A stretch of 64,000 bases of DNA from Tridacna crocea (Eukaryota > Mollusca > Bivalvia > Cardiida > Cardiidae), in the NCBI GenBank assembly GCA_943736015.1, contig OX031071.1, positions 38,658,619-38,722,618 of the forward strand, given 5' to 3'. The position numbers and the translations under genes are program-made. Of this stretch, positions 1-64,000 are shown in pieces; position 1 is the stretch's first letter, and each line of letters begins with the position of its first letter. A model generated the notes under the pieces. The model worked only from the letters and a program-made list of their open reading frames with translations, did not search any database and was not told the origin of the DNA.

Positions 1-344
1 CTCCACTTTAGTCTAGTCTGATCCTAATCCAAACTGAATGTAATCCAAGCACTAATTATATGACACAAACACAAAATAATCCCCACTTAAATAGTCTGGC
101 AATCATGTATTAACTAGTGAACGCTGAGATGTAAAGAGCTTTTCCTTTTATAATAACAGAGAAACTTCCAGAAAATTCATGTTTAAATAAGTTGAATAAT
201 TTCTAGTAATCAGATTGTAAAAAGGCCCGGAAACTTCCAGAACAATATTCCACAACAGATAATCCAGTTCTAAAAATAGGCACAGGGGAAAACCATTCAA
301 AATAAATACACACATGTACAAAGCTAGGAATAACTGGGTATGTA
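1..344. other. Non-satellite flank, no gene seen
   Basis: This stretch precedes the first satellite monomer. It is AT-rich and has two copies of a short 'GAAACTTCCAGAA' string about 65 bases apart. I see no ORF, RNA gene or transposon end. The A-satellite similarity begins near base 345. Confidence 0.5.
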
Positions 345-1600
345 CATAACATTAGACAAACAACATTAGACAGCTAAGATATTATCAACTTAACGCTAAT
401 AAACCTAGATTTAACTCATCTCGAACAATTTAAAAGGTATTGAACTTCATAAGTTTAACTGTCATGGTGGCGTCAATAACTGTATAAAATGCCTCGTTGT
501 ATTAAAGCGATATTTCGTAATCGTCGTCTATTGTAGTTAACAGGCACTGACATAGACGGTAGTAAAAAAATTCATAATTTAAATTCATATATCAATAGTG
601 AAATACTTATACATCACACGTTTGTAGCTCAAAAAAATGCATTATACGCAATAATTGAAATTTAGAAAGAGTTTATTGAAAGGGCACATATTCATTTCAG
701 CTAAAAAGTAATATTGATAATGAAATTATGTACATACCTCTTCATCTGTCTGAAATGGAAAGAGATAAAAATTTATGTTATAATTAGACAAACAACATTA
801 GACAGGCTAAGATATTATCGACTTAACGCTAATAAACCTAGATTTAATTCATCTCGAACAATTGAAAAGGTATTGAACTTCATAAGATTAACAGTCATGG
901 TGGCGTCAATAATTCTATCAAATGCCTCGTTGTATTAAAGCGATATTTCGTAATCGTCGTCTATTATAGTTTAACAGGCACTGACATATATTGATAATGA
1001 AATCATGTACATATCCTTACAATTGACTGAAACGGAAAGAGATAAAAAATTGTTATAATTAGAAAAACAACATTAGACAGGCTAAGATATTATCGACTTA
1101 ACGCTGATAAACCTAGATTTAATTCATCTCGAACAATTGAAAAGGTATTGAACTTCATAAGATTAACAGTCATGGTGGCGTCAATAATTGTATCAAATGC
1201 CTCGTTGTATTAAAGCGATATTCCGTAATCGTCGTCTATTATAGTTTAACAGGCACTGACATAGACGGTAGTAAAAAAAATCATAATTCAAATTCATATA
1301 TCAATAGTGAAATATTTATACATCACATGCTTGTAGCTCAAAGAGATGCATTATACCCAATAATTGAAATTTAGAAAGTTTATTGAATGGGCACATATTC
1401 ATTTCAGCCAAAAAGTAATATTGGTAATGAAATCATGTACATACCCATGTCTTCATATGGAATGGAAAGAGATAAAAATTTATGTTATAATCAGACAAAC
1501 AACATTAGACAGGCTTAGATATTATCGACTTAACGCTAATAAACCTAGATTTAACTCATCTCGAACAATTGAAAAGGTATTGAACTTCATAAGTTTAACT
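345..1600 (+). repeat. A satellite, array segment 1 (~434-bp monomer)
   Basis: About three monomers of a tandem repeat whose unit is close to 434 bp in its regular parts. Landmarks that recur once per monomer are 'CATTAGACAGGCTAAG', 'CGAACAATTGAAAAGG', 'GTCATGGTGGCGTCAATAA', 'TTTCGTAATCGTCGTC' and 'AACAGGCACTGACATAG'. The middle monomer is shortened: 'GGCACTGACATA' runs straight into 'TTGATAATGAAATC' at 970-1000, an internal deletion that recurs near 8007. The segment stops abruptly at 1600, where a B block begins. Confidence 0.9.
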
Positions 1601-3235
1601 AAGCGTGATTCGATGACCTTTTGCAAACAATATAGATTCAGATCAGATTACGAAGAACGTGCAGTCTGATCCTAGATCTTCACTATCCGATACGGAGAGA
1701 TTTTTCCTCGAGATTGACCCTCCGTAACAGATTTTAACAATTCCAAATCTTTTCAAGTGATCAACCTAAGACTAAATGGGATAAACACTTAATTGTGACA
1801 CTTATGTGTTAGTCGGTGCCTAAAAAGAACATCACATCTTTTCATATAGATCACCCACTTTGACGGTAAAGTACCGAGATCAAACGAACACCCAGCTAAC
1901 CCTTTACTAGCTTTGCAATGAAAACAAGTATAGCACATATTCGCTTCCTGAAAATGAATCTCTAATATCCTTTTTTTTTCCTAGAGGGAATGGAAGGTTT
2001 GAAATTTGAATTAAACTTTGTTATTTCGATAGTCAACTTATACGGTAGTTCAAACAGTAATAATGAGAAAAATGCAACTATAAAGATTTTTAAAAATGTT
2101 AATTATGTCTAAGTCAGGACTTTCGCTGTAAATTCAAAATGTATAATGTCCCAGTTTCTTGATTGTAGACTGTCTCTGTCTTTTAACAGATACTGGAAAG
2201 ATTCTTTTTTTTTTGGGGGGGGGGAATATTATCAAATTACTAGTTTAAATTAATCAAATCACAGATTCCTGGACTTCAAGCCTGTACGTTACAAACTTAG
2301 CTACGGAATTCGGCAAACATTACTTGAATAATCACACATAAGAATAGGAAAAGTCTAATGCAGTTATATTGATGTTATCGCCCCCCCCCCCATTTTTTAC
2401 AACACTGAAATTTTCATTGACACTTTACGAAACAGAAATTTGAGACTTACCCAAATTGTAAGCCTTTGCAGATAACAATTTGAATGTGTATTAAAAATGA
2501 AATTTTCTGTAGGAAGGATAGCAAAGGAAATGGAGAAAAGGTTGGTTACTAGAACTTTATCCCTTTTCAACAACATTTTTAAAACCTATATCTTTAAGGG
2601 TCATAAAAAGCTTGGGATATGGGTTTTAAATGGTTACCGTGAATGTTTTCACCCGACGACAACACTTTGGACTCTTCCAGATACTTAGCATATGGAGACG
2701 ATAGAATAAACGTGGGTCAAATGGTTGTAATTGTCTTTGAAAAAGTAAAAAAAATCTATTGTTGAAACAGGAGAAAATGCTTGTTGCAAGCCCTTCCTTT
2801 TTTCCTTAAATATTTTCTCTCACACTTTAAAAAATTAGTTTTCACAGATGTTTCTGAACTACATATCGATTACTTTTTTGTTAGCGGGATGGGGTGTTAT
2901 GGTTGAGGAACTGAGACAAGTAACAGACAATGAGACAAATCAGCCCCCTTTTTTTCCGGGTCGCTCGAAATACTTTGGCAAAAAGGTTACATAGCTGTCC
3001 AGGGACAGTCCATTCACTGATATTAAAGCACTATTATCAAACATCCTTGTTGCACTTTTAGGTATGTACCTATTGAAGAATAAATTCATGTTACAGATAT
3101 GGAACAAAAGAAACATGGGTTCAGATCAAATTTCAGACCATCCATAACTTCTTCACAAAATATTTATTCAAGCTTCATGTTGAGTATTTAACCCTTTACC
3201 GAACAACAAAATTTTTAGACTTCCAAATTGAAAGA

Positions 3236-3278
<43 letters not shown>

Positions 3279-3986
3279 AATTTGTTTCCAGCAGGGTAGA
3301 AAACATTGTGGGGAAAGGAGAAAATGCTGGTTACCAGCATTTTCTTCATTTCCAACAATGTTTTCAAAATGCTTCTATCTCAGGGTCGTAAAAACCAGGG
3401 ATTGTTTGGTAAAGGGTTAAAAAAATCTAATGAAATCTTACTAAAAAAATGGGTGAGGGGTTAACTCGGTGTTCCTTTGATCTCGGTATCGCACTGTAGG
3501 GTGGGTGACCTTTAGAACAGCTGTAATGTACTTGCTTCTTACAGATTAACACACACGTGTCACATTAAATTGACTCTTCTTATCTTTTGTTTCATATCAC
3601 TTTACCCCTTTAGTGATCATTAGTGGATAGGATTATGAATTTTAAACTGGTTTCAGAGGGTAAGTTCGTTCTTAGTCTCTACATGCTCTTTATTTCAATA
3701 CGATCTCATTAAATGCATATTTTGTCTGTTTATGATTATTTTTTTCAAAAGCAATATCACGAAATATATCTGAATTGTGTTAGAATTGATTTCCTATAGA
3801 TTTCTTGCCATTCCATTTTCTTTTTAGTTATGAACTTGTCCAAATTTAAAGGAATTGCGAACGGGACATACGGCATTTATTATTTAAATAATGCTTTGTT
3901 TGTCCGGTGTCACGTGATATTTCTGGTGCGCCGCTTACAATAAAATGGAAATATCGCTTATATCAAATCTAATTGGCAAATCGTCT
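1601..3986 (+). repeat. B block copy 1 (5'-shortened)
   Basis: First of four near-identical blocks embedded in the A satellite. This copy lacks the first ~325 bases seen in copies 2 and 3 but keeps the 3' terminus 'TTGGCAAATCGTCT', after which the A monomer resumes with 'ATTGAAAAGG'. It contains a long poly(A) tract near 3237-3274, poly(G) and poly(C) runs, and three hairpin modules (near 2520, 2765 and 3303). No coding region is supported. It may be a non-autonomous DNA transposon amplified together with the satellite. Confidence 0.85.
3189..3420. repeat. Palindromic hairpin module inside B copy 1
   Basis: The module starts 'TAACCCTTTACCGAACAAC' and ends with the inverted counterpart 'GTTTGGTAAAGGGTTAA', giving terminal inverted repeats about 13 bp long. 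At its centre (3303-3360) is an imperfect palindrome around 'AATGCTGGTTACCAGCATT' with purine-rich and pyrimidine-rich arms. The same architecture recurs in the other B copies and inside the L1/Tx1-like 5' region, so it behaves like a MITE or a mobile regulatory module. Confidence 0.75.
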
Positions 3987-6900
3987 ATTGAAAAGGTATC
4001 GAACTTCATAAGATTAACTGTCATGGTGGCGTCAATAACTGTATAAAATGCCTCTTTGTATAAAAGCGTTATTTCGTAATCGTCGTCTATTATAGTTTAA
4101 CAGGCACTGACATAGAAGGTAGAAAAAAAAATCAAAATTCAAATTCATATATCAATAGTGAAATACTTATACATCACATGTTTGTTGCTCAAAGCGATGC
4201 ATTATACCTAATAACTGAACTTTAGAAAGAGTTTATTGAATGGGCACATATTCATTTCAGCTAAAAAGTAATATTGATAATGAAATCGTGTACATACCAT
4301 TGCATATCCCTGAAATGGAAAGAGATAAAAAATTGTTATAATTAGAAAAACAACATTAGACAGGCCAAGGCATGATCAACTTAACGCTAATAAACCTAGA
4401 TTTAACTCATCTCGATCAATTGAAAAGGTATTGAAATTCATAAGATTAACAGTCATGGTGGCGTCAATAATTGTATCAAATGCCTCGTTGTATTAAAGCG
4501 ATATTTCGTAATCGTCGTCTATTATAGTTTAACAGGCACTGACATAGACGGTAGTAAAAAAAATCATAATCTAAATTCATATATCAATAATGAAATACTA
4601 ATACACCACATGTTTGTAGCTCAAAAAAATGCATTATACCTAATAACTGAAACTTAGAAAGAGTTTATTGAATGGGTACATATTCATTTCAGCCAAAAAG
4701 TAATATTGATAATGAAATTATGTACATACCTCTTTAGCTGTCTGAAATGGAAAGAGATAAAAATTTATGTTATAATTAGACAAACAACATTAGACAGGCT
4801 AAGATATTATCGACTTAACGCTAATAAACTTAGATCTAACTCATCTCGAACAATTGAAAAGGTATTGAACTTCATAAGTTTAACTGTCATGGTGGCGTCA
4901 ATAACTGTATAAAATGCCTCTTTGTATAAAAGCGTTATTTCATAATCGTCGTCTATTATAGTTTAACAGGCACTGACATAGAAGGTAGAAAAAAAAATCA
5001 AAATTCAAATTCATATATCAATAGTGAAATACTTATACATCACATGTTTGTTGCTCAAAGCGATGCATTATACCTAATAACTGAACTTTAGAAAGAGTTT
5101 ATTGAATGGGCACATATTCATTTCAGCTAAAAAGTAATATTGATAATGATATCATGTACATACCATTGCATATCCCTGAAATGGAAAGAGATAAAAAATT
5201 GTTATAATTAGAAAAACAACATTAGACAGGCCAAGGCATGATCAACTTAACGCTAATAAACCTAGATTTAACTCATCTCGATCAATTGAAAAGGTATTGA
5301 AATTCATAAGATTAACAGTCATGGTGGCGTCAATAATTGTATCAAATGCCTCGTTGTATTAAAGCGATATTTCGTAATCGTCGTCTATTATAGTTTAACA
5401 GGCACTGACATAGACGGTAGTAAAAAAAATCATAATTCAAATTCATATATCAATAGTGAAATACTTATACATCACATGTTTGTAGCTCAAAGAGATGCAT
5501 TACACCCAATAATTGAAATTTAGAAAGTTTATTGAATGGGCACATATTCATTTCAGCTAAAAAGTAATATTGATAATGAAATCATGTTCATACCCATGTC
5601 TTCATATGAAATGGAAAGAGATAAAAATTTATGTTATAATTAGACAAACAACATTAGACAGGCTTAGATATTATCGACTTAACGCTAATAAACCTAGATT
5701 TAACTCATCTCGAACAATTGAAAAGGTATTGAACTTCATAAGTTTAACTATCATGGTGGCGTCAATAACTGTATAAAATGCCTCTTTGTATAAAAGCGTT
5801 ATTTCGTAATCGTCGTCTATTATAGTTTAACAGGCATTGACATAGACGGTAGAAAAAAAAATTAAAACTTAAATTCATATATCAATAATGAAATACTAAT
5901 ACACCACAAGTTTGTAGCTCAAAAAAATGCATCATACCTAATAACTGAAATTTAGAAATAGTTTATTGAATGGGCACATATTCATTTCAGCCAAAAAGTA
6001 ATATTGATAATGAAATTATGTACATACCTCTTCATCTGTCTGAAATGGAAAGAGATAAAAATTTATGTTATAATTAGACAAACAACATTAGACAGGCTAA
6101 GATATTATCGACTTAACGCTAATAAACCTAGATTTAATTCATCTCGAACAATTGAAAAGGTATTGAACTTCATAAGATTAACAGTCATGGTGGCGTCAAT
6201 AATTGTATCAAATGCCTCGTTGTATTAAAGCGATATTTCGTAATCGTCGTCTATTATAGTTTAACAGGCACTGACATAGACGGTAGTAAAAAAAATCATA
6301 ATCTAAATTCATATATCAATAATGAAATACTAATACACTACATGTTTGTAGCTCAAAAAAATGCATTATACCTAATAACTGAAATTTAGAAAGAGTTTAT
6401 TGAATGGGTACATATTCATTTCAGCCAAAAAGTAATATTGATAATGAAATTATGTACATACCTCTTTAGCTGTCTGAAATGGAAAGAGATAAAAATTTAT
6501 GTTATAATTAGACAAACAACATTAGACAGGCTAAGATATTATCGACTTAACGCTAATAAACCTAGATTTAATTCATCTCGAACAATTGAAAAGGTATTGA
6601 ACTTCATAAGTTTAACTATCATGGTGGCGTCAATAACTGTATAAAATGCCTCTTTGTATAAAAGCGTTATTTCATAATCGTCGTCTATTATAGTTTAACA
6701 GGCACTGACATAGAAGGTAGAAAAAAAAAATCAAAATTCAAATTCATATATCAATAGTGAAATACTTATACATCACATGTTTGTTGCTCAAAGCGATGCA
6801 TTATACCTAATAACTGAACTTTAGAAAGAGTTTATTGAATGGGCACATATTCATTTCAGCTCAAAAGTAATATTGATAATGAAATCATGTACATACCTCT

Positions 6901-7510
6901 GCATATCCCTGAAATGGAAAGAGATAAAAAATTGTTATAATTAGAAAAACAACATTAGACAGGCCAAGGCATGATCAACTTAACGCTAATAAACTTAGAT
7001 TTAACTCATCTCGATCAATTGAAAAGGTATTGAAATTCATAAGATTAACAGTCATGGTGGCGTCAATAATTGTATCAAATGCCTCGTTGTATTTAAGCGA
7101 TATTTCGTAATCGTCGTCTATTATAGTTTAACAGGCACTGACATAGACGGTAGTAAAAAAAATCATAATTCAAATTCATATATCAGTAGTGAAATACTTA
7201 TACATCACATGTTTGTAGCTCAAAGAGATGCATTACACCCAATAATTGAAATTTAGAAAGTTTATTGAATGGGCACATATTCATTTCAGCTAAAAAGTAA
7301 TATTGATAATGAAATCATGTACATACCCATGTCTTTATATGAAATGGAAAGAGATAAAAATTTATGTTATAATTAGACAAACAACATTAGACAGGCTTAA
7401 ATATTATCGACTTAACGCTAATAAACCTAGATTTTACTCATCTCGAACAATTGAAAAGGTATTGAACTTCATAAGTTTAACTATCATGGTGGCGTCAATA
7501 ACTGTATAAA
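3987..7510 (+). repeat. Higher-order repeat of about 4 monomers (~1735 bp)
   Basis: Subtype markers recur every ~1735 bases. 'AAACTTAAATTCATATATC' appears near 5863 and 7598, and the 'TACCCATGTCTTCATATG'-type monomer near 5590 recurs as a close variant near 7325. A ~863-bp sub-period is also visible: 'TTTGTTGCTCAAAGCGATG' at about 4180, 5045 and 6780. Exact unit borders need a dot plot. Confidence 0.75.
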
Positions 7511-8876
7511 ATGCCTCTTTGTATAAAAGCGTTATTTCGTAATCGTCGTCTATTATAGTTTAACAGGCACTGACATAGACGGTAGAAAAAAAAAATGAAA
7601 ACTTAAATTCATATATCAATAATGAAATACTAATACACCACAAGTTTGTAGCTCAAAAAAATGCATCATACCTAATAACTGAAATTTAGAAAGAGTTTAT
7701 TGAATGGGCACATATTCATTTCAGCCAAAAAGTAATATTGATAATGAAATTATGTACATACCTCTTCATCTGTCTGAAATGGAAAGAGATAAAAATTTAT
7801 GTTATAATTAGACAAACAACATTAGACAGGCTAAGATATTATCGACTTAACGCTAATAAACCTAGATTTAATTCATCTCGAACAATTGAAAAGGTATTGA
7901 ACTTCATAAGATTAACAGTCATGGTGGCGTGAATAATTGTATCAAATGCCTCGTTGTATAAAAGCGATATTTCGTAATCGTCGTCTATTATAGTTTAACA
8001 GGCACTGACATATATTGATAATGAAATCATGTACATATCCTTACAATTGACTGAAACGTAAAGAGATAAAAAATTGTTATAATCAGAAAAACAACATTAG
8101 ACAGGCTAAGATATTATCGACTTAACGCTAATAAACCTAGATTTAATTCATCTCGAACAATTGAAAAAGTATTGAACTTCATAAGATTAACAGTCATGGT
8201 GGCGTCAATAATTGTATAAAATGCCTCGTTGTATTAAAGCGATATTTCATAATCGTCGTCTATTATAGTTTAACAGGCACTGACATAGACGGTAGTAAAA
8301 AAAATCATAATTCAAATTCATATATCAATAGTGAAATACTTATACATCACATGCTTGTAGCTGAAAGACATGCATTATATCCAATAATTGAAATTTAGAA
8401 TGTTTATTGAATGGGCACATATTCATTTCAGCTAAAAAGTAATATTGGTAATGAAATCATGTACATACCCATGTCTTCATATGAAATGGAAAGAGATAAA
8501 AATTTATGTTATAATTAGACAAACAACATTAGACAGGCTTAGATATTATCGACTTAACGCTAATAAACCTAGATTTAACTCATCTCGAACAATTGAAAAG
8601 GTATTTACTTCATAAGTTTAACTATCATGGTGGCGTCAATAACTGTATAAAATGCCTCTTTGTATAAAAGCGTTATTTCGTAATCGTCGTCTATTATAGT
8701 TTAACAGGCACTGACATAGACGGTAGAAAAAAAATCTTAATTTAAATTCATATATCAATAATGAAATACTAATACACCACAAGTTTGTGGCTCAAAAAAA
8801 TGCATTATACCTAATAACTGAAATTTAGAAAGAGTTTTTTGAATGGGCACATATTCATTTCAGCTAAAAAGTAATA

Positions 8877-10616
8877 TTGATAATGAAATTATGTACATAC
8901 CTCTTCATCTGTCTGAAATGGAAAGAGATAAAAATTTATGTTATAATTAGACAAACAACATTAGACAGGCTAAGATATTATCGACTTAACGCTAATAAAC
9001 TTAGATCTAACTCATCTCGAACAATTGAAAAGGTATTGAACTTCATAAGTTCAACTGTCATGGTGGCGTGAATAATTGTATCAAATGCCTCGTTGTATTA
9101 AAGCGATATTTCGTAATCGTCGTCTATTATAGTTTAACAGGCACTGACATAGACGGTAGGAAAAAAATATCATAATGTAAATTCATATATCAATAGTGAA
9201 ATACTTATACGTCACATGTTTGTAGCTCAAAAAGATGCATTATACCCAATAATTGAAATTTAGAAAGAGTTTATTGAATGGGCACATATTCATTTCAGCG
9301 AAAAAGTAATATTGATAATGAAATTATGTACATACCTCTTCATCTGTCTGAAATGGAAAGAGATAATAATTTATGTTATAATAAGACAAACAACAATAGA
9401 CAGGGTTAGATATTATCGACTTAACGCTAATAAACCTAGATTTAACTCATCTCGAACAATTGAAAAGGTATGGAACTTCATAAGTTTAACTGTCATGGTG
9501 GCGTGAATAATTGTATCAAATGCCTCGTTGTATTAAAGCGATATTTCGTAATCGTCGTCTCTTATAGTTTAACAGGCACTGACATAGACGGTAGAAAAAC
9601 AAAATCACGATTTAAATTCATATATCAATAATGAAATACTAATACATCACATGTTTGTAGCTCAAAGAGATGCATTATACCCAATAATTGAAATTTAGAA
9701 AGAGTTTATTGAATGGGCACATATTCATTCCAGCTAAAAAGTAATATTGATAATGAAATCATGTACATACCGCTACATTTCGCTGAAATGGAAAGAGATA
9801 AAAATTTATGTTATAATTAGACAAACAACATTAGACAGGCTAAGATATTATCGACTTAACGCTAATAAACTTAGATCTAACTCATCTCGAACAATTGAAA
9901 AGGTATTGAACTTCATAAGTTCAACTGTCATGGTGGCGTGAATAATTGTATCAAATGCCTCGTTGTATTAAAGCGATATTTCGTAATCGTCGTCTATTAT
10001 AGTTTAACAGGCACTGACATAGACGGTAGGAAAAAAATATCATAATGTAAATTCATATATCAATAGTGAAATACTTATACGTCACATGTTTGTAGCTCAA
10101 AAAGATGCATTATACCCAATAATTGAAATTTAGAAAGAGTTTATTGAATGGGCACATATTCATTTCAGCCAAAAAGTAATATTGATAATGAAATTATGTA
10201 CATACCTCTTCATCTGTCTGAAATGGAAAGAGATAATAATTTATGTTATAATTAGACAAACAACAATAGACAGGCTTAGATATTATCGACTTAACGCTAA
10301 TAAACCTAGATTTAACTCATCTCGAACAATTGAAAAGGTATGGAACTTCATAAGTTTAACTGTCATGGTGGCGTGAATAATTGTATCAAATGCCTCGTTG
10401 TATTAAAGCGATATTTCGTAATCGTCGTCTCTTATAGTTTAACAGGCACTGACATAGACGGTAGAAAAACAAAATCACGATTTAAATTCATATATCAATA
10501 ATGAAATACTAATACATCACATGTTTGTAGCTCAAAGAGATGCATTATACCCAATAATTGAAATTTAGAAAGAGTTTATTGAATGGGCACATATTCATTC
10601 CAGCTAAAAAGTAATA
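8877..10616 (+). repeat. Higher-order repeat, 2-monomer unit (~870 bp) in two copies
   Basis: Two consecutive ~870-bp units. The second monomer of each (9312 and 10182) shares the private changes 'GAGATAATAATTTATG' and 'CAACAATAGACAGG'. The following monomers (9747 and 10617) share 'CCGCTACATTTCGCTG'. Near-identity between the units suggests recent unequal exchange or replication slippage. Confidence 0.8.
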
Positions 10617-10765
10617 TTGATAATGAAATCATGTACATACCGCTACATTTCGCTGAAATGGAAAGAGATAAAAATTTATGTTATAATTAGACAAACAACA
10701 TTAGACAGGCTTAGATATTATCGACTTTACGCAAATAAACCTAGATCTAAGTCATCTCGAACAAT

Positions 10766-12739
10766 AGACCATCTGCCAATTACCGTTACTGACGTGTCAC
10801 CACGAGTTACTTCCCTTCCCACCGGACAATCTTTCCCAATCTTGTATATAAACGAATAGTGAAAGGGTAATGGAATACACCCTAAACGCGATAAAAAAGA
10901 CAAAAAACCTAAAACGGCCGTGCCGGTAGTTTTATCAATTATCTTTTGCGAAGACGCACACAAAAAAGAACTTGTTTTATCATTTTTTCGGAAGACTTCA
11001 GACAATAAAGCAGTTTCATAAGCGTTGTCTCCTGCCGGGTCTGTTGACAGAACTTTTTGTAGGCAGACTGCATTAACCCTTAGGCTGCCAAGCGTGATTC
11101 GATGACCTTTTGCAAACAATATAGATTCAGATCAGATTACGAAGAACGTGCAGTCTGATCCTAGATCTTCACTATCCGATACGGAGAGATTTTTCCTCGA
11201 GATTGACCCTCCGTAACAGATTTTAACAATTCCAAATCTTTTCAAGTGATCAACCTAAGACTAAATGGGATAAACACTTAATTGTGACACTTATGTGTTA
11301 GTCGGTGCCTAAAAAAAAACATCACATCTTTTCATAAAGTTCACCCACTTTGACGGTAAAGTACCGAGATCAAACGAACACCCAGCTAACCCTTTACTAG
11401 CTTTGCAATGAAAACAAGTATAGCACATATTCGCTTCCTGAAAATGAATCTCTAATATCCTTTTTTTTTCCTAGAGGGAATGGAAGGTTTGAAATTTGAA
11501 TTAAACTTTGTTATTTCGATAGTCAACTTATACGGTAGTTCAAACAGTAATAATGAGAAAAATGCAACTATAAAGATTTTTAAAAATGTTAATTATGTCT
11601 AAGTCAGGACTTTCGCTGTAAATTCAAAATGTATAATGTCCCAGTTTCTTGATTTTAGACTGTCTCTGTCTTTTAACAGATACTGGAAAGATTCTTTTTT
11701 TGGGGGGGGGGGAATATTATCAAATTACTAGTTTAAATTAATCAAATCACAGATTCCTGGACTTCAAGCCTGTACGTTACAAACTTAGCTACGGAATTCG
11801 GCAAACATTACTTGAATAATCACACATAAGAATAGGAAAAGTCTAATGCAGTTATATTGATGTTATCGCCCCCCCCCCCCCCCCATTTTTTACAACACTG
11901 AAATTTTCATTGACACTTTACGAAACAGAAATTTGAGACTTACCCAAATTGTAAGCCTTTGCAGATAACAATTTGAATGTGTATTAAAAATGAAATTTTC
12001 TGTAGGAAGGATAGCAAAGGAAATGGAGAAAAGGTTGGTTACTAGAACTTTATCCCTTTTCAACAACATTTTTAAAACCTATATTTTTAAGGGTCATAAA
12101 AAGCTTGGGATATGGGTTTTAAATGGTTACGGTGAATGTTTTCACCCGACGACAACACTTTGGACTCTTCCAGATACTTAGCATATGGAGACGATAGAAT
12201 AAACGTGGGTCAAATGGTTGTAATTGTCTTTGAAAAAGTAAAAAAAAATCTATTGTTGAAACAGGAGAAAATGCTTGTTGCAAGCCCTTCCTTTTTTCCT
12301 TAAATATTTTCTCTCACACTTTAAAAAATTAGTTTTCACAGATGTTTCTGAACTACATATCGGTTACTTTTTTGTTAGCGGGATGGGGTGTTATGGTTGA
12401 GGAACTGAGACAAGTAACAGACAATGAGACAAATCAGCACGTCTGCCCCCTTTTTTTCCGGGTCGCTCGAAATACTTTGGCAAAAAGGTTACATAGCTGT
12501 CCAGGGACAGTCCATTTACTGATATTAAAGCACTATTATCAAACATCCTTGTTGCACTTTTAGGTATGTACCTATTGAAGAATAAATTCATGTTACAGAT
12601 ATGGAACAAAAGAAACATGGGTTCAGATCAAATTTCAGACCATCCATAACTTCTTCACAAAATATTTATTCAAGCTTCATTTTGAGTATTTAACCCTTTA
12701 CCGAACAACAAAATTTTTAGACTGTTCCAAATTGAAAGA

Positions 12740-12777
<38 letters not shown>

Positions 12778-13195
12778 AATTTGTTTCCAGCAGGGTAGAA
12801 AACATTGTGGGGAAAGGAGAAAATGCTGGTTACCAGCATTTTCTTCATTTCCAACAATGTTTTCAAAATGCTTCTATCTCAGGGTCGTAAAAACCAGGGA
12901 TTGTTTGGTAAAGGGTTAAAAAAATCTAATGAAATCTTACTAAAAAAATGGGTGAAGGGTTAACTCGGTGTTCCTTTGATTTCGGTATCGCACTGTAGGG
13001 TGGGTGACCTTTAGAACAGCTGTAATGTACTTGCTTCTTACAGATTAACACACACGTGTCACATTAAATTGACTCTTCTTATCTTTTGTTTCATATCACT
13101 TTACCCCTTTAGTGATCATTAGTGGATTGGATTATGAATTTTAAACTGGTTTCAGAGGGTAAGTTCGTTCTTAGTCTCTACATGCTCTTTATTTC
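10766..13195 (+). repeat. B block copy 2 (full 5' end, 3'-shortened)
   Basis: Begins 'AGACCATCTGCCAATTA' directly after the A sequence 'CGAACAAT'. That start matches the reverse complement of the B 3' terminus ('AGACGATTTGCCAATTA'), 14 of 17 bases, so these are terminal inverted repeats. The copy loses its last ~275 bases: at about 13195 it passes into A satellite within 'TTTATTTCGTAATCG'. A 130-codon minus-strand frame covers 10727-11119, but it crosses the B/A boundary and uses inverted-repeat sequence, so it is not called a gene. Confidence 0.85.
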
Positions 13196-16137
13196 GTAAT
13201 CGTCGTCTTTTATAGTTTAACAGGCACTGACATAGACGGTAGTAAAAAAAATCATAATTCAAATTCATATATCAATAGTGAAATACTTATACATCACATG
13301 TTTGTAGCTCAAAGACATGCATTATACCCAATAATTGAAATTTAGAAAGTTTATTGAATGGGCACATATTCATTTCGGGTAAAAAGTAATATTGATAATG
13401 AAATCATGTACATACCATTGCCTCCCTCTGAAATGGAAAGAGATAAAAAAATATTTATAATTAAATAAACAACAATAGACAGGCTTAGATATGATCAACT
13501 TAACGCTAATAAACCTAGATTTAACTCATCTCGATCAATTGAAAAGGTATTGAAATTCATAAGATTAACAGTCATGGTGGCGTCAATAATTGTATCAATT
13601 GCCTCGTTGTATTAAAGCGATATTTCGTAATCGTCGTCTATTATAGTTTAACAGGCACTGACATAGACGGTAGTAAAAAAAATCATAATTCAAATTCATA
13701 TATCAATAGTCAAATACTTATACATCACATGTTTGTAGCTCAAAGAGATGCATTATACCTAATAACTGAACTTCAGAAAGAGTTTATTGAATGGGCACAT
13801 ATTCATTTAAGCTAAAAAGTAATATTGATAATGAAGTCATGTACATACCTTTACAATTGACTGAAACGGAAAGAGATAAAAAATTGTTATAATTAGAAAA
13901 ACAACATTAGACAGGCTAAGATATTATCGACTTAACGCCAATAAACCTAGATCTAACTCATCTCCAACAATTGAAAAGGTATTGAACTTCATAAGATTAA
14001 CAGTCATGGTGGCGTCAATAATTGTATCAAATGCCTCGTTGTATTAAAGCGATATTTTGTAATCGTCGTCTATTATAGTTTAACAGGCACTGACATAGAC
14101 GGTAGTAAAAAAAATCATAATTCAAATTCATATATCAATAGTGAAATACTTATACATCACATGTTTGTAGCTCAAAGAGATGCATTACACCCAATAATTG
14201 AAATTTAGAAAGTTTATTGAATAGGCACATATTCATTTCAGCTAAAAAGTAATATTGATAATGAAATCATGTACATACCCATGTCTTTATATGAAATGGA
14301 AAGAGATAAAAATTTATGTTATAATTAGAAAAACAATATTAGACAGGCTTAGATATTATCGACTTAACGCTAATAAACCTAGATTTAACTCATCTCGAAC
14401 AATTGAAAAGGTATTGAACTTCATAAGTTTAACTATCATGGTGGCGTCAATAACTGTATAAAATGCCTCTTTGTATAAAAGCGTTATTTCTTAATCGTCG
14501 TCTATTATAGTTTAACAGGCACTGACATAGACGGTAGAAAAAAAATCATAATCTAAATTCATATATCAATAATGAAATACTAATACACCACATGTTTGTA
14601 GCTCAAAAAAATGCATTATACCTAATAACACAAATTTAGAAAGAGTTTATTGAATGGGCACATATTCATTTCAGCTAAAAAGTAATATTGATAATGAAAT
14701 CATGTACATACCTTTACAATTGACTGAAACGGAAAGAGATAAAAAATTGTTATAATTAGAAAAACAACATTAGACAGGCTAAGATATTATCGACTTAACG
14801 CTAATAAACCTAGATCTAACTCATCTCGAACGATTGAAAAGGTATTGAACTTCATAAGATTAACAGTCATGGTGGCGTGAATAATTGTATCAAATGCCTC
14901 GTTGTATTAAAGCGATATTTCGTAATCGTCGTCTATTATAGTTTAACAGGCACTGACATAGACGGTAGTAAAAAAAAATCATAATTCAAATTCATATATC
15001 AATAGTGAAATACTTATACATCACATGTTTGTAGCTCAAAGAGATGCATTATACCCAATAATTGAAATTTAGAAAGTTTATTGAATGGGCACATATTCAT
15101 TTCAGCTAAAAAGTAATATTGATAATGAAATTATGTACATACCTTTTCAGCTGGCTGAAATGGAAAGAGATAAAAAATTATGTTATAATTAGACAAACAA
15201 CATTAGACAGGCCAACATATGATCAACTTAACTCTAATAAACCTAGATTTAACTCATCTCGAACAATTGAAAAGGTATGGAACTTCATAACTTTAACTGT
15301 CATGGTGGCGTGAATAATTGTATCAAATGCCTCGTTGTATTAAAGCGATATTTCGTAATCGTCGTCTATTATAGTTTAACAGGCACTGACATAGACGGTA
15401 GTAAAAAAATATCATAATTTAAATTCATATATCAGTAGTGAAATACTTATACATCACATGTTTGTAGCTCAAAAAGATGCATTATACCCTAATAATTGAA
15501 ATTTAGAAAGAGTTTATTGAATGGGCACATATTCATTTTAGCTAAAAAGTAATATTGATAATCAAATCATGTACATACCGCTACACCTGGCTGAAATGGA
15601 AAGATATAAAAATTCATGTTATAATTAGACAAACAACAATAGACAGGCTTAGATATTATCGACTTAACGCTTATAAACCTAGATTTAACTCATCTCGAAC
15701 AATTGAAAAGGTATGGAACTTCATAAGTTTAACTGTCATGGTGGCGTGAATAATTGTATCAAATGCCTCGTTGTATTAAAGCGATATTTCGTAATCGTCG
15801 TCTATTATAGTTTAACAGGCACTTGCATAGACGGTAGAAAAAAAAATCATGATTTAAATTCATATATCAATAATGAAATACTAATACATCACATGTTTGT
15901 AGCTCAAAGAGATGCATTATACCCAATAATTGAAATTTAGAAAGAGTTTATTGAATGGGCACATATTCATTTCGGGTAAAAAGTAATATTGATAATGAAA
16001 TCATGTACATACCGCTACACTTGGCTGAAATGGAAAGAGATAAAAATTTATGTTATAATTAGACAAACAACATTAGACAGGCTTAGACATTATTGACTTT
16101 ACGCAAATAAACCTAGATCTAAGTCATCTCGAACAAT
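13196..16137 (+). repeat. A satellite, array segment 3
   Basis: About 2.9 kb (6-7 monomers) of the same ~434-bp repeat between B copies 2 and 3, for example equivalent positions at 14255, 15119 and 15555. The last monomers carry 'TACGCAAATAAACC' and 'AAGTCATCTCGAACAAT', the same private variants that precede B copy 2. The A-B junction was therefore copied as one unit. Confidence 0.9.
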
Positions 16138-19100
16138 AGACCATCTGCCAATTACCGTTACTGACGTGTCACCACGAGTTACTTCCCTTCCCACCGGACA
16201 ATCTTTCCTAATCTTGTACATACACGAATAGTGAAAGGGTCATGGAATACACCCTAAGCGCGATAAAAAAGACAAAAAACCTAAAACGGCCGTGCCGGTA
16301 GTTTTATCAATTATCTTTTTCGAAGACGCACACAAAAAAGAACTTGTTTTATCATTTTTTCGGAAGACTTCAGACAATAAAGCAGTATCATAAGCGTTGT
16401 CTCCTGCCGGGTCTGTTGACAGAACTTTTTGTAGGCAGACTGCATTAACCCTTAGGCTGCCAAGCGTGATTCGATGACCTTTTGCAGACAATATAGATTC
16501 AGATCAGATTACGAAGAACGTGCAGTCTGATCCTAGATCTTCACTGTCCGATACGGAGAGATTTTTCCTCGAGATTGACCCTCCGTAACAGATTTTAACA
16601 ATTCCAAATCTTTTCAAGTGATCAACCTAAGACTAAATGGGATAAACACTTAATTGTGACACTTATGTGTTAGTCAGTGCCTAAAAAGAACATCACATCT
16701 TTTCATATAGATCACCCACTTTGACGGTAAAGTACCGAGATCAAACGAACACCCAGCTAACCCTTTACTAGCTTTGCAATGAAAACAAGTATAGCACATA
16801 TTCGCTTCCTGAAAATGAATCTCTAATATCCTTTTTTTTTCCTAGAGGAAATGGAAGGTTTGAAATTTGAATTAAACTTTGTTATTTCGATAGTCAACTT
16901 ATACGGTAGTTCAAACAGTAATAATGAGAAAAATGCAACTATAAAGATTTTTAAAAATGTTAATTATGTTTAAGTCAAGACTTTCGCTGTAAATTCAAAA
17001 TGTATAATGTCCCAGTTTCTTGATTTTAGACTGTCTCTGTCTTTTAACAGATACTGGAAAGATTCTTTTTTTTGGGGGGGGGGGGTATTATCAAATTACT
17101 AGTTTAAATTAATCAAATCACAGATTCCTGGACTTCAAGCCTGTACGTTACAAACTTAGCTACGGAATTCGGCAAACATTGGTTGAATAATCACACATAA
17201 AAATAGGAAAAGTCTAATGCAGTTATATTGATGTTATCGCCCCCCCCCCCATTTTTTACAACACTGAAATTTTCATTGACACTTTACGAAACAGAAATTT
17301 GAGACTTACCCAAATTGTAAGCCTTTGCAGATAACAATTTGAATGCGTATTAAAAATGAAATTTTCTGTAGGAAGGATAGCTAGTGATTATTCTAGACAA
17401 GGCAAAAGGGCAGGGAGGCAGGAAAAAGGGGCAGGGAGGCAGGAAAAAGGGGCAGGGAGGAACAGTGCCTTGATGAATGACTTCTCATATCAGACAAACA
17501 CAAAACAGTGTCCTTTACTCTTTTCAAAATAAGTTCTAAGTATTACTTTGGATATAAATTACATATTAAAAAAAAGAATTAGAAAAGATTCTTATCAACT
17601 CATAGACTCAAAGCAACACAATCTGACTATACAGGTTTTGATTGCCATGTAATTTATGATCCCATGATGTACAGTCACACTTAGCTTTAAGGTAGTAGAC
17701 CTGTAGCACTTCTAGTGCAGCATGGAATAAAAGTTCTAGATAGTTGATAAATACAGATTTATACAGATATAATACTTTTGCACATTTTTAATCGATCAGA
17801 AATTCCTTTGATGTCTATAAACAATTGTTGATACTTTTGTTATTTTTCAGAAAAGGGAGGTAATTATTAATCTGCTTTCTAATGAGAATGCAGTGGTTTT
17901 AGATTTGTAAATGATAATTATAAGGAGGAAAAAAAGGCTCGGTTAAAGTAGTACAATAATACTCATTTTAATAGTAGCAAATTTTGTAGGATGATAATAA
18001 TATTGTGGAAATAGCTGTTTTCTATTGCAGGCCCACTACCTAACATCTCATCAGATAACAAAAAATGTCCAGAGTAATTATAAAAGAAAACTTCTCCTCA
18101 GCTGTTTTAAGAAATAACAATAATTTTGATTAAAAAACATCAAAAGACTTAATTATTACATAGAAAGAATAACTAAAGTGTAGGCCTTCTGATGGTGTAG
18201 TGTACTACTGCATAGCCATTCTATAAATAGACTGCTAAAAATAGAACACTGCAATGCAGATTTTGCTTTCAAAAAAATGCCGATGCTTGAATAGCAAACA
18301 TCGAGTATTTTCAAGACTGTTGGCAACTCTAATTCACCATCCATACCTGCAATTTATTAAAAAAATATACTAAATGATAATCTTCAGTTGTAAGAAGAGG
18401 TAATTCTGCTTTATTTTAAAACTACTCATGTATTGAGAAATATCACTGATTGTGTGACGTCATTCAAAGAAATTAGCAGACGCTAAAGTACCAGTTGGGG
18501 GAAAATAGTCAGGGTTTCGAGGGATAAAGGGATGGCTTAGCAAGTTAGTGATAGATAAGGATCATAACACCCTGCTGTCCTGTCTTAACTGACGAAGTTG
18601 ATAAAGGATAATTAGTGTCACCCTTAGTCTTAGATTGGCTGTATTTCATGAACATAGTCAGATCGTCGGAAATTTATGGCGAACTTTTGTGACTATGCCA
18701 GCTTGACGAGACGTAGCTGAGACACTGAAGGCGAGTTTTTTGCCCATGTAGGCTAGTTTCTATTTCTCTGAAACCAGAACAATACACAGACAAGTTTTGT
18801 ATGCATATGATAAGGGCAACAGGGCGGGTGTTCGAGGGCAAAAGGGCGGAGTGAAAAAGGGGCAGGGCGGCGCGCCCTGCTATTCCGCTCTAGAATAAAC
18901 ACTAATAGCAAAGGAAATGGAGAAAAGGTTGGTTACTAGAACTTTATCCCTTTTCAACAACATTTTTAAAACCTATATTTTTAAGGGTCATAAAAAGCTT
19001 GGGATATGGGTTTTAAATGGTTACCGTGATTGTTTTCACCCGACGACAACACTTTGGACTCTTCCAGATACTTAGCATATGGAGACGATAGAATAAACGT

Positions 19101-19638
19101 GGGTCAAATGGTTGTAATTGTCTTTGGAAAAGAAAAAACAAAAAAAACTATTGTTGAAACAGGAGAAAATGCTTGTTGCAAGCCCTTCCTTTTTTCCTTA
19201 AATATTTTCTCTCACACTTTAAAAATTTAGTTTTCACAGATGTTTCTGAACTACATATCGGTTACTTTTTTGTTAGCGGGATGGGGTGTCATGGTTGAGG
19301 AACTGAGACAAGTAACAGACAATGAGACAAATCAGCACGTCTGCCCCCTTTATTTCCGGGTCGCTCGAAATACTTTGGCAAAAAGGTTACATAGCTGTCC
19401 AGGGACAGTCCATTTACTGATATTAAAGCACTATTATCAAACATCCTTGTTGCACTTTTAGGTATGTACCTATTGAAGAATAAATTCATGTTACAGATAT
19501 GGAACAAAAGAAACATGGGTTCAAATCAAATTTCAGACCATCCATAACTTCTTCACAAAATATTTATTCAAGCTTCATGTTGAGTATTTAACCCTTTACC
19601 GAACAACAAAATTTTTAGACTGTTCCAAATTGAAAGAC

Positions 19639-19669
<31 letters not shown>

Positions 19670-20092
19670 AAATTGAAATTTGTTTCCAGCAGGGTAGAAA
19701 ACATTGTGGGGAAAGGAGAAAATGCTGGTTACCAGCATTTTCTTCATTTCCAACAATGTTTTCAAACTGCTTCTATCTCAGGGTCGTAAAAACCAGGGAT
19801 TGTTTGGTAAAGGGTTAAAAAAATCTAATGAAATCTTACTAAAAAAATGGGTGAAGGGTTAACTCGGTGTTCCTTTGATCTCGGTATCGCACTGTAGGGT
19901 GGGTGACCTTTAGAACAGCTGTAATGTACTTGCTTCTTACAGATTAACACACACGTGTCACATTAAATTGACTCTTCTTATCTTTTGTTTCATATCACTT
20001 TACCCCTTTAGTGATCATTAGTGGATAGGATTATGAATTTTAAACTGGTTTCAGAGGGTAAGTTCGTTCTTAGTCTCTACATGCTCTTTATT
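16138..20092 (+). repeat. B block copy 3, split by an insertion
   Basis: Starts 'AGACCATCTGCCAATTA' after 'CGAACAAT', as copy 2 does. It runs to 17381, is interrupted by a separate element (17382-18904), resumes at 18905, and passes back into A sequence at about 20092. Base sequence outside the insertion is nearly identical to the other copies, so B amplification predates this insertion. Confidence 0.85.
17382..18904. mobile_element. Non-autonomous DNA transposon, 5-bp target duplication
   Basis: The 1523-bp insert has ends 'TAGTGATTATTCTAGA' and the reverse complement of 'TCTAGAATAAACACTA', which match at 15 of 16 positions. It is flanked by 'ATAGC' on both sides (17377-17381 and 18905-18909). 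The empty site is visible in B copies 1 and 2 ('GGATAGCAAAGGAAATGG'). Next to each terminus is a G-rich subterminal array: repeated GGCAGGGAGGCAGGAAAAAG at left, and repeats of AGGGCGG at right. No transposase ORF is seen. Superfamily is not assigned. Confidence 0.85.
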
Positions 20093-20130
20093 TCGTAATC
20101 GTCGTCTATTATAGTTTAACAATTGATCAT
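20093..20130 (+). repeat. Short A-satellite fragment between B copies 3 and 4
   Basis: About 38 bases of A ('CGTAATCGTCGTCTATTATAG' region) remain between two B blocks. B copy 4 then begins internally at the 'TTGATTGTAGACTG' position of the block. This looks like a deletion or recombination junction. Confidence 0.75.
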
Positions 20131-23100
20131 TGATTGTAGACTGTCTCTGTCTTTTAACAGATACTGGAAAGATTCTTTTTTTTTGGGGGGGGGATATTAT
20201 CAAATTACTAGTTTAAATTAATCAAATCACAGATTCCTGGACTTCAAGCCTGTACGTTACAAACTTAGCTACGGAATTCGGCAAACATTGGTTGAATAAT
20301 CACACATAAGAATAGGAAAAGTCTAATGCAGTTATATTGATGTTATCGCCCCCCCCCCATTTTTTACAACACTGAAATTTTCATTGACACTTTACGAAAC
20401 AGAAATTTGAGACTTACCCAAATTGTAAGCCTTTGCAGATAACAATTTGAATGTGTATTAAAAATGAAATTTTCTGCAGGAAGGATAGGAAAGGAAATGG
20501 AGAAAAGGTTGGTTACTAGAACTTTATCCCTTTTCAACAACATTTTTAAAACCTATATTTTTAAGGGTCATAAAAAGCTTGGGATATAGGTTTTAAATGG
20601 TTACCGTGAATGTTTTCACCCGACGACAACACTTTGGACTCTTCCAGATACTTAGCATATGGAGACGATAGAATAAACGTGGGTCAAATGGTTGTATTTG
20701 TCTTTGAAAAAGTAAAAAAAAAACTATTGTTGAAACAGGAGAAAATGCTTGTTGCAAGCCCTTCCTTTTTTCCTTAAATATTTTCTCTCACACTTTAAAA
20801 ATTTAGTTTTCACAGATGTTTCTGAACTACATATCGGTTACTTTTTTTGAGTGTAGGACAAAACCCCCATAGGACAAATCCCCCCTAGGACAAAACCCCC
20901 CTGGACAAAACCCCCCTAGGACAAAACCCCCTTAGGATAAACCCCCCTAGGACAAAACCCCCATCATATATAAAAAGCATATAAACAGCTCATATTTTTT
21001 CATGCTTTCCATATTTTTTGCCTTTTTACTTTATTTCTTAAACAGGTTTAGACAAAATGGAATAAAATTTCAGTGTACTTGCAATAGGAAAACTGAACTT
21101 TTAACTTGGTATTTGGGTGGGTGAGATTTGAAAAAGTACATAGTGTTGGTTAGAAATCAGTGTGGGAAAAGAAGAAATTGCTGCTTATCACAAGCATTTT
21201 TTTCCTTTTCTCATACCACTTTCCAAAAAGGGGTCAACAATATGCACAGCTAGTGACGTGGAAAAGAAAACACACCAAATTGGTCTAATTCAAAAATTTT
21301 ATAATACGCAAATGAAGCTCATCAAACAACACCATGAATTTCAGTAGTAAAATACCATGTAACCATATAATGTATTAGAGCCTATGCGTGGCGTTTCCAA
21401 TTGTTATACATATGCGTAAAAGTGAAGACTCAGATCAGCCTGGGCATCCGCTGTCTGACCAAAGTCATCACTATGCGCTCTGTAGATAGGTAGTGACTCA
21501 AAGTCTTTTGAGATGATCATAAAATATTCTAAATGCACAGTGTAGGGTGTCCAGTCTGCTCAGCATATTGGCTTCATGCACATGTTAAATTGTTGGAAAT
21601 TTCACGCACACGCTCATCTTAATTGACGAACACTTAACTCATACCGAACGACAAAATTTTAGGGTTTGTGCATATTGAAATCATTTTCAGACGACAAAAT
21701 AAAAGTGACTGAAAATTTGAAATTGTTTTGTGAAGGGTAGAAAACACTGCTAACACATTTCTGGTCATAAAGAAAAAAAAAAACATTAACATTTCATATT
21801 AATGTATTAAGAAAAAAAAAAATTTCAAAAAACACATTTTTGGTCATAAAGAAAAACAAAATTTTTTTTAAACACATTTTTGGTCATAAAGAAAAACAAA
21901 ATTTTTTTTTTAAAAACACATTTCTGGTCATAAAGAAAAAAAAAATTATTTATTATAAAAATTATTTTTTACAACCAGGGGGGTTTTGTCCACTTTTCAC
22001 TTAAGGGTGTGGGGGTTTTGTCCAGGGGGGTTTTGTCCTAGGGGGGGTTTGTCCGTACCCCCTTTTTTGTTAGCGGGATGGGGTGTTATGGCTGAGGAAC
22101 TGAGACAAGTAACAGACAATGAGACAAATCAGCACGTCTGCCCCCTTTTTTTCCGGGTCGCTCGAAATACTTTGGCAAAAAGGTTACATAGCTGTCCAGG
22201 GACAGTCCATTTACTGATATTAAAGCACTATTATCAAACATCCTTGTTGTACTTTTAGGTATGTACCTATTGAAGAATAAATTCATGTTACAGATATGGA
22301 ACAAAAGAAACATGGGTTCAGATCAAATTTCAGACCATCCATAACTTCTTCACAAAATATTTATTCAAGCTTCATTTTGAGTATTTAACCCTTTACCGAA
22401 CAACAAAATTTTTAGACTGTTCCAAATTGAAAGACAAAAAAAAAAAAAAAAAAAAAAAAGAAATCAAAATTGAAATTTGTTTCCAGCAGGGTAGAAAACA
22501 TTATGGGGAAAGGAGAAAATGCTGGTTACCAGCATTTTCTTCATTTCCAACAATGTTTTCAAACTGCTTCTATCTCAGGGTCGTAAAAACCAGGGATTGT
22601 TTGGTAAAGGGTTAAAAAAATCTAATGAAATCTTACTAAAAAAATGGGTGAAGGATTAACTCGGTGTTCCTTTGATCTCGGTATCGCACTGTAGGGTGGG
22701 TGACCTTTAGAACAGCTGTAATGTACTTGCTTCTTACAGATTAACACACACGTGTCACATTAAATTGACTCTTCTTATCTTTTGTTTCATATCACTTTAC
22801 CCCTTTAGTGATCATTAGTGGATAGGATTATGAATTTTAAACTGGTTTCAGAGGGTAAGTTCGTTCTTAGTCTCTACATGCTCTTTATTTCAATACGATC
22901 ACATTAAATGCATATTTTGTCTGTTTATGATTATTTTTTTCAAAAGCAATATCACGAAATATGTCTGAATTGTGTTAGAATTGATTTCCTCTAGATTTCT
23001 TGCCATTCCATTTTCATTTTAGTTATGAACTTGTCCAAATTTAAAGGAATTGCGAACGGGACATACGGCATTTATTATTTAAATAATGCTTTGTTTGTCC

Positions 23101-23180
23101 GGTGTCACGTGATATTTCTGGTGCACCGCTTACAATAAAATGGAAATATCGCTTATATCAAATCTAATTGCGAATCGTCT
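20131..23180 (+). repeat. B block copy 4 (5'-truncated), split by a foldback element
   Basis: Starts about 550 bases inside B copy 1's left edge, contains an insertion at 20849-22062, and ends with the intact 3' terminus ('GAATCGTCT', 23180). The A monomer resumes with 'ATTGAAAAGG', as after B copy 1. It keeps the ~275-base 3' portion that copies 2 and 3 lack. Confidence 0.85.
20849..22062. mobile_element. Foldback-type element with inverted short-repeat arrays
   Basis: The left end is a tandem array of about seven 'TAGGACAAAACCCCC' units (20854-20962). The right end is the same unit inverted ('GGGGGTTTTGTCC', about 21976-22055). The element splits the B sequence 'GGTTACTTTTTTGTTAGC', with T-runs on both sides that may be the target duplication. 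The interior has a member of the palindromic hairpin family (21160-21230) and four spaced copies of 'ACACATTTYTGGTCATAAAG' (about 21755-21950). A 61-codon frame at 21162-21347 lies over the hairpin and is not considered a gene. Confidence 0.8.
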
Positions 23181-24106
23181 ATTGAAAAGGTATCGAACTT
23201 CATAAGTTTAACTGTCATGGTGGCGTCAATAACTGTATAAAATGCCTCTTTGTATAAAAGGTATATTTCGTAATCGTCGTCTATTATAGTTTAACAGGCA
23301 CTGACATAGAAGGTAGAAAAAAATATCAAAATTTAAATTCATATATCAATAGTGAAATACTTATACATCACATGTTTGTTGCTCAAAGCGATGCATTATA
23401 CCTAATAACTGAACTTTAGAAAGAGTTTATTGAATGGGCACATATTCATTTCAGCTAAAAAGTAATATTGATAATGAAATCATGTACATACCGTTACACA
23501 TGACTGAAATGGAAAGAGATAAAAAATTGTTATAATTAGACAAACAACATTAGACAGGCCAAGACATGATCAACTTAACGCTAATAAACCTAGATCTAAC
23601 TCATCTCGAACAATTGAAAAGGTATTGAACTTCATAAGTTTAACTGTCATGGTGGCGTCAATAATTGTATCAAATGCCTCGTTGTATTAAAGCGATATTT
23701 CGTAATCGTCGTCTATTATAGTTTAACAGGCACTGACATAGACGGTAGTAAAAAAAAATATTATAATTTAAATTCATATATCAATAGTGAAATACTTATA
23801 CATCACATGTTTGTAGCTCAAAAAGATGCATTATACCTAACAATTGAAATTTAGAAAGAGTTTATTGAATGGGCACATTTTCATTTCACCTTAAAAGTAA
23901 TATTGATAATGAAAATATGTACATACATCTTCTTTTGGCTGAAATGGAAAGAGATAAAAAAAATATGTTATAATTAGACAAACAACATTAGACAGGCTTA
24001 GATATTATCTACTTTACGCTAATAAACCTAACTCATCTCGAACAATTGAAAAGGTATTGAACTTCATAAGTTTAACTGTCATGGTGGCGTCAATAACTGT
24101 ATAAAA
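23181..24106 (+). repeat. A satellite, array segment 4 (right edge of the field)
   Basis: About two monomers of the ~434-bp repeat. The last is shortened in the 'CCTAACTCATCTCG' region and ends at 'ACTGTATAAAATGC'. Satellite similarity stops at about 24106. Confidence 0.85.
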
Positions 24107-24640
24107 TGCTCTAGTTTAGTTGAAAGCCGTCAACCCTTATCAAATGATACACTGAGACCAACGTCCAGAAGAAAATCATTGGCAGTGTTTTTTTTTTTAA
24201 GTAATTTGTACACGTCTAAAAAGTAAGTCACACGAACGTTAAAGGTAGAAATATCAACTACATTAATTTCTCGTTTTACTGTCCATGACATGAATGTATA
24301 CTTGCCCAGATTGAAATCATTTGTAGTTGACAATTTTCACTTGGCACAAGTGGTGAAAAATGCCTTTGATATGGTATAAAACAATGTGAAAAAAGGAATA
24401 AAGGCTGGTTACTGTCATTTTCTCCTATTACAGTTTTTTTTAAAGTTTATGTTCATGGGGTCATCAAAACTCAGAGTTGTTTATCAATTATTTAAACATA
24501 TATGATTAAAAAACAAAGCAAAACATGTTCATGGTCTATTTCTAATGGTGAGTGAATTTTTTTCAAATATACTTGTGATATGTTTTATCAGTAGTACTAA
24601 CCACTTATCAAGTTAAGGTACATATCTGCCCAGAGATCTT
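24107..24640. other. Satellite/repeat junction, no gene seen
   Basis: Contains a degenerate member of the palindromic hairpin family (about 24385-24440, 'AAGGCTGGTTACTGTCATTTT'). I see no convincing coding region. The 67-codon minus-strand frame at 24130-24333 has no recognisable motif. Confidence 0.45.
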
Positions 24641-25510
24641 ATATCCCTGATCTGCCATAAAGCAAGTCGCCCCAAACTTCATTGATACTCCTGGGGTCAA
24701 AACCGCCCCGGGGGTCACAATTTTGAAACAGGAACAAAAAAGGAAAACTTTAAAATTCTTCTTTTCTGAAACTAGAAGGTGCAGAGCTTTGATATTTGGT
24801 ACGTAGCAGCTCCTAGTAGACCTCTATCAAGATTCTTCATATGATGCCTCTGGGGTCAAAATTGGCCCCACCCCGAGGGTCACATGTTTGAAACACAGGA
24901 ACAAAGAAGGAAAACTTTAAAATTCTTCTTCTCTAAAACAAGAAGGAGTAGAGCTTTGATATTTTGTATGTAGCATTTGCTTTTTGACCTCTACCAAGTT
25001 TGTTCATGTGATGCCCCCGGGGGTCACAAGTTCGAAACATACGAACAAAGAAGGAAACTTTAAAAACAAATATCTGAAACTGGAAGTCGTAGAGCTTTGA
25101 AATTTCATATGTAGCATCTTCTAGTGGACCTCTACCAAGTTTGTTCATGCGATGATCCTGGGGTACAAACTGGCCCCGCCCTGATGGTCACAAGTTTGAA
25201 CATGGGAACAAAGAAGGAAAACTTTGAAATTACTCTGTTCTGAAAGTAGTTGGAAACTTCGTACGTGTGTCCCTTATGATAGTCTAGCAATAACAATATT
25301 TTACCCTTTTCATTAAATGTCATGTCATTGAAAAAGGGGGCTTGGTGTAAATTTTCACTATGGACCAATATCTCTTTCACTACAGGACAAAATGTAATTA
25401 AATTCATTAAATGTCATGTCATTGAAAAAAGGGGGCTTGATGTAAATTTCCGCTATGGACCAATATCTCTTTCACTACAGGACAAAATGTAATTAAACTT
25501 CATCTTGTTA
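24640..25510. repeat. Tandem ~145-165-bp repeat, about four units, plus a 94-bp duplication
   Basis: Units share 'GGGGTCAAAAY', 'GGGGGTCACA', 'GAACAAAGAAGGAAAACTTT', 'AAACTRGAAGG' and 'GTAGAGCTTTGATATTT', with starts of the AAACTTT block near 24747, 24912, 25062 and 25218. Then 25312-25405 is duplicated in tandem at 25406-25499 ('ATTAAATGTCATGTCATTG'). From memory such units are common in mollusc intergenic repeats; I could not search. Confidence 0.75.
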
Positions 25511-26195
25511 AGCGACAGACAATAGTTATGTGATTTTATTTCATGAAACGACGTGTTCTCAAAACAGGGGACTAAATGTATAATTTTATTATGGACCAGT
25601 TACAGTCAGTTTGCCCATCCATCCACCTCGACGGATATATACTAAAGTCCTTGGCATTTTCGAAACTTCAGACATATTTTCCTTAGGATAGTCTTTTGAT
25701 ACAATTTTCTTCTGTACGATGTCTCACAGAAAGAGGGGTTACCTTTCACATACTGGACTTGTTGAGCCCCGATAGATCAGTCAGTAATGTTGTGAGCTGT
25801 TTAGTCTAGGGTTCCCAGTTTGCGCTGGCTTGATGACTGTCTCAGCCAACATCCTTTGACATTTAATCAAAAGTTACTGAGACAAGTCTCATTCGTGTCT
25901 TACCAATGAGCGAATGATGTTTAATCTGTAATTCGACCATTATTTTGACCCAGAAATTAATGCATGTCCTTCCAAGTTGTTTCATTCCCTTACCATGACC
26001 TTCAATGACCCTAAATAAGAAGGGTTGTGAAAGCATTTTCGGAAAAGAAGAAAACGCTTTTTGCAGTGACATACCCTGTCAAAATTAGTTGGCCTTAAAC
26101 TTTGATATTTGGTATATATCTTCATTGTAGACCTTTACTACTTAGTACTCAGGTGAGCGATATAGGACAATCATGGTCCTCTTGTTTTTTGTTTT
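25511..26195 (+). repeat. Right part of a dispersed repeat, terminal palindrome
   Basis: Ends with 'ACTCAGGTGAGCGATATAGG' followed by 'ACAATCATGGTCCTCTTG' (26148-26186), a repeat terminus I associate with bivalve genomes. A degenerate hairpin of the 'AAAGCATTTTC...GAAAACGCTTT' type is at about 26030-26065. No coding region is supported. The two entries 24640-26195 may be one element. Confidence 0.55.
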
Positions 26196-27870
26196 AAATC
26201 AGAGGTACAGAATGATAAATATGAATCAGAAAATCAAGTAATGATGGGAAGTTAAATCTCTGTTATGTTTATTTAAAATAAGAACGATTTGCAATTTCTG
26301 AAACTGTGAAAGTTAGACCTTATTTAAATTACGTTCTTCTATATAACAGAGTTTTGAAATGCTGACTACATGTTCTGCGTATTCCACTATTGATTCAAAT
26401 TATCTGCAGCCTAAGTTTCTAAATGCATTTTAAGGTTTAACATATTTGAAAAAAACAAAATTGATACTTCAGCAAACAATAAAACAATTAGAATGGTTAT
26501 CAATATTTGGTTTTAATATACATTTCTATATTTACTGGTTTACCCATCTGTCAGATTAAGTTTATTAAGCTTAGAAAGTTTAAGTTCTAAATGGAGTTTT
26601 AGAGTAACGGGTTATGCGTGTGTATGCGAAGGGTTAGGTAGAGTGATTGCGTACACTACATGAGGTTTAAAAGTTTAAATGTTGTATGAGAGTGAAGAGT
26701 TTTGGGTGTGTGTTATTTGTGTGAAGGGTTTAATGGTCACCATGGTTAGTACTTGTTATAAATTGTATTCAATGGTGTGGCAAATAAAAAAAAAAATATT
26801 CTTGTCTCATGGTGCACGTGGCTTGTGTACATCATGGGATTAAGCTAGGTTTTTGGGTATAAAGTAAAGGGAGAACAAGCTTCTTTGGACAGACATTTTT
26901 TTGAAGGGTGGAGTGCTAACTTCGCTGGTTTGATTGTTTGATTGTGTGGGCGGGAAGGATATTTTTCTGGGGCGAGTCTTTGTTTTATTGTATTTGTAGA
27001 TGTTGTTGTACTGAATTATAATTGTATTGGTACTATGGCTTAGTGTATAGCATTTAGCAGTTTACAAGTAGAAACATTGTGACAAAAGGGAAACATTGTG
27101 ACGAAAGGTATTTCGAGTCATTGGTAAATACGTACATTGAACTGAGAGATTATGTTATTCTAAGCACTTTTCAGAAAACATTGTGAGGGGAGTTAAATTG
27201 AATTTATAATTATAATCATTTGATTGTTTTATATGTATTCATTTAATTCAGATGTATTCCTTTTGTGATAGGATCTTGGTATGGTTGTTATATTTCATTA
27301 ATGGAACATTATTGGAAAAGGAGCCATGTAAAATGAACTGTTAACTTAATTTGACTTAATTGTTAGCAGGTTGCTACATTGTTACTGTAGCCTGGCTATC
27401 ACATGGTTGGAGTGTTTGATGTAAATGAAAATAAATACAAGACAGAGATAGGGTTCTGTTTCGCTGGTGGTGTGGATACTACGTGGAGGGAGTTTGGTAA
27501 CATTGCGGGAGTAAACGAAAGATCGGGGGTCGCAGAGGCCGGAATACATGTACACTTGTGGGAGAGAGGTTGGGTCTACAGGTGAACGGCGCGACCATAT
27601 TCTCTGGTAGATGGATATGAGTAGCCCACCAGGGCATAACAGCTGAATTATTTTTGGGGTCTGTATTTATTACACAAAAAGAACTAAACCTTTGGTACAG
27701 TATTTAAGAGTTAAGTTGTAAATTGACTTCTTTAATACAAAAAAAGGAACTAGACATTGGTGCTACTGTGATAGGTGGAGTAACTATTTTATGTATGTAT
27801 TTGGGATGATTAAATGTTAAAAAAAAAGAAAATGGAAATCCTGACTCTTGTTGCATTCATTGAGGTTAGT
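26196..27870. other. AT-rich intergenic sequence with a G/T-rich strand
   Basis: The plus strand is notably G/T-rich from about 26560 to 27150. A 60-codon frame at 27403-27585 starts with ATG but shows no recognisable motif, and I do not call it a gene. No RNA gene or transposon end is seen. Confidence 0.4.
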
Positions 27871-27879
27871 GTCCAAACC

Positions 27880-28205
27880 AACCCTCGACCGTCTTGTGAC
27901 ACCATCCAACCTTTCCTTAAAAGAAGCCGGGCGCAAAAAGAACACTTGAAGCACCAGTTTAACCTACCCACAACCTTTGACATGTTTTATGCTCTGCATG
28001 TCTATATTCTGAAAGAACTATATCTGTGATATTTTGACTTTACAAGAATATAAACTATTGTACAAAATTAATGGTTTCATATACTTTCAGTCTAACTTTC
28101 TTACAATGGAAAGAAGACACGTTGTTGTTAGGTTTCAATCATGAACATCTCATGAATCATATATGCAGAGGATGATGACATTTTTGAATTGATTACAGGT
28201 GGATC
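27880..28205 (+). repeat. Segment related to 45450-45765
   Basis: Shares ordered blocks with a segment 17.6 kb downstream: 'TTTCCTTAAAAGAA', 'GCAAAAAGAACACTTG', 'TGTCTATATTCTG', 'TTCATATACTT' and 'AATGGAAAGAAGA'. The copies lie on opposite sides of the mariner-based nest. Similarity is moderate, so the duplication is old. Confidence 0.65.
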
Positions 28206-29153
28206 GAAGTTTAAAGCCAGGACAATTCGAGTAGGTTTGGAGAAAGCTTTGTAACATTTTCCTAATACAAGCAAATAGGTTAGCATGTCGTCTCATACTC
28301 GCATGTAGTAAATACTATACGAAAAGCATAATAAATGCTTTGGTTATCTCGTATCTCACAAGTGATAATTCCAGGATAAAAATTAGCTGTAGCAACAAGT
28401 GCCGTCAGACTCGATAGTATGTTGAGAATGGAGATTATTTCATCCATTCTAGATCACTTTTGGACAAATAGTATGACAGGGATGAGACATACATGTATCA
28501 ACCGGGATACCTATAGATTTAAGACAAATCTAAAATTGTTTTACAATCACAAAGGTTCTGTTTGTAAACATTTGAAATACACCTTTTCCTATCTGAATTT
28601 CTCAACCTGATTTTCAGACGTATTTGTGCTGAAAATTTGTCAATAGGGAATGTTATATTTAGGGTTCTGTCTTTCTTGGGTACGAAGATATGATCTATTC
28701 TTAATTGAAAAAAAAAAAGCTATTTCGTAAGAAGAAACCGGGAAAAAAAGAATAATTATTATTATGTATTGAATCTTCTTGATTCTTCTTTTGATGACTT
28801 TGTTCCATGTTGTCTAAATTTTATAAGACAAATAGCAAAATCACCTAGGCATTGGGCTTATGAAGACCAGATTTCGTAGAAAAATATATACTTACCCGTG
28901 AATAAATCTAAAGTGGTAAAGATAAAAAAAATACACAGTTATGGTTATGATTTACAATACATTTAACAAAACTGAACATCTTATACATCACAAATACATA
29001 TTTTGCACAAAAGTTACTTTAGTTGAAAAAGAGGGTTGACTAGACAGTGATTGATTTCAGTTTAAATGGATTCGATAGTGATAAGAGGTTGCAGGTCCAA
29101 GGAACTGCTATTTCTTATATCTGTAGCGTAAGTTAACATGAAAGTCAAGTGCA
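28206..29153. other. Intergenic sequence, no gene seen
   Basis: AT-rich. The 63-codon frame at 28419-28610 has no recognisable domain. No repeat ends are identified. Confidence 0.4.
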
Positions 29154-29430
29154 AGACAGGCTAAGATAGGATCAGCTTCACTCTAACATACCTAGATCCA
29201 GCTAGATGGTATTTCCCGAGCATAGCAAGGACAATATATGAGGTGTAAAAAAAAAACTAATTTCTCATCGTTTCTCACCATTTAAACATAGCAATGATGT
29301 TCATTAGAATTTAATTGGCTGGTGAACTTTTTATTGAACCTTTCTACCGGTATCAACTAAATATCTTCAATTCTTATGGTCGTGTCCAGGATTGTATAAA
29401 ATGTCTCGTTGTATAAGCACTTAAACTGAA
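29154..29430 (+). repeat. Diverged relic of the A-satellite monomer
   Basis: Left part: 'GACAGGCTAAGATAGGATCA' then 'CTCTAACATACCTAGATCCA', matching the A order 'GACAGGCTAAGATATTATC / CGCTAATAAACCTAGATC'. Right part: 'GTCCAGGATTGTATAAAATG' and 'TCTCGTTGTATAAGC', matching 'GTCAATAACTGTATAAAATGCCTCGTTG'. About 110 unrelated bases lie between. This is a single old copy about 5 kb outside the present array. Confidence 0.75.
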
Positions 29431-29679
29431 TATTTGATATGCGAAGGCTGTTCCATAAATTCGCGGAATTGTTGCCGAAAATCTTTGTTTTACATTCAGT
29501 TCATACCACATTTTCAGATATTTACCCTAATAGAATGTCAAGTAAATGACAAATTTTGACATGCCATCTTCCTTTGTATATCAATGAATTTAGTTTCTTT
29601 AGCAACCAGGATAGAGCTACCTGAAGCTAGTAAAAATTTTGACATTTTATTTTTTTAGAAAATGTATAAAAATATGAGA

Positions 29680-29850
29680 GCTAGCCGTATGAAAATTTGG
29701 CGCGAAAGCGACTGACGTTACTGATGTTATTCGGCGTCATTTCCTGTGAATTTGACAACGTTCCGTCGGGTCTTTACATTTCAGCAGATATTTGGAGTTA
29801 TGACTTCGGAAAAAAAATGAAGTCAGCTGACGACGTTAAGTTACGTTATG
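29680..29850 (+). pseudogene. Mariner transposase, N-terminal fragment
   Basis: The start of the mariner coding region lies here but is degraded. The last codons before the insertion point (29829-29850) correspond to the conserved N-terminal 'RYVIKFC'-type helix of mariner transposases, which continues at 41028 on the far side of the inserted L1/Tx1-like element. The 13 bases 'AAGTTACGTTATG' (29838-29850) are the left target duplication. Confidence 0.65.
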
Positions 29851-29922
29851 AAGTACAATTAGGCTCCAATTATGAAGTACAATTAGGCTCCATTAACTCC
29901 TTACGACACAATAACGACTTTT

Positions 29923-30111
29923 GGCCCTTTCCCAAACGACACACTTTAGTACTGCACCAAATTGAAAGCATTTGCAGTCGACAATTCAACTCTTGCTGAG
30001 GGGATGATCTCTGCCCTATGATAGGGTAGAGGGCATTGTGGGAAAGGGAGAGAATGCTGGTTGCCAGCATTTTCTCCTTGTCCCACAGTGTTTTTCGAAG
30101 GGCTACTATTC
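29923..30111. repeat. Palindromic hairpin module in the L1/Tx1-like 5' region (left part)
   Basis: The start 'GGCCCTTTCCCAAACGAC' and the central palindrome (30033-30090, 'AGAATGCTGGTTGCCAGCATTTTCTC') match the module in the B blocks. It is cut by the CR1-like insertion and finishes at 34869-34908 ('GTAAAAACCAGGGATTGTTT' to 'GGAAAGGGTTAA'). Confidence 0.8.
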
Positions 30112-30149
30112 AATTTTACTAAAAGAACTTACGAAGTGGCTGTTATTGT

Positions 30150-30720
30150 TGCATGTGTTGGTACAGATCGGGCTGCACGTTCGTGCTGGCCAATCTTTGA
30201 TCTCAGATAGCATTTCGGTCGCAGGTATCATTGTTATTAAATTATCTCCCTGGGCGGTTCTTTTTTTTTTTTACAGAACCGCTTAGGCACTTGTCTGTGC
30301 TCTCTGTACTAGCATTGATCGGGCTGCGCGCTTGTGCTGGCTGATCATCGTTATCACTGGTAGTGCGATTATCTGAGACATGTATAATTGTCAACTAAAA
30401 ATACTTACAATTTGGATGAGTTTACATCATTTTCGTGTGGTAAAAGAGTTAAATGTCTGATGGGTTTATACTCAACAGTTACATTTACTACGTCTCTTCT
30501 TTAAGATTAGTCTACAAGTATACATACTATGAATAGACTTGTAAGTTACTACATTTTTGTGTTTTATAATACATGTATTTTGAAACTGTACATGCTGCTA
30601 CCTAACGCTTTCAAAAATGCTTTGCTTATTGAATGAAGCAGTCCTTTTTTTTTTCCTTATTATTTGTCTGTGTTGGTGGTAATCGGGCTGCACAACTGTG
30701 CGGGCTGATTCTTAACATCA
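30150..30720 (+). promoter_or_regulatory. 5' UTR with three GATCGGGCTGCA-type palindromic modules
   Basis: Modules lie near 30168 ('GATCGGGCTGCACGTTCGTG'), 30323 ('GATCGGGCTGCGCGCTTGTG') and 30682 ('AATCGGGCTGCACAACTGTG'). Each is followed within about 10 bases by an inverted arm such as 'GCTGGCTGATC' or 'GCGGGCTGATT'. The first two are about 155 bases apart. Position in the 5' UTR suggests an internal promoter or a structured leader, which is inference. Confidence 0.55.
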
Positions 30721-31020
30721 CAGACAATACTTGACTTATGAGTAGTCAGTAACATTAATGCTGACTATCACTCCCAGAATTTTCTTTCATTTATATGCTT
30801 CCATCTCTCCATATATTGAATAAAGACGTAATTGATTATATTGGTACTATGAAAATAAGTAACCTTAAATCCCATAACCTCCAACAAGAGCTAATGTATC
30901 TGTCACTATATCACTGTACATACATGTATATTTCTTGTTCTCTATGTTTACTACATCTTTTTACTCTTGATGATGTCTCTGTGATGTATGCTTGTAAAAA
31001 GTATGTTCAAGCCCTAATGG

Positions 31021-31380
31021 ATGTTTCATATGCAAATAACACTCTGTCCCCTAATGGTTAATGATGTAACTGTGTGGAGGGCATCCATAGGGCTATTCAA
31101 TAATAGATTTCATACTTGTTATAAAAGGGTCATGCGACACATCAAATTAAACATCTTTAATCTACTTTCACGACTGATTATGAATTTTGTTGCCTATATT
31201 AAATCCAGTTTACTGAATGGACTACAGTCAGTGAAAGCAAATTTACAATTAATTCTATTTAATATGATTATTTGGCTACTTATTTTACAAGCTGGGGATG
31301 TTGAGCTTAAGCCTGGACCTATTGTATCAGATAAAAACATCTCTACTGTCATTGTTGCATTGCAACATAAGAAGTATTAG
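31021..31380 (+). CDS. Short 5' frame of the CR1-like element ending in a 2A-like motif
   Basis: A 119-codon frame from ATG upstream of the main ORF and overlapping its start. Residues ~80-90 are hydrophobic ('NMIIWLLILQ') and are followed by 'AGDVELKPGP' (codons 91-100, bases 31291-31320). This matches the ribosome-skipping 2A consensus D-V/I-E-x-N-P-G-P except that the N is K. 2A-like sequences preceded by a hydrophobic run are reported at the N-termini of CR1, L2, Crack and Rex1 group retrotransposons. The frame then stops 20 codons later, while the endonuclease continues in the +1 frame. I infer that this was the N-terminus of the main protein, now separated by a one-base shift between about 31330 and 31365. 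N-to-K is expected to weaken or abolish skipping. Confidence 0.6.
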   Translation: MFHMQITLCPLMVNDVTVWRASIGLFNNRFHTCYKRVMRHIKLNIFNLLSRLIMNFVAYIKSSLLNGLQSVKANLQLILFNMIIWLLILQAGDVELKPGPIVSDKNISTVIVALQHKKY

Positions 31381-34300
31381 GAATAAGTTGAACTTTATTA
31401 GAGATGAGTTTTTAGATTTTAATGTTCTTTGCTTCACTGAAACTCATCTTAATGAGTCCTTTACACAAGAAAATTTATATTTATCAGACTCATTTGACGA
31501 ACCTTACAGAAAAGATCGAACGAACCATGGTGGAGGTATTCTTGTATATCTAAATAAAGATCTTGTACATTCTAGAGTTGCTGGTCTTGAAAGGTACTGT
31601 AACGAATCTATTTGGGTTAAAATTGCTGTAAAGTCAGAAGTATATCTGATCGGTTTTTTTTATAGCCCTAAAACAGCTGACACGGTCTTTTTTAGAAATT
31701 TAAATATCAACCTTGAAGCAGCATTTCAGATATCTAAAAATGTAATTATAATGGGTGATTTAAATGAAGACTTGTTAAATAACGCATTTCATAATTTAAA
31801 AGATATTATTATAGTAAATTCTATGATGAACGTAATAAATGTGCCAACCAGAGGAAATTCATTACTCGACCCAATTTTGATTCCAAGTGACCTGGAGTAT
31901 TCAGACTGTGGCACATATCTACTGCCACAAGCAATAAGTGACCACTGCGCTACGTATATATCAATCCCTTTTCCTTACCAGACACAACCGTGCTTTGAAA
32001 GAACCATTTGGCTATACAGTAGAGCTAATTATGAACTACTTAATCAAAAAATATTAGACTACAATTGGAATGTTTTGCTTAATGGTTCGATAGATGAATC
32101 TTGTGCTACTTTTACTAGGATCTTTATTGGTATGGTCAATGAATGTATTCCCCACAAAACAGTTTGTGTTCGGCCTGATGATCAACCATGGTATGATAAT
32201 GCAATAAGACGGATATCACGTAAAAGAGACAGAATGAAAAGTACTGCAAAATCTTCAGGAAAAATTACCGATTGGTCAAAATATAAAAATCTTCGGAATA
32301 CTGTAAACAATATGAAAAAACATGCGAAAGAAAGATTCTTTAATAATTTAGAAATAAACTTGCTGGCCCTCAATTGCAACGATAAAAGAGGTTTTTGGAA
32401 AATTATCAAACATTTTCTTAAAAAGGATAAATCCGTTTCTTGTTTTCCACCATTATGCGAAACTTTATCGAATGGGGAGACAATTTGGTATACTTCTACA
32501 CAAGAAAAGGCAGACTGTTTAAACAATTACTTCACGTCGATATCGAAGGTAGATGATACCAATATTGTACTTCCAGGCATTCAGCTAAAGACGGCTAACA
32601 AATTAGTAATCGATGAGGTCACTAAATCAGAAATTGAAGATATCATCCAATCGATTGAAATTAACAAAGCCAGTGGTCCTGACAATATTAGTCATAGAAT
32701 GCTCAAAGGGTGTATACATGCCATTAGTGAACCACTTCATGTTTTATTTAATCGTTCTATTTCTGAAGGAGCTTTTCCCGACTTATGGAAGAGAGCGACC
32801 GTTACACCGCTATATAAAAAAGGTGATAAGTCTTTTCCGTCTAATTATAGGCCAGTTTCTCTTCTTAGCAGTTGTGGAAAGATTCTTGAGCGAATTATCT
32901 TTAAACACATGTATAACTTCTTGATGATAAATGGACTGTTATATAAATATCAATCTGGTTTTTTACCAAAACACTCAACAACCTACCAGCTTATAGATAT
33001 ATATCACCATATTTGTCAAGCAGTGGATCATGGTCAGTTCTCCTGTATTGTTTTCTGTGATATATCAAAGGCATTTGATAGGGTGTGGCACAGTGGTCTC
33101 TTATTCAAACTAGAAGAACATGGTTTAGGTGACGGACTACTTAGATGGTTTAAAAGTTATCTTGATAATAGAAAACAGAAAGTAGTGATTCAATCATCAG
33201 AGTCGAGCCTCTCTCCGTTAAGGGCTGGCGTACCCCAGGGATCTGTTTTAGGGCCTCTCTTATTCCTTATTTATGTAAACGACATCACAGATTCCTTATT
33301 AAGCCTAACTCGACTATATGCCGATGATAGTTCCTTGTATTACTCTGCAACTTCATTAAGCGATATAGAGAGTATTGTAAATCATGATCTGAGAATAGTG
33401 TCACAGTGGGCCAAACAATGGTTGGTTGATTTTAATCCAGATAAAACTGAAGCAGTCATTTTTTCTACTAGGAAAGACTTTGATAGACCATCACTATTTT
33501 TCGGTAATACTAAGATAAAGATAGTAGATGAACATAAACACTTAGGATTAACTTTGAGTAGTACAGGTCAATGGAAGGACCATATAAACAACAATTTAAA
33601 AGCAGCATCCAAAATATTACAGATCATGCGAAGACTCCAATTTACTCTTACACGGGCAGCACTAAATCAAATTTATTTATCTTATGTCAGACCGATTCTA
33701 GAGTACTCCTCGATAGTATGGGATGGTTGTTCAGTTATGTGTTCTGATTCAATAGAAAAGCTTCAAAATGAAGCAGCGCGTATCGTAACAGGTCTTACAA
33801 GATCAGTATCTCTTGAAAATCTGTATAAAGAATGTGGTTGGGAAACATTATCTTCTAGAAGGAAAAATGCAAAACTATGTTTCATGTATAAAGTATCTTA
33901 TAATTTTGTTCCTGAATATATAGATGATCTTATACCTCCAGTGGTTGGCGATAGGTCTCAATACCAACTAAGAAACAGTCAAAATTATGAAAATGTACAT
34001 GCAAGAACACGATTGTTTCAAAAGTCCTGTATTCCTTCATCAATTTCCCTTTGGAATAATCTAGAGCAAGAAATTAGAAATTGCACCACATTTGGTTCCT
34101 TTAAGTTAAAATTACGTAGCTTGTCAAAACCAGACAGAATACCTAGTATCTACCTTATTGGAAATAGACGATTATCTGTCATTCATGCTAGAATAAGAAA
34201 TAACTGCAGTAATTTAAATAATGATCTTTTTAGGAATCACTTGATATTAAATCCGATCTGCGACTGCAGAAATGGCGTTGAGAATGCAGAACACTATTTT

Positions 34301-34477
34301 TTCCTATGTCGAAGGTATTCTGATATCAGAATCACGCTTTTTCAGTCAACAAGGGCTCTTCATCCTCTAAACATAAAGAAGCTGTTATTTGGCGATGAAA
34401 ACTTGAATGATGATGAAAACTGCCTATTATTTGAATCAGTTCATTTATATATTAAACAGTCGGGCCGTTTTGAGTAA
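31298..34477 (+). CDS. CR1-like endonuclease-reverse transcriptase polyprotein
   Basis: A 1059-codon ORF for target-primed reverse transcription. Residues ~18-225 are an APE-type endonuclease: 'HCNIRSIRNKL' (N23), 'CFTETHL' (E48), 'IIMGDLNEDLL' near 150 and 'ISDHC' near 215. Residues ~470-760 are the reverse transcriptase: 'NYRPVSLLSSCGKILERI', 'DISKAFDRVWH', 'AGVPQGSVLGPLLFLIYVND' and the catalytic 'YADD' at 674-677. The C-terminus has a C-x-C-x8-H-x4-C cluster (C988, C990, H999, C1004) typical of this superfamily. The first ~17 residues from ATG are an out-of-frame reading of the 2A-like region, so the true N-terminus probably lay in the upstream frame. The rest is open with catalytic residues intact, indicating a recent insertion. 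Confidence 0.93.
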   Translation: MLSLSLDLLYQIKTSLLSLLHCNIRSIRNKLNFIRDEFLDFNVLCFTETHLNESFTQENLYLSDSFDEPYRKDRTNHGGGILVYLNKDLVHSRVAGLERYCNESIWVKIAVKSEVYLIGFFYSPKTADTVFFRNLNINLEAAFQISKNVIIMGDLNEDLLNNAFHNLKDIIIVNSMMNVINVPTRGNSLLDPILIPSDLEYSDCGTYLLPQAISDHCATYISIPFPYQTQPCFERTIWLYSRANYELLNQKILDYNWNVLLNGSIDESCATFTRIFIGMVNECIPHKTVCVRPDDQPWYDNAIRRISRKRDRMKSTAKSSGKITDWSKYKNLRNTVNNMKKHAKERFFNNLEINLLALNCNDKRGFWKIIKHFLKKDKSVSCFPPLCETLSNGETIWYTSTQEKADCLNNYFTSISKVDDTNIVLPGIQLKTANKLVIDEVTKSEIEDIIQSIEINKASGPDNISHRMLKGCIHAISEPLHVLFNRSISEGAFPDLWKRATVTPLYKKGDKSFPSNYRPVSLLSSCGKILERIIFKHMYNFLMINGLLYKYQSGFLPKHSTTYQLIDIYHHICQAVDHGQFSCIVFCDISKAFDRVWHSGLLFKLEEHGLGDGLLRWFKSYLDNRKQKVVIQSSESSLSPLRAGVPQGSVLGPLLFLIYVNDITDSLLSLTRLYADDSSLYYSATSLSDIESIVNHDLRIVSQWAKQWLVDFNPDKTEAVIFSTRKDFDRPSLFFGNTKIKIVDEHKHLGLTLSSTGQWKDHINNNLKAASKILQIMRRLQFTLTRAALNQIYLSYVRPILEYSSIVWDGCSVMCSDSIEKLQNEAARIVTGLTRSVSLENLYKECGWETLSSRRKNAKLCFMYKVSYNFVPEYIDDLIPPVVGDRSQYQLRNSQNYENVHARTRLFQKSCIPSSISLWNNLEQEIRNCTTFGSFKLKLRSLSKPDRIPSIYLIGNRRLSVIHARIRNNCSNLNNDLFRNHLILNPICDCRNGVENAEHYFFLCRRYSDIRITLFQSTRALHPLNIKKLLFGDENLNDDENCLLFESVHLYIKQSGRFE

Positions 34478-34559
34478 CCATAACATGTTCAATTAAAATA
34501 CATACAGCCTTTTACTAAAATGGCAGGCATTCATCACAGAGCATCTCATCTAGTTTCAA

Positions 34560-34780
34560 ATTCTTCCTTTTTCTTTACTTATTAGTTCTATTGCTATCTT
34601 ACTTTTTTTTTTTTCTATTTGTTCATTTTCCCTCTTTCTTTATCAATTTCTCCTTATTTCTGTCTTTGCTTTTTGTGTACATTTTCTTTTCTTTTTTTTC
34701 CCTTCTTTTTTTAGTTATTTACACTATTTCTTTATGTGCTTTGTTTCCATTATCTTTCAACTATTGTTAATTTGATTGTA
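34560..34780 (+). other. Pyrimidine-rich 3' UTR of the CR1-like element
   Basis: About 200 bases dominated by T and C ('TTCTTCCTTTTTCTTTAC', 'CCCTCTTTCTTTATC'), between the ORF stop and the terminal hairpin. No ORF. It may bind host or element proteins, but nothing in the sequence shows that. Confidence 0.6.
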
Positions 34781-34825
34781 GGGGAAGGGCCGAATCTAAG
34801 TTGTAAGAACTTGTGGCCCGACCCC
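34781..34825 (+). promoter_or_regulatory. 3'-terminal hairpin of the CR1-like element
   Basis: Three stacked stems: GGGG (34781-34784) with CCCC (34822-34825), GGGCC (34787-34791) with GGCCC (34815-34819), and AAGTT (34798-34802) with AACTT (34808-34812), leaving a five-base loop. It lies about 35 bases before the element end. A 3' stem-loop recognised by the reverse transcriptase is known in related elements; that role here is inferred. Confidence 0.65.
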
Positions 34826-34868
34826 ATTCAGTTCATGAATAAAATATGTTTAAACTAAACTACTATTC

Positions 34869-35120
34869 CGGGCCCGTAAAAACCAGGGATTGTTTCGGAA
34901 AGGGTTAACACCCCTGTATAAGAGGCCTATTGGGGGCATTGTGGGGGAGGGAGAAAATGCTGATAACCAGCGTATTTCTCCTTTTCCCACAATGTTTTTC
35001 TTCTTTATCTAAAACAAAAATCACTTGTACAGTTACATTTAATCTGTCGTCTGCTGGTCCTTTCACATTCGACCAGTCTAAAATTTTGTCGTTTGGTAAA
35101 GAATTAACTGTGTGTTATAC
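34869..35120. repeat. Hairpin modules, right part and second copy, in the L1/Tx1-like 5' region
   Basis: 34869-34908 completes the module interrupted by the CR1-like insertion. A second copy follows with its palindrome at 34937-34994 ('AAAATGCTGATAACCAGCGTATTT') and ends 'TTTGTCGTTTGGTAAAG' near 35100, the inverse of the usual left terminus. The L1/Tx1-like 5' region therefore begins with two tandem hairpin modules. Confidence 0.7.
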
Positions 35121-35149
35121 TCATTACCATTCTACACATATCCTTTTTA

Positions 35150-36560
35150 CATGCTTTTGCGGACAGTGTGAGCTATGGATCGGGCTGCATGTACGTGTGG
35201 GCCGACTTGTGTTCATGTTCTTGCTTTCATTTTCTTCAGTTTATGTTTTTATATGCAAGTAAGTCCCATTCACGGTCAATTACACCCATGTTTTTTTAGC
35301 GTACAGATTCATTTAAAAATATCTGGGAGACGGGATATGCCGTGTTCGGCTCAGTTTATCTATGGGGTCTGATCCTTTTTGACATTCTACCGTTTTAGGC
35401 CTACTTGAAATTCACCCAATTTTTTTTTTTGAAATTATATTTTGACATAAAGATTGACTTAAATTTTAACACTTTTCATCTGACAGTGTGGCCCATGATC
35501 GGCCAGTATGTAAGTGCTGTCTGATCTTGGCTCAATTTGACCGATTATAATTTACGTGCATTTGAGTTCCATTTACCGTTACTGTACTATTCATTCTGCT
35601 ATGAAGAATTTATTTATAGACAATGTGCATCATGGCCTGCATATTCATGTAGTTTGACTTTGAATCACTGTCTTTGATAATGTATATGAATTCAAATTAC
35701 TGTCACCTTCACTCAGCCATTTAGAGATATATTTTTTTTTTCGGAAAATATAACCTATGATCGGCCTGCATGTCGGTGTAGTTTGACCTCTGTTGACTTC
35801 TTTCGTTTTCGTGTTATATACATTTGAATGTTATTAAGCTGTTTATTGTAATCCTTATTCTGCTATGTTGAACTACTTTGTTATGATTGTAAAAGATCGG
35901 CCTTCGTATACTTGCAGTCTAATTCTGTCGCACCATGTTCATTCTATGGATATTTAGGCTTCCTTCATTGCAAGTCTTACTCTACCATACAGAGCTATAC
36001 TTACTTTTTCTTATTGAGCAATGTGTGATATGATTGGCCTGCATAGGGGTGCATTCCGATCTCTATTCTATATCTCCGTTTTTGTTTTAAGTACATAATA
36101 GTTTCATTCACTGTTCATTGTTTTTTTTCACTCTGCCATGTAACTATTTTGACATTTTCTTGTGGACAAGGTGTGGCGTGGTCGACCGATACATACGGAC
36201 AGGCTGACCCCGGCTCATTTTCTCCGTACTTTGTCTTATGTACATACAATTTCCATTCATTGTTCATTGTTTCCATTATTTTTCTATGCAGAATTACTTT
36301 TTTTTTACGGACAACGTGTGCCGTGGTCGACCAGTAGTATCTACATGCAGGTTGACCTCGGCTTTTTTTTTTACGTTTTTGTTTTATGTACATGTAAGTT
36401 CCATTCAATGTTTTTTGTTCCCCTTGATTCGCTATGCAGAACTATTTTGACATCTTTTGAGGACACTGTGTTTGGCATACATGTTTACTCCTACCGCTTC
36501 CCTGAATTAGTTACAGACCGAAGGTCAAACCCAATTTTTGGTGGCGGCCCGGTTTTTAGG
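35150..36560 (+). promoter_or_regulatory. Tandem ~140-bp monomers in the L1/Tx1-like 5' region
   Basis: Diverged units are recognised by the ordered motifs 'GGACAATGTG', '(T)GATCGGCCTGCATG', 'GTTTGACCTC', 'GTTTTATGTACAT', 'TTCCATTCAYTGTTC' and 'TCTGCTATGCAGAACTATTTTGACAT'. Core positions are near 35178, 35497, 35631, 35758, 35896, 36030, 36178 and 36325, mostly 127-147 bases apart with one longer first gap. Several short frames on both strands here follow the periodicity and are not genes. By analogy with mouse L1, 5' monomers may act as promoters; that is inference. Confidence 0.75.
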
Positions 36561-36597
36561 TTTCAAATTTACGATTGAGATCCGCTAATAATGTATT

Positions 36598-36822
36598 GTG
36601 TTAAAAAAAAAACGTGTATACAGAAATATCCACTCTCGCACAATGTACACAAATTCTCTTTCAGTTTTTTTATCCTTTCTACTCAAACATTACTCAGAAC
36701 ACCCGAACATAGCATTCACCCATACAATGCATTTAACGGTAAACTATACTGGTTACAATGGAGAAATTAAAAATGATGATATATTAATAACTCTGATGCT
36801 TTTGATGACCGAATATAGGTAG
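36598..36822 (+). CDS. Small frame immediately before the L1/Tx1-like ORF2
   Basis: A 74-codon frame (TTG start; internal ATGs) with no motif I recognise. It ends at TAG 36820-36822, one base before the presumed ORF2 initiation codon. The tight spacing could allow reinitiation, or the frame could be the leftover of an ORF1 or of the ORF2 N-terminus. It is much too short to be a standard L1 ORF1 and shows no coiled coil or zinc knuckle. Confidence 0.25.
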   Translation: MLKKKRVYRNIHSRTMYTNSLSVFLSFLLKHYSEHPNIAFTHTMHLTVNYTGYNGEIKNDDILITLMLLMTEYR

Positions 36823-36823
36823 T

Positions 36824-39800
36824 TTGAAAATTTGTTCCTACAATTGTCGTGGACTGAACAATACTAAAAAACGATTTGATATATTCACACTCTTTAAAGA
36901 AAAGAACGTTGACATTTTATGTTTACAAGAGACTCACTTTTTTGAAGAAATTGAAAATAAAATTTATCAAGAATGGGAAGGAAATTGTTTCTTTAGTCAT
37001 GGTAGTTCAAATTCAAAAGGAGTAGCTGTTTTGATAAAAAAAGGTACAGATCTCAAAGTTTTGGCATGCAGAAAAGATACTAATGGACAGTTTATTGCTC
37101 TCAATATATCCTACAGCGACAAACAAATTATACTCGCAAATATATATGCACCAAATACTGATAACCCTGGATTTTTTATAAATGCTTTTAGTCATATTGA
37201 TTCTTTTGGAAAAATGGATAATATCATTGTATGTGGTGACTTTAATCTTGTTCTTGATAGCTCAATTGACTATGAAAACTACAAAGATTCGAATCATAAC
37301 ATCAATTCGAGAAAACTTTTAATTAAGACAATCAATGAAAGAGAACTTATGGACCCATTTAGACATTTGCATGGGGAGACTCGGAAGTATACCTGGAAAC
37401 GCTTTTCATCTTTACAGAGAGGAAGATTGGATTTCTTTTTAACGACAAAAAGTTTAATTCCTTTACTCAGAAATTGTGATATAGACATAAGCTATAGATC
37501 GGATCACTCTATAATTGTACTTGAACTACAGTTTTCTAATCAAAAACATGGGAAAGGATACTGGAAATTTAATAATTCAATATTAAATGACATAGAATAT
37601 GTTAATCTCATTAATAAAAAAATAAATAATGTTATCCTGCAATACTCTTTACCAGTTTATAATAGAGAAAATATTATCAATATTGATCGCTCAGAGTTAC
37701 AATTCATAATAGATGATCAACTTTTTATGGAAACTTTGTTAATGGAAATACGGGGGGAAACAATCTCATTTTCTAGTTATAAAACAAAAGCAAAAAACCA
37801 GAGAGAAAAACATATTGAAAACGAAATTTCTTTTTTAGAAACAAATTTAAATGAAATGAATAAAGATAGGTTATCTTCATTACAATCAGAGTTAGAAAAC
37901 TTACGAAAAGAAAAATTACATGGCTCTTTTATTAGGTCTAGAGCAAACTGGGTTGACAGTGGAGAAAAAGTGACGAAATATTTCTGTAATTTGGAAAAAC
38001 AAAATATTGCATCAAAAACTATTCCCTTTATAGAAACAGAAGATGGCAATCACTTATTTGACCAAAGGGAAATCCTTAAAGAAGCAAAACATTATTATGA
38101 AACTTTATATAATGAATCAAATAATTTGATTGACGTCAATTTAGAGGATGACTTAAAAAACTGTACTTCAAATAAGCTAGACGAAAAGCAGAAGAAGGAA
38201 CTTGAAGGACTATTACAATACAATGAGGTAACACATACACTCAAAAACATGAAAAATGACAAAAGCCCAGGAGGGGATGGTTTTACTTCCAATTTTTATA
38301 AGGTGTTCTGGAATAAGATAGGTCATTTTGTTGTAAGAGCATTAAATCACGCATTTATTTCTAAATCCTTTTCACCAAACGTTAAATTAGGAACTATAAC
38401 TTGCATACCAAAAGATAATAAACCAAAAAAGTTTTTAAAAAACTGGAGACCTATCACTCTTTTAAATGTTCTGTATAAGCTTGCATCTGGGAGTATTGCA
38501 AATAGGATGAAACACGTTTTTAATCATATCATATCAAGCGACCAAACTGGGTTCTTAAGAGACAGGTTTATAGGTGAAAACACAAGACTAGTCTATGACA
38601 TTATGCAATATTGTGAAGAACATAGAATACCTGGACTTTTAATGTTAATAGATTTTGAAAAGGCCTTTGATTCTCTATCATTTAATTTTATTGAAAAGAC
38701 GCTTGAATATTTTAATTTCGGTGTAATGTTCAAAGAATGGATTAAATTATTTCTACACAATACTGAGGTATGCGTACAAATAAATGGTTTTCTTCCAGAT
38801 TATTTCAAAGTCAGAAGGGGATGTCGACAAGGTGATCCCATATCCGCTTATATTTTCATCCTTTGCACCGAAATTCTTAACATTAAATTAAAGCACGATA
38901 GAAATATAACAGGACTAAAAATAAAAAAAGAAGAATATATCATATCACAATTTGCTGATGACACAACACTCTTTTTAGACGGTTCTGAAAAATCAATTAA
39001 AAGTACTCTTGAATTACTAGAAAAATTTTCACATATTTCTGGCTTGAAAGTTAATTTCGACAAAACAAAACTTATATGGATTGGCAGTTTGAAGTATAGT
39101 ACAAGATCTATCAAGACGAAATGGAAATTAACATGGGGGGAAATAAAATTTAAACTTCTTGGACTGGAGTTCCATGTCGATCTAGATAAAATGATAAAGT
39201 TAAATTTTGAAAGCAAATTCAAAAGCATTAATAACACTATAAATTATTGGAAGAAAAGAAAACTAACACCGACTGGAAGAATAACTGTAGTCAAAAGTCT
39301 TTTATTACCTTTACTCACACATCTATTTATTAGTTTACCATCACCAACGAATGAATTTATGAAACAACTGAACAATACACTTTACGAATTTGTATGGGAC
39401 GGTGCTGCTAAAATTAAACAAACTGTCTTCACAAAAAAGTATATAGAAGGAGGTCTAAACATGATTGATGTCAATAACTATAATAAAAGTATGAAAATTA
39501 AATGGATAAGAAAACTAGTTGCTTGCGGTAAAAGTTGTCATAAATTCATGAATAATGTAATTGACACACACAAACTATTTAATTTTGGAATGATGTACTG
39601 TGAAAAAATTATTACCAACATAAGAAATGATTTCTGGATCGATGTTTTAAAATCTTTTATGGTATTTATCTCTAAATGTAGTTTTACAAAATTGCTGGAT
39701 GTAGTTAACATGCCTCTGTTTTTTAATAGCAATATTTTGGTAGATTCTAAGCATATTTATAACAAAAAATTATACGATTGTGGTATAAGATATGTAAAGG

Positions 39801-40609
39801 ACTTGTTAAATGTAGATGGAAGTTTTAAAAATTGGTTGGACATAAAAACAATGACTAGAAACAAAGTGAATTTTTTAAATTTCTATAGCATTACAACATC
39901 AGTTAAAACTTTCCTTTCAAAAAATCACATTTTGATTAAAAAGGATGCTTTAAAAGGATGTTATAATCCTTCTATTAATTGCTATTTCTTTCATATGCTT
40001 ACTAAAAGTAACATAAATAAACATGTTTATAACACTTTGACACACAACGATGAAATACCTTCGAGCAGAGTTAAGTGGGACTCATTATATAACAACATAA
40101 ATATAGATTGGAAGCAAGTTCATAGAAATGTGTTTAAATGCACAAAAGACACTTATACACAGTGGTTTCAAACAAGAATAATACATAGAATAATTCCAAC
40201 AAATTCTCTGCTTTTTAAAATGAAATTGATAGATACTAACTCATGTACATTTTGTAAACGATATGAAGAAACTATTCTACATTTATTTCATGACTGTGAA
40301 CACACCAAATCATTGATTAATAATATAGCAACAATTTTAAGTACTTTTGACCATACACTGCAAATTGATAGTCGAACTTTACTTTTAGGCACACGTACAT
40401 CAAACGTACCATTAGACAGGCTACTTTTAGAACTTAAGAAATATATTTATCACTGTAGGAATAAACAAAAAATACCCTCAATGATCGGCTTTAAAAATAC
40501 TTTAAACTTAACCTTGAATATTCATAAATGCACAAACACACATGAAATTGACAAATGTCACATGACAATTGTAGAACATGTTTATCAAAGTCTCCTATTG
40601 CCAGTATAG
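36824..40609 (+). CDS. L1/Tx1-like ORF2: endonuclease-reverse transcriptase
   Basis: A 1261-codon ORF. The APE-type endonuclease occupies residues ~1-235: 'SYNCRGL' (N7), 'CLQETH' (E36), 'GDFNLVLD' (D139, N141) and 'SDHS' (D227, H228). The reverse transcriptase lies at ~480-760: 'NWRPITLLNVLYKLASG', 'LIDFEKAFDSL', 'RRGCRQGDPISAYIFILC', catalytic 'FADD' (710-713) and 'SGLKVNFDKTKLIWIGS', phrasing characteristic of the L1/Tx1 group. A C-terminal C-x2-C-x8-H-x4-C knuckle is at C1141, C1144, H1153, C1158. The start is uncertain: the frame is closed by TGA at 36806 and has no ATG before the endonuclease, so TTG at 36824 is only a marker. The ATG may have been lost, or initiation may be unconventional as in other ORF2s. 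Catalytic residues are intact. Confidence 0.93.
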   Translation: MKICSYNCRGLNNTKKRFDIFTLFKEKNVDILCLQETHFFEEIENKIYQEWEGNCFFSHGSSNSKGVAVLIKKGTDLKVLACRKDTNGQFIALNISYSDKQIILANIYAPNTDNPGFFINAFSHIDSFGKMDNIIVCGDFNLVLDSSIDYENYKDSNHNINSRKLLIKTINERELMDPFRHLHGETRKYTWKRFSSLQRGRLDFFLTTKSLIPLLRNCDIDISYRSDHSIIVLELQFSNQKHGKGYWKFNNSILNDIEYVNLINKKINNVILQYSLPVYNRENIINIDRSELQFIIDDQLFMETLLMEIRGETISFSSYKTKAKNQREKHIENEISFLETNLNEMNKDRLSSLQSELENLRKEKLHGSFIRSRANWVDSGEKVTKYFCNLEKQNIASKTIPFIETEDGNHLFDQREILKEAKHYYETLYNESNNLIDVNLEDDLKNCTSNKLDEKQKKELEGLLQYNEVTHTLKNMKNDKSPGGDGFTSNFYKVFWNKIGHFVVRALNHAFISKSFSPNVKLGTITCIPKDNKPKKFLKNWRPITLLNVLYKLASGSIANRMKHVFNHIISSDQTGFLRDRFIGENTRLVYDIMQYCEEHRIPGLLMLIDFEKAFDSLSFNFIEKTLEYFNFGVMFKEWIKLFLHNTEVCVQINGFLPDYFKVRRGCRQGDPISAYIFILCTEILNIKLKHDRNITGLKIKKEEYIISQFADDTTLFLDGSEKSIKSTLELLEKFSHISGLKVNFDKTKLIWIGSLKYSTRSIKTKWKLTWGEIKFKLLGLEFHVDLDKMIKLNFESKFKSINNTINYWKKRKLTPTGRITVVKSLLLPLLTHLFISLPSPTNEFMKQLNNTLYEFVWDGAAKIKQTVFTKKYIEGGLNMIDVNNYNKSMKIKWIRKLVACGKSCHKFMNNVIDTHKLFNFGMMYCEKIITNIRNDFWIDVLKSFMVFISKCSFTKLLDVVNMPLFFNSNILVDSKHIYNKKLYDCGIRYVKDLLNVDGSFKNWLDIKTMTRNKVNFLNFYSITTSVKTFLSKNHILIKKDALKGCYNPSINCYFFHMLTKSNINKHVYNTLTHNDEIPSSRVKWDSLYNNINIDWKQVHRNVFKCTKDTYTQWFQTRIIHRIIPTNSLLFKMKLIDTNSCTFCKRYEETILHLFHDCEHTKSLINNIATILSTFDHTLQIDSRTLLLGTRTSNVPLDRLLLELKKYIYHCRNKQKIPSMIGFKNTLNLTLNIHKCTNTHEIDKCHMTIVEHVYQSLLLPV

Positions 40610-40752
40610 TGTACAGGTAGTAAATATTAACGAATTTCTATAAAATTTCTGAAATATTTCAGTTTCTTTACTCCATAATCGCATATCCACTCACCCACAC
40701 ACACACACATACTTACATCTATTTCATGTTTTTCTACCCTGATTTCTGATTT

Positions 40753-40793
<41 letters not shown>

Positions 40794-40923
40794 ATTAATA
40801 AGGCCACATTCAAGTGATGGAACAACTTTACAAAAAATACAATTTTTGTTAGGCATATGAAACATCTTTTGTTTAAGAGTATACTAACAAATTATTTAGA
40901 AATCTACTAACATTGAATTGTAA
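40610..40923 (+). other. 3' UTR of the L1/Tx1-like element with microsatellites
   Basis: Contains a CA-rich run (about 40693-40709) and a long CT run (about 40754-40793). No coding sequence. Simple repeats inside 3' UTRs of non-LTR elements are common. Confidence 0.6.
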
Positions 40924-40971
40924 GGTATGGTGGGAGATGGCCACGACTCCCATCATACCAGTTGACGTGGC
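40924..40971 (+). promoter_or_regulatory. 3' UTR stem-loop with possible pseudoknot
   Basis: A 13-bp stem pairs 'GGTATGGTGGGAG' (40924-40936) with 'CTCCCATCATACC' (40947-40959), with one G-U pair and a 10-base loop. The loop bases GCCACG (40940-40945) are exactly complementary to CGTGGC (40966-40971) just before AATAAA. The result is either an H-type pseudoknot or two exclusive folds. The position right before the tail suggests a recognition signal for the reverse transcriptase, which is inference. Confidence 0.7.
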
Positions 40972-40984
40972 TAATAAAAGTCTA

Positions 40985-41017
<33 letters not shown>

Positions 41018-41027
41018 TTACGTTATG

Positions 41028-41500
41028 TCATAAGTTTGCGAAGTGTTGTAAAACATTCGTTTATGAATAGCATGAACGTTTAAGAAAAGTCAGGAAGTCC
41101 CTATTCCACATACAAGACCGGATCGTCCGACAAGGTTGAATTCAGCGATTGTTAAAGAAATGGTTGATAACCATTTACTGTGAGATGTATCGCACAAGAG
41201 ACAGGTCTATCGACTTCGGCAACATACAGGGTCTTAACTGACGAACTTAAAATGATACACAGAAGCGGATGAATTGTTGAAAAGAGTTCATTTGACGGTA
41301 CGATGCTCAGGGTGAAGCATTTTTGGATAGAATTTTAACGACAGACGAAACATGGTTACATTATTCATCCCCAACTTTCAGCTGCAGGTCGAGCAAGAGT
41401 TACTCTCCTTGGAACTTATCGATTATCTGGTCCGAAAGGATTTCCGATAACGGCCTGTCATATAGGATTCAGAAGGGAAAATTTTTTGATCGACTAAAAC
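41028..41500 (+). pseudogene. Mariner transposase, middle fragment
   Basis: Resumes the transposase after the L1/Tx1-like element. Several stops and shifts are present, but recognisable pieces follow mariner order: the 'GRP..'-like linker region, then 'FLDRILTTDETWLHY' (41317-41361), which contains the first catalytic Asp context TDETW, then in another frame 'DSEGKIF' (about 41460-41490), matching the 'FWDSEGVI' block. The fragment ends near 41500, where an unrelated segment starts. It is non-functional. Confidence 0.85.
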
Positions 41501-44500
41501 ACATTTTTCTTCTTAAATGATTAAAATCTATAACGTCTTGAAGTATTCTGTAATATCTCTACTTTACTTCAATATAATTTTAATTCCTGTAGCAAAATGG
41601 GAAGTTGCGTCCATTTTGATTTAAAGTTACTGACCCATTCTCCTTCTTATTTCTATAGAAAGGTTTAAGAAAATTGCTCTTGCGCCGTTTTTGACGCTAA
41701 ATAACATAAAAATGAATTGCAAGAAAAAAATCTATAACGTCTTGAAGTATTCTCTGTTTTGTTGTGATTATGATCAAAGTATTCGTTTACATTTGTTAAA
41801 TTGACATCTTGCGTCCATTTTAGTTTAAAAACGACACTATCGTTAATTTTTGTATAAAAAATGCTGTATCGAGCTAAGTGAGATTTTAAGACTGGGTGAA
41901 AAGATTTAGCAACGGATAAAGGGAAGATAAGAACTGATGACATGAAAACCTTGTCTGTATTGTTTTGTTAAACCTGGATCCTGTTTTTACACATTGTCCA
42001 AATATATAATGACTGTATTTATCATTTTTATACATGTACGTGTATATTATTTGCATCAGTGAAAACTTTTAAGAGATTTGTAAAAACCATTATCTTCCCA
42101 GTATCGTCTTTTTTAATTCTTTCTCGGAAAATAATTTCAATTTCGTTAGCATAAATTTCTTTAAATTGCATTTTTATTTCTTTTTTTTTTTTGTCTTTAT
42201 TTCTAAAGAAGATTGAATTTGTTGTACTATTGGATCATTATAATAATTATGCAGTCAATAGACCAGTAACAAACTGTACAAAAGAAGCAGTCTGATCCTG
42301 GGCCGAATCGGTTTTATTTAATGTGTCGAAATTCTTTTGGCTTTAAAAAATTGACGTTACAATATCAATATGTGACTGAAATCAGCAGAAAACAATTTGC
42401 GTTTTGGGAGTATTGCTGTGATCCGTACAGCACACTCCCGAATTTCAACAGTCCTGCATAAAACCTTTTGTAAACATTGTGAGAAAAGGAGATATACCAG
42501 TATCCAGTATTGTTTCCTTTTCCTACAATGTTTTTTACTCTTTTAAAGGGAAGAATATCAATTTAGCTACATTTGATTTATTTTCTGAAATTGCTTTTTT
42601 TTTAAAGTCGGTGAAGTCAAAAAGTTCTCCATATGGGAAAAGGTTTTAAATTACTGACTTTTGAAAACACATGAGAGGGAGAAAATACATGTGATCAGAT
42701 TGAAAATAGCGAGGAAATTTGAATATGTGAGCTGTCGCCATAAAATACTTTTGAAAATGCATTAATCATCACACATTTGCAAGTAAAGAGCTAAAAAGAG
42801 AAGGCGGCAAATTGGACTTCCTTATACAAAATCTTGTTAAACTTGACTTTAAATCCTTATAAATAATCTCATGAAAAAGTCTGATCTTAGTTTAAACATT
42901 TAGTTTTAATTTATTCAATATACTAACATCATTCATTTACAACAACATGTATTGCGAAAAGGATTGAAACGAAAGCATCAAAGCTTATATAGTTTCTCTC
43001 CCTAAAAAAGTCTGATTTTTTTACTGATTCTTTCCGGATTTCCCCGTATAAATGTATCAATGTATACCATTACGTAACACCAATCAAGATACCCGATAGG
43101 CGTCTTATCTAACAGTGAGACTCGGTCATCATCGGAGAACTCCGGCCCAATGCAAACGATCAGGGAAAAAGAAAGAAAATACGATAGTGGCTTTAAAAAA
43201 GTGTAAAAAGGGCTAAAAATGTATTTTCTAAATGCCTGAAAACTACGCTATATTAAAAAACAATAAATAAGCTTTCTGACTTCCCTGAAGATAATTTTGA
43301 TTTTCCAACAATATTGTGCTGGCTAATTTCTGTTTACCGTGTGCTCACAAAACCACTGACTTCTAAAAAATGACGAAGAACTGACCTATTGAACATAAAG
43401 ATTAAAAAGTAAAATTTGTATACGGTTGGTTTGTTTATGATAGATCAGACGATACCAGTGTGGTCTGATCTACCACCACACTTTCCCCAGCCTAATATAC
43501 ATGTACGTACATGTCTTTGTGACGATGCTCTGCAAAACAATTACAATAAAATGCCGTCTGCTAACTATGTAATAGCTCTATGCTACAGGTTGGAAATTAA
43601 TGTTTTCAAAAACATTGTAACAAGAGAAGCCTCTTCATAATATCCTTAACTTTGTGGGTGGCTATTCAGAAATATATCCAACCGAAGTATTTTTTACTAT
43701 CGTATACCATTTTTGTTGATAATAAAAAATCAGAGATTGAATTCAAAATTATGATGAAAAAATCAGAGATAAAATTCCAAAGATGCAGTAAACATATGTG
43801 CTGTTACATTTCGAGCGTTCGTATCGCGCTCCTACCCCGGCTTTAGTCTCATCATAAGAAACGTGTCCTGCGGATATTTTTCTTTTTTTTAACTCTTCAG
43901 GAACTGGCAATGTATGACTGCCCCAATATTTAAAGCAGTTGTAGACAACACAATAAATATGGCTCAAATTATTCAATTTGTATCAATTAAGGCATGACAA
44001 CAATGCTTGAAAAAGAGCAAATGCTGGTCAAAAGCATTTCTATAGCTGATCATAATTTTTCAAACGCGTGCTTTCGGTAAAATTTGAGGTAGATCAAATT
44101 GTAAGACCTGAAAGGAAAACAAATCCTACAAATTTTGGTACCCCAGTAATTTACAACCCCAGATATCCCGCAGAGTTGTTTTCCAATAAATTGAAACCCT
44201 CTACACTCGAAGCGCGAAATTCGGGATATAAGTGCAAAGGGTTTGCAGAGATCGCCAGTCAATATATAATTCCGTATGTGATCGATTTCACGGCCAAAAG
44301 GGATCAAACTCTCATAATTTAATTGGCTTACATAGCGGTTAAATAACAGTTACCGGGTTTGATTTGCATGATAAAGTTGGCCATGATATCCAGGGTTCAA
44401 ACATCAGTCGGCCATATGGAAATCGTTTACACTACCAGCATCAAAGGCCAGAGTTCAGAGAAGTTGTAAGAGAAAAATGCACATTTTCTTCATCGATCGG

Positions 44501-44760
44501 TAAGGAGTTCTTCTTCAGCATAAAGTGAAAGAAGGATGTACAGTAAATGCCAAATATTAATCAAAGACATTGAAACCATGTTTTACAAAATAATTCATAC
44601 ATTTTAAAATGAGATTTTTTTGAAAATAAATAAAAGGATAAACATTATATATCATAATAATTTTTCAATTAAGTAAACACATAATTGTTTAACTATTTAA
44701 CTAGCTTAAATGAGCAACTGTTCAATTTTATTTTCCGTTTCCTTTTTGTAATTACGGTTG
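41500..44760. other. Unassigned ~3.2-kb segment interrupting the mariner
   Basis: Lies between two transposase pieces, so it is probably an insertion, but I could not find clean ends or a target duplication. It contains a direct repeat 'CTATAACGTCTTGAAGTATTC' (41530 and 41728), a degenerate hairpin-family member (about 42475-42540) and another at about 43995-44060. Frames of 65-92 codons (for example 41665-41943 minus, 44068-44322 plus) show no domain I recognise. Confidence 0.5.
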
Positions 44761-45370
44761 CTAAGGCATTATTTGGTACAATCACTGCGGCGAAAACGGC
44801 CATATTTAAATTTAATGGATGTGGTATTGCATTATGATAATGCTTCCGCCCACTGCGCGATTGACACAGAGCTTGATATTGCATTGTTGGGATTTAAATT
44901 ACTCAAATAGCCTCCCTATAGTCCTGACCTGGAACCCATGGATATCCGTTTATTCTCACAATTGAAAAATGAATTGACAGGTTAGCATTTTGAATCATCG
45001 GAAGTACTGCGAAACAAAGCCAGGGAAATCATCGCACAGTACAGCAAAGATTGGTTTAATGTAACTTTAGCTCAGTAGATACACAGACATAGAAAGTGCA
45101 TCGCAGCAGTTGGTGACTATGTAGGGGAAGTTAATCGTGCGCTTATTTTTTAAGTTTAGGCAACGTGACGTGAACGTCCGCGTGCTTCAAGTGTCACTTA
45201 CTGCTCTTCTTTAAAGTGGCATGCATTTTAATCTGTTTCATTTACATTTCTGAAAATTCAAACATATATCAGAAATAGACAAAAGTTTCTCTAGATTATT
45301 TTGTTTTCAAATCCAACACTCCGAATAGGAACTACACGCAAATTCGGCGAATATATAGAACAACCCTGTA
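44760..45370 (+). pseudogene. Mariner transposase C-terminal fragment and right end
   Basis: In order: 'RRKRPYL', 'VVLHYDNASAH' (second catalytic Asp context, HDNA in the family), 'PPYSPDLEPMDIRLFSQLKNEL' (the PPYSPDL block; the D in 'PMD' is at the third catalytic position, usually D in mariners), then 'AREIIAQYSKDWF' and 'HRHRKCIAAVGDYVG' near 45090-45125. At least three stops are present. The right terminal inverted repeat follows at 45343-45370. Confidence 0.88.
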
Positions 45371-45449
45371 AATGTAGTGTCAAATAGTATCGTAAATTAA
45401 ATAACTATTACGATGTGTAAAACAGAAAGTAAAATATGCATGTGTCCAC

Positions 45450-45765
45450 TAACCGGTACAACCGTACAAGTTTCCTTAAAAGAAACTTGGTGCAAAAAGA
45501 ACACTTGCCTTAATCCGTAGATGTTACCTGACCCTTTCGATATTTTTCTCCCTGTATGTCTATATTCTGCTCGGCCCATAGCCATGCAATGAGAGTTGGA
45601 CCTTTGAAAAGCAATTTTACAAAAAAAAAAAAAAAAAAAAGACAAGCAAATATATTCATATACTTACCAGTTCAATTTCCTAAAATGAAAAGAAGATAAG
45701 TGTTACGATTCAATTACGAAAGTCTTATGATTCATTTTTCATAGCAGTGACATTTCTTATGCCTT
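45450..45765 (+). repeat. Segment related to 27880-28205
   Basis: Carries 'TTTCCTTAAAAGAAACTTGG', 'GCAAAAAGAACACTTG' and 'TGTCTATATTCTG' in the same order as the left copy, with an added poly(A) run at about 45620-45640. It starts just outside the right mariner end. Confidence 0.65.
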
Positions 45766-46329
45766 ACTTCTTCATATGAGGAAACACGCAGAAAGGTTAA
45801 ATATTCATAATATAGCCTTGACTTCTAAAATACTCTGAGGTGCCATGCGACATACAACTCCCTGAGAGAATCAGTGCTGTCAGTTAGGCTCAAAACCAGG
45901 GGCTAGGATGTTACGAGTTTCATACATTACATAGAAGCCATGCACAATTCTTTCCTTTTGTGTGGGTATATAATTTATTTAATATGAACGTTTTGAAAGT
46001 CCTTATTATGTTAAATACATTCACTGATTATTGATTATTTAAAACATATGCCTAAATCGCAAATATTCTTTTTCAAAGTAAACATCTTATTTGACCAACC
46101 AATCAAAACTATTGGTCATTGATAGGGTAATATCCAAAGACAATACTTAAAAGTCTAGCCAATATATTCATTGTCAAACGTCTCATGAAACAAATATAGG
46201 TTGTTGTAAACGTTAATTCCAACTTTTCAACTATAGCACTCAATAAATAACAAAAGAAATGTAAGAAATATATAATATTCTATTGTCAAATGAATGAAAT
46301 AAAGTCCTGACAATGAGTGAAGAAAGGAA
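45766..46329. other. Intergenic sequence, no gene seen
   Basis: AT-rich with no long frame and no identified transposon end. Confidence 0.4.
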
Positions 46330-47500
46330 AAAGACCGAATCGCCGAGGAGAACTTTGTACTGGAAATGAAAATGAAAAAAAAAGTCCTGTTATGTAAGGG
46401 TCCACAATAAATTGAAAGAGAAGTTAGAAGAAGAAAAAATAAATAAAGACAAATATAAATATTTACTTGTAAAAGTAGAAGAAGTATTAGAAGCTTTAGT
46501 GGAAGTCATGCAATCATTATATGAATTTGAGGCTCTCTACAAATAAAATATTACCAAGACAAAATGAATAAAATAATTATACAAAGAAATTGATGAAACA
46601 GGAAAGAAGTATGAAAATTTAGTTGATTATAATTATGAAATTATTGGAAAAATATGTCAGATGGTCCCTCTGAGTATAGTGAGAAAATAGTAAAATCTGT
46701 TAGGTAGTAACTTATGGCAGCAATTTAAATGCATCCCAACATTTTACGATAATAAGGCCAAATTTCCTGCATGGACAAATGTATTCTAGTCTTGCGTGGA
46801 TGAGACAGGCTCTTCGAATGAGTAACAAAAGCTACAGTTAAAGCAATACATGAGTGGAGCAGCTTTGAATTCAATTAAAAATCTTGGCCATTTATCGAGA
46901 CCCTAAGTAGAAGCAAACATTAGGTTAGAAAGTTTGACTGCTCTAACAGAGTTGTAATTAGATTACTGGATGAGTTGGAAAATTCTACACCAATTAAGGA
47001 TAAAAACGAAAATTAGTTTGAAAAGTTTTCAGATTTGCTTGATATTGCTGTAACCAATTTGAGAGAAGCAAACCAAGGTAATGACTTGAAGAATGGGTAG
47101 CTTTACAAAAAATGATAGACAAATATACCTCAATCGATCCTTTAAAGATACCATAGACAAATATCTGAAAGGAATCTGAGTCAAAGGGTTGAAGAGGAGA
47201 CGGAAGTTGTTATCAGGGCACGCGAGATCATAAATGCGATATCAAATGGAAGTCATGAAAGCAGTAGAGCTAAACCTTTCTTTGGAAATAAAAATAATAA
47301 TAAAAAAACAGGATAAAAAATGCCCAATCTGTAATTATTCTCATAAAAATTTGGGATTGTCAAGACTTCAAAACAGTGGTTGTCGAAAAAGGGCTAAAAA
47401 ACCCAGCTAGAATGTGTTCTAGGTGTGTGAAATCAAACCATGTAGGGAAGAAATGCAGATTTTTAAACATGACATGTTACACAAAAGAAATATATTTAAG
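46330..47500 (+). pseudogene. Pao/BEL-like LTR retrotransposon gag, degraded
   Basis: Reading across frames gives a lysine/glutamate-rich coiled region (46330-46550), then a stretch equivalent to 'IPTFYDNKAKFPAW' (46737-46778) and 'LKQYMSGAALNSIKNLGHLS' (about 46840-46900), phrasing I associate with Pao/BEL gag (DUF1759). A cysteine cluster 'CPICNYSH...C...CSRCVKSNHVGKKCRF' (about 47320-47460) corresponds to the gag zinc-knuckle region. Many stops and shifts interrupt it, so it is a long-dead copy. No LTRs were identified. Confidence 0.7.
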
Positions 47501-48050
47501 ATTCGTAATTGCCCCCCTGAATAGAATATTCACTTAGTTTTTATATTGGTAAAATCCAGTAGATGAACCACATGACTGCGAGTTTAACAGACTTACTTTT
47601 GGAGTGTCGTCATCACCATTTCTTGCACAGATAGTATCACAGTATAATGCTAAGTTACATAGAAATTAGTTCTCTGGAGCAGAATAAATTGTGCTAAAGT
47701 CAACTTATATAGATGTTAGAATAACCTCAGTCAATGGTGAAGAAGACGTATTTTAAACCCTTCACCCAAGTAGTTCTTTTGTTTTCTTTAACAAAGCAAG
47801 AAGGTTCATAATCAAATTCAAAATAATTGATAGACCAAATAACCATTGAAGACAGCGTATTAGAATAGACTTAACCAACGAAGAGCTAGCAGAAGTGAAG
47901 TAGACATTACATGTTTTGTGGGTAGCTGATAATGATTTGTTTTGGTTCAATCAAACGAATTTAGGTTCTGAGTTAACCCAGAGAAATTATTCAAGAAAAA
48001 CAGCTACATTGTATGACCACATATGACTAGAGCAAAAATGATAATGCAGG
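47501..48050 (+). pseudogene. Probable Pao/BEL protease-region remnant
   Basis: Follows the gag remnant in the same orientation. Pieces such as 'RIDLTNEELAEVK' and 'LHVLWVADNDLFWF' (about 47860-47950) resemble the region after the aspartic protease in Pao elements, but the match is weak and stops are frequent. It may be unrelated debris. Confidence 0.35.
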
Positions 48051-48860
48051 GTGTTTTGGTAAGTAGAATTGATTGAGATCATCAAATATTGGTCCCAGTG
48101 TTTTGTAAAAGGAACATGTACATCTTACACTCGTTTGTCATTTGATGTTTTACACCCTTTAAGATATCATTTAATCAATATTGCAGTGGCCAAATCTATC
48201 AGTCATGCTCTTCTGTCGGTTCCTGTACAATTATTTTTCTTATCACTTCCAACGTTAGAAATGTCAATAAAAATAAGAATAACTAAAAACGATTTCTTAA
48301 GACAAAACGACACTCTCGCAATAGTTGTTATATCATAAAGGGCCCTTTTATTTGAAGAAAATAGTTTCACCGGGGGGGGGGGATTTTTGTTTCTCTGTAA
48401 TATCCTCACAGAAACTTCCGATTAAGGTTTTCCTCAAATATTTTTTCTTTTATAAGTATTCTTTGTGCTTTAAACATGATTTGGATTGTGTTAAAATGCT
48501 ATTTAAAAGGACTATTCAGTGGATAAACTCGGAAAGTTTCTAATTTATATAAATGAGCTGTCTTGCAAGCGGCTCTAAATAAGATTTAAATAGTAATGGT
48601 CATCAATATTCTGATCTGTGCTTATATTTGGAAAGGTAGTGCTTTTGTTTTCCACTTAACTGAGAGTTTTGTTGAATTGTATTTAAGAATATCGATGGCG
48701 ATAGAATGAAAGCAAAACAATAATGAAATTAAACAATACACTAAAACAATTGCAAATCTACATACACTCGTTCTCTCCGCATCTTCTTTTGTACCCTGAA
48801 GAAAATACAAAAAAAAGCTGTATTACTAAAAGCAATTGATAAATATGGTGATTTCTTTTT
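48050..48860 (-). repeat. Duplicated segment, copy I (microexon-bearing)
   Basis: Shares ordered blocks with 53900-54700 and 55900-56420: 'ATCATAAAGGGCCCTTTTAT' (48331-48350) versus 'ATCATAAAAGGGTCC' and 'ACCATAAAAGGCC', then 'TTTCTCTGTAATATCC', then 'ATTCAGTGG'. It is followed about 420 bases later by microexon 1. Moderate divergence outside the exon shows the duplication is old. Confidence 0.6.
48766..48795 (-). other. Putative 30-nt microexon 1
   Basis: On the minus strand it lies between a pyrimidine-rich tract ending TTTTCTTCAG and a GTATGT donor. Read in frame 0 it gives GTKEDAERTS. Thirty bases preserve reading frame when spliced in or out. Four similar copies occur downstream on the plus axis, all on the minus strand. 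Confidence 0.5.
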
Positions 48861-49700
48861 TCACAAGTATTTCTTCCAAGATTATTACAGATAAAACTTA
48901 GTTACAAGCACCTAAAGAAGTCTTTAATTGAAATCTACAGACCTAGGCGGCTCTAAATAGATGAAAGAAATAGACAAAAATAGTCATAATCACTCATATG
49001 CATGCTCCCCTTTTTTTCTCGTTTGTTTGCTTTCTACCTAATTGAGAGGTTTGTTGATTTTTAGTGAAAAGTAAAATCTTCATAGAAAAAATAAAAGCAA
49101 TCATCAAAGATATTTCGGCCAATATTTTCTCCAATCGTTGCTAATTCTAATCAGTATTATTTGTGGTTTGAAGATTAGTTTGATTGTTTTGTTATCAGTT
49201 AATTGAGTTTTTTAGCAGTTTTTTAGCAGTTTCAAAAAACTGCTAACGTTTGCAATATATAATATTGAAAACTTTTGCTAGCGGGTGAAAAAAGTCATCG
49301 TTTTTCTAGTGGTTACTTTAATCAAAGTTCAAATATTTATTGACAAATTTATGGCAAAGCTAGTTGCCTTTGGCCATTTACATAATTATACATACATTGT
49401 AAATATGGCAAGGTCATGTACTGTACAGCAATCAAAACAAGAAGTTTTGATCAAAGAAAAGAACAATTCAAAAGATAGAACAAAACTAATTTCCAAATGA
49501 TCACAATGCTGGAATTTTGTACCTTGGTGTAAGTAAGCGAGGTGGTTATTTATGAGATAAAGTTTGCTTGCTTATTACATAAATATGGTAAGAAGATGGT
49601 ATCAAAAGAAAAAGTGTACGTCCACAAAAAAACACTGGATTTGAAATAAAACTAGTAAACAGATGGATAATGTAACTGACTGATAAACTCTTGTGCTGTG
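48861..49700. other. Intergenic sequence with a degenerate duplicate segment
   Basis: Near 49020-49140 it repeats blocks found just upstream of the microexons ('TAATTGAGAGGTTTGTTG', compare 'TAACTGAGAGTTTTGTTG' at 48658), but the exon itself is not recognisable. An inverted repeat occurs at 49212-49245 ('AGCAGTTT...AAACTGCT'). No gene called. Confidence 0.4.
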
Positions 49701-50970
49701 GTCATAGTAAGCTATGTAGTATTCCGTCTTAAAAGATTGATTTCATAATTCCATTCAATTTCGTCGTACCCATATATTCCCCAAATTTCGGCCCCGTATA
49801 GCATGATTGGTGTTACAATAGTTTCGAACAGTTTTAATTTGGTCTGTCTATCTTTTTGAATTTTATCAAATAAAATCAGAAGATTGTGATAGGCTCTGAT
49901 GACTTTCTCTACTAAACTTTTTACATAGTATCTAAAATTGCCAGAGTAATGTAAATTTACTCCCAAATAACAGAAACATTTTACTACTTCAAGTTGTTGG
50001 TTATCTATCGTCCAGGAATAATTATTATTTGATTTTTCTCCTCAAATATACATTTTTTTGTTTGTGTTGATTTTTAAGCCATTTCTTTCAGAATATGTAT
50101 TAATATTGTTTAACTGTAACTGTAAACCATCAGGAGAGGTTGAAAGAAGAGCAATGTCATCTGCAAATAATAACATATAAAACGTCAAAATATCGAAATT
50201 TGTCTCGTATAAATTTTCAAGATCTAGGCTACCGCTTATGTCATTTATGAAAAATAAAAATAGTATTGTGGATAACGGATCGCCTTGCTTAAAGCCAATC
50301 GAAACATCTAGAAAATCGGAATACTTATTTTCATTCGTTAATCGTATGCATGATTTGACGTTACTATACACAGATCTGAGCATATTCACCATTTTACAAC
50401 TTACTCCTAATTTTATTAGCTTGTCCCATAAAGTATGTCTGTTTATTGAATCAAATGCTTTCTCATAATCTATGAAAGCACAATACAATTTACGTTTGTT
50501 CAAAACACCTTTTGTATGACGGTATGTAATAAAAAAAAATACAACCGACTGTGCTGCATTTGTCTCTAAAACCAAATTGTGAGTTGTTAAAAAGATTTTC
50601 ATTTTCACTCCATAAATTTGGTCTGTTCCTAAGAGCGAGTGAGAACAATTTACCTAATATATTTACTAATGTAATACAGGGACATTCTGTCGTATTTGTT
50701 TTCTCAACCTTTTCATGAACGGGTACGATTATTCCCTTTTGCCCATAGAGAGGGGTAAATACCTGTTTCAAATATTTTATTAAAAACTATTGTTAAATAT
50801 GGTGCTAAGAAAGAAGAGCCGTCTGTCAAAAACTCGGCAACATTTCCAGTAAAATCAGCACTGTTATTTCTATTGAGACATTTTATTATTTTTGTTATTT
50901 CCTCTACAATCTAACTCTACTACAGTTAAAATAGAATCCCTTTGCGTACTTTTATGATTTGGAAGCTGGT
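49700..50970 (-). pseudogene. Non-LTR reverse transcriptase fragment, frameshifted
   Basis: Read leftward from about 50960. The fingers region contains 'NILGKLFSLALRNRPNLW' and 'NNSQFGFRDKCST'. The palm (50042-50608) has 'CAFIDYEKAFDSINRHTLWDKL', 'GFKQGDPLSTILFLFFINDI', 'LLFADDIALLS' with an intact FADD, and 'NGLKINTNK'. The thumb (49712-49966) ends 'TPIMLYGAEIWGIYG'. At least two shifts and one stop separate these pieces, and no endonuclease precedes them, so this is a 5'-truncated, inactive copy. The clade is unclear; it differs clearly from both intact elements in this window. Confidence 0.88.
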
Positions 50971-51129
50971 TCTTTTTGTTTTCTTCTTAAGTCAGAACTT
51001 TTTTCCGAAAACAAGATTGTAATCAGTTTTACCTTTACGACATATTTGGCCCATGGGGTGAATTATATTTTTATACAAGGGAAAATGTATATTGAAACTG
51101 TTGCTAGAGATATCGTTTTCAAGAGAACA

Positions 51130-51475
51130 TGGATAGTCTGGATATTTCCTCCTACAATTGTCGAGGATTGAAGAACGAGAAAAAAAGGTTTAATTACTAT
51201 ACACTTTTAAAAGAAAATAACTTTGATGTTTGATGTTTGCAAGAAACAAACTTCTCCGTAAAAATTGAGAATAAATATCATCATGAATGGGAAGTCAACT
51301 CCGTTTTAGCCATAGTAATAAAAACTCAAAGGAATAAAAAAGGAATAAATAGGGATAAAGGTATAACAATTTCTATGCAAAAAAGAGATTCAAACGGGCA
51401 ACTTATAACCATTAAATTTTCATATAGTGACATATCAGCCATCCTTGTAAAGGTATGCAGAGAACTCAACAACAG
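51130..51475 (+). pseudogene. L1/Tx1-like endonuclease fragment
   Basis: Gives 'DISSYNCRGLKNEKKRFNYY' and then, after a stop in place of 'ILCLQET', 'CLQETNFSVKIENKYHHEW' and 'RDSNGQLITIKFSYSD'. These align in order with residues 3-105 of the intact ORF2 at 36824. The copy breaks off at about 51475. It is a dead relative of the same family. Confidence 0.85.
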
Positions 51476-51734
51476 CTGATCACTATCAAAGATGCTGGGG
51501 TAAGTGAAATGGCCATTTACCTCTGAAAGTTAAAAATCCTATCGCTTGACAGTATTTTGTGTACACTTTCAGATGCACATTGCTTTCTGGATCTACCAAA
51601 ATACGTGTCGATTATCACTATTGTTGACGCCTGTAAATGTACTATTTCCGGATTAACTTCTCCAAAAGCGAATCACGTGATATCACGAGTCTTAGACTCA
51701 ACTCAAACTTAATTTTACCCGTCTACGCTAGAGG
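51476..51734. other. Unassigned spacer
   Basis: No ORF or repeat end recognised between the endonuclease fragment and the SINE-like units. Confidence 0.35.
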
Positions 51735-52260
51735 AGACCGCTCCTTCATGCATGGCTTCATCCCGATTTAGATACAGAACCAAACAACTGCGTCTGACAG
51801 TATTCTCTTTTGCACAGTGGTTATGGAGTTGGTCTTTTTAAACTTCAATAAAAGAGGATGTTGTCCGCATGGTCTCGAATCCCGCCAGGTGCAGTTGTAT
51901 TTCGGCTATGCTATGCATTTGTTGCTTACTTCCATGTTCGTAAGATGGGGGCTCCTCCGAAATTGGCCATTCAGCTATTAATCCCATCTGTTGTCCAAAA
52001 ATGGACTTTCTGCTTAATAAGGCTTTGAATTTAAAAGGGGATGTGTTACGGAATACCGCTCCTTCATTCTTGGCTTCATCCTGGTTTAAATACAATACCT
52101 AACAACTGCAATAGGGAGTAATTTTTTTAGCTCAGTGCTTATGGTATTGACCTTTCGTCCGAGCGTTCTAGGTTCGAATTCTTCCTTGACCCTGTATTTC
52201 TGTGTGCATTTGCTCATTCGTTTCTTTGTTACCGACTTTGTTTGTAAGAACGCTGTCAAA
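51735..52260 (+). repeat. SINE-like tandem units (about 320 bp), about 1.6 copies
   Basis: Each unit begins 'GACCGCTCCTTCATGCATGG' or a variant (51738, 52058), then 'TTTAAATACAATACCTAACAACTGC'. The second holds a tRNA-type A box 'TAGCTCAGTGC' (52128-52138) and B box 'GGTTCGAATTC' (52171-52181). The first has a damaged equivalent ('CAGTGGTTATGGAGTTGG', 'GTCTCGAATCC'). The family recurs at 63.4-63.9 kb. Confidence 0.75.
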
Positions 52261-52783
52261 CCATGAAGAATTGACCTATGCAAGATTATGTAACAACAGT
52301 CTCTGGTAATTCTGATTATATTAGAAGAATAAAACATAGTTGTGGTTCACACATTTTTATTTTAGATCGCGACCAAGGAAGAAACCGCCAGCTAAATGTT
52401 AACCATGAAAAATATCAAAGCTTTATATTATTCTATTGTATGGCAAGATTAACCAGAGACAGGTTAATCTTTGGTGTTGTTCTTTAATTGTTTTTTCTTG
52501 TAATTCTCAAACATATGAGATATTAATGACTTTTTTAAGTAGAAAGCACCTGCATACGAAAATGTAAAAGTGGTTAAATGAGATTTTATTTTTAACTTGT
52601 ATTGTAGAAAATAGTGTGTGGAAAGATAAAATGATTGTAACAAGTAATTTCGTGACAAGCAATTTTTCCTTTTTCTAAAATATTTTAGAAAAGAGGTTTG
52701 TATCAGACACTGTAAAATATGGGATTATTTGGAACATACATGTATAAATATCAAGAGAGGTGTTATAATACAGCCTGGTTGTT
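52261..52783. other. Intergenic sequence, no gene seen
   Basis: AT-rich. The short frames at 52278-52487 (plus) and 52464-52658 (minus) show no recognisable motifs. Confidence 0.4.
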
Positions 52784-53877
52784 ATAATATTTTTGAAACT
52801 GATTTGAATACTTAACAATGTTGATAAAATATGAGAATGTCGGTTTAATCATGCCATAATACAAGTATAATGAACAGCAAACGAACTTCACTATAACATT
52901 CATGTGCAAACGCTGCACACACACAAACTTAGCAATACAGTTTTGGTCTAGTAAAGTAAAAAATGAAAAAAAGGTTGTTTATAAAATCTCTAAGATTTGA
53001 ACATTTAGCCATGAACGTTTTCCTTCAATTACATCTGCGAAAGTAATAATAATTTCATGATATCTGATGAAACAGCACCATATTTATAAATACGAGCCAT
53101 GTTCTGTAAATAGATGGTTGCTTAATCCATCAGCCAAAAGGAACCGATCCATGTCAGCTATTTATAAGTTTTTTCTGCTTGTCTAAGGACAAGGAGATTC
53201 AGTCAGTCATTGGACTGAACATATTTTATGGATTTATAATTACATGTATGTGATGACTTGTTTGATATTATACATTATGAAAATGTAACAAGCCCCGTTT
53301 GCCAGAGCATAGCTCACAAACATGTACATGTATCATGTACCAGTAGCTGCCCTGGGTCTTTCGTGTTAGTGACCTTAGGCAAGACACCTCAGAGCCATGC
53401 CATAGTACTGATGAAACCACGGATATAGTTTCATGAATTTGTGAACGTCTACCGTTTTATCTGAAACACTGTTGATCATGGAGAAAGTCACCATTCAACC
53501 ATTCAATCTCTAAATTACGTGTTTTCAAGATCACCCATATCATCGGAATCACCTAGTAATCCGGGTGCTTCCTTGCTCAGTAGTACAGTGTAGGTCTTGT
53601 AACCTTAGGGCCCCGGGATCGAGCCTCAATGGACGAACTTGGTCTTTCGCGGGAGTGTCCTTGGACAACACATCTCAAAGCCCTAGCATAGTACTGGTAC
53701 AACCAAAATATACATGAATACATAAGCTGTCGCTGTAATATGTCCCGAAATAGAGTTGAAAGCGGCATAAGACACCATTAAATCAATTAATCTCTTAATT
53801 GTGCTTTTTTCTGCATTCCCTTAGTGCTGACCTTATATGCTTTGCCCAAGCACATTCCCATGAAGAACGCCGGTACA
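52784..53877 (+). repeat. ~1.09-kb duplicated segment, copy 1
   Basis: Near-collinear with 61184-62248 in direct orientation about 8.4 kb away: from 'TATTTTTGAAACTGATTTG' to 'CATTCCCATGAAGAACGCCGGTAC'. Copy 1 has short extra stretches (for example near 53060-53120). It contains 'GGGCCCCGGGATCGAGCCTC', whose complement has a B-box-like string, but no clear A box. A 63-codon minus-strand frame is shared by both copies and is likely incidental. Confidence 0.85.
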
Positions 53878-53899
53878 CCTGAAAGTTTCGATCATTGTT

Positions 53900-54500
53900 T
53901 AGTGTTTTACATCTTTCTTTTCTTATTATTTTATTCATATTGCTAAGGCACTTGGTCATGTTTTTTCTAGAGATTCCTTTACCAATACCTTTGCATATTA
54001 CTATGTTCAAATTACTTCCCACGTACATAACAATGACACGAGAGAATAACAAACAGAATGTTTTTGACGACAAGCCCATGCTTTTTAAATAGCTGGATTA
54101 TCATAAAAGGGTCCTTTGATTTGATAAAATATTATCACGTCGAGAAGGTTTAAGATTTTTTATTTCTCTGAACAACTTCGCAGATTGCCAGTTTTGCAGT
54201 ACTTTCAGTGCTTTGCATATCAGATTAACAGTCGGTCGAAAGGGCCATTCAGTGGCTCACCGTATTACTGGTAAAGTTTGTAATACATTTATGCTAATGA
54301 ACGCTTTTTTAAGCGGCAAAAATGTTCATTTTTTTCTTTTTTTGTTAGCGGAAAAAAAGTCGGCTTTAAATGTTGTTCTCGTTTTGAAATTAGATTTATC
54401 TATTGTCTTTGTGGCAGGTTAGCTGATCTGTAGTAAATATCTTTCCCTTAATAAATATCATGATTCGGAAAATGATGAAAATGTCTACATCAACGTATTT
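53900..54500 (-). repeat. Duplicated segment, copy II
   Basis: Aligns with 48050-48540 and 55900-56420: 'CCTTTACCAATACCT', 'GAGAATAACAAACAGAATG', 'TTATCATAAAAGGGTCC', 'TATTTCTCTGAACAAC', 'CAGTGGCTCACC' and 'GTAAAGTTTGTAA'. Microexons 2-4 follow at 54629, 55045 and 55567. Confidence 0.65.
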
Positions 54501-54628
54501 CCTCTGTTCCTTCCTTTGCACCCTGCAGAAATCAGAAAATAATCTAAATTTTTTTTTACGGAAATGTCAAATCGTTGAAATATAGAAATAAACGGTATAA
54601 AAGATTAAGTGATAAAACATCAACATAC

Positions 54629-54659
54629 ACTCGTTCTCCCAATGTAGGTTTTTTATACC
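54629..54659 (-). other. Putative microexon 2 (31 nt, degenerate)
   Basis: Flanked on the minus strand by TTTTTTGCAG and GTATGT. The 3' half 'GAGAACGAGT' is identical to microexons 1 and 3. It is one base longer than the others and breaks the GTKED-type reading, so it may be a decayed copy. Confidence 0.4.
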
Positions 54660-55044
54660 CTGCAAAAAAATGTATTATTTTGAATCCTTTTCCATGAATA
54701 GGATGAACTGTTTCCACAATTATTTTTAAGTCATTAAATGTCAAAAAATTGTTTTAAATAGATTGCGCAGTGGTAGATAAAAGCAGTATGTCTCCTTTAT
54801 TTAATCAAAATTCATTAGCTTATCCTTGAACTTATAAATAAATTTGTACTATATTATATCATTATTAGTTTTGCAAGAGAATGAAAATGAAAAAAAAAGT
54901 GACCGTTACTATAATTGTTGCTTCCAGTTTCTGTTTCAGTAAGTTTTCTTTTTTTTTAACTTGTAGTGAAAACATGTACATGTATATTGAAAGGAAAAAT
55001 TCCAAACAAAACTAAAAAGTAAACAAAGGTATATATCTACATAC

Positions 55045-55074
55045 ACTCGTTCTCTCTGTAGTTTCCTTTGTACC
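55045..55074 (-). other. Putative 30-nt microexon 3
   Basis: The acceptor tract is rich in C and T and ends CATTTTTGCAG; the donor is GTATGT. Reads GTKETTERTS in frame 0. It differs from microexon 1 at one silent position (AAA/AAG) and by replacements in two codons. Confidence 0.5.
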
Positions 55075-55566
55075 CTGCAAAAATGAGAAAGAAAGGCTGT
55101 TTTATGTAAGTAGCGACGTATTAAAATTCACATATTAAAGATACTTTTGCTGTACAGGTGGTCTAGGAATGTTAATTTGGAAAGCAACACGATTTTGAAA
55201 ACCTTTATTGCTCCATTTTGCTCTGTTTCACAGACTGCTTCTCTTGTTCAGTACATTTGGTACTTTGAAAATGAATTGGATTGTTTGAATATTACTAAAA
55301 ATGTTTTTCAGGCTCACTCTGGAACTGGTAATTACTAATGACTTTGATAATGAACACAATTTGGAACTGGGAAGAAAAAAATGAGAAAGCGAAACCATTA
55401 ATCTTATCGTCAGTCTTGTTGTTGTTGTTTTGAAAGCATGTGCTTTTTGCTAAGTGGTTAAATGACGGTTTTAATAATCTGTTGTAACAAGCAAGGTTTT
55501 TTAGAAAAAGAACGGAAGAAAGGAATATAATGACAACCGACATGAATGATAAAAACATCAACATAC

Positions 55567-55596
55567 ACTATTTTTCTCTGTATCTTCTTTTTTACC
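55567..55596 (-). other. Putative 30-nt microexon 4
   Basis: Acceptor CTATTTTTGCAG, donor GTATGT. Reads GKKEDTEKNS in frame 0. Confidence 0.48.
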
Positions 55597-55889
55597 CTGC
55601 AAAAATAGGGGAAACCATTAGTCTTTTTTTTTGAAGCAGATGAGGAAAATATTTTTACAAATATTTCTTTAAAATGTCATTAGATTCTAGAGATATGTGC
55701 AAGCAGGCTAAAAGTTAAAATCTAAATATCTTTGTTTCAACTTTCCTTAGCTGTACAGGTGGTTTGTAAATGTCAATGGGTGAAGCTCCATGCCTTTAAA
55801 AACTTAAATCGCATCGTAACTGTTGTCTAATAAGTGTTTTTTGCATACAAGTAATGGTACAACTGAGCATTCGTTTGCTGTTTTATTTT

Positions 55890-56440
55890 TACACCAATTA
55901 TGATATTATTTCAACCTTATTGAGGCGGCCCACACACTTGATCCAGTTTTGCTGTAGATTACTTTACCAATACTTGACGTATCTCTTTGGTCAAGTCACC
56001 TTACTCATAAACCATGTTGAAACAAGAGATTAACAAGCAGAATAATGTCTAAAGGCTACACCACGGTTTTGCAATAATTGGTTTACCATAAAAGGCCACT
56101 TTAATTTAAAAAAAAAATATTTTCGAACGTGGAGTTTTCGTTTCCTATTTCTCTGACCATCCTGAAAAGGGTTAATCAATGCCGATAATTATTTCCCGTA
56201 CCGATTTCTACCTTTATTCAGTTTTTTGCTATGCATAATTATGACTTGGATTATTTAGATGTTGGTGAAAAAGGTTATACAGTGCCTTACCCAGGAATAT
56301 GTAAAGTTTGTAAATATGAAAATGAGCACTATAATCAAAATGATGAAACCACTATTAGGAACGTCAACATTACTGTAATGGTTACATTTTTTTTTCTTTT
56401 GGAAAGCTGCTGCTTTTTTGTTTCTTACTCAACTTAACGT
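55890..56440 (-). repeat. Duplicated segment, copy III
   Basis: Matches copies I and II at 'TTTACCAATACTTGACG', 'GAGATTAACAAGCAGAATAATG', 'TTTACCATAAAAGGCC', 'TATTTCTCTGACCATCC' and 'TGTAAAGTTTGTAAATATG'. A short plus-strand frame (56231-56437) lies in it but has no motif. Confidence 0.6.
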
Positions 56441-57469
56441 TTTTTTCCTTTAATTAAGATAACTATCATTAAGAAAAAATGAAATGCAAGCCATGATGAG
56501 CTCGAAGGTTCTCCCATGAGCCTTTTGATCATACATGATCCATTTTTCTATGACTTTGGGGATATTATGACTAACAGTCTAACAAGCTTGAAATCATAGT
56601 TATTGGGCTGAAAACTATGCTCTGCTTTGTACACAATCTATTTCTCGATTTTTTCTCATTGACCTACAAACACTACCCATTTTCCAAATGTAGATATAAT
56701 CAAAACAATGATTCTGGCACCTTTTATGAGCATTTGACAGAAAATTTGGCCTCTTTAGAGTGCACAAGATTTTTTTTAAAAGATTTAACATGGCAACGAA
56801 GTGTTTACTTAAAGATGCCTGTCTACAGTTGGTGAGCAGAAACGCTCTTAAATTTCAAAAAGAAAAACAGAATGGTACAGAAATCTGTCCTTTGTGTACA
56901 CAAGGATAAATTACTGACATATATCGTGTAAATGAAAAAAGAAACACGGGGGTTTGTGTGAGAAACCGAAAATTGGCCAGAAGAAAACTGGCTGACGATC
57001 GAAGCTGTAAACAATGACGGTGACTCACGGAAAGTTATCGTTGGTTTCCGCCTAGAGTCGGATACGGTGTAACTTACATATAGGCCTCGATCTCCGTCTA
57101 AAAATAGAGGCTACAACATAGGAGCATCCATTTTCCTTTATTTACCGCATCAATGCCAAGGTCAAGTATAGTCACGTTACAGTATGCATGATCATCATAC
57201 GAATCTACCCGAGTGTCTAACGGATATCGAAAATCTTCGATTCAAAATCCGGAAACGACCAGTCTGTTTACATTGAAGGCCGCAAGTCCGCGAAATGCAT
57301 TTTCTATCGGGCGTAATCTAAGCAACCTTGCAACCGTCAGGCGCGATGTTTGGCATAGATATATAAGAATGACTATATTTTGATAAAATAAAAACAAAAT
57401 GAGTAAAAACTGGCTTAAATGAGTATTATTGTCTCTTTAATATGACCCGTTTTCATCTTATCTTATTAA
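56441..57469. other. Intergenic sequence, no gene seen
   Basis: Frames at 56617-56835 (plus) and 56823-57014 (minus) are short and motif-free. The part from about 57000 to 57360 is less AT-rich and contains several CG dinucleotides ('CGGATACGG', 'CCGCGAAATG', 'GGCGCGATG'), but I see no exon signal strong enough to call. Confidence 0.35.
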
Positions 57470-58400
57470 TCATCAAGACAAACATTGTGACTAACGTTCA
57501 TATGTAATGCACAAAGATATTCTGACAAAGTTTCATGAGTATTGGACTGTAACTGTGGTATGTAGAGCGTATACAACGTTTTTCTAAGACTGAATCTAGT
57601 GACCAAGCTTTTGACTCATTTTCAAACTTGCTGGAAACATTATCAAGACAAACACTTTAACAAATTTTCAAGAGTATTGAACTAAAAATGTGGCCTCTAG
57701 AGCGTGCGCAGTGCTTTTCTAAGATTTGACCTTGTGAGCTAGTTTTATGAACTGATATAATCTATTTTCGGACTAGTCTTAATTATCACTATGACATGCC
57801 TTCTGACAAATTCACAAGCATATTGGACTGAAAATAGAGCATAAACAGTTTTTTTTTCAAGGATTGAACCTAGTGACCAAGTTTTCATCCAACATGACCC
57901 TTTTTCAAACTCCTAAGATATATCATCAAGACAATTATTCTGACCCAGAATTATGGGTATTGAATTGAAAATATTGCCTCTAAAGTGTATGCAAGGATTT
58001 TCAAAGATATGATCTAGTTTTTGACCCAACACGACCAATCTTTAAACTCGTTTGAAATATAATCAAGACATTATCAACACATTCTTAACAATTTCCATGA
58101 GCATTGGCCTAAAAATATTGACTGTAGACCGTATACAAGATTTGATCCAGTGACCTAGTTTTTGACCCAACATGACCCATTTTCGAACTTTTTCGAAATA
58201 TTATCAAGAAAAGGATTCTGATCAATTTCCATGAGTTTCAAACCAAAAATGTAGCCTGTAGATTGCATGTACAAGTTTTTCTATGATTTGACCTGGTGAC
58301 ATAGTTTTCTACCCCTACATGACCCATTTTTTAACCCGTCCGAGTAATTATCAAGGTACACACCCTGAATTAAAATCATAAGTGTCGGACTGATAAGGGG
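57470..58400 (+). repeat. Tandem ~145-bp repeat, about six diverged units
   Basis: Recurring order: 'ATCAAGACAAACATT', 'TCTGACAAATTTCATGAG', 'TATTGGACTGAAAAT', 'GCCTCTAGAGCGTA', 'TTTTTCTAAGATTTGACC', 'GTGACCTAGTTTTTGACCC' and 'ACATGACCCATTTTCGAAC'. The last motif recurs near 57625, 57765, 57895, 58035, 58180 and 58320. I recall this unit as a widespread bivalve repeat, which would need a database search. Confidence 0.8.
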
Positions 58401-58545
58401 ACATCTACAGTTCATACAAGGTAAAAGTTGAAGACACAAGACAGATACCGCAGGACACACACCGCACTGCGCACACCGGACGCCGGACACAGCACAATTA
58501 CAACAGCTTTCCTTAAGCACTTTGTGCTCAGGTGAACTAAAAAAC
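58401..58545 (+). repeat. Terminal part of the tandem-repeat element
   Basis: CG- and CAC-rich stretch ('CGGACGCCGGACACAGCAC') followed by 'CTTTGTGCTCAGGTGAACTA', a terminus type seen on bivalve repeat elements. It directly adjoins the tandem array and probably belongs to the same element. Confidence 0.6.
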
Positions 58546-58585
58546 AAATGACACAATACAGAAAGTGATTCAAATATTTACATAC

Positions 58586-58615
58586 AAGCGTTTCCTCTGT
58601 GTCTTCTTTGGTGCC
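58586..58615 (-). other. Putative 30-nt microexon 5
   Basis: Acceptor TTACTTTTGCAG, donor GTATGT. Reads GTKEDTEETL in frame 0. Relative to microexon 1 it has silent changes in the Gly, Thr and Asp codons (GGC, ACC, GAC). Confidence 0.5.
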
Positions 58616-60265
58616 CTGCAAAAGTAAGACACAATAAAAGGTGGTGTTCCGAAAGTATACTAAAGTAAAATATGCCCACGCTTAGATTTTCCTCATATTG
58701 TAATTATTTGTTGCCATGGACAACGCAGTTATGAAAAAGGAGATTTTACTCCTCCAAACACCCAACAGGAGGGGACATTACAGCCCCTCATACAATATCA
58801 TGTCTAGAAAAACGGTAAGCAAACAAAGATCATAAAAAGTTGCATAGGTTTCGAATGAAGAAGTATTGTTTTGAAAATTTGATTTATTTTTCAATTTAGA
58901 TTCAATATATTACTCAAAAACTCCCAAAAGATGACAAAAATGAACTTAAATCTGAAGTTCAAGGGTTCAAAACCAAACCTTAGAAGTCAAGGCTGGTTCT
59001 TATATTATCTGAAATTGAGAAACACTGTACACATGATAGTCTTCTTTGTGTTCAAAAGTATAGTAAAATTCGGAAATCCGATTAGACTAACATGACAAAA
59101 AGATGTATTCTGTGTGACACCGGTTCATCTGGTACCAAAGACTAGGTCACCGGACATGGTCAAAGTCAAATTTCAAGGTCACATTTCTGCAAAATACTTC
59201 ATAATTTGGCTTAACTTTTTTGTGGTAAGTAATAGGATTTGCATATTTCATATGTACATTTTTTGCGGTAACAACTTTATTCTAACTACCAAGGTAAAGG
59301 TCATCTGACAATGTTAAGGTAAAATTTCAGGTCACATTTGTACAAAATTATTAAATGCTGAGCATAACTGTTTAACTGTTTAATCTGTTGTCAAAGTTAT
59401 CTGTCACAGTCAATGTCGCTTTAAAATCTAATGGCAGTTATAAAATGCATTCTTGATGATGTTTTGAACTATTTCTTAAAAAGAACCCGGAAGTTTTTTT
59501 TAAACTTCGTCTAATCCGAAAAGATCGAAATTAGGATTTGTGCCCAGCTGACTATGCTTTAAGTATAAATAATTTCGATTGACATGATTCCTGCAGAGGA
59601 ACCTTTAGAATATATAATTTGGGGCAAAAGGTTGTCTGAAGTAATAAGTGTACGACCACGATGGTCCAGTATCGCTCCATTCCCTATTAAAAAAACATGC
59701 ACCTTATTGGCAAAGACATAAACATAAATAAAAGAAATCTGTACGGTAATAAAGTGTCAAAGGGGAATAAATTTTCCCACTAAAAGGGTCAAACATACAT
59801 TTTCTTTCTCAAATAAATTAATGAAATATCATCAATAGCAAAGACCTAACCACTTTGACTTTGACAAACAGAACTTTGACGAGACGATTTTCAAAACTTA
59901 CTTGCAGAAAACTTTATTTTAAATGGCATGAATGATTAAGTTCAGAAAAAAAATAATTATAGAAACCTTGTTTCTTATCAAATATTCAAGAGGATCTAAA
60001 AATAACTGTTAACATCAGAATAAATCAATCTTAGTGAGTGCAGAACATTTCTTTCCAACTAACGTGAATACCCAAAGCAATCATGGAAAATGTAGCTGGA
60101 AAAAGGTCAAGAGGTATTTTCAAGCTCTTTGACCCTAGAGTGGTACTTAGGACCCCAGTTATATTTTTGTTCTAGTGTTGTATGGATTGTAGAAATATTG
60201 TTTTCCTATCGCAGTCGTGTTCTTTAAGACCAGCGTACTGTAACTAGGTCAATGTTGGAGCAAGT
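58616..60265. other. Intergenic sequence with old repeat traces
   Basis: Two units of a 'GGTCA...AATTTCAAGGTCACATTT' repeat lie near 59155-59190 and 59300-59345. 'TTGTTGCCATGGACAACG' (58708) resembles a dispersed palindrome. No gene is supported. Confidence 0.4.
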
Positions 60266-60728
60266 GACAGATGTTTCGGTAACAAACGAGTTCGGTAATA
60301 TAGACTTATACAGTAAATCGATTGGATGTTTCGGTACAAAACACTTATATTATGTTTTTGTTGTGTGACGTTCTTTACACCTAATGTATTGCTTTGTTTT
60401 GTGCAGACCTTTTACTTTTGCATGTTTCAATAATTTATCCCTTGATAGATAGGTTCAAATCCTTTATTTTTTTCACTTTCCACCCTTTTCGCTTGATAGA
60501 TATGCAATCCACATGGCCAATACATACAGCATGGAATGAGGTTCATAACGAAAAAACTATTTATAAAACATAGTGGAAATTACAAATTAAGGTTTGAATA
60601 ACGAACGTCTGAATAAAATAAAGTCATGCGTTGGGTGTAAACACTATATAATTGCTTTGTTACCGAAGCATCCAATTGATTTACTCTTTAGGTCTATGTT
60701 ACCAAACTCGTCTGTTACCAACACATCC
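60266..60728. repeat. Inverted repeat, ~75-bp arms
   Basis: The left arm 60266-60340 ('GATGTTTCGGTAACAAACGA', 'AGTAAATCGATTGGATG') is the reverse complement, with about ten mismatches, of the right arm 60652-60728 ('TTACCGAAGCATCCAATTG', 'AACTCGTCTGTTACC'). About 310 bases separate them. The shape is that of a MITE or foldback element, but the outer ends are not resolved. Confidence 0.75.
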
Positions 60729-60754
60729 GTAAATCTTTGGAGCGCCTGGTTTGA

Positions 60755-60846
60755 CTGGTATTATACCACCTCTCTAGTCTATATAGATATAATAAGAACT
60801 TCATTCAAGTCTTTATTATATCTATAGAGAGGGATTGTATGATACC
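60755..60846. repeat. Long near-perfect hairpin
   Basis: 'GGTATTATACCACCTCTCTA' pairs with 'AGAGAGGGATTGTATGATACC' and 'ATAGATATAATAA' with 'TTATTATATCTAT', leaving a ~16-base loop around 'CTTCATTCAAG'. Alone it could fold as one ~38-bp-armed stem. Confidence 0.7.
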
Positions 60847-60918
60847 AGACATATGTGTTAGAGTGTCAGATTTAGCACAATCCGATAACAGACTTTTTCT
60901 TCCGTTAATGTATGGTAA

Positions 60919-60971
60919 TTCAGTGCCGACAAATGTTTGTTTGTGAGTGCCGACAAATGTTTGTTTGTGTA
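60919..60971 (+). repeat. Short tandem duplication (~24 bp)
   Basis: 'GTGCCGACAAATGTTTGTTT' occurs twice in a row starting about 60922 and 60946. Slippage duplication. Confidence 0.7.
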
Positions 60972-61183
60972 GACAAAATCTTACGACGATTTTCTCCACA
61001 TGTGCAAATACTGGATGTTAAACGTGACAAAATGAGTCACGTGATCAACAATGTGATTCCTACTGAGCTGTTAAACGATCACGTGATTTTCATAAACGGT
61101 TTAACGCGGCCCAATGCATTGTGCCCTGTTACAAAAAGTGATTTGCGGCGCCATTGATGTTCAGCATCAATATTTTCTTGCAA

Positions 61184-62248
61184 TATTTTTGAAACTGATT
61201 TGAATACTTAACAAGGTTGATAAAATATGAGAATGTCTCAGTTAAATCATGCCATAATACAAGTATAATGAACAGCAAACGAACTTCACTATAACATTCA
61301 TGTGCAAACGCAGGATACAAACAAACTCAGCAATACAGTATTGGTCTAGTAAAATAAAAAAATGAAAAAAAAGGTTGTTTATAAAATCTCCAAGATTTGA
61401 AAATTTAGTCATGAACGTTTTCCTTCAATTACATCTGCGAAAGTAATAATAATTTCTGCCAAAAGGAACCGATTCATGTCAGCCTGCAAAGTCCGCCCAA
61501 ACTGACAGGAGTGAAAATTTTGCTATTTACAAGTCTTTCTGCTTGTTTAAGGACCATTCTTCTTCCAGATTCAGTCAGCCATTGGACTGGACATATTTTA
61601 TGGATTTATAATTATGTGACGACTTGTTTGATATTATACATTATGAAAATGTAACAAGCCCCTTTAGCCAGAGCATGGCTCACAAACATGTACATGTATC
61701 ATGTACCAGTAACTGTCTTGGGTCTTTCGTGTTAGTGACCTTAGGCAAGACACCTCAGAGCCCTACCATAGTACTGATGAAACCACGGATATAGTTTCAT
61801 GAATTTGTGAACTTCTACCGTTCTATCTGAAACACTGTTGATCATGGAGAAAGTCACCATTCAACCATTCAGTCTCTAAATTGCGTGTTTTCAAGATCAC
61901 CAATATCATCGGAATCACCTAGTAATCCGGGTTCTTCCTTGCTTCGTAGTAACGTGTAGGACTTGTAACCTTAGGGCCCCGGGATCGAGCCTCAATGGAC
62001 GAACTTGGTCTTTCGCAGGAGTGTCCTTGGACAACACATCTCAAAGCCCTACCATAGTACTGGTAAAACCAATATATACATGAATACATAAGCCGTCGCT
62101 GTAATACATGTATGTCCCGAAATAGTGTTGAAAGCGGCATAAGGCACCATTAAATCAATTAATCTCTTAATTGTGCTTTTTTCTGCATGCCTTTAGTGCT
62201 GACCTTATATGCTTTGTCCAAGCACATTCCCATGAAGCACACCGGTAC
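61184..62248 (+). repeat. ~1.07-kb duplicated segment, copy 2
   Basis: Collinear with 52784-53877. It lacks some of copy 1's sequence near 61455 but carries an extra stretch at about 61480-61530 and 'CATGTATGTCCC' near 62106. The end 'CATTCCCATGAAGCACACCGGTAC' matches copy 1's end; flanking sequence then differs. Confidence 0.85.
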
Positions 62249-62932
62249 CGTGGTTGAAATAATGTTTTATTGTGCAAAAATTGACAAAACTAGCATTTGC
62301 CCACAAAGTCCTTAGTTATATACTTAGCAGACCAAAACGTCCGTGGCCAAATGATATAGGCCAAAACGTCTCGGCCAAAACGTCCGTGGTCAAAACATCC
62401 TACATTCGGTAAAACAATACCCCTACCTTCTTCATCCAGAGGAGGAGCTTAAAATAGAATCTACAGTGACTTTAGCAAAACCATGACCATCCTAAATAAC
62501 TGATCTGCTGAAATATCCAGCTAGTAATCGTGGAACATGGCTTACCGGCTGACCATCAACATCTACAGCCCTGCTCATGAGTAATTGAACAGTGTATGTT
62601 ATCGGTAATGGAATTTAGTGGTGTAACCACAGTAAACAAGCTCAATTGTCATGGATATTCAGTGTATTCAGGTTCAACAACTACATGTGTAGGAATTGTC
62701 TAATATATTGTGGCTACCTATAAATCACCGGATTTAATTTAAACCCCAGAAATGGGAAAAATCAGAGTAAGAATAAAGTTTGAATAATTTGAACTTTAGT
62801 TGAAGAACATTGTAGGAAGCACAGTTAAAGTGGGGAAAATGTTTTAATATAAAAACAACTTTCATTTTTAAACATGTGGATCTACATTATATAAAGCCAG
62901 GAAAATGGCTAGAAGTGTCACTGAATGTGACT
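62249..62932. other. Intergenic sequence with a short AAACGTCC tandem repeat
   Basis: At 62333-62400 the motif 'GGCCAAAACGTCCGTGG' occurs about four times in degenerate form, similar in style to the foldback-element arrays. Otherwise no feature is seen. Confidence 0.5.
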
Positions 62933-63218
62933 TAATACCCCCACCAGCGCTTTGGCAGAAACAGGCTATTGAAAAAGAAAAAAATGTTAGTTCAAGGGGA
63001 GATTACCCTTAAATCATAGGGAGGAGATTATTGAAAACTGAGTCTTGCACACCTTCAATATATGAACAATATATGTGAAAAGTTTCAACACCATTGAAAG
63101 AACGCTGTAGAAGGAGTTTGCGACACAAAATTACTAGTATATTGTACACAGACGGACACACGGCCAGATAGGCTGATTCCAGTATACCTTTGAAAACATT
63201 TGTTCTGCGGGGGTATAA
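62933..63218. mobile_element. MITE with TWATACCCCC terminal repeats
   Basis: Left end 'TAATACCCCCACCAGCGC', right end 'CTGCGGGGGTATAAT', inverse to each other over about 11 bases. The 286-bp interior includes 'GAAAAGTTTCAACACCATTG' and 'GACGGACACACGGCCAGATA'. No coding capacity. The superfamily is not clear. Confidence 0.65.
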
Positions 63219-63389
63219 TGAAATAATTAAGAAGTAACCATTGTAGGAAAAAGAGAAAATATTTCAATTTCATGCTAATTCAGAGTTGGTTAACCTGTTT
63301 TTCTTTTCACTAAGTAGGATTGGCATGATTATTACGGTGGAAAAAATGATTCATAAATGGGTATTATGGGAAAAAGAACTATTGATAAT

Positions 63390-63880
63390 GTTACGGGACA
63401 CCACTCCCTCATGCATGGCTTTATCCCGTTTTAAATACGATTCCTAACAACTACGATAGGGAGAATTCTATTTAGCTCAGTGGTTATGGTGTTGGCTTTT
63501 TGTACGGGTGTTCTAGGTTCGAATCCTGCCCGGTACGTGTATTTCTGCTATGCATTTGTTCATATGTTTCTTTGTTTCAGAATTTGTTCGTAAATTTTTG
63601 GCTCGTCCGGGATTGGCCAGTGGGCCATTAATCCCGACTTTCTACCTAATAAGGCTTTGAGTCATCAATAGATGATGACTTAAAGAGGGGGTATGTTACG
63701 GGAGACCACTCCTACATGCATGGCTCTATCCCGGTTTAAATAAGTGCATTAGGGATTTTTGTCTCTAAGTCATTGGTTATTGTGTTGACCTGTCGTCCGG
63801 GCGTTCTAGATTGGAAACCTACCCCATCCCTGTATTTCTGCTATGCATTTGTTCATTTGTTTCTTTGTTAAGGACATTAT
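63390..63880 (+). repeat. SINE-like tandem units (~305 bp), about 1.6 copies
   Basis: Units start 'GTTACGGGACACCACTCCCTC' (63390) and 'GTTACGGGAGACCACTCC' (63695). The first has A box 'TAGCTCAGTGG' (63473-63483) and B box 'GGTTCGAATCC' (63516-63526), consistent with a tRNA-derived polymerase III promoter. The second is degraded ('AAGTCATTGGTTATTGTG', 'TAGATTGGAAACC'). A shared tail includes 'GGGATTGGCCAGTGGGCCATTAATCCC'. Confidence 0.78.
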
Positions 63881-64000
63881 TAGTACAAATACGGTAAAAT
63901 TCTCTAATCATTTTTCAATAAATAGTAAGGGATAAAATGTGAAAGATCAAACTGCCCATCTGGCACAAATGCTGTGTGAATCAATAAAAGTTGTAATTGC

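What the first reader, a model, noticed from the sequence alone, without database searches (positions are those of the whole stretch)
48766..58615. Five repeated 30-nt putative microexons on the minus strand
At 48766, 54629, 55045, 55567 and 58586 the minus strand carries a 30-31-nt sequence between a polypyrimidine-AG acceptor and a GTATGT donor. Four copies are exactly 30 nt and read GTKEDAERTS, GTKETTERTS, GKKEDTEKNS and GTKEDTEETL. Differences in the first five codons of microexons 1, 3 and 5 are largely silent (GGT/GGC, ACA/ACC, AAA/AAG, GAT/GAC), while flanking intron sequence has diverged much more. This fits tandem duplication of an exon under selection, perhaps for mutually exclusive or cumulative splicing. 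No larger partner exons were recognised, so the gene is unknown.
Basis: partly seen in the sequence, partly recalled or inferred. Interest (0 to 1): 0.78.

Follow-up and report, generated by a model that had tools for sequence, protein, structure and literature searches.

The report
Tandem array of 30-base cassette exons
One stretch of an animal chromosome carries 25 related copies of a tiny 30-base exon-like unit in larger repeated blocks; if spliced, they would let one gene make a threonine-rich protein of many lengths, but no transcript has been seen.

Summary
The five minus-strand elements are real; a sixth, decayed copy lies at 54493-54522, and 19 more lie outside the window: 25 copies over 67 kb of one chromosome. 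Whole-genome searches found matches only in this cluster, though the pattern recovers only 10 of the 25 local copies, so distant copies could be missed. Copies form seven classes in repeated blocks. Nineteen of 25 keep AG, GT and an open length divisible by three; class D and some E/F copies are decayed. I read this as a birth-and-death array of phase-0 cassette microexons encoding a Thr/Glu/Lys-rich, probably disordered decapeptide repeat. The silent-change argument fails over the whole set: pN/pS 0.63, equal to its null. Exons are not clearly more conserved than neighbouring intron windows. Donor sites are the best conserved part between classes. No host-gene ends were found and nothing here shows transcription. 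The architecture resembles schistosome SmPoMuc 27-bp exon arrays and titin/nebulin repeat blocks; kinship was not shown.

The parts
58586..58615 (-). microexon A4, GTKEDTEETL, 30 nt, AG and GT present
55567..55596 (-). microexon B5, GKKEDTEKNS, 30 nt, AG and GT present
55045..55074 (-). microexon C5, GTKETTERTS, 30 nt, AG and GT present
54629..54659 (-). microexon D5, 31 nt, splice dinucleotides kept but length not a multiple of three: decayed
48766..48795 (-). microexon G5, GTKEDAERTS, 30 nt, AG and GT present; last copy found in the array
55935..56159 (-). intron segment shared with 53949-54174 (68% over 232 columns): relic of an older duplicated unit
53949..54174 (-). intron segment shared with 55935-56159

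Best explanation
This is the 3' part of a 67-kb array of 25 related 30-nt exon-like units (six in the window) in one minus-strand locus of a eukaryote. SHOWN: one cluster in the genome at the sensitivity used, block structure, splice dinucleotides kept in most copies, 30-nt length in all 20 copies outside class D, decay of other copies. INFERRED: the units are phase 0-0 cassette exons, each adding a decapeptide of the type G-T-K-E-D/S-T-E-E/K-T-S. Any subset can be joined without a frame change, so the gene would make a Thr/Ser- and Glu/Lys-rich, acidic, probably disordered linker or mucin-like stalk. Its length would vary in 10-residue steps by exon inclusion and, over evolution, by gain and loss of blocks through unequal exchange. 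Host gene, ends, expression and function are not known.
For: Only this cluster matches: 7 of 7 DNA matches and 10 of 10 pattern matches, reversed control 0. Of 25 copies 24 keep AG, 21 keep GTATGT and 19 are intact with an open 3n length (counted). The donor region is the best conserved part between classes: mean identity 0.88, acceptor 0.76, exon 0.74, intron 0.70, over 14 of 15 class pairs. Gap openings between classes are 75 over 63 pairs in the 62-nt exon-plus-splice stretch, about 1.9 per 100, against 5.4-9.4 per 100 in intron (counted). Ab initio scan of 260 kb: 25 minus-strand and 17 plus-strand candidates above threshold; four of the 24 minus ones printed are these microexons (C1, A1, A2, A3), with acceptor scores 11.7-13.5, the highest printed, tied at 11.7 by one exon of another gene. 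Of 23 self-matches in 46-60 kb, 11 pair two exon copies. Frame 0 is open in all five class consensuses tested; frames 1 and 2 have stops in one and two of them. The 18 intact 30-nt copies joined in silico: 33% T+S, 28% E+D, 18% K+R, pI 4.7, GRAVY -1.93.
Against: No transcript data. No start, terminal or domain exon found: Pfam scans of part of the flanks gave nothing above a curated cut-off on the minus strand; first- and last-exon candidates equal the opposite-strand control, 3 v 3 and 7 v 6. No excess of silent change: pN/pS in frame 0 is 0.68 between and 1.22 within classes, and the other frames are no worse (between 0.60 and 0.94; within 0.77 and 0.74). In block alignments intron windows are as conserved as the exons: exon ranks 65 (C), 418 (E), 1119 (D), 2878 (F) of 3066 and 47 of 1766 (A); in the two-copy comparison 737-5769 of 6566. 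In the length-matched test the fraction of intron 30-mers as conserved is A 0.16, B 0.46, C 0.21, D 0.93, E 0.43, F 0.93; product of gap-free fractions for A, B, C, E, F 0.058, with D left out after seeing it had gaps. 6 of 25 copies are broken.
Confidence: 0.52

Rival explanations
1. A relic: a once-used exon copied by block duplication, now no longer spliced or part of a dead gene. Copies look exon-like only because they descend from a real exon.
For: 6 of 25 copies have lost a splice site or the frame; pN/pS is not below its null; exons rank no better than many intron windows; classes D and F vary as fast as introns; no host exons found.
Against: Donor best conserved even between old classes; all 20 non-D copies keep 30 nt although intron gaps are frequent; classes A and C differ less in exon than intron (A 0.033 v 0.142, C 0.080 v 0.216), though not significantly.
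Confidence: 0.25
2. Mutually exclusive cassette array (Dscam-like): one decapeptide variant is chosen per transcript.
For: Homologous equal-length exons side by side on one strand.
Against: 30 nt is a multiple of three, so nothing forbids joint inclusion. No test of RNA pairing between introns was made. Many copies of a low-complexity peptide suggest added length rather than choice (inference).
Confidence: 0.1
3. Exons of a non-coding RNA, or conservation for purine-rich splicing enhancers rather than for peptide.
For: The exons are rich in GAA-type purine runs (seen in the sequence; the enhancer role is recalled); no protein-level constraint detected.
Against: 30-nt length in all 20 non-D copies and one frame open in all five class consensuses tested.
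Confidence: 0.1
4. Transposon or satellite debris with chance splice-like ends.
For: The locus is rich in LINE-type ORFs, LTR elements and 432-435-bp satellites.
Against: No match outside one 67-kb cluster in 1.05 Gb with up to 3 mismatches; all 25 copies on one strand. The pattern recovers 10 of 25 local copies, so this is not proof against old diverged copies.
Confidence: 0.03

Closest known systems
SmPoMuc polymorphic mucins of Schistosoma mansoni (PMC2576457, passages seen)
   Same: A 27-bp exon 2 with its introns repeated in tandem (units of about 1 kb, at most about 20 genomic copies), coding a 9-residue repeat; frame-neutral; predicted pI 4.3-5; several repeat types.
   Different: Here 30 nt and 10 residues, seven classes in multi-kb blocks; one cluster instead of a multigene family; no signal peptide or 3' exons found; no transcript; sequence kinship not tested.
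Schistosome micro-exon genes (MEGs; PMC10526429, abstract and passages seen)
   Same: Very short exons (3-81 bp) separated by long introns.
   Different: MEG proteins keep an N-terminal signal peptide, not found here; here one exon type is duplicated, whereas MEG exons are mostly unlike each other (recalled).
Titin PEVK and nebulin segmental repeats (PMC6469411, passages; PMC9142044, abstract and outline)
   Same: Blocks of exons duplicated within one gene; gain and loss of repeats; retroelements in the region.
   Different: Microexons of 30 nt, no Pro/Val-rich motif; no muscle domain found nearby.
Oyster alternative oxidase with a duplicated, alternatively spliced exon (PMC5589949, listing and start of abstract)
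   Same: A duplicated exon used alternatively, in a mollusc.
   Different: Two mRNAs of one enzyme gene, not an array of 25 microexons; that this window is molluscan is recalled, not tested.

Membership tests
SmPoMuc-type repeated-exon mucin | short frame-neutral exon repeated in tandem with its introns | tested here: met
   25 copies, all 20 non-D copies exactly 30 nt; block repeats. Exon status itself rests on sequence only.
SmPoMuc-type repeated-exon mucin | signal-peptide exon upstream and constant 3' exons | tested here: inconclusive
   candidate counts equal the opposite-strand control, 3 v 3 and 7 v 6; no Pfam match above cut-off on the minus strand in the part scanned
SmPoMuc-type repeated-exon mucin | variable repeat number in transcripts | not testable with these tools
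   no RNA data
Micro-exon gene (MEG) superfamily | gene of many short exons with signal peptide and MEG motifs | tested here: inconclusive
   only one exon type found; no further exons of the gene identified; MEG motifs not searched
Mutually exclusive exon cluster | one exon of the cluster per transcript | not testable with these tools
   no RNA data; 3n length allows joint inclusion
Dispersed transposable element | many copies through the genome with shared flanks | tested here: not met
   7 of 7 and 10 of 10 matches in one cluster; the pattern recovers 10 of 25 local copies

The most novel reading that the evidence does not exclude
A single gene with 19 usable frame-neutral microexons of several sequence classes in higher-order blocks generates, by combinatorial inclusion, a large set of mucin-like surface or secreted proteins differing in length and sequence: an independently evolved parallel of the schistosome SmPoMuc system in a probably molluscan genome.
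Probability: 0.2. Interest if true: 0.75.

Novelty: new variant of a known kind. Interest (0 to 1): 0.45.

Why it matters
If spliced, it would be an array of microexons in higher-order repeat blocks: a natural case in which to watch exons being born, kept and lost, and a source of protein length variation that routine annotation could easily miss because each exon is only 30 nt. It would parallel SmPoMuc, where repeated 27-bp exons diversify proteins at a host-parasite contact. If it is not spliced, it shows how exon-like relics can be amplified with their splice sites.

Tried and rejected
Transposon debris: not favoured after the whole-genome searches. Link to the downstream peptidase-like gene (38613288-38619274, minus): its first recognised exon starts in phase 1, not 0, and 8.6 kb upstream of three of its four paralogs holds no such microexon; not excluded, because its own upstream exons were not found. 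Link to the next gene (from 38590323 down to about 38580k): its exon 'TTKTESKTEE' looks alike and is phase 0, but an ATG exon in an ACCATGG context lies about 2.3 kb before it, so I take the likeness as chance. Spliced retrocopy elsewhere: none recognised; 17 match rows at E <= 10 (150 of 176 candidates scored), of which I looked at one locus (2 of the 17 rows), an unrelated TK..AEETVQ repeat protein. That search does not recover the array's own 30-nt exons, so it is weak. Repeated minus-strand ORF 'VKIGHISLPKKG...' downstream as a partner exon: six copies, all local, but its flanks are about as conserved: undecided. My first within-class estimate looked stronger than the better anchored ones; I rely on the latter. 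The multiple alignment was useless because its windows overlapped. Rfam: no match in the window at gathering scores. Literature: no paper held the three decapeptide strings searched; none held bivalve + microexons + alternative splicing; one held micro-exon + bivalve, a vaccination review seen as listing; of 18 listed none has a molluscan microexon array in its title; one paper, a Dscam1 review, held the six terms.
Full report
OBSERVATION. The five minus-strand elements are present as described, and a sixth copy with a lost donor lies at 54493-54522. In a matrix built from the four 30-nt copies these score 48.0-55.7 and the held-out sixth 33.8; three first-order Markov sequences of window length reach at most 9.4, and the best non-member sites of the real window 16.0 and 17.6.

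EXTENT. The window is C16:38658619-38722618 of an unnamed 1.05-Gb assembly with 31 contigs. I think it is a mollusc, perhaps a bivalve, from recalled repeat families; no call tested this. A DNA search with copy 1 plus flanks gave 7 matches, all on C16, minus strand, 38707118-38773731. A 35-place pattern with up to 3 mismatches gave 10 matches in the genome, all in the same cluster, 0 for the reversed control; it recovers 10 of the 25 local copies, so it would miss diverged copies elsewhere. A scan of 38580200-38840299 gives 25 copies between 38707384 and 38774247, all on the minus strand. The 20 copies outside class D score 55.6-72.7 (18 of them built the matrix). Class D scores 7.9-25.8, partly because of its length changes; D4 (9.2) and D5 (7.9) lie in the background range (one non-member 9.1, plus-strand maximum 8.2), and I count them because of their place in the block and their aligned flanks.

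STRUCTURE. In transcription order: C1 D1 E1 F1 | A1 | C2 D2 E2 F2 | A2 | C3 D3 E3 F3 | A3 | B4 C4 D4 E4 | A4 | B5 C5 D5 E5 G5. The window holds the last six. Class sizes: A 4, B 2, C 5, D 5, E 5, F 3, G 1. The longer block alignments range from about 80% to 97% identity, for example 87.2% (6780 columns), 89.5% (2851), 94.0% (2970), 95.3% (1645) and 97.1% (799). Two elements with end repeats 98.9% and 96.8% alike, read as LTR elements, sit inside the array. Of 25 copies, 24 keep AG, 21 keep GTATGT, and 19 have AG, GT and an open length divisible by three: 18 of 30 nt and D4 of 33 nt. The six broken ones are D1, D2, D5, E4, E5, F3 (counted). All 20 copies outside class D are exactly 30 nt.

SELECTION. 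Between five class consensuses, exons match at 22-24 of 30 ungapped, flanks at 11-21 of 40. With gaps, intron homology extends for hundreds of bases in several pairs; mean identities over the 14 of 15 class pairs with at least one alignment through the exon are donor 0.88, acceptor 0.76, exon 0.74, intron 0.70 (B-C rests on 1 of 10 pairs, B-E on 6 of 10, C-E on 0 of 25). Intron identity in local alignments is inflated: 60 random pairs of 930-mers give 0.735 over a median of 92 columns. Their scores have median 37 and maximum 193; six real example pairs score 92, 92, 164, 180, 208 and 330, so not every one exceeds the random maximum. Gap openings between classes are 5.4-9.4 per 100 intron columns; in the 62-nt exon-plus-splice stretch they are 75 over 63 pairs (counted).

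Within classes, one search gave exon v intron differences A 0.033 v 0.142, B 0 v 0.026, C 0.080 v 0.216, E 0.087 v 0.128, but D 0.181 v 0.131 and F 0.156 v 0.106. Better anchored block alignments are less favourable: exon windows rank 65 (C), 418 (E), 1119 (D) and 2878 (F) of 3066, A 47 of 1766, and in the two-copy comparison between 737 and 5769 of 6566; many intron windows are as conserved or more. (homopolymer-free, gap-free intron 30-mers) puts A at 0.16, B 0.46, C 0.21, D 0.93, E 0.43, F 0.93, none significant alone. The product of gap-free fractions for A, B, C, E, F is 0.058; D, whose exon has gaps, was left out. pN/pS in frame 0 is 0.68 between and 1.22 within classes; frames 1 and 2 give 0.60 and 0.94 between, 0.77 and 0.74 within. 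For six consensuses it is 0.63 with 42-49% of null draws as low; for the subset A, B, C, G, chosen after the fact, 0.40 with 18%. So splice-signal and length conservation are indicated, but peptide-level constraint is not demonstrated.

PEPTIDE. The 18 intact 30-nt copies, joined in silico, give a 180-residue chain: T 23%, E 22%, K 14%, G 11%, S 9%, pI 4.7, GRAVY -1.93; K at position 3 is in 18 of 18 and E at 7 in 17 of 18. A disordered linker or O-glycosylated stalk is an inference from composition.

HOST GENE. Not identified. Pfam scans of the minus strand gave nothing above a curated cut-off for window 38901-48800 and 54101-64000, L014, L015, L016, L023, L027 (three frames each) and L024 (two of three frames plus two ORFs). 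Below cut-off were HC2 (E 3.9e-5, repetitive stretch) and Extensin_1 in L027, DUF3915 (E 0.021) in the window and Man-6-P_recep (E 0.0058) in an L024 ORF. Of the rest only one ORF of L022 was scanned on the minus strand (no match). The ab initio scan gives 25 minus and 17 plus candidates in 260 kb; four of the 24 minus ones printed are these microexons. First-exon candidates with a hydrophobic start upstream: 3 v 3 on the opposite strand; last-exon candidates downstream: 7 v 6. Neighbours: an IgGFc_binding ORF on the plus strand at 38836435-38837760 (E 4.1e-37), which may bound the locus upstream; a minus-strand gene at 38613288-38619274 with a GDSGA motif (peptidase label recalled) and four paralogs; and a further minus-strand gene that appears to start at 38590323.

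MECHANISM. Most likely: frame-neutral cassette exons included cumulatively, giving a repeat protein whose length changes in 10-residue steps; block duplication by unequal exchange adds exons and mutation removes them. Splicing, coding and function are inferred; the cluster, the blocks, splice-site retention in most copies and decay in others are shown.

KNOWN PARALLELS. SmPoMuc genes repeat a 27-bp exon 2 with its introns, at most about 20 genomic copies, giving 9-residue repeats (PMC2576457, passages). MEGs consist of short exons and long introns (PMC10526429, abstract and passages). Titin PEVK regions have been duplicated in tandem, with LINE-1 help in some primates (PMC6469411, passages); titin and nebulin contain intragenic segmental duplications (PMC9142044, abstract). 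In an oyster a duplicated exon of alternative oxidase is alternatively spliced (PMC5589949, listing and start of abstract). Kinship with any of these was not tested.

VERDICT. A real, single-locus array of exon-like units, a new variant of the known kind 'tandem exon array', awaiting RNA evidence.

Noticed in passing
window 3987-16137 and 23181-24109: Arrays of a 432-435-bp satellite, about 90-92% matches, with related units continuing below the window.
   Followed up: no
window 31268-34477 + and 36809-40609 +: Two long open LINE-type ORFs (1069 and 1266 aa), and a LINE-type fragment on the minus strand at 49715-50653 between microexons E5 and G5; element labels recalled.
   Followed up: no
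C16:38637668-38651354 (outside the window, minus strand): Six local copies of an ORF 'VKIGHISLPKKG...' behind a good acceptor in three of them, in 6.2-kb tandem blocks; 6 of 6 genome matches are here. Flanks about equally conserved.
   Followed up: partly
window 1980, 11470, 16841 (minus strand, ORF starts): Three near-identical copies of an ORF 'EKKRILEIHFQEANMCYTCF...' behind a strong acceptor; the genome search for it did not complete.
   Followed up: partly
L036 (C18:31039819-31040559, minus strand): A 504-aa open frame of TK..AEETVQ repeats running into what looks like an Ig domain (recalled), possibly a titin-like protein.
   Followed up: no
L019:6136-7461 + (C16:38836435-38837760): IgGFc_binding domain ORF on the opposite strand upstream of the microexon array.
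   Followed up: no
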